Source: Candidatus Scalindua arabica | GTDB taxonomy: Bacteria > Planctomycetota > Brocadiia > Brocadiales > Scalinduaceae | Assembly (NCBI GenBank): GCA_018263435.1 | Contig: JAANXD010000025.1 | Location: forward strand, 1-36,459 | Direction of reading: 5' to 3' | Length of the DNA: 36,459 bases | Shown: one piece after another, positions 1 to 36,459 of the stretch | Layout of the letters: each line of letters starts with the position of its first letter | How positions within the stretch are numbered: the stretch's first letter is position 1 | Position numbers and translations under genes: made by a program | Notes under the pieces: model-generated | Databases searched by the model: none | Told to the model about the DNA's origin: nothing | What the model saw: the letters and a program-made list of their open reading frames with translations, nothing else

Positions 1-956
1 TTATCCCCTTTTTGAAGTCCTATAGAATGTGCCAGGCCATCTTTCTTTACGCCTTCAAGCTTTGTTGTTGCACATGAAAGACCGATCATCCAGCGCGTAA
101 CAACTGATGGAGTAACCTTTATATCGATTTTCCTGTCATCGCGTAATACAGTAAGGCTGAGTTCTTTGCCGGGATTTGCCAGTTCTATTTCTCTAAAATC
201 ATTTTCTGTAAAGATCTTTTTACCGTTAACCTCCAGTACTTTATCATTAACGTGCAAGTCTGATCTTTGTGCAGGTGCATCTGAGTTCTTAATGGCAAAA
301 ATCTTGTGTACCTCCAGTGTCGTTGCCGGTGCGATTCCTATGCGTTGGATACCAACTGCAGGGTCATATCTTGGCACAACATTTACGTCGAATGTGTTAT
401 AGTCTCTTTCGATCTTCATTTTAATGCCTTCAGGGGAACCATTAAGTGCTACGGAAATGAAGACATCTTCAAAATCAGGATCGGAGACGTTATTAATCTT
501 GACAATCTTGTCGCCCGGTCTTATACCAGCTTCCCAAGCAGGCCATCCCGGCATTGTGCGTCCTATTTCCGGAGTAACGAAAGGGACTCCAACTCTGAAA
601 GCAATAATAAAGGCAACGAACGCTAAAATTGTATTACAAGATACACCTGCTACAAGTACAGCAGCACGTTGCCATGGCTTTTTAGAGATAAATTCCCACT
701 CTTCACCCGTATTCGAGTCCTCTCTTTGTTCTCCTGCGAGCTTTACGTAACCACCTAATGGGATGAGTGATATCCTGTAATCTGTTTCACCTATCTGCTT
801 TCTGATGATTGCCGGGCCAAATCCAAGTGAGAATGCGTGTACTCTTACACCAATTTTCTTGGCCACTAAAAAATGCCCAAGCTCATGAACAAAAATAAGT
901 AAGCCTATACCAATTATTACCAGAATAATATTAGATGACATTCCTATGAAAGGCAT
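1..956 (-). CDS. rseP: RseP-type site-2 zinc metalloprotease, C-terminus cut by window edge
   Basis: Intramembrane M50 protease that cleaves membrane-bound anti-sigma factors and signal-peptide remnants. The first 318 codons are visible. A hydrophobic first segment carries the zinc motif HELGH (residues 24-28), followed by the family-typical SLGFGP and PLGGYVKL stretches. One or two PDZ regions follow (about residues 125-185 and 205-300, including GWPAWEAGIRPGDKI). The C-terminal membrane segments with the second active-site motif lie outside the window. The start is set by GGAG about 10 bases upstream. The gene overlaps the 3' end of dxr by 13 bases, so the two are probably translationally coupled. 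The dxr-rseP order is common in bacteria. Identification is firm; only completeness is unknown. Confidence 0.93.
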   Translation of the reverse strand, partial: MPFIGMSSNIILVIIGIGLLIFVHELGHFLVAKKIGVRVHAFSLGFGPAIIRKQIGETDYRISLIPLGGYVKLAGEQREDSNTGEEWEFISKKPWQRAAVLVAGVSCNTILAFVAFIIAFRVGVPFVTPEIGRTMPGWPAWEAGIRPGDKIVKINNVSDPDFEDVFISVALNGSPEGIKMKIERDYNTFDVNVVPRYDPAVGIQRIGIAPATTLEVHKIFAIKNSDAPAQRSDLHVNDKVLEVNGKKIFTENDFREIELANPGKELSLTVLRDDRKIDIKVTPSVVTRWMIGLSCATTKLEGVKKDGLAHSIGLQKGD

Positions 957-2092
957 TTTTTAGTCTCCTTGCGTGCGTATTCGTCCGCACCCATGATATC
1001 CTGCAAAGTGGGGTCTTTTATAAAATTATGCTCTTTCATAACATGTTCCACCGTTTTTGTGATATCTGTAAATTTAATTTTATTATTTAAAAATGACTGT
1101 ACAGCTACTTCATTTGCTGCATTAAATGTAGCTCCCATGGTACCTCCTTTTTCAACTACTTCGTATCCTAGTCTTAGTGCCGGGAATTTGTCCATATCCG
1201 GCTTTTGGAAATTAAGAGTGCCCAGCTTCGCAAGGTCAAGTGTTTTGGTATTACCATTTTCTCTGTCAGGGTATGTCAGTGCGAATTGTATAGGCACCTT
1301 CATGTCAGGTAATCCCATTTGGGCGATGACGGAACCGTCACAGAACTCGACAAGCGAATGGACTATTGACTCAGGGTGTATGACTACTTCAATCTGAGTC
1401 GCATCCAGGCCAAAAAGCCATTTTGCCTCAATTACTTCAAGGGCTTTATTCATCAATGTTGCAGAGTCAATTGTTATCTTCTGTCCCATGTTCCATGTTG
1501 GATGGTTGAGTGCTTCTTCTTTTGTGACTTCCGACAGCTTCTCCTTCGGGTGATTGCGAAACGGTCCTCCAGAGGCCGTAATTATAATTTTTTTTACCTC
1601 ATTGCGATGTCCCGATCTTAATGCCTGAAGTACAGCGCTATGTTCGCTGTCAACAGGGATGATGTTCACACCGTTCTCTTTTGCCATAGGCATAATCAAT
1701 CCGCCCGCCATAACTAAAGCTTCTTTGTTTGCCAGGGCGAGAGTTTTTCTGTTTTTAACTACTTCAATAGCAGCAGGAAGTCCTGCACCTCCCACTATAG
1801 CCGAAAGAACTATGTCCACATTTTGTTTAGAAACTATCGTCCTGACACTGTCTTTGCCATTAAGAATCTGTACGGAATTGCCTGATAGGCTGTTTCTTAG
1901 TGACTCTACACATCTTTCATCCGCAAGTGAAACATATTCCGGCTTAAATTCATTAACCTGTTTTGCCAGGAGTTCCCATTGTGAATTTGCCGACAGTGCC
2001 ACAACCTTATATTTGTGTTTCAGGTTTCTTATGACGTCCAGTGTGCTTGTGCCAATTGAACCGGTTGAGCCGAGAATGACTACATTCTTCAT
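944..2092 (-). CDS. dxr: 1-deoxy-D-xylulose 5-phosphate reductoisomerase
   Basis: Second enzyme of the MEP isoprenoid pathway: NADPH-dependent conversion of DXP to 2-C-methyl-D-erythritol 4-phosphate in the cytosol. The 382 residues match the family length. The N-terminal NADPH-binding motif GSTGSIGTSTLDVI, the LANKEALVMAG stretch, the metal/substrate motif PVDSEHSA, ASGGPF and the loop NMGQKITIDSATLMNK are all present. It starts 3 bases after the ispG stop and overlaps rseP by 13 bases, giving an ispG-dxr-rseP operon. Isoprenoids would supply quinones and hopanoids. Nothing is missing or unusual. Confidence 0.97.
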   Translation of the reverse strand: MKNVVILGSTGSIGTSTLDVIRNLKHKYKVVALSANSQWELLAKQVNEFKPEYVSLADERCVESLRNSLSGNSVQILNGKDSVRTIVSKQNVDIVLSAIVGGAGLPAAIEVVKNRKTLALANKEALVMAGGLIMPMAKENGVNIIPVDSEHSAVLQALRSGHRNEVKKIIITASGGPFRNHPKEKLSEVTKEEALNHPTWNMGQKITIDSATLMNKALEVIEAKWLFGLDATQIEVVIHPESIVHSLVEFCDGSVIAQMGLPDMKVPIQFALTYPDRENGNTKTLDLAKLGTLNFQKPDMDKFPALRLGYEVVEKGGTMGATFNAANEVAVQSFLNNKIKFTDITKTVEHVMKEHNFIKDPTLQDIMGADEYARKETKKCLS

Positions 2093-2095
2093 GTT

Positions 2096-3145
2096 TTATA
2101 TCGTTTCAATTTCTTCCAGTAATGTAGAAACCATTTCACTTTCTGGAATCTTCCTTATTTTTTCGCCTTTTTTAAATAAAAAGCCAACACCTTTTCCACC
2201 TGCAATCCCAATATCAGCCTCCATCGCCTCTCCCGGGCCGTTAACAATACACCCCATAACGGCAATCTGTACAGATTTCTTTTGAGATGGTAGTCTCTTC
2301 TTTACCTCATTAACAATGTTCAGGAGATCAATTTCGCAGCGTCCACAAGTTGGGCATGATATTATTTCAGCGTCCGTGCTCTTTGCCAGTCCAAGCGCCT
2401 CCAGAATCTTATAACCCGCCTTTATTTCCTGATGAGGAGGGCCTGTTACAGAGACTCTCAGGGTGTCACCAATCCCTTCTGAAAGCATACCCCCGATACC
2501 GACAGCCGATTTTATTATTGCATCATCCGGTGCGCCTGCAGCCGTAATGCCTAGGTGCAGGGGATAGTCACACTGTTTTGCTATAGACCTGTATGCATCC
2601 ATTGTCTTCTGTACATCCGATGCCTTCAATGAGACAACTATATCTTTAAAGTCCAATGACTCGAAATGTTCACAATAACTCAATGTTGTCTTAACCATTA
2701 ATTTTACAAGGTCTTCTTCGTGTCCGTTATTGCCTCTGATAGAGCCGGAATTAACTCCTATTCGAATGGGGATGCCTTTGTCCTTTGCAAGATGTACAAT
2801 TTTCTCCAGCTTATCTTTGTTTTTCATATTGCCTGGATTGATACGGATTTTGTCCACACCTTGTTTGATGGCTTCTATGGCTAAGTCGTGTCCAAAATGT
2901 ATGTCTGCTACAAGTGGTATGTTTATCCTCTTTTTGATTTCACCGAGACATTTGACTGTTTTAGCATCGGGAACGGCAACTCGGATAATATTGCATTTGA
3001 GCGCTTCCAGTTCGTGAATCTGCTTTACGGTTGTCTCGATGTCGTCTGTGTGTGTATTTGTCATTGATTGAATAGCGATTGGTGCATTACCACCAACCTC
3101 TACTGAACCAACCATGACACTTCTTGTTTTACGTCTGTTCGTCAT
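2096..3145 (-). CDS. ispG: 4-hydroxy-3-methylbut-2-enyl diphosphate synthase (GcpE/IspG)
   Basis: Iron-sulfur enzyme of the MEP pathway that reductively converts ME-cPP to HMB-PP. The 349 residues fit the short bacterial form without the large plant insert. N-terminal TIM barrel motifs include QSMTNTHTDD and DIHFGHDLAIEA. The three cluster cysteines sit in SCPTCGRCEID and VMGCIVNGPGEA near the C-terminus. It is the first gene of the minus-strand operon with dxr and rseP. There is no good Shine-Dalgarno before the ATG, which begins the conserved N-terminus MTNRRKTRSV. The 192-base upstream gap to the M20 hydrolase gene shows no convincing promoter or terminator. Confidence 0.97.
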   Translation of the reverse strand: MTNRRKTRSVMVGSVEVGGNAPIAIQSMTNTHTDDIETTVKQIHELEALKCNIIRVAVPDAKTVKCLGEIKKRINIPLVADIHFGHDLAIEAIKQGVDKIRINPGNMKNKDKLEKIVHLAKDKGIPIRIGVNSGSIRGNNGHEEDLVKLMVKTTLSYCEHFESLDFKDIVVSLKASDVQKTMDAYRSIAKQCDYPLHLGITAAGAPDDAIIKSAVGIGGMLSEGIGDTLRVSVTGPPHQEIKAGYKILEALGLAKSTDAEIISCPTCGRCEIDLLNIVNEVKKRLPSQKKSVQIAVMGCIVNGPGEAMEADIGIAGGKGVGFLFKKGEKIRKIPESEMVSTLLEEIETI

Positions 3146-3337
3146 TTAAAGCTGTAAGTATTTGTCAATATAGGTTTTTTACAAACTAATTCTAACAGCT
3201 TTTTATATAAACTCAAGGTCTAATCTTTTGTTTATTGTTCAGGGTAAAATTCTAATGATTGTGGTAATAACTTTGATCTTTTTCATCTGAATTGTTGTTG
3301 TAATAGCAGGAGTGGTATCTGAAAGGATTTATTTAAA

Positions 3338-4579
3338 TCACAAACTGTCAATTTTAAGCAGAGAATTTAACAATACATTAGCGCCTTTTTCCACATCCGT
3401 CCAATGAGTCCACTCATCCGGGGCATGACTTATCCCATTGACACTGGGCACAAATATCATGCTTGAAGGGGTGATTTTTGCAAAAAACTGTGTATCATGC
3501 CCGGCGCCGCTGGGCATTAACATATATTCAAACTCCATTTTACGAACAGTCTCTTCCAGAATGGATACTATCTCAGGGCTGCAAGGTTGAGGTGGAAGCC
3601 ATGACTTTTCTTCAAACTCAAACATTAATCTGTGTTTTCGTGCGATAGCGGACAGTACCTTGCGGCACCCTGCCGACAGGTTACGCATGATCTCTTCGTC
3701 AACATCTCTTCCTACCAGAGTAAAGTGCGCCTCTCCAGGTATTGTATGAGCAGACCCCGGTTTTAAATCCACCTGTCCAATAGTTAACCTGCTTTTATCG
3801 GAACCTTCTTCATCAATAATTCTGCTTAATTCATGGGCAAAATCTGCCAGACCCATAAATGCATCACTACGCATATCCATAGGAGCGGTGCCTGCGTGGC
3901 CGGCTTTTCCAATCAGCTTAATAAGCCATTTAAAAACACCAGAAATATTTTCTACAATTCCAATGGATTTTTCTTTATTTTCCAGAACAGGCCCCTGTTC
4001 TATGTGCAGCTCCAGAAAAGCGATTATTGAATCTCTGGAATATCTTTCGTTCAGGGCGTCTTTGGTGTTTAGCCCCAATTTCTGCATTGTCTCTTTGAGT
4101 GACTCACCTTCTACCGAACAGGCTTTTTCAATCCAGTCCGCAGTTAAATGACCTGTCAGTGACTGAGAGCCGAACATGCCTCCAAACCTTCCCTCTTCTT
4201 CGCTGGTAGCAACAATCTCAATGGGGTGTTGTACACCAATTTGCTGTTCAATAATTACTCTGACACATTCCAGTCCCGCAATGACACCCAGAGTGCCGTC
4301 AAACATGCCACCGCAAGGAGCCGCGTCTAAATGAGAGCCTATAACAATAGCGGGACCATCTGAATCCCCAAACCTCCCGATAATATTAGCCGCACCATCC
4401 ATGCATGTGGTGAGGCCCTGCTTCTTAAATTGTTCCATGAGCCAATGCCTGGCATCCATATCTGTTTGGGTCAGGCCCTGCCGGTATATGCCTTTATCCT
4501 TCTGGCAATATCCGAACTTTTTCAGATCAAAGAGGTCATTTTCTATGCGATCAAGATTTACATTATATATTTTAGTCAT
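3338..4579 (-). CDS. M20-family N-carbamoyl-L-amino-acid hydrolase / allantoate amidohydrolase-like
   Basis: Binuclear metal hydrolase of the AmaB/AllC/beta-ureidopropionase group, which removes carbamoyl groups from N-carbamoyl amino acids or related ureides. The expected ligands are present: His83 in GSHLDAAPCGG, Asp94 in MFDGTLG, the acidic run TSEEEGRFGG (Glu127-129), His192 in LHIEQGP, and the C-terminal His in GISHAPDEWT. The lid-domain motif GHAGTAPMDMR is also intact. The 413 residues match the family. It is the last gene of a same-strand set with an amidotransferase (78 bases upstream), a carbamoyltransferase and a symporter. I infer that it turns over the carbamoylated product of those enzymes. 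Family sequences alone do not separate carbamoylase from allantoate amidohydrolase. No urease or other purine-degradation gene is nearby. Confidence 0.88.
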   Translation of the reverse strand: MTKIYNVNLDRIENDLFDLKKFGYCQKDKGIYRQGLTQTDMDARHWLMEQFKKQGLTTCMDGAANIIGRFGDSDGPAIVIGSHLDAAPCGGMFDGTLGVIAGLECVRVIIEQQIGVQHPIEIVATSEEEGRFGGMFGSQSLTGHLTADWIEKACSVEGESLKETMQKLGLNTKDALNERYSRDSIIAFLELHIEQGPVLENKEKSIGIVENISGVFKWLIKLIGKAGHAGTAPMDMRSDAFMGLADFAHELSRIIDEEGSDKSRLTIGQVDLKPGSAHTIPGEAHFTLVGRDVDEEIMRNLSAGCRKVLSAIARKHRLMFEFEEKSWLPPQPCSPEIVSILEETVRKMEFEYMLMPSGAGHDTQFFAKITPSSMIFVPSVNGISHAPDEWTHWTDVEKGANVLLNSLLKIDSL

Positions 4580-4657
4580 GTTGTATATTTATAATAGTGA
4601 ATCCAGCCAGGTGAATATTCAAATATTATTTCCTCGCCGTATGCCATCACTTTTCCG

Positions 4658-6595
4658 TTACAAATTCTTGAACATAGATGTCAGGGCATGAAGCTGAATG
4701 ACATGATTTAAAATAATATCACTTCTCGTTTTAATGGCATGCTCTGTTGCATGATTGCAATCTGACAAAAATCTTGTCCATTTCTGCATGTCAATGAGTT
4801 TCAACCGGTCTATATTTTCATTTGAGACGTGTTTTTGTAGTAATGCCTGAATCGCCAACTCTTTTTTCTGGTCAGTGTGTGCGGGTGGAGCCATAAATGC
4901 AAACTTTTCTCGACGGTACAGAATTTCAGGCAGAATATTTTTCATTGCCTCCCTCAATACCCATTTTTCAACACCGTCCCGTATTCTTTGATCCGGTGGA
5001 AGCTGTATCGCTAATTCAACTACGTGGTGATCTAAAAATGCTGGCCGGGATTCGAGGGAGTTTGCCATGTCGACACGATCACCACCCCAGCTTAAAATCT
5101 GCCCCTCAAGCATAGTCTTGATCCATGTATATTGGGATTGATCGAGGGCATGGCGTCCTCTCAACATTTTGGGGTCAAAACTATCCACTATTGCGGCAAC
5201 AGGATCGTAGTTTCCCAATTCTTCTAAGGAGTCATTTGATAGCAGAGACTTGACCTTTTCCAGTGTTAAAAGCCATGGTTGTATCCATGAAGGAGTAAAT
5301 CCGATAAGGTCTTCAAAGGCAGGGTGAGAGATTTCGCTTTCTGCGAGGATAGAACCACTAAAAATCTGATTACTGTCACTGAGTTTACCTGCCATATCAC
5401 GCCCAGGCGCAGTGTCACTGTACAAAAACATATCCCGTTTGAATGCCGCATAACCGCCAAAAATCTCGTCTGATCCCTCTCCGGTGATAACGACTTTGTA
5501 ACCGTTTTGGGTCACATGCCGGCTCATAAGCATCTTGGCGACACCCAGTGTATTATAAAAGGTTCGTTCCGAGTGCCAGAGGGCTCGTTCAAAGTTTTCA
5601 CCATAAAGATCACCTGCCAGTACCTTTAAAATATCCTGATCCGCATTGCATGATTGAGCCATTTCCTTTGCTATCCCAGATTCATCATAGCGTTCATCAT
5701 CAAAGCCTATCGTAAAACCCTTGACAGGAGACTGCTGTATAGCTGATGCCATTCCTAATATGGCACAGCTGTCAATTCCACCGGAAAGATAACAAGCTAC
5801 AGGAACATCGGCTTCCAGCCTGAGTGACACAGATTCAATCAGTTTCTCGCGAACAAGCCGGATTGACTCCTCATCAGAATATCCTGCATGATGGCCAGCG
5901 TCAGGAAAGTCAGCATCCCAATATTTTTTACCCTCGATATCAAACTTACCGTTTCTCGCTTTTATAATGAGCATATGGCCCGGTTTAAGGGCGTGTATGC
6001 CTTCAAATAGTGTCTGTCCGGGAGCCATGACCTGCATTAGTTGGTGTAACATGGCTTTTTGGGAAAGTTTTCTGGGGACTTTCCCGTTTACCAGGAGGGA
6101 CTTTATTTCTGAGGCATAGGCAAACATGGACGTACCAACGTGAAAAAATAGAGGGCGTATCCCGAAACGGTCTCTTGTCAGAATCAGTTCCTCTTTTTCT
6201 TGATCATACAAAGCAAAAGCAAACTCGCCTCTAAGATGTTCTACAAAGCCGAGACCGTATTTTCTATACAGTTTTAGAGCTATCTCGCTATCGCTTTTTG
6301 TTAAGAACTTATATCCTTCGGTTACAAGATGCCCACGAATACGCTTGTAGTCATAAAACTCTCCATTGGCAGTAATGACTAAATGTAAGTTTTTATCAAC
6401 AATCGGCTGCTCTCCGGTCTCCAGGTCAATAATGGATAAGCGGGTGTGGGCCATACTAAGGCCATTTTGAGGATCAGTATAGAACCCATTCCCATCCGGT
6501 CCACGATGGTGTAGTTGACCTGCCATCTTTTCAAGAATGTCTTTATCGCGCGCAGGCTCTTTATTTAAACTCCAGAATCCGGCTATTCCACACAT
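4658..6595 (-). CDS. Asparagine-synthase-like glutamine amidotransferase (class II)
   Basis: Two-domain AsnB-type enzyme of 645 residues. The N-terminal Ntn glutaminase domain has catalytic Cys2 (MCGIAGFW), the RGPDG motif at 31-35 and the glutamine-binding NGEFYD region (77-82). The C-terminal ATP-pyrophosphatase domain has the PP-loop SGGIDS (271-276) and GEGSDEIFGGY (372-382). Such enzymes activate a carboxylate with ATP and amidate it with ammonia from glutamine. It starts 20 bases after the carbamoyltransferase stop, and the M20 hydrolase follows. This pairing is unusual for plain asparagine synthesis. It recalls clusters for N-acetylglutaminylglutamine amide, where an AsnB relative makes a terminal amide. 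The family is certain; the substrate is open. Confidence 0.93.
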   Translation of the reverse strand: MCGIAGFWSLNKEPARDKDILEKMAGQLHHRGPDGNGFYTDPQNGLSMAHTRLSIIDLETGEQPIVDKNLHLVITANGEFYDYKRIRGHLVTEGYKFLTKSDSEIALKLYRKYGLGFVEHLRGEFAFALYDQEKEELILTRDRFGIRPLFFHVGTSMFAYASEIKSLLVNGKVPRKLSQKAMLHQLMQVMAPGQTLFEGIHALKPGHMLIIKARNGKFDIEGKKYWDADFPDAGHHAGYSDEESIRLVREKLIESVSLRLEADVPVACYLSGGIDSCAILGMASAIQQSPVKGFTIGFDDERYDESGIAKEMAQSCNADQDILKVLAGDLYGENFERALWHSERTFYNTLGVAKMLMSRHVTQNGYKVVITGEGSDEIFGGYAAFKRDMFLYSDTAPGRDMAGKLSDSNQIFSGSILAESEISHPAFEDLIGFTPSWIQPWLLTLEKVKSLLSNDSLEELGNYDPVAAIVDSFDPKMLRGRHALDQSQYTWIKTMLEGQILSWGGDRVDMANSLESRPAFLDHHVVELAIQLPPDQRIRDGVEKWVLREAMKNILPEILYRREKFAFMAPPAHTDQKKELAIQALLQKHVSNENIDRLKLIDMQKWTRFLSDCNHATEHAIKTRSDIILNHVIQLHALTSMFKNL

Positions 6596-6615
6596 AAAAA
6601 ACCTTTATTAAAATA

Positions 6616-7695
6616 TTAAATTGAATTGTTTTCGACTCTATCAAAAATAGCCAGCAGTAGTGCCTGGCGGATAAAAACTGCCCCATCTGCCTGGTTGAAA
6701 TACAAGTTATGGTCAGTGTTGTCGAGATCCATTGAAAGTTCATCTCTTCTGGCAAGGGGATGCAAGATGACGGCTCCCTTTTTGAGCCCTGACTTCGAAG
6801 ACAATTTAAACTGCGAGCCCAGGTGCCGATAGCTATCTCCTAAATAGGCGATAGCGTTCATGTACAACACATCAAGCTGTCCCACTACCTGTTGAAGATC
6901 ATTTGATACATCTATTGGAATTGTGCTTTTGTTACAGAAATCCTGTACATCCTCACCGAGCGGGTCTGCCATCTCTGATACAATAGTAATCTTTTTAATA
7001 TTTTCTGAAAAAAGCAAAGATAATATCAGAAAGCTTTTTACCGATCTCATATTTCCCGGGGTACCGATGATTCCCAGTTGCAATTTCTTGCTATCTTCAA
7101 GTTTTGAGTTGGCAATTTCAGGTTTCCACTTTAATAATGCGTACCAATCGGAAAGCGCCTGAGTCGGATGCTCATCAGAACCATTGCCGCCGTTAATAAG
7201 CGGGATACGCAGATAATGGCTCAGGTCCTGAAGCGCTTTTTGTTCCGTATGCCTGACAACAACAACATCCGCATAGCTGTTAAACATCTGGCCAATATCA
7301 AGCAGTGACTCTCCCTTGGCAATACTCGTTGTAGCGGCTTCAGCTACACTCAGGGTCTTTCCACCCAGATTCAGCATTGCACTCTCAAAAGAGAGCCTTG
7401 TTCTCGTGCTCGGCTCAAAAAAGGCTGCTGCCATAATCTTGTCGTAGAGAACATCTCGAATCGGCATCTTTTTCAGTTGCAGAAATGCCGCCAGCTTGCA
7501 CAGTTCACAGAAAAGAAGCTTTCCAAACATTCTTGCTGAAAGAATGGAAGAAAAAGAAAGCTCTTTGAGAACTGACGTGTCTATTGTTGCGTGTTCTTCC
7601 AGGAGATTTTGGGGGTTCGGGTACAACCCCAACATATCTTCCTTCTTCTTTGGGTCCACTTCGTGATCAATTTTTGCAGCAGCTTTAATTACCAT
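6616..7695 (-). CDS. Aspartate/ornithine carbamoyltransferase superfamily protein, altered acceptor site
   Basis: Carbamoyl phosphate-dependent transferase of 359 residues with an N-terminal extension of about 45 residues relative to PyrB. Carbamoyl phosphate residues are kept: FEPSTRTR (Ser-Thr-Arg-Thr at 96-99), Lys127 in IAKGES, Arg148 in VVRH, and His176 in GSDEHPTQ. Arg217 in MRSVK matches E. coli PyrB Arg167. HPLARRDEL and the YF-Q-ADGAVFIRQALL end are ATCase-like. In the 240s loop, E. coli LYMTRVQ aligns with LYMNAIA, so the aspartate ligands Arg229 and Gln231 are Ala281 and Ala283. The acceptor is therefore probably not aspartate. It lies between a symporter and an AsnB-like gene, not with pyr genes. 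A divergent true PyrB is the alternative. Confidence 0.88.
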   Translation of the reverse strand: MVIKAAAKIDHEVDPKKKEDMLGLYPNPQNLLEEHATIDTSVLKELSFSSILSARMFGKLLFCELCKLAAFLQLKKMPIRDVLYDKIMAAAFFEPSTRTRLSFESAMLNLGGKTLSVAEAATTSIAKGESLLDIGQMFNSYADVVVVRHTEQKALQDLSHYLRIPLINGGNGSDEHPTQALSDWYALLKWKPEIANSKLEDSKKLQLGIIGTPGNMRSVKSFLILSLLFSENIKKITIVSEMADPLGEDVQDFCNKSTIPIDVSNDLQQVVGQLDVLYMNAIAYLGDSYRHLGSQFKLSSKSGLKKGAVILHPLARRDELSMDLDNTDHNLYFNQADGAVFIRQALLLAIFDRVENNSI

Positions 7696-7807
7696 AGTTC
7701 ACCACGCCTCCATTCTGCCCAAACTGTTTTAAGCAGAAAACAAATTGAAAAAGCACAAAGAAATAATGATATATAAATAAGCCATGAAAGAAATGAAGAT
7801 GAAATTA

Positions 7808-9229
7808 TCACTCTGCCTCCTCTCGCAAAATATTCCAATCAAATGTTGACTTTTCCCGATATGAGAAAAACAAGACGCAAATCATCGAGGCTACCGTGCC
7901 GGTCAGAGAGGCCACATACCACCCAATTGCAAAATAGGAAATAAGACCTATAACACTGCCACAGATCATCCCGGAAAGTGCTCCTCTGGCATTGGCTTTA
8001 TCCCAATAAAGACCCGTAACAATTGGCCAGATCATGGCCCCAACCATTGGTCCCGCAAAGAATAAAACAGTGGCCAGGGTTCCAATTCGCGGTAGACACA
8101 CAACCCACACTAAGACTCCAAGCAACAGAGTGATTCTCTGTGCCCATTTTCTTAAATCTAAATCTGATGCTTTTGGCCGAAAAACTTTACGATATACATC
8201 TTCGGCAAGAAGATCTGATGTTGCGGCAAGAAGGCTGTCAATACTCGAAGCAAGAGAGCAGAAGACGATGATAAAAACAGCAATGGCGCCACCTTGTCCC
8301 AAAATCTTTGCCACAACCAGAGGGCCGACCATATCAGCGCTTGGAACATTTACATTTAAAATCCCCGTGGACAATGCTATAAAACCGGCTGCAATCGGCA
8401 CCGGCAACCAGATAAAACCTGCCAGAAAGAAGGCTTTCTTGCCAACCTCCTTTCGAAACGCAAAGGCGCGGCTCCACCAGATATTATTATGAAATATTTC
8501 GCCTAAACCAAAAAGTAGATTGTTAAATACAGCCATTATTGCCGCTGGAAACAGTATATCTAATAGGGCCGGAGATTCTGACAACAGGTTCGAGTGTATC
8601 TTATCTACTGTCACAGTGTTCAGAACTGCTACACCGACAATGACAATCCCGATGAGTATTATTAAACTCTGTATAAAGTCTGTTCCTATAACAGCGTAAA
8701 GTCCTCCTCGCATGGTGTATATAACGCAAACGGCAAGAATCACTGTCATACCGTACTCATACGGTATACCTGACAAACTATTCAGCAAAATACCACCAGC
8801 CATCGACATGCTCACCAACCAGGTAAGGCTATAGAACAAACTCAACGTCAGGAAAACAGCCCAGGTTGTTTTTCCGTATCTCAAACGGATAAAGTCACCG
8901 GAAGTAAAACCGTTGGGCATGAAGCGGCGAATTCGTTCAGCCATGGGTGCAAACAGAAACAGGCCAAAGGAGGCTGTGCTATAAGCCAGCATACCCAAAA
9001 CACCCATTTGCAGAGCGAATTGAGGTGCAAGCATGGTCGTATTTGACGTGATCCATGAGGCGACGGCTGTCGCTGTACCAAACGCTAAACCAACACGGCG
9101 CCCGGCTAAAGAGTATCCTTCAAAATTCTTACTTTTCTTACCCCAGTAATTACCAAGGGCAACCCACAGTAAACTAAATACTGTTAATAATATCCAGCCA
9201 AGATTTGGTGGCAAAAAATGTTCTGTCAT
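7808..9229 (-). CDS. Sodium:solute symporter (SSS) family transporter, urea/DUR3-like flavour
   Basis: Integral membrane protein of 473 residues with about 13 hydrophobic segments. SSS-type features include YSLAGRRVG after the first helix, TAVASWITSNTTMLAPQFA, the RYG after TM3 (FIRLRYGKT), GGLYAVIGTDFIQ, and the sodium-site-like ASSIDSLLAATSDLLAEDVYRK. By eye the N-terminal half recalls DUR3 urea transporters, but the substrate cannot be read from sequence. The start codon overlaps the stop of the upstream small protein by 4 bases (ATGA). The carbamoyltransferase gene follows 112 bases later on the same strand. In this operon it could import urea, a ureide, or the carbamoylated amide the neighbours seem to handle. 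Confidence 0.88.
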   Translation of the reverse strand: MTEHFLPPNLGWILLTVFSLLWVALGNYWGKKSKNFEGYSLAGRRVGLAFGTATAVASWITSNTTMLAPQFALQMGVLGMLAYSTASFGLFLFAPMAERIRRFMPNGFTSGDFIRLRYGKTTWAVFLTLSLFYSLTWLVSMSMAGGILLNSLSGIPYEYGMTVILAVCVIYTMRGGLYAVIGTDFIQSLIILIGIVIVGVAVLNTVTVDKIHSNLLSESPALLDILFPAAIMAVFNNLLFGLGEIFHNNIWWSRAFAFRKEVGKKAFFLAGFIWLPVPIAAGFIALSTGILNVNVPSADMVGPLVVAKILGQGGAIAVFIIVFCSLASSIDSLLAATSDLLAEDVYRKVFRPKASDLDLRKWAQRITLLLGVLVWVVCLPRIGTLATVLFFAGPMVGAMIWPIVTGLYWDKANARGALSGMICGSVIGLISYFAIGWYVASLTGTVASMICVLFFSYREKSTFDWNILREEAE

Positions 9230-9675
9230 GATTGGGATACTCTTTTCTGGCCCTGGAAGTGTCCTTTGGAAATTACAAAAATTATAAAGGTGAACGCTGT
9301 GAAGCCAAGAAGGAAAAGGAAAAGAGCAGTTTTAATCGAATGATGGGCGACCTTTAACTCCTTTATCTCAGACCAGGAGTTTTGTGATAACTTGTCGTTT
9401 AGTAATCGTACGCGGTAAAAGTATCGGCCATTATTGAGGCCAGAGACAAATACGGTGTTATCCCTTCCTTTATAGATAGACAGCACATCGTTGAATGATC
9501 GGGATGAAGACTGTTGTAATTCAAATTCCATATTTTCCAGTCTACCCCATGATAGCCTGGTATATCCCGTATTTGACTCAACAAGTGGATTTCCCTGAAA
9601 AGCCAGAGCTTGGGCTTCGGTACAAACAGGTACGCTAAACAACAGTGCAAAAATGGCGACACTAAAAAGCTTCAT
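9226..9675 (-). CDS. Small secreted, membrane-anchored fibronectin-III-like protein
   Basis: No known family name is recognised. From ATG 9675 the protein has about 149 residues. It has a classic signal peptide (MKLFSVAIFALLFSVPVCTEAQA), a central beta-rich stretch of about 80 residues with FnIII-like signatures (TGYTRLSWG, FELQQSS, GRYFYRVRLL, NSWSEIKEL), and one C-terminal transmembrane helix (TALFLFLLGFTAFTFIIFVI) followed by basic residues. The layout predicts a periplasmic domain tethered to the membrane. An in-frame TTG at 9708 would add 11 residues, but the ATG gives the better signal peptide; neither has a strong ribosome site. The stop overlaps the symporter start (ATGA), so it may be an accessory subunit of that transporter. 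Confidence 0.72.
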   Translation of the reverse strand: MKLFSVAIFALLFSVPVCTEAQALAFQGNPLVESNTGYTRLSWGRLENMEFELQQSSSRSFNDVLSIYKGRDNTVFVSGLNNGRYFYRVRLLNDKLSQNSWSEIKELKVAHHSIKTALFLFLLGFTAFTFIIFVISKGHFQGQKRVSQS

Positions 9676-9845
9676 AAAATGTCCATTGTTTATACTTTTC
9701 ACTCTCAAGTAAATTGTTTTTCCTTATAAACGGTAGAGCTTATACACAATGGATACTCATGGTAACATACATGCATATAATAATGCAAGTTTTTGTGCTC
9801 AGTACAGAGTATAGTTTGAGTAAAAGTGTGAATTAAACAAAATAC

Positions 9846-9873
9846 TTGACACTTACTTATGACGCTTTATGAT
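9846..9873 (+). promoter_or_regulatory. Candidate sigma-70 promoter without a nearby gene
   Basis: TTGACA (9846-9851), a 16-base spacer and TATGAT (9868-9873). The match is good, but the next gene on this strand starts about 540 bases downstream. It may drive a long leader, a small RNA, or nothing. Confidence 0.35.
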
Positions 9874-9936
9874 ATATTTTAAGCGTGAAACAGGTGAATA
9901 ATCAGTCCCTTAGTAATAATGTTTGAACCAATTTTG

Positions 9937-9958
9937 GCAAAGCTGAGCTTAGCTTTGC
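9937..9958. repeat. Perfect hairpin, 8-bp arms
   Basis: GCAAAGCT at 9937-9944 pairs with AGCTTTGC at 9951-9958 around a 6-base loop. There is no T-run, so an intrinsic terminator is unlikely. Confidence 0.6.
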
Positions 9959-10028
9959 AAAATAATTATTTATACAAATTTTCATAATGCCTGATAAGCA
10001 CCAAATAACAAATTTTCTCCGAGGCATA

Positions 10029-10046
10029 GGCTCGCCTTTACGAGCC
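10029..10046. repeat. Perfect hairpin, 6-bp GC-rich arms
   Basis: GGCTCG at 10029-10034 pairs with CGAGCC at 10041-10046 around a 6-base loop. It lies inside a T/G-rich stretch (minus-strand reading) that looks like a degenerate dispersed element. Confidence 0.55.
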
Positions 10047-10422
10047 GGAGGCCAAATTGCAAACAAATACCAATGAACAAACACAAAATTCTTTACCCTG
10101 TTAAATTATTTAGGATGATGTCATTTCAACAACTTTCAAAAGTCACATTTTTTATAAAGGCCAATTAAAATGCCAGGATATATATTTAACAGGGCGGGCA
10201 ACCGGTTCGACTGCGCTCGCCGAAGTCTGGTTTTGGTTATTCGGACATTGTAATTTAAAATTTGTTTGGGATTTGTTATTTGAGTTTTGTAATTTACTAG
10301 CTCCTGTTTGGTTCTGGCTCGGCCAAGTTTAGGTAAAACAAGAAAGTTTTAAGAATTTTACAGTGTGTATATCGTATATGCTTTAATGGATTAGGTGCTT
10401 ATCATTAGAATGGAGGAGTGAC

Positions 10423-11718
10423 TTGGCTTCACAAAATGAAGATTCCTTACAGAAATCTGATGCATCAAAAGTGTATAAGAAAAAGCGTAGGTCATCATGG
10501 ATGACTTCACTTAGATTCAGATGGATATCCCAGATTTCGTTTTTTATTTTAACAATATATGTAGGCTGGATGTTTTATCTGTTTGTGCGATATTGTGAGA
10601 CCGGTGGTGCGACTGTTTTTGTGACCAGGCCGCCGGGGGTAGAGGCATTTTTGCCTATTGGTGCATTTATGGGTCTTAAATATTTCCTCGGTACAGGGAA
10701 TGTAGACCCCTTGCATCCGGCAGGCTTTGTTATATTTGCCTCTATATTGGTGACTTCTCTTCTTTTTCAAAGGGGTTTTTGCAGCTGGATATGTCCAGTT
10801 GGTACAATTTCGGAATGGGCATGGAGGTTTGGGGATTGGATAAAATCTAAATTCAACAAGGGTGTTAAATATTGGATAGAGGCTTTTCCGGTAAAACTTA
10901 CATGCGGCCTCAGCTTGATCTCAACTCCTATTGTTGCCTTGATGCTCCTTGAAATGATAAGCTTTGACTCATTTAAATCACCAAGCATGAAGTTCATCTT
11001 TCCCCTTATGATTGCGGCCATCATCATACCTTTTGCCCTGCCCAGGAAGATATGGCCGTTTCGTGTGGAGGATTCAATAGCCCGAGCATGGAAATATACA
11101 CTCCTGGCTTTTTTTGCCGTTAACATTTTGATCAAGATGCCGGCTGCTCAGCTTGGGTTAATATTTGCAAAGGCTCCGTATATGAAAGTTGCAGACATAA
11201 AGATGATGAAGTTTTTCCTTGATCTTTCCATACTTGCGATAATTATTTTATCTGTTCTTTTTGTTTTCTCCATCTTCAATAAGAATTACTGGTGCAGATA
11301 TTTTTGTCCATACGGTGCGTTGATTGGTATTTTAGGGTGGGCCAGTATTTTTCGAATAGTTAGAAATAAGAAGACATGTATTGATTGCAGTAAGTGTACG
11401 GTTGTCTGTCCCGTGTATATTGAGGTGGAGAAAAAGAACACCGTTTATAATCTGGAATGTCTGGGATGTTACGACTGTGTTGATTCTTGCCCTGTAGATG
11501 ATACTCTTGATATGAAGATTCTTGGATTCGGCAAGAAGATACACTATGCTGTATATGCAGGCCTGGTTGTTGGTTTATTCGTAGTCTTTATGAATACGGC
11601 ACGATTTACAGGACACTGGCATAATAATGTGTCGGTACAGGAATACACGGAATGGGTCCAGAACCTGGATGATCCTAAATTTGAACATCAGCAAGGTGAA
11701 TTTAAGTTAGAAGAGTAA
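10423..11718 (+). CDS. NapH/NosR-type membrane 4Fe-4S polyferredoxin
   Basis: Membrane electron-transfer protein of 431 residues, related to NapH, MauN and the C-terminal half of NosR, passing electrons between the quinol pool and redox enzymes. It has about six membrane helices. Two CxxxCP motifs follow helices (Cys120/124 in GFCSWICPVG, Cys291/295 in WCRYFCPYG). Two full ferredoxin clusters follow (Cys319/322/325/329 and 346/349/352/356). A further helix and a short acidic tail end the protein. The start is TTG at 10423, chosen for the strong GGAGGAG 5 bases upstream; the next in-frame ATG (10501) would lose 26 basic, cytoplasmic residues. A DICT-domain gene follows after 11 bases. No nap or nos catalytic subunit is in the window, so its redox partner is unknown. 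Confidence 0.88.
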   Translation: MASQNEDSLQKSDASKVYKKKRRSSWMTSLRFRWISQISFFILTIYVGWMFYLFVRYCETGGATVFVTRPPGVEAFLPIGAFMGLKYFLGTGNVDPLHPAGFVIFASILVTSLLFQRGFCSWICPVGTISEWAWRFGDWIKSKFNKGVKYWIEAFPVKLTCGLSLISTPIVALMLLEMISFDSFKSPSMKFIFPLMIAAIIIPFALPRKIWPFRVEDSIARAWKYTLLAFFAVNILIKMPAAQLGLIFAKAPYMKVADIKMMKFFLDLSILAIIILSVLFVFSIFNKNYWCRYFCPYGALIGILGWASIFRIVRNKKTCIDCSKCTVVCPVYIEVEKKNTVYNLECLGCYDCVDSCPVDDTLDMKILGFGKKIHYAVYAGLVVGLFVVFMNTARFTGHWHNNVSVQEYTEWVQNLDDPKFEHQQGEFKLEE

Positions 11719-11729
11719 TTTTCCATTAT

Positions 11730-12308
11730 ATGTTAGATAAAAACAATATTTTTCATGATCTTATTGTAGAAGTGAGGGCATTGACAGAATCTCACGACCC
11801 TAGTCTGCTTTTCGAGGATCTCCATACAGATTCGCTTGATGGTGAGTATCATTTTACGACATCAAAGAAAACACTGTTTATGATGAGCAGGGTTATCGAA
11901 GATTCTTTGAAGATACATAAAAAGCGGTGTACGTTGTATTCCGGATTTCAGGAACTAAGCAGGTTTAAGGAACACAGTGAAAGGTATGCAAAATTAGCGG
12001 GTTATGCCGATCAAATATTCATTATGGGCATTGCAGACTCACCCATTGAAAAGGTAGCGGACAACGTTCATATTCTGACAAAGAATGCGGATATAATTCG
12101 TGGGAATTGGATATCGATAATTAAAGATCATAATATCCATATTACGCTGATAGCACAGGAGATACCTTCTCAGAAACATCACGAAAGATATATTGGTTTT
12201 TACACAAACAGTAAATCTCTTACCGAAAAAGCCGTAAACATTTTAGATGAAAATAATATACTGAGTGATACCACAATCTCAGGCAAACAAACCTATTTTA
12301 ATATCTAG
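11730..12308 (+). CDS. Stand-alone DICT-domain sensory protein
   Basis: Soluble protein of 192 residues. The middle (about residues 55-140) matches the DICT sensory-domain pattern as I know it: TLYSGFQELSRFKEHSERYAKLA, ADQIFIMGIAD, and a later hydrophobic strand HITLIAQEI. DICT domains usually sit beside diguanylate cyclase or two-component modules; here none is attached, and a C-terminal extension (about 165-192) has no recognised motif. It follows the polyferredoxin by 11 bases and is surely co-transcribed, which suggests a redox or light-linked sensing role. No Shine-Dalgarno is visible before the ATG, so coupling to the upstream stop is likely. The family call rests on pattern memory and is moderate. 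Confidence 0.68.
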   Translation: MLDKNNIFHDLIVEVRALTESHDPSLLFEDLHTDSLDGEYHFTTSKKTLFMMSRVIEDSLKIHKKRCTLYSGFQELSRFKEHSERYAKLAGYADQIFIMGIADSPIEKVADNVHILTKNADIIRGNWISIIKDHNIHITLIAQEIPSQKHHERYIGFYTNSKSLTEKAVNILDENNILSDTTISGKQTYFNI

Positions 12309-12347
12309 TCGACAATTTCTTGATTTTCTTGGCTGGAAATTTTCGAC
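12308..12347. repeat. Inverted repeat just after the DICT stop codon
   Basis: GTCGACAATTTC (12308-12319) and GAAATTTTCGAC (12336-12347) pair with one mismatch. It may end the upstream transcript, but no T-run follows. Confidence 0.55.
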
Positions 12348-12353
12348 TGTTCT

Positions 12354-12436
12354 AACACACCGTTCGGTTGAGCCCTTCGATAAGCTCAGGGCGGTGAGTT
12401 TGCAGAATCCGCTCATGCAGAATCCTTCGGTGTGTT
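12354..12436. repeat. Short element with 9-bp terminal inverted repeats
   Basis: AACACACCG (12354-12362) and CGGTGTGTT (12428-12436) are perfect inverted ends. Inside, GCCCT-N11-AGGGC (12372-12392) is the kind of palindrome seen in dispersed repeats that contain CCTTCGAYAAGCTCAGG. A short direct repeat (GCAGAATCC) is also present. Confidence 0.55.
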
Positions 12437-12456
12437 GAGGAAAAATGTTTAATAAA

Positions 12457-12520
12457 ATGTAGGGGGCTGTTTCCCAAACGGCCCTAATAAAAAGGTTCGT
12501 TTGGGAAACGAACCCTACAT
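12457..12520. repeat. Long imperfect palindrome built of two nested hairpins
   Basis: Outer arms ATGTAGGG/CCCTACAT (12457-12464 and 12513-12520) and inner 12-base arms GTTTCCCAAACG/CGTTTGGGAAAC (12469-12480 and 12498-12509) are perfect. Each half is also its own hairpin; the right one (12494-12514) has 9-bp perfect arms. It can fold in two alternative ways. Confidence 0.6.
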
Positions 12521-12554
12521 ATAGATTTAGCTATCATTCGTTACATAACGGTGA

Positions 12555-12610
12555 CAGGCCTCTCTTTCGAGAGGATTCCAATTCTGGAATCCTCTCGAAA
12601 GAGAGGTCTG
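12555..12610. repeat. Near-perfect 26-bp inverted repeat with 4-base loop
   Basis: Arms 12559-12580 and 12585-12606 are perfectly complementary over 22 bases. The stem continues to 12555/12610 with a single G-T position. Each arm contains its own small palindrome around TTTCGA. It lies 34 bases upstream of the deacetylase start and has no T-run. Confidence 0.75.
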
Positions 12611-12644
12611 CTTCCTAATCTTTGTACTAATAAGGGAAAGTATA

Positions 12645-13343
12645 ATGTCAAATTTTAAAATAACCGTTCTTGCCGTAGGCCCACATCCTGATGACGTTGA
12701 GGGGGGGATGGGGGGCAGTATAATAAAATTCCTGAAACTTGGGCATGAAGTTCATATTCTAGACCTTACAAACGGGGAACCCACACCACATGGTACACCG
12801 GAAATAAGGAGTAAAGAATGTAAAGAGGCAACTGCCTTACTTGGCGTAACAGATAGAACAAACCTGAGCCTGCCAAACCGTTATCTTTTTGACAATACAG
12901 AATCGAGAAATGCGGTAGCCGGGGTTATTCGCAAGGTAAGGCCGGATATCATGTTTCTGCCTTATTGGGAAGATGCCCATCCGGATCATATTCAGGCAAC
13001 ACAGATTGGTGAGGCGGCAAGGTTTTATGCAAAGCTGACAAAAACCGATTTGGCAGGCGAACCATGGTATCCCGGGCGTATTCTTTATTATCTGTGGTCT
13101 CACCAGAGGGTACATCTGGAACCGGCCTTTATTATTGATATCAGTGATGAGTTTGAAAGCAAGGTTGAAGTAGTAAAATCATATAAGTCTCAATTTGCAT
13201 ATAGTGAAGAGAAATGGAATGAAGTTAATGGAAAAGTTTATTCATACGGCCAATATTATGGATCATTAATTGGAACACAATACGGAGAGCCGTTTGCAAG
13301 CCGTGAGAAATTGGGGTTGAGAGATGTGAGGGATTTGATATAA
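12645..13343 (+). CDS. PIG-L/LmbE-family zinc deacetylase
   Basis: Protein of 232 residues in the GlcNAc-PI / BshB / MshB deacetylase superfamily, which removes acetyl groups from N-acetylglucosamine conjugates. The zinc and catalytic motif PHPDD is at 13-17, and the third metal ligand is in AHPDH (111-115). The Rossmann-like start FKITVLAVG and the region LSLPNRYLFDN fit the bacillithiol-type BshB1 branch, as does the C-terminal GTQYGEPF. No glycosyltransferase or BshC partner is near, so bacillithiol synthesis is not shown. AAGGGAAAG sits about 5 bases before the ATG. A strong palindrome (12555-12610) lies just upstream, and a TIR-flanked element follows the stop within 4 bases. Confidence 0.87.
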   Translation: MSNFKITVLAVGPHPDDVEGGMGGSIIKFLKLGHEVHILDLTNGEPTPHGTPEIRSKECKEATALLGVTDRTNLSLPNRYLFDNTESRNAVAGVIRKVRPDIMFLPYWEDAHPDHIQATQIGEAARFYAKLTKTDLAGEPWYPGRILYYLWSHQRVHLEPAFIIDISDEFESKVEVVKSYKSQFAYSEEKWNEVNGKVYSYGQYYGSLIGTQYGEPFASREKLGLRDVRDLI

Positions 13344-13346
13344 ATA

Positions 13347-13530
13347 ATTGAGGAATTGAGGGATTGAGGAATAAAGGAATAAAGTCAGGCAGGATGTCGC
13401 TCCATAGGCGGATCTGCCTCAGGCATGAGCTGACACATATATTGGTTAATATAGGTCAGGCGTCTCGCCTGACTGTCACCTGTACAATGCATAGGGATTG
13501 AGAGGTTGAATAATCCCTAAATTCCTCAAT
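13347..13530. repeat. 184-bp MITE-like element with 19-bp terminal inverted repeats
   Basis: 13347-13365 and 13512-13530 are inverted copies with one mismatch in 19 (ATTGAGGAATTGAGGGATT against AATCCCTAAATTCCTCAAT). The interior has a perfect hairpin GTCAGGCG-TCT-CGCCTGAC (13455-13473) and an extra GTCAGGC copy near 13384. No ORF lies inside. The element fills nearly the whole gap between the deacetylase stop and the next start. No clear target-site duplication is seen. Confidence 0.6.
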
Positions 13531-13539
13531 TGAATACAA

Positions 13540-14547
13540 ATGAATACATTTCGAGTCGGCAAGTTAAATGCAAATCTTCTTGGTGAATTACTGGGAGATA
13601 TTAAAAATAAAGATCCAAGAGTTATTGTAGGACCGAAGGTTGGTGAAGATGCTGCGGTAATAGATTTTGGAGATAAGTATCTTATTGCAACAACAGATCC
13701 CGTTACATTTACTTCCTATAAGATAGGATGGTATATGGTTAATGTAAATGCAAACGATATTGCAACGATGGGGGGTATGCCAAAGTGGCTACTTGCATCA
13801 ATCTTTCTGCCGGAAAACAAAACGGATAGCAAGCTGGTTGAGGGAATCTTCCACGATATTGATAAGGCTGCTGAAGAATTAGGGATAGTTCTTTGTGGCG
13901 GACATACAGAAATTACTCAGGGATTGGACAGGCCTATAGTATCAGGACATATGCTTGGTGAGGTGGATAAAAGGAAATTAGTGGAGAATTCGAATGCGAA
14001 GGTAGAGGATGATATTATATTGACTAAGGGTATTGCAATTGAGGGGATGGCGCTTCTTGCGAGAGAAAAAGAACAGGAACTATCTGGAAAATATGGCAAT
14101 TTGTTTGTCAAGAAAGTTCAGAACTTTTTGCATGATCCCGGGATCAGCGTTGTAAAGGATGCCCTTATAGCAAATCAAGCGGCTGATATTCACGCAATGC
14201 ATGATCCTACCGAGGGGGGGTTGGCGACCGGGTTATTCGAACTTGCAAGGGTATCGGACACAGGTGTTATAATTTATGAAGAGAAGATTAAGTGTCTGGA
14301 AGAAACAAGTATCTTGTGCTCTGAGTATGAGTTGGACCCAATGGGCGTTATAGCATCCGGTGCATTATTAATAGTAGTAGACCCTGATGATAGAGAGGCA
14401 GTGATAAGTAGGCTGGTGCAAGATGGTATTGAGTGTTCGGTAATTGGCAAATTAACTGATAAAGAGGATGGATTGAAAATGATAATTGATGGAGAGTCAA
14501 GGGATTTACCTCTTTTTGAGGTAGACGAAATTACTAAGATTGTATAA
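13540..14547 (+). CDS. AIR-synthase-related protein, HypE-like
   Basis: Protein of 335 residues in the PurM/HypE/ThiL/SelD ATP-binding superfamily. Conserved features are the N-terminal GPKVGEDAAVIDFGDKYLIATTDP (nucleotide-binding strand and Asp), NVNANDIATMGG, GIVLCGGHTEIT, and the C-terminal domain start AMHDPTEGGLATGLFELA. These fit HypE (COG0309) best. It ends LPLFEVDEITKIV and lacks the C-terminal Cys that HypE uses to carry carbamoyl and cyanide for NiFe hydrogenase. No other hyp gene is present, so a HypE role is unlikely and the substrate is unknown. There is no Shine-Dalgarno; the start lies 9 bases after the TIR element. Confidence 0.8.
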   Translation: MNTFRVGKLNANLLGELLGDIKNKDPRVIVGPKVGEDAAVIDFGDKYLIATTDPVTFTSYKIGWYMVNVNANDIATMGGMPKWLLASIFLPENKTDSKLVEGIFHDIDKAAEELGIVLCGGHTEITQGLDRPIVSGHMLGEVDKRKLVENSNAKVEDDIILTKGIAIEGMALLAREKEQELSGKYGNLFVKKVQNFLHDPGISVVKDALIANQAADIHAMHDPTEGGLATGLFELARVSDTGVIIYEEKIKCLEETSILCSEYELDPMGVIASGALLIVVDPDDREAVISRLVQDGIECSVIGKLTDKEDGLKMIIDGESRDLPLFEVDEITKIV

Positions 14548-14575
14548 ATCAGAATGCAGATATGTATAACCTGCT

Positions 14576-14592
14576 CTAATTATTATAATTAG
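14576..14592. promoter_or_regulatory. Perfect palindrome upstream of the hflK promoter, possible operator
   Basis: CTAATTAT-T-ATAATTAG is an exact 8-1-8 palindrome ending one base before the -35 box of the candidate promoter at 14594. Its position suits an activator or repressor site, or it may be a weak end for the upstream gene. No regulator can be named. Confidence 0.4.
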
Positions 14593-14593
14593 C

Positions 14594-14622
14594 TTGACAC
14601 TTATAGATATTGCCTGTAGAAT
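14594..14622 (+). promoter_or_regulatory. Sigma-70 promoter for hflKC
   Basis: TTGACA (14594-14599), a 17-base spacer and TAGAAT (14617-14622). The -35 is perfect and the -10 has one mismatch. The expected transcript start near 14629 gives a leader of about 85 bases before hflK. Confidence 0.62.
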
Positions 14623-14713
14623 TCCTAGATACGATTCCAGAAACACCTTTTAAGTGTATTATATTTAAGTGTTTACAGGAATAATACTTTAACAATTTTG
14701 TGAGAGATAAATT

Positions 14714-15709
14714 ATGAATGGTTATGGTGACCAACCGGAATTCAAGTTTGATAAAATACAATTTGACCCATTTAAGAAGTATATAATACCCATAGCAATT
14801 GTTATAGGTATTATCATACTTGGGTATTCTACAGTATTTACTGTAAAGGCCAATCAAGAAGCTGCAATATTAAGGTTTGGTAAGTATATGGAGACTGTCG
14901 GGCCGGGATTACATTTTAAGTTGCCATTCGGTATTGACAGGGTATATGCTGGAGAGGTTAAGCGAATATACAATGAGGAATTTGGTTATAGAACACTTCG
15001 ATCCGGCAGAGAGAGTATGATTGACTATAACTTCAGGGGTGCACAGGAAGTTTCTCTAATGCTGACAGGGGACAGGAATTGTGCCGTTGTAAATTGGGCA
15101 TTGAGGTATAAGATTAGGAATTTGAAAGAGTTTCTTTTTAATGTGAGGGATGTGAAGAGTACTATAAGAGATGTTTCGGAAGCTGTGATGAGAAGAATTG
15201 TGGGTGACAGGTCTATTGATGAGGTATTGACAATAGGGAGAAGGAATATAGAGAGTATTGCAGAAACTGAAATAGAACAGGTGCTTGATTCGTATGGTTG
15301 TGGAGTTGATGTTCAGGCGGTAAACCTGAAAGGCGTTAATCCGCCGGGACAGGTTAAGGATGCCTTTGATGCCGTTAACAAGGCCGTGCAACTCAGGGAT
15401 CAGATTACAAATGAAGCTGAGGGAAAGAAAAACAAGTTCATACCGGCTGCAATGGGAAAAAAACAACAGGCAATTCGTGAGGCTGAAGGGTACAAAATAA
15501 GGAGGATTAATGAGGCTACTGGAGATACAAAGGCGTTTCTTGCTGTCTGGAGAGAGTACAATAAAGCACAGGACGTGACCAGGAGAAGGCTATATCTTGA
15601 GACCATGGCGAGGGTGATACCAAAATGTGAAGAGGTTTATATAATAGACGAAGACCAGAAAGGGATTTTACCAATTCTCAATCTTGGGGAAGGTAAGGTG
15701 GTGAAATGA
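14714..15709 (+). CDS. hflK: HflK-like SPFH/band-7 membrane protein
   Basis: Membrane-anchored subunit of the HflKC complex, which in E. coli cages FtsH and modulates its proteolysis. The protein has 331 residues. A short cytoplasmic start is followed by one transmembrane helix (about 24-45), then the band-7 domain beginning FTVKANQEAAILRFGKYMETVGPGLHFKLP, and a helical region with the HflK-type stretch VDVQAVNLKGVNPPGQVKDAFDAV. It lacks the Gly/Pro-rich N-terminus of E. coli HflK. The stop overlaps the hflC start (ATGA), so the two are coupled. No ftsH is in the window. A good promoter lies at 14594. Confidence 0.88.
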   Translation: MNGYGDQPEFKFDKIQFDPFKKYIIPIAIVIGIIILGYSTVFTVKANQEAAILRFGKYMETVGPGLHFKLPFGIDRVYAGEVKRIYNEEFGYRTLRSGRESMIDYNFRGAQEVSLMLTGDRNCAVVNWALRYKIRNLKEFLFNVRDVKSTIRDVSEAVMRRIVGDRSIDEVLTIGRRNIESIAETEIEQVLDSYGCGVDVQAVNLKGVNPPGQVKDAFDAVNKAVQLRDQITNEAEGKKNKFIPAAMGKKQQAIREAEGYKIRRINEATGDTKAFLAVWREYNKAQDVTRRRLYLETMARVIPKCEEVYIIDEDQKGILPILNLGEGKVVK

Positions 15710-16689
15710 AGCAGACAGCACAAATATATATAATTATAGCCTTGATATCAGTGGTGGCAATAGTTGTCATTGCCAGCAACTCTTTTTATGTGATTGACAT
15801 TAAATCACAGTGTGTGATTACCCAATTTGGCAGGCCGGTAGCGGTTGTAAAGGATGCCGGGTTACATATTAAAAAACCGTTTATTCAAAAAGCAAGATAC
15901 TTCGAAAAGAGAATCTTTGAATGGGACGGTGAGTCAAGTGATATCCTGACAAGGGATAAAGAGAATATCGGTATTAATACATGGGCCCGCTGGAAGATAG
16001 TTGATCCTTTAAAATTTTATACCTCATTAGGGACTGAAAGCAGGGGACAGGGAGTGCTGGATGAGGTTATCGAATCTGCAGTAAAAAACATTGTGAGTTC
16101 GTATCCCTTAAATGAGGTTCTCAGGAATACCAATCGAAAGCTTAAGTACACAACAGTAGAGTTGGAAAAGGCGGAGTTGGACAAGAAGGTGAAAATTGTT
16201 AATGGCAGGGCAAACCTTGTTAAAGAAATAAATAAAATGGCTAATGAAGGACTAAGCGAGAGGTATGGCATGGAACTGGTTAATGTCAGGATTAAGCATA
16301 TTAATTATGTTTCGGCAGTTATACCTAAAATATTTGACAGGATGCGCTCAGAAAGAATCAGGATTGCAAATAAATATGAGTCTGAGGGCAGAAGGGAAGA
16401 GGCGGAAATATTGGGGTATATGAAGAGGGAGTTGGAGAAAATAGAGTCCGAAGGTTATAAGATTGCGACCAAGACTAGAGGTGAGGCGGATGCTGAGGCA
16501 GTCAGAATATATGCGGATGCATATAAGAAAGCTCCTGAATTTTATTCTTTTACAAAAACCCTTGAAACGTATGAAAAAACATTTAACGATAACACTAGTT
16601 TGTATTTGAGTACCGGTAGTGATTATTTTCAATATTTAAAGGGTTATGTTGGAAGAGAAGTTCCCCCTGCTATTTTGCCAGGTCAGTAA
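15706..16689 (+). CDS. hflC: HflC-like SPFH/band-7 membrane protein
   Basis: Partner of HflK, 327 residues. It has one N-terminal transmembrane helix (about 6-27), then YVIDIKSQCVITQFGRPVAVVKDAGLHIKKPFIQKARYFEKRI, typical of the HflC band-7 domain. A long charged helix follows (SERIRIANKYESEGRREEAEI), and then GEADAEAVRIYADAYKKAPEFYSF, a strong HflC signature. Translation starts inside the hflK stop (4-base overlap). The C-terminal tail is Pro/Gly-rich and short. The 229 bases downstream show no clear terminator. Confidence 0.9.
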   Translation: MKQTAQIYIIIALISVVAIVVIASNSFYVIDIKSQCVITQFGRPVAVVKDAGLHIKKPFIQKARYFEKRIFEWDGESSDILTRDKENIGINTWARWKIVDPLKFYTSLGTESRGQGVLDEVIESAVKNIVSSYPLNEVLRNTNRKLKYTTVELEKAELDKKVKIVNGRANLVKEINKMANEGLSERYGMELVNVRIKHINYVSAVIPKIFDRMRSERIRIANKYESEGRREEAEILGYMKRELEKIESEGYKIATKTRGEADAEAVRIYADAYKKAPEFYSFTKTLETYEKTFNDNTSLYLSTGSDYFQYLKGYVGREVPPAILPGQ

Positions 16690-16918
16690 TCAAAGGATCA
16701 GGTGTTGATCAATTAGTAACAATTCTACGAAGTTAAAGAGTGAGTTGGAAAAGGTATTGTATTCTTTTTAAAGAACTGTAGCATAACAGATCTGGTTGCA
16801 TCTCGCTTACCCCTTGAATTAAGTTGTGTCGGCAAACTACTATAAATATATCAAATCGCTAATATTATTACAGTCCTCAGTAGTACGAACGTAAAAAGTC
16901 TTCCTTTGATAGAGATTT

Positions 16919-18244
16919 ATGCATTCAAAACCTCACTTTGTTTATGAAAATAAAACGGTTTTCATTTATTTTCTAACGATATCCGGTATAATACACCTCA
17001 TCTTTGTCTTTTCTTCTTCCAGTTTAAGCCATCTCTTGAAAACTTCACATGACTTCGGTGATAATATTTCGAGGAAGAAGAACTATGTAATCGAGATAGA
17101 TCTTGGCTCAGAAAAGGAAAAAGAAGAAAGCATTCAGAGCGAAGAAGAACCAGAGGAAGAGGCTGGAGAGGACAAAGAAAATATTCCGGAAGAGAAGAGA
17201 CAGCTTTTTGTAGATACACCTGATGATGCTATAGATGAGGAGACCCAAGCGGATACTAATAAAATAGGAGAAAAAGGGTCTATCGCAAGAGATATGTATA
17301 CAGGGGACGATAATGTAAATGATAAGCCAAGATTAGAGAGTGATGTTGATTTTCCCGGTGAGGTACCCGAAGAACTTGCCTCTGCTGCGTTTCAAGAATC
17401 AGGCCTTCCTGTAGAAGCCAGTTACGGTGAATCTTCTGAAGATGTGGTGGAGGATATAGCCCAACCAATATTTGAGGAGGTTACAGTCGATAGCTTGACT
17501 GAAGTGCCTGAAGTGAGCGATGGTGAAGAGTCTCCAGTTGATAATGAAATTGAGCCATTTGAGGAAATGCAGAATGAGCCTGTCGTACAAGATATTGAAG
17601 AAGGGGATATAGATAGAATAGAGTCTGCAGCACTGGAGTCAGACGTAGTTATCATTGAACCAGAACCGTTAGAGAATATGGAAGATGAAGTTGATATTGT
17701 GGAAGAAGAGACAGAAAAGATAATCGAACCTGTCGAAGAATATATAGAAACAGCTTCAATTCCAAAGGATATGATGAGTGAGATAATCGAAGACAGTAAA
17801 GAGAGTATCGCAGACAAAGTTCAAAACAGTATTACAGCTTCTGAGCCTCAGACATACAACATACCTGCCGGAGACGACGCTCCTTTCTTTGAAGATAAAA
17901 TATCAAATTCTGCAATTACCGGTGCAGAATCTTTTAATATAAAAAAGCATGAATACGCTCCTTATTATAAACACATAAAGGATAAAATAAGATTATACTG
18001 GTTGTTGCAATTCGGCACAGATGCTTCAATAAACCAGGAAACAAATGATTTCAAACCTGTGGTTGTGACATTTAAAGCGCTTCCTTCTGGTAAAATAACC
18101 GATGTGAAAATTGTAGATTCGGTAGGAAATGAACTTTTAGCGTCTAAAGTACAATCATCAATTCAAAATACTCCATTAGATAAATTTCCGGAATATATTG
18201 ATGAAAAGTTTATAAATGTTAAATTTAGTTACTATTTCTTTTAA
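16919..18244 (+). CDS. TonB-like energy transducer with a very acidic linker
   Basis: Protein of 441 residues. It has one N-terminal signal-anchor helix (about 14-35), a long periplasmic linker (about 55-310) dominated by Glu and Asp, and a C-terminal TonB-type domain (about 340-441; YAPYYKHIKDKIRLYWLLQ, then VVVTFKALPSGKITDVKIVDSVGN). TonB links the proton-driven ExbB-ExbD motor to outer-membrane receptors. Usual TonB linkers are Pro-Glu/Pro-Lys rich; this one is almost purely acidic with scattered Pro. The exbB and exbD genes follow within 16 and 3 bases. TolA-like function in a Tol system is the alternative; no tolB or pal is visible. The complementary strand has a long Ser-rich open frame, which is a composition artefact. 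Confidence 0.8.
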   Translation: MHSKPHFVYENKTVFIYFLTISGIIHLIFVFSSSSLSHLLKTSHDFGDNISRKKNYVIEIDLGSEKEKEESIQSEEEPEEEAGEDKENIPEEKRQLFVDTPDDAIDEETQADTNKIGEKGSIARDMYTGDDNVNDKPRLESDVDFPGEVPEELASAAFQESGLPVEASYGESSEDVVEDIAQPIFEEVTVDSLTEVPEVSDGEESPVDNEIEPFEEMQNEPVVQDIEEGDIDRIESAALESDVVIIEPEPLENMEDEVDIVEEETEKIIEPVEEYIETASIPKDMMSEIIEDSKESIADKVQNSITASEPQTYNIPAGDDAPFFEDKISNSAITGAESFNIKKHEYAPYYKHIKDKIRLYWLLQFGTDASINQETNDFKPVVVTFKALPSGKITDVKIVDSVGNELLASKVQSSIQNTPLDKFPEYIDEKFINVKFSYYFF

Positions 18245-18259
18245 GGTGGAGGCAAAACA

Positions 18260-18895
18260 TTGGAATGGTTAATGGGCGGAGGCCCTATAATGATACCTTT
18301 GTTTATTTGTTCTATCCTGGCGCTCGCCGTTATCCTGGAGCGTACTATAAGCCTCAGGAGGGGCAGAGTTATAAAGCAGGAACTGATCTACATAATTTAT
18401 GTGATTAAGAATCCAAAGGATATCCAGGAAGTAGCCAAGAGATGCGATATTATAAAAGGGCCATTTTCCAATATAATTAAACGTACAATCTCGAATACCC
18501 ATCTGTCAAGAGAGGAGAAGGTACTGGATATTCAGGCGGCGGGAAGGCAGGAGGCCAGAAACCTGGAGAGAATGTTAATAGTTCTGGAGGTTATTACAGC
18601 TATTGCTCCGCTACTTGGATTACTTGGTACCGTACTCGGCATGAGCCAGGTTTTTGACGTAATATCAGAAGTAGGATTGGGACAGACAAAGGCTTTTTCC
18701 GGTGGGATAGCACAGGCCCTCAGGACTACCATTATTGGACTGGGGGTGGCAATACCATCATTAATAGCATACAGTAGTTTTGATAGGAAAGTTGATAACC
18801 TGGTACTGGAGATGGAGAAATACTCAATGTTACTCTTGAATAAGATTTATTCGACAAGGAAAACTGATAAAAGCAAGAAACCCGAGAAGGATTAA
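18260..18895 (+). CDS. exbB: MotA/TolQ/ExbB proton-channel protein
   Basis: Inner-membrane proton channel of 211 residues that forms the ExbB pentamer and, with ExbD, energises TonB. A first helix (MIPLFICSILALAVILERTISL) is followed by a cytoplasmic segment, then the signature pair of helices LIVLEVITAIAPLLGLLGTVLGM and GIAQALRTTIIGLGVAIPSLIAY. The start is TTG at 18260, preceded by GGTGGAGG with 7 bases spacing. An ATG four codons later is the alternative. The gene lies 15 bases after the TonB-like stop and 2 bases before exbD. Confidence 0.92.
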   Translation: MEWLMGGGPIMIPLFICSILALAVILERTISLRRGRVIKQELIYIIYVIKNPKDIQEVAKRCDIIKGPFSNIIKRTISNTHLSREEKVLDIQAAGRQEARNLERMLIVLEVITAIAPLLGLLGTVLGMSQVFDVISEVGLGQTKAFSGGIAQALRTTIIGLGVAIPSLIAYSSFDRKVDNLVLEMEKYSMLLLNKIYSTRKTDKSKKPEKD

Positions 18896-18897
18896 CT

Positions 18898-19311
18898 ATG
18901 CAATTTCGCGTAAAACGATACATAAAACCGGTGATAAATATTGCTTCTTTAGTGGATGTACTCTTTTTGCTTTTAATATTCTTTATGGTTACCTCTGCAT
19001 TTGTAGAACAACCGAATATTAAATTGGAATTACCTTCCACCAGACATTCCGAGATAAGTAAGATGAATAATATGGTATTATCCATAGCTCGTGATGGGAA
19101 ATTATTTATACAAGATAAGCTGGTTGATGAAAGAAACCTAGAAAAAGAACTCAGAAGAGTAATTTTGGATACTGGAGATGAGGTGCTGGTGTTGAAGGCT
19201 GATAAATATGTGCCTTACGGAGTGGTGGTTGATATTATGGATACCGTTAAAGGGGCGGGTTTTAGAAAGGTAATTGCCCCAACGATTATGGAAGAAGAAA
19301 CAGTGAAATAG
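18898..19311 (+). CDS. exbD: ExbD/TolR biopolymer transport protein
   Basis: Single-pass partner of ExbB, 137 residues. The N-terminal cytoplasmic basic stretch is followed by the motif NIASLVDVLFLLLIFFMVTSAF, with the conserved Asp that carries protons (INIASLVDVLF). A periplasmic domain follows (LELPSTRHSE, VLKADKYVPYGVVVDIMDTVKGAGF). AAGGATT lies before the ATG. It completes a tonB-exbB-exbD operon. The mazG gene starts 31 bases downstream with its own Shine-Dalgarno. Confidence 0.92.
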   Translation: MQFRVKRYIKPVINIASLVDVLFLLLIFFMVTSAFVEQPNIKLELPSTRHSEISKMNNMVLSIARDGKLFIQDKLVDERNLEKELRRVILDTGDEVLVLKADKYVPYGVVVDIMDTVKGAGFRKVIAPTIMEEETVK

Positions 19312-19342
19312 TAACAATAAATATCGAGAAGGAGTATGTAAT

Positions 19343-20134
19343 TTGCTAAGTAGTAACTTTAAGGAACTAATTGGAATAATGGAAAAGCTCAGGAGTGACG
19401 AAGGATGTCCCTGGGACAAGGAGCAGACTCACGAGTCGCTGAAATCCTGTTTAATTGAGGAGGTTTATGAGATAGTTGATGCAGTAGACTCAAGAGATCC
19501 GGAACAGCTAAAAGAAGAACTGGCAGATCTGTTCTTTCTGATAATATTTTATTGTAAAATAGCCGATGACAGCAAAAACTTTGATGTTAATAATGTCCTG
19601 GAAGTTTGTATAGAGAAGATGACAAGAAGGCACCCTCATGTTTTCGGTGATAAAACGGTTGATGATGCAAGCGATGCCTTGTTCCAATGGAATGAAATTA
19701 AGAAACAGGAAGCAGATGCAAAGCAGGGCGGCAATACTAATAAGAATAAATCAATCGTGGATAATGTTCCAAAACATATGCCGGCTCTACAGAAGGCACA
19801 AAAGATTCAAAAGAAAGTTGCACGAGTGGGTTTTGATTGGGAAGTAATTGAGGATGTTATTGCAAAGGTTCATGAAGAGTTAGAGGAGGTCAAGGATGCA
19901 ATCAATAACAAAGAAAGAGAGCAGATAGCTGAAGAGATTGGTGATTTCCTGTTTGCGACAGTGAACCTTTCGAGATTTCTTAAACTGGATTCTGAGGATT
20001 TATTACGGAAAAGTATATCCAAATTTATAGGTAGGTTTAAGAAGGTAGAGATGGAAATTGCTGGCTCAGGGAAAAAAATAGAAGAGTGTTCTGTAAAAGA
20101 ATTAGATGATATCTGGAACAAAATAAAGACTTAG
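19343..20134 (+). CDS. mazG: MazG nucleoside triphosphate pyrophosphohydrolase
   Basis: Enzyme of 263 residues that hydrolyses (d)NTPs to monophosphates and pyrophosphate. It has two MazG domains. The first (about 1-105) opens with MEKLRSDEGCPWDKEQTHESLK and has the metal motif EEVYEIVDA..EELADLFF. The second (about 150-255) has HEELEEVKDAI..EEIGDFLFATVN. The two are joined by the usual VPKHMPALQKAQKIQKKVARVGFDW stretch. The start is TTG at 19343, 8 bases after GAAGGAG. The next in-frame ATG would remove the conserved FKELIGI beginning. Length and order of motifs match E. coli MazG. It may share the exbBD transcript; a weak hairpin plus T-run follows the stop. Confidence 0.93.
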   Translation: MLSSNFKELIGIMEKLRSDEGCPWDKEQTHESLKSCLIEEVYEIVDAVDSRDPEQLKEELADLFFLIIFYCKIADDSKNFDVNNVLEVCIEKMTRRHPHVFGDKTVDDASDALFQWNEIKKQEADAKQGGNTNKNKSIVDNVPKHMPALQKAQKIQKKVARVGFDWEVIEDVIAKVHEELEEVKDAINNKEREQIAEEIGDFLFATVNLSRFLKLDSEDLLRKSISKFIGRFKKVEMEIAGSGKKIEECSVKELDDIWNKIKT

Positions 20135-20143
20135 ATGTTAATC

Positions 20144-20164
20144 ATAGCTTGTGTAGCTATTTTT
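20144..20164 (+). terminator. Weak intrinsic terminator after mazG
   Basis: ATAGCT (20144-20149), a 5-base loop, AGCTAT (20155-20160) and then TTTT. The stem is only 6 bp and AT-rich, so strength is doubtful. Confidence 0.42.
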
Positions 20165-20208
20165 CAAAAAAGATAAAATCGCTTGTTCGTATTAACCGTA
20201 TAATTTTG

Positions 20209-20238
20209 TTGACTTTCTGGGGGATACTGCAATATAAT
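20209..20238 (+). promoter_or_regulatory. Sigma-70 promoter in the mazG-amt1 gap
   Basis: TTGACT (20209-20214), an 18-base spacer and a perfect TATAAT (20233-20238). The predicted start near 20245 lies just before a GGGGAGG ribosome site. The amt1 ATG is about 590 bases away, so this would give a long leader or a short separate transcript. Confidence 0.52.
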
Positions 20239-20261
20239 TCGCTTCGAGCAGGGGAGGTAAT

Positions 20262-20324
20262 TTGTTGTTCTGGCTGCTATCTGGATTGGCTAAAACTCTA
20301 CACAATTACCATTTCCTTGGTTGA
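20262..20324 (+). CDS. Possible 20-residue leader peptide
   Basis: A TTG at 20262 (or 20265) follows GGGGAGG (20251-20257) and a near-consensus promoter. It opens a 20-codon frame, rich in Leu and aromatic residues (LLFWLLSGLAKTLHNYHFLG), ending in TGA. Promoter, ribosome site and frame are in the right order, but such a short frame can arise by chance. No terminator or antiterminator pair was seen after it. Confidence 0.25.
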   Translation: MLFWLLSGLAKTLHNYHFLG

Positions 20325-20834
20325 ATACGATAAGTCTTGGTTGTGTAATGCATTAGGAGAGATTGTTTTCCTCTCACGGCAGATTTACGCCAGAATCCTC
20401 AAAGGTTCAAAATAGTAGTATAATTAGTAAATAAGTAGTAAGTTGTTTTGTACACGAATGTTACATGTGGCACCTAATGTTGTTTCTGTATTTTGGTATA
20501 TCCGTTGCATAACTGACTCTTTTGAGTTTGTTCTTTGTGCGTTAAATATTTATAAATATATCTAATTTAAGGTTGTTATAAACTTTATCTTACGTACGTT
20601 TGTAAATGGATATGCAAATTCCTAATATTACTATCCGCAAGAAATATACCTTCCATAAAATATTGTCTTTAGTGTCTGTATCTATCCCGATAGAAAACGA
20701 TAATACATCTTTTGTCGTTATAGTCGAATCTTGATATATTATTATATGCAAAGCAATTTAATCAGTCAGTATGTTTTAGATTACTTTAATTTACTTCTAA
20801 CAAAAGGAACAAGAAATAGAAAGGAGGGAAGTAC

Positions 20835-22226
20835 ATGCATTTTAAACCAAAAAATGTAATGTGGCTTCTGTTGGTTGCAGTTGCTGCTGTTTTTCTATGC
20901 TTTGGTATGTCAGAGGCAGCAGATCCCACGGGTGACAAGACTTTTGCGTTGGACATCAGGGGTATTAACATGTCCAATAACTTTACGTGGATTTGTGTAT
21001 GTGGTTTTGTGATATGGTTCATGCAGGTAGGTTTTGCATTGTTAGGCGGTTTGTTACCAGCCAAGAATATGCTCAGCTACATGACACACTGCTTTATAGC
21101 CACTACACTCGGTGTGATTATATACTGGTTCGTTGGCTTTGGAGTGATGTTTGGTGGATTTGAATTCCTGGGGCATCATATAGGAAAAGGCAATGCCTTT
21201 ATGGGTCAGAGTGGTTTTATGCTTCTGGGTGAGGCATACGACGTTAGGACAATATTATTGTTTATATTTATGGCATGTGTAGCGACATTTATAGGCAGTA
21301 TAATTGCCGGTGCGATTGCTGAGAGGATGAAGCTTTGCTCCTATGTTCTTATGTTATTCTTCGTATATATCTTCATTTATCCTGTATATGGACATTGGGT
21401 ATGGGGAGAAGGATGGCTGTGGAACCTGCCTTACGGTGCCGGAGTAAGAGACTTTGCAGGATCAGGGGTGGTTCATGCAATTGGCGGAACTATCGGCTTC
21501 GTTGGTGCATGCTTTTTAGGACCGAGAGCTGGTAAGTATAATGAAGATGGTTCATCTAATTCCATACCAGGCCATAATGTAGGGTATATGATTCTTGGAA
21601 CAATACTCCTTGCATTCGGCTGGTTGTTTTATGATGCCGGAAGTACATTGGCAGCAGGCGACTTGAGGATGTCTATAGTAGCTGCGAATACAGCCCTTGC
21701 CGGATCAATTGGAGCTGTTACGGTTCTCTTTCTTACTTACTTGTTATCCGGCCATACCGATGTTGGTGAAGCATGTAATGGTGCTTTGGCCGGGTTTGTT
21801 GCTATTTCAGCACCATGTGCATATGTTGCACCATGGGCAGCAGTTGTAATAGGATTCCTGGGTGCCGTATTATATCTGATTTCTTTCTGGATTATTGGAA
21901 ATAAATTTAAAGTTGACGATCCACTTGGTGCATGCTCAGTTCATGGTGCCAACGGATTCTGGGGGTTGATTGCCTTGGGTATCTTCGCTGATGGTTCGTA
22001 TGGCGGAGTTTACGGTGTGATAACCGGGCATTACGGGCAGTTAGCTTCACAGCTTATTGCTGCCGTAGTTGCATTTGCTTGGGCAGGTGGAATGGCCTTT
22101 ATTTTGTTTAAGTTGATTGGCGGCAAAGGTAATAGCCATTCTAAGATGAGGGTGTCTGAGGATGCCGAGAAAGAGGGGCTTGACGTACACATTCATGGTA
22201 CGGCATGTTATCCTGAACAACCATAA
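20835..22226 (+). CDS. amtB: Amt-family ammonium channel 1 (signal peptide, altered Phe gate)
   Basis: Ammonium transporter of 463 residues with a cleavable signal (AVAAVFLCFGMSEAA) and 11 predicted helices. The conserved Asp and first pore His are in RDFAGSGVVHAIGG, and the second pore His is in CSVHGANGFWG. The periplasmic Trp is kept in GHWVWG. By hand alignment to E. coli AmtB, the gate Phe107 is Val (FMACVATF) and Phe215 is Tyr (GWLFYDAGS). The cytoplasmic tail EKEGLDVHIHGTACY keeps the Amt C-terminal signature. AAGGAGGG precedes the ATG. It stands alone between a long leader region and its own terminator. Its closest relative in the window is amt4. Confidence 0.93.
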   Translation: MHFKPKNVMWLLLVAVAAVFLCFGMSEAADPTGDKTFALDIRGINMSNNFTWICVCGFVIWFMQVGFALLGGLLPAKNMLSYMTHCFIATTLGVIIYWFVGFGVMFGGFEFLGHHIGKGNAFMGQSGFMLLGEAYDVRTILLFIFMACVATFIGSIIAGAIAERMKLCSYVLMLFFVYIFIYPVYGHWVWGEGWLWNLPYGAGVRDFAGSGVVHAIGGTIGFVGACFLGPRAGKYNEDGSSNSIPGHNVGYMILGTILLAFGWLFYDAGSTLAAGDLRMSIVAANTALAGSIGAVTVLFLTYLLSGHTDVGEACNGALAGFVAISAPCAYVAPWAAVVIGFLGAVLYLISFWIIGNKFKVDDPLGACSVHGANGFWGLIALGIFADGSYGGVYGVITGHYGQLASQLIAAVVAFAWAGGMAFILFKLIGGKGNSHSKMRVSEDAEKEGLDVHIHGTACYPEQP

Positions 22227-22326
22227 GATGCAAACGCTAGCTACGTTGCTTCAGCAGAAAACGTAGTAAAGTAATCTCTGATAATTGTTAAAATTCTGTG
22301 CCCACCGAAATAGTGGGGTAGGGCAG

Positions 22327-22370
22327 GTAGTCGTCCGTCAGTTGTGGCGGGCGACTACAACAGATTTTTT
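22327..22370 (+). terminator. Intrinsic terminator after amt1
   Basis: A 12-bp GC-rich stem, with G-T positions, is formed by 22327-22338 and 22347-22358. It is followed by six T residues (22365-22370). Confidence 0.75.
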
Positions 22371-23317
22371 GTGACTATACAGAGTCATTCCAAACCTTGA
22401 TTGTTGTTTAACACTTGAGTGTCAGAGCTTGAATATTGCGAGCTTTCCTTAGTCACTTTTCAGCATTTCTTTCTGGTTTGGTTATATACTAAACTTTTGA
22501 AATGTAAAGAGTTCCTTCCTTTTAAAGAAAACTTAAAAAACAAAAATAGTGGTAAGGTTTGTTATATTATTTTTGAGATTTAAGATACACGCACATTTAC
22601 ATACCTGAAAAGAATTAATTCATCATATAATTGCAGTGAAGTATTTGAAGATTCTAACTAATGCTGTGTGAAAAAGAGGTTTAAATTGGCTGAAATTTCA
22701 ATTTCTTGTCAATTTTCTACCTGCCATCTGTAAGTATCAATGTAGTAATGGCATAGAAGTGGCAGATTTCTGACTGGCTAATATACGCCATAATCATGAC
22801 TGTTTTGTATAATAGATTATATCGAATAATATATCGTAAGTAATTGATATAGAGTGAAGTATGGTAATTGTCTTTATAATATCTTTTATGGTATATGCAT
22901 TGCGATGTTAGTGAGTTGTAAAGATTTCTGGTAATTATTGAAATGTTTGAAATTTTCATTAATTATTCTGCGAAATCTCTTAACCTATTTCTTAAATGCA
23001 GCTTAATAATATAGACTTACAAACTAATACATTTTCGTATATTGAATCCTCTCCATACTATTGTTTTACTGCTTTACGGTATTTTTGTTGCTGGCTTTTT
23101 AAAAGTTGTCAGGTGGTGAAGAATTTATATAAAGTATGACAGCTATAACTCTATGTGCCCAACTGCACCCTCGGCTCTAGACGAACCGATCTGGCAGGCT
23201 TTCAATATGCAGAGTAGATTTAAGAGTTATTAACTGAAAGAAGTGGGGGTGTTATATATCGATAGTTTTGCAAGAAACTTATATAGTTCTTTTATTAATT
23301 TATAGGAGGTGGCTGTA
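22371..23317. other. Long AT-rich intergenic region upstream of glnK1-amt2
   Basis: About 950 bases with no supportable gene on either strand; the few short frames have neither ribosome sites nor family-like sequence. A GC-richer patch around 23155-23210 (including CAACTGCACCCTCGG) stands out from the AT-rich surroundings and could belong to a structured leader. No fold could be confirmed by eye. Confidence 0.5.
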
Positions 23318-23656
23318 ATGAAAAAAGTTGAAGCAATTATCAGGGATGAAAAATTGAGTGCTGCAAAGGAAGCTCTAAAAACCCTGGGAGTAGCTGGTAT
23401 GACGGTAACAGAGGTTAAGGGTCATGGTATACAGAAGGGTATCACGGAAGTCTACCGTGGGAGGCAGTATGCCGTAGATTTGCTGCCGAAGATTAAGGTA
23501 GAAGTGATTGTTGATGATAAAGATGTAAAGAAGGTAACTGATGCTATTTGTGAGGTCTCCAGAACCGGTAGCATTGGAGATGGAAAAATATTTGTATCCA
23601 ACATAGAAGATGTTATAAGGATTAGGACGGGAGAGACAGGTGAAAAGGCAGTTTGA
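23318..23656 (+). CDS. glnK: PII signal protein (GlnK type) paired with amt2
   Basis: PII protein of 112 residues that senses ATP/ADP and 2-oxoglutarate and plugs Amt channels. It begins [13 protein letters not shown]. The T-loop is standard: [25 protein letters not shown], with the modifiable Tyr in RGRQY. The B-loop ([11 protein letters not shown]) and the C-terminal IRIRTGE are intact. ATG 23318 is chosen because AGGAGG lies 7 bases before it; an in-frame GTG at 23309 overlaps that site. The amt2 gene starts 68 bases downstream, the classic glnK-amtB pair. Confidence 0.95.
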
Positions 23657-23724
23657 ACTATATATATTTGATGGTATGTTTTTTGAGAAAAAAAGAATGA
23701 TACATTAAAAAGGAGGTTAAACGA

Positions 23725-25059
23725 ATGAAAAAAATTGGTTATTTAACGATTTTAATATTTGTCTTCATGTTGATCAAATCATCAATGGTATGGGCAGGTG
23801 ATGGCGTTCTTGATAAAGGTGACAATGCATGGATACTTGCATCTGCCGCACTGGTACTCCTGATGACGCCCGGTCTCTGTCTGTTTTATGGGGGTTTATG
23901 TTCCGTTAGAAACATAGTTAATATGCTCATGATGTGTTTTATGTGCATCTCCATCGTTAGCGTTCAGTGGATTTTGTTTGGATATAGCTTGTCTTTTAGT
24001 GATGGGAACTGGTTCTTTGGGGATCTTTCTAAAATTGGTTTAATGGGAATAACGCCCGATTCGCTCTCTGGTTCAATATCTGAATACACATTCATGATTT
24101 TTCAGTGTATGTTTGCCGTTATCACAGCAGCTCTGGTATTGGGAGCTGTTGAGGGGCGTATGAAGTTTAGTGCAGTGTTACTATTTGTTCCACTTTTTGC
24201 AACCTTCGTATACGATCCTATCTGCCACTGGCAATGGTGTGAAACCGGCTGGATGTATAAATGGGGAGTTCTGGACTTTGCAGGTGGGCTGGTTGTACAT
24301 GTATGTTGTGGGGCCGGTGCACTTACACTTGCCATAATGCTGGGTAGCCGTAAGAGACAAAATATAACACCTCCTTGTAATCTTCCAATGGTATGTCTGG
24401 GCACAGGTTTACTATGGTTTGGATGGTTTGGTTTTAATGGTGGCAGTGCTTTGGCTGCTGATGGCAGGGCAGCCTTTGCTTTTGCAATAACAAATACTGC
24501 TGCTGCTACTGCTGCATTTGTATGGATAGTATGCGAATGGATAGGTACGGGTAAACCGACATTCCTGGGTGCACTTACAGGGGCAATTGCAGGGCTGGCG
24601 ACAATTACACCAGCCTCTGGTTTTGTAGGGCCCCTGGGTGCTATACAGATTGGTATTATGGCAGGAGTAGGCTGCTACTTTGCTGTTACAAAATTAAAAC
24701 CTCTTTTTGGTTTTGATGATGCCCTGGATGTTGTTGGAGTGCATGCTATTGGGGGAACGATCGGTACATTTGCTGCAGGACTTTATTGTACTAAGATGGT
24801 GATGGGTCCGGATGGTGTTGATGGTTTATTCATTGGATGGGGTGCAGAAGGGCTTGAACAATTGGGTAAGCAGTGTGTAGGCATTCTAGCCACTTGGGCA
24901 TTTACTGTTGCCGTATGTATTATTATTGCATTAATAGTCAAGTACACTGTTGGATTAAGGACGACTGAGGCAGAGGAAGATAAAGGACTTGATATTACAC
25001 AACATGGAGAAATTGCTTATCACTTGGAATTAGAAGCCACAAGCACACTGAGGAGATAA
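23725..25059 (+). CDS. amtB: Amt-family ammonium channel 2 (classical AmtB form)
   Basis: Ammonium channel of 444 residues. A signal peptide (MKKIGYLTILIFVFMLIKSSMVWA) is followed by 11 helices starting NAWILASAALVLLMTPGL. The pore residues are complete: Asp and His in DFAGGLVVHVCC, His in VVGVHAIGG, and gate Phe in FQCMFAVIT and GWFGFNGGS. The E. coli GALAER segment reads GAVEGR here. The C-terminal tail DKGLDITQHGEIAYH is suited to GlnK binding. AGGAGG precedes the ATG. It is co-transcribed with glnK1 and followed by a strong terminator. It is the most E. coli-like of the four and probably the regular high-affinity system. Confidence 0.95.
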   Translation: MKKIGYLTILIFVFMLIKSSMVWAGDGVLDKGDNAWILASAALVLLMTPGLCLFYGGLCSVRNIVNMLMMCFMCISIVSVQWILFGYSLSFSDGNWFFGDLSKIGLMGITPDSLSGSISEYTFMIFQCMFAVITAALVLGAVEGRMKFSAVLLFVPLFATFVYDPICHWQWCETGWMYKWGVLDFAGGLVVHVCCGAGALTLAIMLGSRKRQNITPPCNLPMVCLGTGLLWFGWFGFNGGSALAADGRAAFAFAITNTAAATAAFVWIVCEWIGTGKPTFLGALTGAIAGLATITPASGFVGPLGAIQIGIMAGVGCYFAVTKLKPLFGFDDALDVVGVHAIGGTIGTFAAGLYCTKMVMGPDGVDGLFIGWGAEGLEQLGKQCVGILATWAFTVAVCIIIALIVKYTVGLRTTEAEEDKGLDITQHGEIAYHLELEATSTLRR

Positions 25060-25143
25060 GAATGTCCTTGATTAAAGTATTTTATAAACCTTTGGTTCCT
25101 GCTTGAGTTGTTAGCGAAGGAGATGTCGAAGGTGTAGTTAAGG

Positions 25144-25187
25144 GGCGTTGACTATTCTTTTATAATAGTCAACGCCTTGCTTTTTTT
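25144..25187 (+). terminator. Strong intrinsic terminator after glnK1-amt2
   Basis: A perfect 13-bp stem (25144-25156 with 25164-25176, GGCGTTGACTATT and its complement) and a 7-base loop are followed by seven T residues (25181-25187). It lies at the meeting point of convergent operons. Confidence 0.88.
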
Positions 25188-25349
25188 AGAGACAACTGTC
25201 AAACATACCTGCCACCAAGTCATAAAAACAAAAAGAGACAGTTTGTAAGCAAGGATAATGGCGCCATTTTGACCAGTCGGTTTATGTCTCCTTTTACTTA
25301 ACGTGATCCTTACCCATTTTGCTAGCATTGTGTCTTAGTGAACTGGTGG

Positions 25350-25859
25350 CTACTTGGTATTTTGAAGAGGTTTAAACCCTCTCAGGTTATAATTGCAGAC
25401 AGGACATCTTCTTATAAAGAAATAAATGGCAAAAAGAAAAATAGCCCAAAACCCTGCGGTTAATAAAAAAAGTACAATATCTCCAATATCTAATTTATGA
25501 AGCCTCTTTGGAATGACAGATTTTTCACAATATGGGCAGAATGTTTTTTTTGGATGTTTTGTCAACGAATGGGCTGAAACTGCTTCCCTCATTTTCTTCA
25601 CAGTAATCATGCTCATAAATTTCCCATTTTCAAGCCAAATGTCTATCCTTTTGGAATTAGCAGGCTTCAACTGTTTAATTTTGTTACAAACTAGATTATA
25701 TTTTCTTGCTGTTAAGAGTTCTATACGAAATCCCTTTGGAGGTTTTAAATTGTAAAAATTGGTTATGAGAAATTGTTCCGGGTCACTGATTATCATTTTA
25801 AGCAGCTCTATGTTATTAATAAGCGTATTTTTTTTATCTATAACCATGTCTGGTATCAT
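25350..25859 (-). CDS. Zinc-ribbon membrane protein of unknown function
   Basis: Protein of 169 residues, not a recognised family. The N-terminal part (1-100) is mixed alpha/beta without motifs. The C-terminal part has a split zinc-ribbon: FCPYCEKSV, then a hydrophobic segment (DIVLFLLTAGFWAIFLFAIYFF), then RRCPVCNYNLRGF. The two CPxC knuckles thus flank one or two membrane passes on the same face. The ATG overlaps the stop of the truncated kinase frame by 4 bases (ATGA), so it was probably once coupled to that kinase. It is the last gene of the minus-strand run that starts at amt4. Confidence 0.62.
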   Translation of the reverse strand: MIPDMVIDKKNTLINNIELLKMIISDPEQFLITNFYNLKPPKGFRIELLTARKYNLVCNKIKQLKPANSKRIDIWLENGKFMSMITVKKMREAVSAHSLTKHPKKTFCPYCEKSVIPKRLHKLDIGDIVLFLLTAGFWAIFLFAIYFFIRRCPVCNYNLRGFKPLQNTK

Positions 25860-26191
25860 ACTTCCTTTAATTCTTCTATAAGTTTTTCATCTGAAGGTAT
25901 TCTGTTTGAGAGATTATGTTCAAGGAGTCCCATGACTATTTCGTCCAGTCTTTTTGAAACTAATATATTTATTTCCATAGGTGATAGCCTTGTATATGTC
26001 CATAATTTGCCAGTTAATATTTCGTACAATATTAATCCTACTGAATATAGATCGGCTCTGCCGTCAATGTTGACTTGTGATAAAACCTCTGTTTCGTCTT
26101 TATCCTCTGGGAGGTTTCTCAATAGTTTAGTCATTTTCTTTTGCTCTGGCGCCGCATAATCCCATGATATGCCCCTAATAGGTTTATATAG
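25856..26191 (-). pseudogene. Truncated Ser/Thr kinase C-lobe, remnant of a tandem duplicate
   Basis: An open frame of about 111 codons begins right after an in-frame TAA (26192-26194). It reads RGISWDYAAPEQKKM, QVNIDGRADLYSVGLILYEILTGK, and ends NRIPSDEKLIEELKEV. This matches, almost residue for residue in places, the last third of the intact kinase immediately upstream (GVTIEYASPEQKHM, QVNIDGRADLYSIGLILYQVLTGK, NRIPSAEILKEELASV). The ATP-binding lobe and catalytic loop are absent, so it cannot be a kinase. The ATG at 26134 could still give a 92-residue protein. The most likely origin is tandem duplication followed by a deletion; retention as a small regulator is possible. Confidence 0.78.
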
Positions 26192-26259
26192 TTATGGGCT
26201 TTGTGCATTTCAAATCAGTGTATGTAATTCTTTATTAGAAAATCAGCGCCTGTATTTTT

Positions 26260-27069
26260 TCACACACTTGCCAGCTCTTCTTTGAGTATTTCTGCCGATG
26301 GTATCCTGTTTGACTGATCCTCTTCAAGAAGACTCATAACTATTTTGTTTAATCTTTGTGGAATTGCAGTGTTAATCTCGATTGGTGACTGGCTTGTTTC
26401 TGACCGTATTTTACCCGTTAATACTTGATATAATATTAATCCAATTGAATATAAATCTGCTCTTCCATCAATATTCACCTGTTTTAGGACTGCCTTCTCA
26501 CCCTTTCTGTCAAATACATCTTTTAATAAGCTGTTCATATGTTTTTGCTCTGGTGATGCGTATTCTATAGTTACACCCTTTATGAGTTCACCTGATTTTA
26601 TTGAGAGTTCTAAATCGATTAATCCAATTACTCCCGTACTGGGGTCCAGTATAAGATGACCAGGCTTAATATCAGTATGGACGTATCCCTTTTTGTGTAA
26701 ATATTGTAAGGGCTCGGTAACACTTAAAATGTATTTGATTAAGCTTTCAATTTCGTGTGAATCTGGCATTCCCTTCTGCTTATAATATTCCACTATATCC
26801 TCACCTTCAAAATGTTCTAAGACAATAAAATGCTCTTTTAATACCAATTTATCGTTTTCAAACAACTCTTCCCTCCCTGCATCATGTCGTTTCGGGATTT
26901 GTGGATGAGAAAACTTCTTCAGTACATCATATTCATTGAAATAGCTATAAGTCGGTGAATACTTCAGTCCCCATTCTCTGCTTCCTGGTTCAGTCAGGAC
27001 TGCGTAATTTGCTCTATGGCCTGGCCTGTATTTGAAACTTTCAAATTGATATTTTCCTAATCTAAACAT
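26260..27069 (-). CDS. Atypical Ser/Thr protein kinase (HxDxKPGH type)
   Basis: Eukaryote-like kinase domain of 269 residues with no extra domain and no membrane segment. Lys36 (WGLKYSP) fits the ATP-binding lysine. The catalytic loop is HTDIKPGH (131-138), so Asp133 and Lys135 are kept but the usual Asn is His138. The metal-binding DFG is DLE (152-154). The activation segment ends YASPEQ (170-175). The glycine loop is not canonical. The last part contains DLYSIGLILYQVLTG and a C-terminal NRIPSAE helix. It shares all these changes, at the same residue numbers, with the kinase at 32255. It follows the variant PII gene after a 188-base gap with two hairpins. Activity is plausible but unproven. 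Confidence 0.85.
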   Translation of the reverse strand: MFRLGKYQFESFKYRPGHRANYAVLTEPGSREWGLKYSPTYSYFNEYDVLKKFSHPQIPKRHDAGREELFENDKLVLKEHFIVLEHFEGEDIVEYYKQKGMPDSHEIESLIKYILSVTEPLQYLHKKGYVHTDIKPGHLILDPSTGVIGLIDLELSIKSGELIKGVTIEYASPEQKHMNSLLKDVFDRKGEKAVLKQVNIDGRADLYSIGLILYQVLTGKIRSETSQSPIEINTAIPQRLNKIVMSLLEEDQSNRIPSAEILKEELASV

Positions 27070-27086
27070 CTAGCTTCCTTTCCGAG

Positions 27087-27160
27087 GCTATGTCATCATG
27101 TTTATGACATAGCTTATATGTTCTGCTTACCACGAAAAGCTTATAGTTTCCTAAGCTTTT
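27087..27160. repeat. Two hairpins between the PII-variant and kinase genes
   Basis: GCTATGTCAT/ATGACATAGC (27087-27096, 27104-27113) is a perfect 10-bp stem. AAAAGCTT/AAGCTTTT (27135-27142, 27153-27160) is a perfect 8-bp stem, with TGCTTAC direct repeats on either side. In the minus-strand transcript they lie just before the kinase ribosome site and could limit read-through or translation. Confidence 0.5.
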
Positions 27161-27257
27161 TGCTTACTATCATTTTATTATATTGCCTTCATTGTAAAGA
27201 TCTACGATTCTACAGAGATAAAGCTATAAAGTTCTTTTAATGAAACAAATTAATCTT

Positions 27258-27638
27258 TTACTCCTTAACGTCACCGTTAAAGCCTGTCTCGGTAGAGTCA
27301 CCTACATGTCTATCGCCAGTATGAATATGGATTGCATTATCTATAGGTGATACGTATATTCTCCCATCACCTCCCTGGTCGGTTTTAGCTGTATTTATAA
27401 TGGTTTCTATAACCTCTTCTATCTTGTTATCTGCTACAATAAATTCTAGTTCTTCTCTTTCGATAGCATCCGTCCTCTGCTCATAAACCTTTCCTCTATA
27501 TACCTGTGTAACAGTCTTCTTTTGTTCTCCATACCCGGAGGCATGTTTGGTAGTAATCCCATGATATCCTAGAGCAGATAATGCGTCCTTCAGGTCTAAA
27601 ACTTTTTCAGGCCTTAAAATAACTTTGATAAGTTTCAT
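27258..27638 (-). CDS. PII-family protein with an altered T-loop
   Basis: PII protein of 126 residues. The core is normal: MKLIKVILRPEKVLDLKDALSALG at the start, and GGDGRIYVSPIDNAIHIHTGD for the B- and C-loops. The T-loop keeps VYRGKVY, with the modifiable Tyr as residue 52. The segment that is normally VDFLPKVK is replaced by a longer polar EQRTDAIEREE, and QKGHTE becomes QKKTVTQ with one extra residue. A Gly/Asp/Glu-rich tail of about 15 residues is added. It lies just downstream of a small cytochrome c gene and upstream of an atypical kinase, not next to an amt start. A changed partner, rather than loss of effector binding, is the likely meaning. GGAGGGG precedes the ATG. Confidence 0.9.
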   Translation of the reverse strand: MKLIKVILRPEKVLDLKDALSALGYHGITTKHASGYGEQKKTVTQVYRGKVYEQRTDAIEREELEFIVADNKIEEVIETIINTAKTDQGGDGRIYVSPIDNAIHIHTGDRHVGDSTETGFNGDVKE

Positions 27639-27761
27639 AATTGATCCCCTCCGTTTATTTTAAAAAATATCTATTATCATGCTTTTAATCTCTTGTTGCC
27701 ATCACTTCCTTTCATATTTATAAAAATAAATGTGCCTCATTTTGCTTTTCATTAATATTGA

Positions 27762-28232
27762 CTAATCCTTCTTTTTATATTTTTCATGGCAATCGTCACA
27801 TGTTTGTTGTAGTTTTTCGTATTCGATGTTCAAGCTGACCATTTCTCTTGATTCAGCCGCCTCTACTACGGCAAGCGATTGGAAATGAAAAGAGGTGTCA
27901 AATATAATAAAATCCTTTGGTAATTCCACTTTTTTTTTACCTGTAAAGAGTAATGGGGAAGTATTCTTCAGCAGCATGGCGTATTTGCTTATATCATTCC
28001 AGTTTTGACTTTCGATTGATTCTGCCAGCGCGTCGTCATATTCATCAAGAGATTTCATGTGCATCCTGAATTTAGACGCACTTTCATAAATAGTATTTTC
28101 TACTATATCCGGAACCGTCATCCTTACTTCTTCTCTTCTCTTTTCGACCTTTTCTTTGCTATTTTCACGAGAAAACATAAAAAGCGGTACAAGCACAATT
28201 ATCATGATGGCGATGATCCAAAATCCTTTCAT
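27762..28232 (-). CDS. Small membrane-anchored cytochrome c, class II-like
   Basis: Protein of 156 residues. An N-terminal hydrophobic helix (MKGFWIIAIMIIVLVPLFMF) serves as signal or anchor. A mostly helical, charged region follows, and a single haem motif CDDCH lies ten residues from the C-terminus (QQTCDDCHEKYKKKD). A C-terminal CxxCH after a four-helix stretch is the cytochrome c'/c556 pattern. Such proteins carry electrons or bind NO in the periplasm. It sits between amt3 and the PII variant on the same strand. No Shine-Dalgarno is obvious. Confidence 0.8.
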   Translation of the reverse strand: MKGFWIIAIMIIVLVPLFMFSRENSKEKVEKRREEVRMTVPDIVENTIYESASKFRMHMKSLDEYDDALAESIESQNWNDISKYAMLLKNTSPLLFTGKKKVELPKDFIIFDTSFHFQSLAVVEAAESREMVSLNIEYEKLQQTCDDCHEKYKKKD

Positions 28233-28550
28233 TTCAATTGCTTAACCTTTCTACTAATTTAAATCCAAATATATTGACTGGCATTTGGATATTCTCTTTA
28301 AATTTAAATGTTGTTAATAAATAGTTTTTGTCTTGCCGGCCAAGGCGCATTATTATAATTAACTATGTAAAAAATTCAAAGTTTATATTGAAAGTGTATT
28401 AGTATTATGTTCTATACTTGAGGCTGGAATACAAAGTTCTGATATGGTGTAGTCGGGAATTATATAGTATAGGCAGAACAAGAAGCGGAAAAGCGTGCAT
28501 TAGATAAGTTGATATGGAAAATTTACTCAAGCAAAGCAGTAAAGGAAATA
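28233..28550. other. Intergenic region between amt3 and the cytochrome gene
   Basis: 318 bases without a supportable gene. No terminator follows amt3. A short plus-strand frame near 28470-28550 reads like a charged helix but has a stop just before it and no start, so it is not called. Confidence 0.5.
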
Positions 28551-29933
28551 TCAATCAGTATAGCAAGAAAGACCGTGTTCGTAAATGTCCAGTCCGATGT
28601 CTTCTTCTTTAATGGGGACCCTGAGTCCTATTGTTTTCTTTAACAGGAGGAAGACTAAATAACCAGTTCCCAGTGCCCAGACTACAAGGGTAATGCAGCC
28701 AATAAACTGTGCCAGAAGCTGCCAGCCGGAACCGGTTATCAATCCTTTGACTCCTGAATAAGAGCCATCGGCAAAGATACCAACGGTAAGTAAACTCCAG
28801 AGTCCGTTTGCCCCATGTACAGAAATAGCCCCGATAGGATCATCTATCCGTAATCTGTTTTCCATTAAATGCAGGGAAGTCTTGAATAAGAAACCTGCGC
28901 TTATGCCAATGACTACAGCTGCCCAATGTGGTACATAAGCAGCAGATGCAGTAATAGCCACACAACCGGCCAGTGCCCCATTACATGTCATAATGATGTC
29001 TGATTTTCCAGTTTTATAATACGATGTGTATAATAGGGTTACAGCTCCAGTGGTGGCAGAAAGGAACATATTTGTTGCAATTATTGAAACCCTTAGATCA
29101 GTTGCTTTCAATGTGCTTCCGGCATTAAAGCCGAACCAGCCAAACAACAAAAAGAGCGTTCCAAGTACTATATAAGAGATGTTATGTCCTTGAATGATGT
29201 TTGGGGTACCATCAGGATTGTATTTGCCAAATCTCGGGCCAACCATCCATGCCCCAACCAGTGCAATCAATCCACCAACACCATGAACAACACCTCCTCC
29301 GGCAAAATCCTTCATTCCTGAACCGAATGGCAAGTTTGCAAGCCAGCCTCCACCCCATACCCAGTGGCCGAAAACTGGGTATAAGATCCCGCAAAGTATC
29401 ATACTGTATATTATGTGAGCATGGAACTTGAAGCGTTCGGCAACCGCGCCAGCCACAATAGTACAGGTAGCAACAACAAACATCATATGAAATAACCATA
29501 CCGATGATGTAGATACATGATAGGCGTTACCTGCAAGGAAAAACCCACTGAAACCAATAAAAGAATTACCTTTATCAAGGCCCGGGGTAAGAGATGAGCC
29601 GCCGTACATTAATGCGAAGCCAAATGCCCAGAAAATCAGGGCACCAACGCAGAAATCCATAAAACTCATCGTCAGGTAGTTTAATGTATTTTTCCTCTGC
29701 AGGAACCCGGCACCCAGAAACGCGAAGCCTGCTTGCATATTAAAGACAAGAAACCCGCATAATAATGTCCACGCCAGGTTAACAGCAGTCTTTAGCCCCT
29801 CTATGTCTCTGATCTCTGAGTAGATTGTGAAGCTGCCATTTGTATCATTAGCTTCTGTGGTTTTGAAGACAGCAAATAAGATGCTAGCTATAATAACTGT
29901 GAATACTGTCCAGACTATGTGCTTTTTCTTCAT
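28551..29933 (-). CDS. amtB: Amt-family ammonium channel 3
   Basis: Ammonium channel of 460 residues from ATG 29933 (an in-frame TTG at 29966 would add 11). The signal-like start is MKKKHIVWTVFTVIIASILFAVF. It has 11 helices. Pore residues are complete: KDFAGGGVVHGVGG with Asp and His, ISVHGANGLWS with the second His, gate Phe in HMMFVVAT and GWFGFNAGS, and Trp in GHWVWGGG. The tail reads GLRVPIKEEDIGLDIYEHG, the regular GlnK-binding form. The gene lies 173 bases downstream of glnK2 with a large palindrome between, so it may form a unit with amt4-glnK2. Sequence is intermediate between amt2 and the amt1/amt4 pair. Confidence 0.93.
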   Translation of the reverse strand: MKKKHIVWTVFTVIIASILFAVFKTTEANDTNGSFTIYSEIRDIEGLKTAVNLAWTLLCGFLVFNMQAGFAFLGAGFLQRKNTLNYLTMSFMDFCVGALIFWAFGFALMYGGSSLTPGLDKGNSFIGFSGFFLAGNAYHVSTSSVWLFHMMFVVATCTIVAGAVAERFKFHAHIIYSMILCGILYPVFGHWVWGGGWLANLPFGSGMKDFAGGGVVHGVGGLIALVGAWMVGPRFGKYNPDGTPNIIQGHNISYIVLGTLFLLFGWFGFNAGSTLKATDLRVSIIATNMFLSATTGAVTLLYTSYYKTGKSDIIMTCNGALAGCVAITASAAYVPHWAAVVIGISAGFLFKTSLHLMENRLRIDDPIGAISVHGANGLWSLLTVGIFADGSYSGVKGLITGSGWQLLAQFIGCITLVVWALGTGYLVFLLLKKTIGLRVPIKEEDIGLDIYEHGLSCYTD

Positions 29934-30024
29934 TACTTCTGGTATTTGAACACTAAAAAGTCGCAAAATATCTTTAGAATTGGGTTTGCATAGTTATTGC
30001 TACGCTGCATGTACATGGGTAGAT

Positions 30025-30077
30025 AATCAGCGGCCAAACGGTTGAGTAAAATTTTATACAACCTCTGGCCGCTGATT
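30025..30077. repeat. Large nested palindrome between glnK2 and amt3
   Basis: Outer arms AATCAGCGGCCA (30025-30036) and TGGCCGCTGATT (30066-30077) are perfect. Inside are GGTTG/CAACC (30040-30044, 30058-30062) and a central TAAAATTTTA. No T-run follows on the minus strand, so it is more likely an mRNA-stabilising or regulatory structure than a terminator. Confidence 0.65.
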
Positions 30078-30106
30078 GCTTATTGCGAGCTACAAAATAT
30101 AGAGTT

Positions 30107-30445
30107 TCAAATAGCAGTATCACCTTGTTCTGCTGTTCTTATCCTATATACGTTTAAAAGCTCATAAACGAATATTTTCCCGTCTCCAATACTACCTGTT
30201 TGGCCTTCCGAGATAATAGTTTGAACCACATTATCGCAGACTTCGTCAGCGACAACCAGTTCTACCTTTACCTTCGGAAGCAGGTCGACTTTGTACCGCT
30301 TCCCCCTCCATACCTCACTGACTCCCTTCTGATTGCCATGCCCCTTTATTTCTGTGACAGACATACCACCATAGCCCTTCTCTGTCAGGGCATCTTTTAC
30401 GATGTCAAATTTTTCAGGACGAATAATAGCTTCTATCTTTTTCAT
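30107..30445 (-). CDS. glnK: PII signal protein (GlnK type) downstream of amt4
   Basis: PII protein of 112 residues, starting MKKIEAIIRPEKFDIVKDAL. The T-loop is KGHGNQKGVSEVWRGKRYKVDLLPK: Trp replaces the first T-loop Tyr, but the modifiable Tyr in GKRYKVD is kept. [12 protein letters not shown] and IRTAEQGD complete the fold. The start at 30445 is set by AGGAGGAG about 7 bases upstream; a longer frame to 30484 has no ribosome site. It lies 91 bases after amt4 on the same strand, the reverse of the glnK1-amt2 order. Confidence 0.95.
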   Translation of the reverse strand: MKKIEAIIRPEKFDIVKDALTEKGYGGMSVTEIKGHGNQKGVSEVWRGKRYKVDLLPKVKVELVVADEVCDNVVQTIISEGQTGSIGDGKIFVYELLNVYRIRTAEQGDTAI

Positions 30446-30536
30446 AAATAAACTCCTCCTTTGACAATAAACCTGTGTTCTCAAGAAATAATAAAAAGTA
30501 AAAGATTTCTACGTTAGACTTAAAATGTATCCGAAT

Positions 30537-32102
30537 TTACTTGTCAGATTCTTTCGGTTTTGCGGTTATCCAGATGCCAAGTTTTTCTGAGTAAATCTTC
30601 TCTCTCTTGGCATCTTTAGCAAATGCCGCTTCCAGTATTTCAGTGTTCTTTTGTTCTTCTGCACCTTCCTCTGCTCCTTCCATTTCAGCGCCTAATGCAG
30701 CTTCAGTTTGTAGTCGATAACAAGGCGAACCATGGAGGTTTATATCTAAGCCTTCAGATTCTACTCTTTCTGACACCCTTATTCCAATCGTTTTCTTGAG
30801 TATAAAGAACATTAGACTGCCAAGACCGCCAGCCCATGCAAGAGCTACTACGCAAGCAATAAATTGTGACAACAACTGTCCACCGTTGCCTGTAATTAAA
30901 CCGGAAACTCCGCCATACGAACCATCGGCAAAAATCCCTATTGCAAGTAGACCCCAGAGACCATTTGCTCCATGTACGGATACGGCGCCAAGAGGGTCGT
31001 CTACTTTTAGTTTCTCTTCAACAAACCATAAGTTTGTCATATATACTATCGCACCCAAAAACCCTATTACAACAGCAGCCCAGGGAGCTACATAGGCGCA
31101 TGGTGCTGAAATGGCAACCAGGCCTGCCAGAAAACCATTACAAGCTTCACCTATATCCGATGCACCGGTTTTCAGGTGAGTATAGTAAAGTACTGTAACA
31201 GCCCCCATCGCTCCGGCAATAAACGTATTTGCGGCTACTATAGAGGCGCGTAAATCTCCTGCCGCAAGCGTACTTCCTGCATCATAACCCAACCATCCAA
31301 ATGCAAGGAGTACTGTTCCAATTACCATGTAGCCTACATTATGGCCGGGAAAGAATCCGGGTGTACCATCCTTACTGTATTTGCCAATTCTTGGCCCCAG
31401 GAAGAGAGCGCCTACAAAAGCCAAAGTGCCTCCGACTGCATGGACTACTCCTGAGCCTGCGAAGTCTCTTACACCTACACCAAATGGCAAGTTCCACAGC
31501 CAACCTTCTCCCCATACCCAGTGGCCATATAAAGGGTAGATTACTATATAAATAAAGAAAAATGAAATAACATAAGCGCTGAGCTTCATTCTCTCTGCAA
31601 CAGCTCCGGCAATTATGCTGCCAATGAATGTAGCAATAACTGCCTGAAACAGGAACATTATTATTATTCTTACATCGTAAGAGCCTCCCAATAAAAGAAA
31701 ACCGCTCCAACCAATGAAAGCATTACCACCGCCAAAATGCTGGCCTAATAACTCAAACCCGCCAAACATTAATGCGAAACCTGCACCCAGGTATATAAGC
31801 GCTCCTAAAGTGGTAGCAAGAAAACAGTGAGTCATATAACTCAGCACATTTTTTGCCTGAAGTAGCCCGCCTAGAAATATGAAACCTACCTGCATGAATA
31901 GTATCGTGAAACCGGTCAACAAAACCCATACAAAGTGTTCTGACATATCTACGCCTCTAAAGTCCATTGCAAATGTATGCTCGCCGGTTGGATCACTACC
32001 ACCAGCCCACGCCATATTTGTACAAAAAAGTAACAGACATAACATGAACATAAAAGAACAGAATATATTTGCTCTTCTTAAACCCCTAAAATAAAACCCC
32101 AT
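30537..32102 (-). CDS. amtB: Amt-family ammonium channel 4 with an extended C-terminal tail
   Basis: Ammonium channel of 521 residues. The signal peptide ends near CTNMAWAGG. The core closely matches amt1: DPTGEHTFAMDFRGVDMSEHF, GEGWLWNLPFG, and GDLRASIVAAN. The Asp/His and second His are kept (RDFAGSGVVHAVGG, VSVHGANGLWG). By hand alignment the gate Phe107 is Ile (FQAVIATF) and Phe215 is Tyr (GWLGYDAGS), as in amt1's Val/Tyr. After the usual GLDINLHGSPCY comes an extra tail of about 65 residues, Glu/Ala-rich (GAEMEGAEEGAEEQ) then basic, with no known domain. AGGAGGGGG precedes the ATG. The glnK2 gene follows. Confidence 0.93.
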   Translation of the reverse strand: MGFYFRGLRRANIFCSFMFMLCLLLFCTNMAWAGGSDPTGEHTFAMDFRGVDMSEHFVWVLLTGFTILFMQVGFIFLGGLLQAKNVLSYMTHCFLATTLGALIYLGAGFALMFGGFELLGQHFGGGNAFIGWSGFLLLGGSYDVRIIIMFLFQAVIATFIGSIIAGAVAERMKLSAYVISFFFIYIVIYPLYGHWVWGEGWLWNLPFGVGVRDFAGSGVVHAVGGTLAFVGALFLGPRIGKYSKDGTPGFFPGHNVGYMVIGTVLLAFGWLGYDAGSTLAAGDLRASIVAANTFIAGAMGAVTVLYYTHLKTGASDIGEACNGFLAGLVAISAPCAYVAPWAAVVIGFLGAIVYMTNLWFVEEKLKVDDPLGAVSVHGANGLWGLLAIGIFADGSYGGVSGLITGNGGQLLSQFIACVVALAWAGGLGSLMFFILKKTIGIRVSERVESEGLDINLHGSPCYRLQTEAALGAEMEGAEEGAEEQKNTEILEAAFAKDAKREKIYSEKLGIWITAKPKESDK

Positions 32103-32192
32103 AAATTCCCCCTCCTTTTTGTCTAAGTTACAGTATCTTAAATTAACGAAAATTCAATTTACATCAACAATAGTTTCTGCTAGTATAAGAAT

Positions 32193-32225
32193 CTAATACA
32201 TGCCGTCTAAGCGTTTACGACACAT
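32193..32225 (-). CDS. Possible 10-residue upstream peptide before amt4
   Basis: ATG at 32225, MCRKRLDGMY and TAG. It is preceded by GGAGGAGGTGA (32240-32230), an almost complete match to the anti-Shine-Dalgarno, with 4 bases to the ATG. It ends 90 bases before the amt4 start. The divergent kinase gene starts just 29 bases on the other side. It could be a leader peptide, the stub of a deleted gene, or chance. Confidence 0.3.
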   Translation of the reverse strand: MCRKRLDGMY

Positions 32226-32254
32226 TGAGTCACCTCCTCCCTTTTTAGAAAGCA

Positions 32255-33067
32255 ATGTATAAGATTAAGGATTATAAATTTGGCTCGTTCAAAGTAAACG
32301 CAGATCTGCATAAGTCAAATTATGCTGTCTTAGAAGACGACCAGCCGCTCGGTATTAAATACAACCCTCACTTAGACTTTGAAGATGAGTTTTTTATATT
32401 GCAAGGGTTAGACCATAAACAGGTTCCCAAGGTTTATGATTATGGAAACGACACTCTGTATAAAGATGAAAAATATGTACTCAAACAGCACTTTATCGTA
32501 CTTGATCATACGAGCAATACAGAACTTGTTAGTTATTTCAAGGAAAAAACATCTCAGGATTTTTCAGGCCAAATAGAGAATATCATAAAATGCTTTATAA
32601 GCGCTTGCGACCCATTAGATTATTTACATTCCAAAAATTATTTACACTGCGATCTAAAGCCAGGACACCTGATGTTAAATCCAGATACATGTACAGTTTA
32701 TTTAATTGATTACGAACTTGCAATAAGAAAAGCCGGTCTTTTAAAAGGTATCAGCCAGGATTACGCTTCACCTGAACAGATGTCGCTGTTAAAAGATTTA
32801 AGGAATCCACCTGAAGGCGTTCCTCTGGAAGCAATTGCATTCTTTCTGTCCTTGAATGATCAGTCTGATATATATTCATTAGGCGCAGTTATGTATGAGA
32901 CCGTAACTAATAAGAAATGGAAGGAAACAAAACTCCCTCCAAGAAAAGTTAATAAATCAGTCCCTCAAAAACTTGAGGACGTTATGATGGCAACCTTAGA
33001 AGAAGATCCTGCCAACAGGGTATCCACGGCAAAACAACTAAAACAATTGTTAGAAAATCTAATTTGA
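32255..33067 (+). CDS. Atypical Ser/Thr protein kinase (HxDxKPGH type), phosphoesterase partner downstream
   Basis: Eukaryote-like kinase domain of 270 residues, soluble and with no other domain. Lys35 is in LGIKYNP. The catalytic loop is HCDLKPGH (131-138), so Asp133 and Lys135 remain and the usual Asn is His138. DFG is DYE (152-154), and YASPEQ follows. DIYSLGAVMYETVTN and NRVSTAKQLKQLL form the C-lobe. It aligns with the 26260 kinase from the first residue (MYKIKDYKFGSFK against MFRLGKYQFESFK), which supports this start although no Shine-Dalgarno is seen. It is divergent from amt4 and followed 9 bases later by a metallophosphoesterase, suggesting reversible phosphorylation of a shared target. 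Confidence 0.87.
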   Translation: MYKIKDYKFGSFKVNADLHKSNYAVLEDDQPLGIKYNPHLDFEDEFFILQGLDHKQVPKVYDYGNDTLYKDEKYVLKQHFIVLDHTSNTELVSYFKEKTSQDFSGQIENIIKCFISACDPLDYLHSKNYLHCDLKPGHLMLNPDTCTVYLIDYELAIRKAGLLKGISQDYASPEQMSLLKDLRNPPEGVPLEAIAFFLSLNDQSDIYSLGAVMYETVTNKKWKETKLPPRKVNKSVPQKLEDVMMATLEEDPANRVSTAKQLKQLLENLI

Positions 33068-33076
33068 GGTAAATAA

Positions 33077-33997
33077 ATGAAATTTTTAATTATTTCAGAC
33101 ATTCACAGCAACCTTGAAGCTCTGGTCTCAGTTTTCTCAGACCTTTATAATAATAATGAAAAAATAGATAAAGTATTGATACCTGGCGACATTGTCGGAT
33201 ACGGTGCAAACCCCAATGAATGCTGCACTATCGTTAGATTTTTAAAGAACGGTAAATCATCCCTGAAAAGTGAAATCAAGGCAATTATTCAAGAAATTGA
33301 TATTGTTGATACTGATAAAAAAAACATAACCGACTATATTTTCTCTCTGGGCAAAAAGGCTAATGTAATAGCAGGTAACCATGATAGAGAGGTAATTGGC
33401 CAACCTTCGCTATGTAGTACAATGACCGCCTCTGCAGGCAATGCTGCAAGGTGGACAACTAAAGTTCTCCATAAGACTAATGCGCGATTTCTTAACTCTC
33501 TATGGCTTAGGAAAAAGCTAAGGAGATTTGGTATTGAATTAGTTCACAGTACACCCGATTACCCACAGGGTTATTTATATTTAAAGAATGCGGCAACTTT
33601 AAAATATGAATTACTGTACTCAAGCATAACCTTTGCCGGCCACACTCATAAACCGACGGCGTATCTATATACAAAAGAAAAAAGAGACGTTTCTGCTTCT
33701 GTCTTTATCCCCGTAGACCAATTCGATAACAGGCTTATGCTGGTTGAAAGAGAATCAATGGAGAGGTTGGAAGAGTTCAAAGTTTCACTGGAACCCGGCC
33801 AACGTTACTACATAAATCCCGGTTCTGTAGGCCAGCCAAGAGACGGCACTCCCAAAGCCTCTTTTATGATTTATGATACTAATTCACAAAAAATCTTTCT
33901 TAAGAAGGCAGAGTATAATACTGAAATAGTAAAGCAAAAAATCCTTAAAGCCGGACTCCCATTTGATCTTGCTGATCGCGTAGTAAAAGGAAATTAA
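33077..33997 (+). CDS. Calcineurin-like metallophosphoesterase (YfcE/MJ0936 group)
   Basis: Binuclear metal phosphoesterase of 306 residues. All motifs are present in order: SDIHSNLEAL (D-x-H), GDIVGYGANPNECC (GD), AGNHDREV (GNHD), and FAGHTHKP (GHTH). YYINPGSVGQPRDGTPKASF, typical of the YfcE-like branch, is also present. About 60 extra residues between the second and third motifs (KNGKSSLKSEIKAIIQEIDI) make it longer than the usual 160-250. Substrates of relatives include phosphodiesters and phosphoproteins. It follows the kinase gene by 9 bases with GAGGT before the ATG, so the two are surely co-transcribed. Confidence 0.9.
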   Translation: MKFLIISDIHSNLEALVSVFSDLYNNNEKIDKVLIPGDIVGYGANPNECCTIVRFLKNGKSSLKSEIKAIIQEIDIVDTDKKNITDYIFSLGKKANVIAGNHDREVIGQPSLCSTMTASAGNAARWTTKVLHKTNARFLNSLWLRKKLRRFGIELVHSTPDYPQGYLYLKNAATLKYELLYSSITFAGHTHKPTAYLYTKEKRDVSASVFIPVDQFDNRLMLVERESMERLEEFKVSLEPGQRYYINPGSVGQPRDGTPKASFMIYDTNSQKIFLKKAEYNTEIVKQKILKAGLPFDLADRVVKGN

Positions 33998-34436
33998 TAG
34001 GTGTTATTTAGCAAAATTAGTACCAAAAATCTAAATCTCGAATTGCGTTGATATTTAAAAGAATTAGATAATTCGAATAGATTTATTTGCTGGTTATGTG
34101 AGATGTTCTGTGCTTTTCTAAGGCTTTATAGTATAAGGACATATGCAAAAGAGACAGTATTGTGGTTTTGTGATGAATTGTACGAAATCGATAAACGGGA
34201 TTACTGTTTTATTTAATGGTAGAATAAATTTCTAACATTACTCTATTGAGACTGTCAGATATCAGCCAGAGGATTTTATTTGTTGGTTCTTTAGAGTTGG
34301 TCTATAAACCGTGTGTAAGATGATTATTTGGGTTGGCGTAATCGTCAAATAGTAATAAGGTATAGTAAAAGGACCTTCGGTAAGTAAGTTAGTGCATACT
34401 TAAATTGAGTTGTTTACTCCTGATTGTCCGACAGTC

Positions 34437-34482
34437 TTTGTGGTAGGCCAAAAAGAATTTTTGGGTACGCCTACCAAACAAA
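34437..34482. repeat. Nested hairpin
   Basis: Outer stem GGTAGGC/GCCTACC (34442-34448, 34469-34475) and inner stem CAAAAA-GAA-TTTTTG are stacked. The outer flanks TTTGT/ACAAA add partial pairing. Confidence 0.55.
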
Positions 34483-34487
34483 CCGTC

Positions 34488-34532
34488 GTGTCAACCCGCC
34501 CGTACGCACAATCCGAACGGGTGGATTGACAC
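34488..34532. repeat. 16-bp inverted repeat, two mismatches
   Basis: 34488-34503 and 34517-34532 pair at 14 of 16 positions, with a 13-base loop. The outer 7 bases (GTGTCAA/TTGACAC) are perfect. No T-run follows on the plus strand. Confidence 0.6.
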
Positions 34533-34623
34533 TATCTTTAGTCTACGTTATTTCAAGAAAATATTATTTACTTAACAAACGCAGGCTATAGCCACTCCCT
34601 GCGGCTATAACAAATTTCTAAAT

Positions 34624-34863
34624 TTATGTTATAGCAATATAAACTACAAAAGCTGCGAAAACACATGCTCCTCCTGTTGAAAATAAAAGTAGGGACCACG
34701 TGAGATAGCCTTTCAAAACACCTACTACGCCCGTAATCTGAGCTGTCGAGAGGTCATCACCAGGATTAAGTTTAAGACCGATGAAAGGTTTAGCTCCTAC
34801 TATGCCTGCTATGAATACTAATAAACCACCTAAAGCACCGAGTGTCTGTATGAGTAATAACAT
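34624..34863 (-). CDS. Small two-helix membrane protein, unknown
   Basis: Protein of 79 residues with two hydrophobic helices (LIQTLGALGGLLVFIAGIVGA and SLLLFSTGGACVFAAFVVYIAI) joined by a polar loop (KLNPGDDLSTAQITGVVGVLKG). The frame is preceded by GGAAGGGGAAAAGGAA before ATG, giving a plausible ribosome site. Base and residue use look genuine rather than random. No family is recognised; the two glycine-rich helices suggest a small oligomeric membrane protein. Neighbouring intergenic palindromes isolate it from other operons. Confidence 0.65.
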   Translation of the reverse strand: MLLLIQTLGALGGLLVFIAGIVGAKPFIGLKLNPGDDLSTAQITGVVGVLKGYLTWSLLLFSTGGACVFAAFVVYIAIT

Positions 34864-35536
34864 TTCCTTTTCCCCTTCCGATAAAAAGGTAAAGACTTAC
34901 ACAGAATGTATAAGTCAAAGCTAATAGATCGTCAAGATGTGTATTGATGATTATGAAATATGCCCCCCCCTTCTTTAAACAAAACCCAAATAAGTGATTA
35001 TTAACAAACGTCCATCATGCATTGTGGTATCACGAAGCATGAACATGTGAGTTATCTTATACTGGGTTCCCTGCGAAAGTAGTTTGTTCAACTTATACAT
35101 AACCACAAAGTCAACGATAGCAAAGAATTATGAAATAAAATGAATCCAAAAGCAAGTATAAAATTAAGGATATGATTTAACGTGTGACATATTAGTGGAT
35201 GATGAGTATCTGTTACAAATGTAAATATTACAATAAAAATTGTAATATTTACATGGTTTGTTCCCACAAAAGACTTCCTCCATTTTCCGACTGAAAACAC
35301 AAAATATTGTATAGTCAACATGTATATACGCTTACAGTCATTTCTGATATTGTGCGTCTTCATTCCTTGTCCATGGCATATCCATTGCACAAAAAGCAGA
35401 AATAATCTTAGTAAGTCTTCTGCTCCCCATTTTAAATAAGCCTGTCTACCGTTAGGCGGCGGGGCGATTGTCTTGTGTGCTATTAAGTATCTCATCTCAT
35501 AAGTACATTTTATTGAAAATCTAATAATTCTTAAAA
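34864..35536. other. Intergenic region with a perfect palindrome
   Basis: 673 bases upstream of the receiver-domain gene. It holds an eight-base C run near 34966 and the 16-bp palindrome at 35219-35254. A minus-strand 135-codon frame (35088-35495) is not called: it lacks a ribosome site and spans the palindrome, although part of it (AYLKWGAEDLLRLFLLFVQW) could be decayed coding sequence. Confidence 0.5.
35219..35254. repeat. Perfect 16-bp inverted repeat with AAAA loop
   Basis: ATGTAAATATTACAAT (35219-35234) and ATTGTAATATTTACAT (35239-35254) are exact complements. It is AT-rich, with no T-run. It may be an operator-like or cruciform-forming site. Confidence 0.7.
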
Positions 35537-35911
35537 ATGCAAAAAATTCTTATCTGTGATTCCGACGAGTTGTTTAGAAGCAATTTAAGGAGTGTACTTA
35601 AATCAGAAGACTATTACATACAAGAAGCCTCCAGGCCAAGTGAAGCTGTAAAGTATGTACTGAAAGAAAAGTTTGATGTAATAGTCTTTAGCCTGCTATC
35701 GGAAGATACGAATGGTATTCAGATCTTTTCCGCAATAAAGGCGATTGATTATAAATTACCGATTATTGTTGTTACTGATAGTAATGAACCTTTATCTTCT
35801 GTATCTTCTATTATTCACGAGTCCTTCAGATTGTTTCAAAAACCAGTCGATCGTAATGAGATTGAAGAGGCTATCCGTGAAGCGGTCAAGGTGAAAGTAG
35901 ATAATAAATGA
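35537..35911 (+). CDS. Receiver domain lacking the phosphoacceptor Asp
   Basis: Single-domain response-regulator fold of 124 residues. The acidic pocket is CDSDE (Asp8, Ser9, Asp10). The strand that should carry the phosphorylated Asp reads FDVIVFSLLSEDTNG; counting back from the conserved Gly60 puts Ser52 in that position. Thr80 (VVTDS) and Lys102 (QKPVD) remain. It is therefore a pseudo-receiver, probably a protein-binding module or one with phosphate-independent signalling. The truncated reductase gene follows after 39 bases on the same strand. No histidine kinase is in the window. Confidence 0.86.
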   Translation: MQKILICDSDELFRSNLRSVLKSEDYYIQEASRPSEAVKYVLKEKFDVIVFSLLSEDTNGIQIFSAIKAIDYKLPIIVVTDSNEPLSSVSSIIHESFRLFQKPVDRNEIEEAIREAVKVKVDNK

Positions 35912-35950
35912 TATGTTTCTATTTTAGCAATAGAGAGGGATCAATTTAAT

Positions 35951-36459
35951 ATGGAGAAAAGAGAAAAAACATTTTTGGTGACCGGATCAACAGGCTTTCT
36001 TGGCAGTGCAATTGCGCGGAGACTTTTAGTTTCCGGTTATAGGTTGAGGTTGTTGATAAGAAAAAGGGGTAACCATGCCTTGGCAACTTCGTTTGGGTCG
36101 GAAGGTACGATTAAGGAGATTATTCTGGGAAGTCAGTTTGACGAATACTTGCCGGGACAAAGCAGTGTGACTGATGGTCAGACAGGAGCAGTTGAATCGC
36201 TATATGATCTGTTTTCAAACAATGTAGAAATATTCGAAGGAGATATAACGTCCGGGGGTTTAGGTTTAGCGGAAAAAGAGTACAAACGGTTGTGTTATGA
36301 GGTAGATGAAGTTTTTCACTGTGCAGCAGCGACTCACTTTGAGAATCAACATGCTGACGAGCTTGTGACCGTAAACGTTAAAGGGACAGAAAACATGCTG
36401 CAGTTTGCTAATTCTGGTAAGCAAAAGAGGTTTCATTATGTCAGTACATCATATGTGGC
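35951..36459 (+). CDS. Extended SDR / thioester-reductase-like NAD(P)-binding protein, cut by window edge
   Basis: The first 169 codons are visible. The nucleotide-binding motif TGSTGFLGSAIARRLL is at about residues 10-25, with IRKRG after the second strand. EIFEGDIT is the usual strand before the third helix, and HCAAATHF and NVKGTENMLQFA match the extended SDR / male-sterility (NAD_binding_4) group. The visible end, HYVSTSYV, leads into the catalytic Ser/Tyr region, which is outside the window. An insert (about 55-80) is longer than in simple epimerases. GAGAGGGA lies about 10 bases before the ATG. Whether it reduces fatty acyl thioesters or sugars cannot be told. Confidence 0.83.
   Translation, partial: MEKREKTFLVTGSTGFLGSAIARRLLVSGYRLRLLIRKRGNHALATSFGSEGTIKEIILGSQFDEYLPGQSSVTDGQTGAVESLYDLFSNNVEIFEGDITSGGLGLAEKEYKRLCYEVDEVFHCAAATHFENQHADELVTVNVKGTENMLQFANSGKQKRFHYVSTSYV

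Follow-up and report, generated by a model that had tools for sequence, protein, structure and literature searches.

The five-gene block and its transport genes

In the window, the whole stretch of 36,459 nucleotides from Candidatus Scalindua arabica that was analysed, a block of five open reading frames occupies positions 3338–9708 of the minus strand, with families called by profile search (Table 1). An earlier note on this DNA had described five same-strand genes ending at 9675; number and strand stand, while the end has moved, since 9675 is an internal ATG (residue 12) and the TTG start gives 9708. Its five family calls were borne out by profile matches, and in the case of the FnIII-like protein by the predicted fold. 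Promoter and terminator scans gave results near chance level. Four Amt and two P-II genes are located further along the window.

Table 1. Genes of the operon, with strand, product length and basis of the assignment.
Product	Position	Strand	Length	Basis
M20-family N-carbamoyl-L-amino-acid amidohydrolase	3338..4579	-	413 aa	TIGR01879, NF006771
AsnB-type glutamine-dependent amidotransferase	4658..6595	-	645 aa	TIGR01536, Cys2 and SGG.DS motifs
Transcarbamylase, new clade	6616..7695	-	359 aa	below PyrB cut-off, ATCase fold
Sodium:solute symporter (SSS)	7808..9229	-	473 aa	PF00474
Signal-anchored FnIII-like ectodomain with one C-terminal transmembrane helix	9226..9708	-	160 aa from TTG	predicted fold, Foldseek

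The symporter matches PF00474 (SSF) with 112 bits (gathering score 22.8) and is 67–72% identical across all 35 window-type loci; the proline and pantothenate equivalogs were not reached, and no substrate-specific equivalog was matched. The FnIII gene, which overlaps the start of the symporter gene, gave no sequence-family match; the predicted fold of its product (pLDDT 84) matches Fn3 structures in Foldseek (best 3mpc, 'Fn3-like protein', E 5e-5), with a long C-terminal helix at residues 125–159 following the Fn3-like domain. Among 20 gammaproteobacterial regions the gene is present exactly where the symporter is (both in 16, neither in 4). In small-genome cyanobacteria the symporter is preceded by a 72-aa ORF which consists of the transmembrane tail only, and the FnIII-like ectodomain is found on the partner in the window and in alpha-, beta- and many gammaproteobacteria. 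Some SSS transporters are known with a small partner gene, and the present pair resembles them in that the gene of a small single-span protein directly precedes and overlaps that of the symporter; it differs in the FnIII-like ectodomain of the partner and in the missing family match. We propose that the FnIII-like protein is a partner subunit of the symporter.

The transcarbamylase, the amidotransferase and the hydrolases

With TIGR00670 the window transferase scores 181.7 bits, below the curated aspartate-carbamoyltransferase cut-off of 236.95, compared to 366.7 bits for the true PyrB of the same genome, which, like ArgF, is encoded elsewhere. A separate PyrB above the cut-off accompanies the operon-type transferase in all 14 genomes tested, with ArgF as a third transcarbamylase. 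The earlier note had set clustering with PyrB against its own reading; in the tree the operon transferases instead group apart as a clade of 101 sequences (support 0.97). The SxRT and HPxQ carbamoyl-phosphate motifs, by which membership of the transcarbamylase superfamily is judged, are invariant in all 101 members, as are K84, R105, H134, Q137 and R167. In the canonical enzyme, the beta-carboxylate of aspartate is held by R229 and Q231, the alpha-carboxylate by R167 and K84 (PMC4581275; PMC7878868). R229 and Q231 are present in 15 of 15 PyrB compared, whereas every clade member (101/101) carries alanine or serine at R229, alanine at Q231 and HPLA in place of HPLP. In the window enzyme R229, Q231 and P268 are all replaced by alanine with the carbamoyl-phosphate residues intact, such that the 'altered acceptor site' of the earlier note is real. 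A 240s-loop signature, Y-M/I-N-A/S-I-A-x-x-G-D/E in the rows listed, and the motif HPLAR are common to all three branches of the clade.

The predicted fold of the transferase matches ATCase (E 1.7e-18), with pLDDT < 50 at residues 91–129, which leaves confidence in the modelled active site weak. Fold, carbamoyl-phosphate residues, R167 and K84 are thus shared with PyrB, in contrast to the RxQxER 240s loop and the HPLP motif of PyrB, which have become an NA/SIAxxGD-type loop and HPLA, in an enzyme that belongs to a separate clade and coexists with the genome's own PyrB. Residues and tree together rule out both a true PyrB and an OTCase. Another parallel is ureidoglycine transcarbamylase (UGTCase), which likewise belongs to the ATCase branch, has an altered acceptor site and is interpreted as a pseudo-ATCase; UGTCase, however, has H(T/S)LP with Ser258 and Lys261 (PMC4581275), where the present clade shows HPLA (101/101), with Ala or Ser/Ala in the corresponding positions. 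Because the carbamoyl-phosphate and alpha-carboxylate sites are kept and the beta-carboxylate site is lost, the acceptor is proposed to be L-glutamine or another neutral L-amino acid.

The AsnB-type enzyme reaches 428 bits with TIGR01536 (cut-off 267.1), a label that is uninformative on the substrate, because the same model gives a clear NAGGN amidotransferase 441 bits. The NAGGN amidotransferase model TIGR03104 yields 304.7 bits for the window protein and 300.9 and 304.4 bits for the other two branches, all below its cut-off of 570.1. The Cys2 glutaminase and SGG.DS synthetase motifs are kept in 77 operon-linked homologues. Compared with 18 other AsnB-like proteins, including E. coli AsnB, the operon-linked proteins are monophyletic (support 1.0), and their distances track those of the transferases (r 0.91, 13 genomes). 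As the linked clade is separate and co-evolves with the transferase, the evidence speaks against an enzyme that would make free asparagine only.

The M20 enzyme passes the hydantoinase/carbamoylase cut-offs of TIGR01879 (346 versus 204 bits) and NF006771 (505 versus 399), in common with the family that includes allantoate amidohydrolase, N-carbamoyl-L-amino acid hydrolase and ErtE; it differs from these in gene context and in passing no substrate-specific equivalog cut-off. The best substrate-named equivalog is ErtE N-carbamyl-L-glutamate amidohydrolase (NF058540, 363 bits, cut-off 520), and among substrate-named models this N-carbamyl-L-glutamate-specific one comes closest to the hydrolase in each of the three branches. 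The gene is linked to the operon in 27 of 35 window-type and 20 of 20 gammaproteobacterial loci, varies in position among carriers and was not found in Nitrosomonas marina; it is a looser, catabolic partner of the set, a refinement of the earlier note. Beside it stands a second hydrolase, an isochorismatase-like cysteine amidohydrolase in the full gammaproteobacterial set and a DUF1028 protein in small-genome cyanobacteria; the former, not visible from the window, is a further refinement of the earlier note. Both are absent from window-type loci, and the genome of the window organism holds only a weak partial isochorismatase match (32%, L138).

Distribution and the published producer of CGA

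The order SSS-transferase-AsnB is kept in 35 of 35 unrelated window-type loci. These come from sphingomonads, marine Nitrosomonas and a cyanobacterial MAG, and the majority belong to taxa with marine names. The order recurs in 21 of 368 other gammaproteobacteria and, as SSS-transferase-AsnB-M20, in 16 of 385 other cyanobacteria, the carriers there having small genomes. The search for the same gene order elsewhere, suggested earlier, thus found a unit kept across phyla, and for this reason the grouping is not ascribed to chance. The transferase is found in none of 97 relatives of the window genome, and plasmid records contain no orthologue, only ordinary PyrB-like genes. With Rfam, glutamine-II aptamers were detected close to the operon in three cyanobacterial loci; they lie past the hydrolase genes on the other strand and were therefore rejected as operon leaders; no Rfam glutamine riboswitch was found in the window or in eight further loci.

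N-carbamoyl-glutamine amide (CGA), described in 1991, is an osmotic solute (PMC1224877) reported from one organism only, Ectothiorhodospira marismortui (PMC3857566; PMC1224877), in which it is a minor solute (PMC3857566). As far as the literature search showed, no genes for CGA have been described, in agreement with the earlier note, which knew of no such gene set. The assembly of E. marismortui DSM 4180 is reported with 35 contigs, 2,624,954 bp and 68.2% GC (PMC8877833), and the genome referred to here is the one whose assembly matches this type strain (35 contigs, 2.6 Mb, ~68% GC, pufLM). This genome carries hydrolase-amidase-transferase-amidotransferase, so that the suggested look at known producers turned out positive, and the operon-type transferase is its only transcarbamylase without an assigned role; it also encodes a distinct NAGGN amidotransferase, clearly identified as such at 985 bits. 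The transferase was found in 41 of 47 genomes of the order to which this genome belongs, an order fixed by a match to Ectothiorhodospira sp. BSL-9, as well as in the genome matching Ectothiorhodosinus mongolicus, an organism without betaine and ectoine synthesis (PMC7824335). The Ectothiorhodospira set is devoid of symporter and FnIII genes, the window set of a second hydrolase, and the transferases of the two branches are ~45% identical; on these differences the two sets are regarded as variants.

A putative route to CGA and its alternatives

We consider it quite probable that the operon serves CGA-type synthesis by carbamoylation and alpha-amidation of glutamine, recapture of the solute and recycling by the M20 enzyme. 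The transcarbamylase would transfer the carbamoyl group of carbamoyl phosphate to the alpha-amino group of L-glutamine, whereupon the AsnB-type enzyme, by analogy with AsnO of the NAGGN pathway, would turn the free alpha-carboxylate into the amide with ATP and glutamine, such that both charges of glutamine would be masked. The Na+ symporter, together with its single-span, FnIII-bearing partner, may take the solute up again; for breakdown, the M20 enzyme would take off the carbamoyl group, and the isochorismatase-like enzyme of gammaproteobacteria or the DUF1028 protein of small-genome cyanobacteria probably performs the other hydrolytic step. The product would have an osmotic role, and the window organism may make the same compound. 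The carbamoylated amino-acid amide envisaged earlier is thus supported by the separate transferase clade, the conserved set and the match to the CGA producer, with glutamine as the putative acceptor through the link of CGA to one organism, whose genome was matched by size, contig number and GC. The NAGGN pathway, comprising the amidotransferase AsnO/PA3459, Ngg/PA3460 and the peptidase PA3461, offers the nearest precedent: a glutamine-derived solute with an acyl-capped amino end, a carboxyl group amidated by an AsnB relative, and a hydrolase in the operon (PMC8070244). It proceeds, however, by acetylation and dipeptide formation, whereas here one amino acid would receive a carbamoyl group, and no Ngg acetyltransferase/synthetase gene turned up in the scan of window genes adjoining the operon.

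The same chemistry might act on another neutral amino acid in the window, such as asparagine, with CGA confined to the Ectothiorhodospira branch. The changes to A/S 229, A 231 and A 268 denote 'no beta-carboxylate' and do not specify glutamine, the sequence divergence between the transferase branches is considerable at ~45% identity, and no product has been reported for any other carrier; yet the identical 240s-loop signature and HPLAR in three branches suggest one substrate, and the closest substrate-named hydrolase model is specific for N-carbamyl-L-glutamate in each, which renders this alternative unlikely. Less probable still is a nitrogen reserve or an imported nitrogen source in place of an osmolyte. 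Such a role could be read from the four nitrogens of CGA, from the Amt and P-II genes of the window, and from ureC and the glutamine-II riboswitch near some cyanobacterial loci, the latter on the opposite strand and not a leader, but the carriers known by name are mostly marine or halophilic, published CGA is an osmotic solute (PMC1224877), and the ATP-costly double capping of glutamine would be an odd nitrogen store.

Carbamoylation and amidation or lactam formation could also tailor a secondary metabolite or peptide, with the hydrolase for self-protection, given that lasso-peptide cyclases and beta-lactam synthetases are AsnB relatives and antibiotic clusters contain carbamoyltransferases (PMC4581275). 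We regard this as very improbable: in none of the lineages examined does a conserved scaffold-making gene accompany the set, and a Na+ symporter with catabolic hydrolases better suits a small cytosolic solute. That the genes are ordinary neighbours sharing no pathway, with a second copy of pyrB next to an asparagine synthase and a carbamoylase that has nothing to do with either, is exactly what automated labels would convey, with TIGR01536 above its cut-off; it is hardly credible and already disfavoured by conservation and phylogeny, as the gene order is kept across phyla, the aspartate motif is missing from all 101 transferases, and the asparagine-synthase label does not discriminate.

That the operon serves CGA biosynthesis, recapture and recycling throughout its carriers, with an L-glutamine transcarbamylase as a new specificity, is an extension to which we lean only slightly. 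If it holds, CGA would be a widespread marine solute and no longer the curiosity of one purple bacterium, with makers that include small-genome cyanobacteria resembling marine picocyanobacteria, marine ammonia oxidisers, sphingomonads and most Ectothiorhodospirales. The two biosynthetic genes named here are candidates for the long-missing CGA genes, and CGA becomes a candidate solute for Ectothiorhodosinus. The transferases form a new transcarbamylase clade, whose members automated annotation would call weak PyrB, and genes for 'aspartate carbamoyltransferase' and 'asparagine synthase' that are likely misannotated in the carriers would be corrected. If marine cyanobacteria make CGA, it would constitute an unrecognised nitrogen-rich part of the dissolved organic matter of the ocean.

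The operon and its transcarbamylase

All five same-strand genes described in the earlier note are present at the place claimed, on the minus strand. The FnIII-like assignment of the first was confirmed by structure prediction and Foldseek; sequence libraries give no such call.

Genes of the operon in the window, in order of transcription
Gene	Position	Strand	Remarks
FnIII-like protein	9226-9708	minus	first; structure prediction and Foldseek
SSS symporter	7808-9229	minus	second; 4-base overlap with FnIII-like gene
Transcarbamylase	6616-7695	minus	third
AsnB-type amidotransferase	4658-6595	minus	fourth
M20 N-carbamoyl-amino-acid hydrolase	3338-4579	minus	fifth, last

The gene dxr adjoins the operon both here (944-2092) and in a low-GC cyanobacterial genome (L160:2513-3742), probably by chance. 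Elsewhere in the window, a stretch of about 11 kb (20835-32102) is unusually dense in ammonium-sensing genes: four encode Amt-type ammonium transporters and two are of the P-II type, and two protein-kinase-like genes are found among and beside these.

The window transferase scores 182 bits, below the curated aspartate-carbamoyltransferase cut-off of 237. In PyrB, the β-carboxylate of aspartate is held by R229 and Q231, and the α-carboxylate by R167 with K84 (PMC4581275, PMC7878868). The carbamoyl phosphate residues STRTR, R105, H134 and Q137 are invariant in 101 of 101 operon transferases, as are K84 and R167, whereas R229 is replaced by Ala or Ser, Q231 by Ala, and HPLP by HPLA throughout, which bears out the altered acceptor site noted earlier; R229 and Q231 are present in all 15 PyrB sequences. 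Since R167 and K84 are kept and R229 and Q231 lost, the enzyme should, judged by these residues, accept an L-amino acid by its α-carboxylate but not the aspartate side chain. The acceptor motifs match none of the transcarbamylase motifs compared from a review (PMC4581275). The transferases form a monophyletic clade (support 0.974), the linked AsnB-like enzymes form one clade (support 1.0) apart from other AsnB-like proteins, and the distances of the latter follow those of the former (r 0.91, n = 13 genomes). At one locus, L134 in genome G478, the match is confined to roughly the final two thirds of the transferase (111-355), so that truncation, a frameshift or misassembly of the gene is possible there.

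The window genome separately encodes a PyrB with all aspartate motifs, over the cut-off, an ArgF adjacent to argD, and two further AsnB-like proteins. A true PyrB accompanies the operon transferase in 14 of 14 genomes searched, and ArgF, at the threshold used, in 13 of these.

Distribution and gene content

The operon transferase is absent from all 97 relatives of the window genome and occurs in only one of 392 other genomes of the phylum; the operon was therefore probably acquired horizontally. The scan for it covered 84,980 species genomes and yielded 35 window-type loci with 62-68% identity. Tellingly named carriers are mostly marine: Nitrosomonas marina, N. aestuarii, Croceicoccus, Novosphingobium marinum, aquimarinum, mangrovi, indicum and profundi, Erythrobacter, Altererythrobacter, Hirschia and one Oscillatoriales MAG. 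The SSS-transferase-AsnB order is identical in 35/35 loci, and M20 lies nearby, on either strand, in 27; in Hirschia it is located away from the operon, and none was found in the whole N. marina genome. The genes for synthesis and uptake thus form the core, with M20 as a frequent catabolic companion. FnIII precedes the core in 30/35 loci (tblastn; some contigs are cut), and no second-hydrolase partner for M20 was found near by.

Among Gammaproteobacteria, a transferase with 42-47% identity occurs in 21 of 368 other genomes sampled. The 20 regions examined at length contain M20, a second hydrolase, transferase and, where the contig permits, AsnB. The second hydrolase, an amidohydrolase with the isochorismatase fold, has biuret hydrolase, RutB and N-carbamoylsarcosine amidohydrolase among its relatives. 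In 16 regions FnIII lies ahead of M20 and the symporter between second hydrolase and transferase; the other four lack both, so that FnIII and symporter are jointly present or absent in 20/20.

The transferase occurs in 16 of 385 other cyanobacterial genomes, and in one of 384 others in Alphaproteobacteria. Fifteen cyanobacterial regions (L158-L172) carry SSS-transferase-AsnB-M20 in one run, one of them without a symporter near by. The carrier genomes, 1.7-3.7 Mb and many a single contig, suggest marine picocyanobacteria. A DUF1028 (PF06267) protein directly follows M20 in 15/15, which suggests an amidohydrolase role in solute breakdown. Three regions (L163, L165, L172) have a glutamine-II riboswitch aptamer close to the operon, on the opposite strand. 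Of the FnIII protein, these small-genome cyanobacteria keep only the membrane tail ahead of the symporter: its C-terminal transmembrane stretch (LGA.V......I.RG) recurs as a short ORF (L165:11221-11439, and upstream of the L159 symporter), the FnIII domain being gone. Together with the gammaproteobacterial co-occurrence, this retention points to a subunit relation, the tail being a candidate new SSS small subunit.

Probable link to N-carbamoyl-glutamine amide

The only published producer of N-carbamoyl-glutamine amide (CGA), the solute considered in the earlier note, is Ectothiorhodospira marismortui (PMC1224877). Genome G424, which matches strain DSM 4180 by assembly statistics (35 contigs in both; 2.6 Mb versus 2,624,954 bp; ~68% versus 68.2% GC), carries the operon transferase; apart from this, all of its transcarbamylases are PyrB or ArgF. 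G478, of the same order, matches Ectothiorhodospira sp. BSL-9 (3,550,080 bp contig), and 41 of 47 genomes of this order hold the transferase. Photosynthetic reaction-centre genes are found in two operon-carrying gammaproteobacterial genomes, G424 and G208. The latter (1,995,095 bp, 55% GC) is similar to Ectothiorhodosinus mongolicus (1,990,961 bp, 55.6%). That species has neither betaine nor ectoine synthesis, and a genome survey put forward sucrose, CGA or N-acetylglutaminylglutamine amide (NAGGN) as its possible solutes, the genes not being named (PMC7824335). AsnB relatives of 590 aa occur in gammaproteobacterial genomes at L227, L220, L212 and L210; that at L227, the one scored, is a NAGGN amidotransferase (985 bits). 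Because it is encoded separately in the E. marismortui-matching genome, the two systems are distinct, and these bacteria may hold both.

Proposed pathway

The transferase would form N-carbamoyl-glutamine from glutamine and carbamoyl phosphate, and AsnB would convert it to CGA by ATP- and glutamine-dependent amidation of the α-carboxylate. The route would share the logic of NAGGN, both charges of a glutamine derivative being masked. Breakdown would require one deamidation and one decarbamoylation, M20 being paired with different second hydrolases by lineage, and the symporter with its single-span FnIII-ectodomain partner would recapture leaked solute. Because the window transferase is 55% different from the Ectothiorhodospira branch and gene content differs, the window branch might make a different amide of this type rather than CGA.
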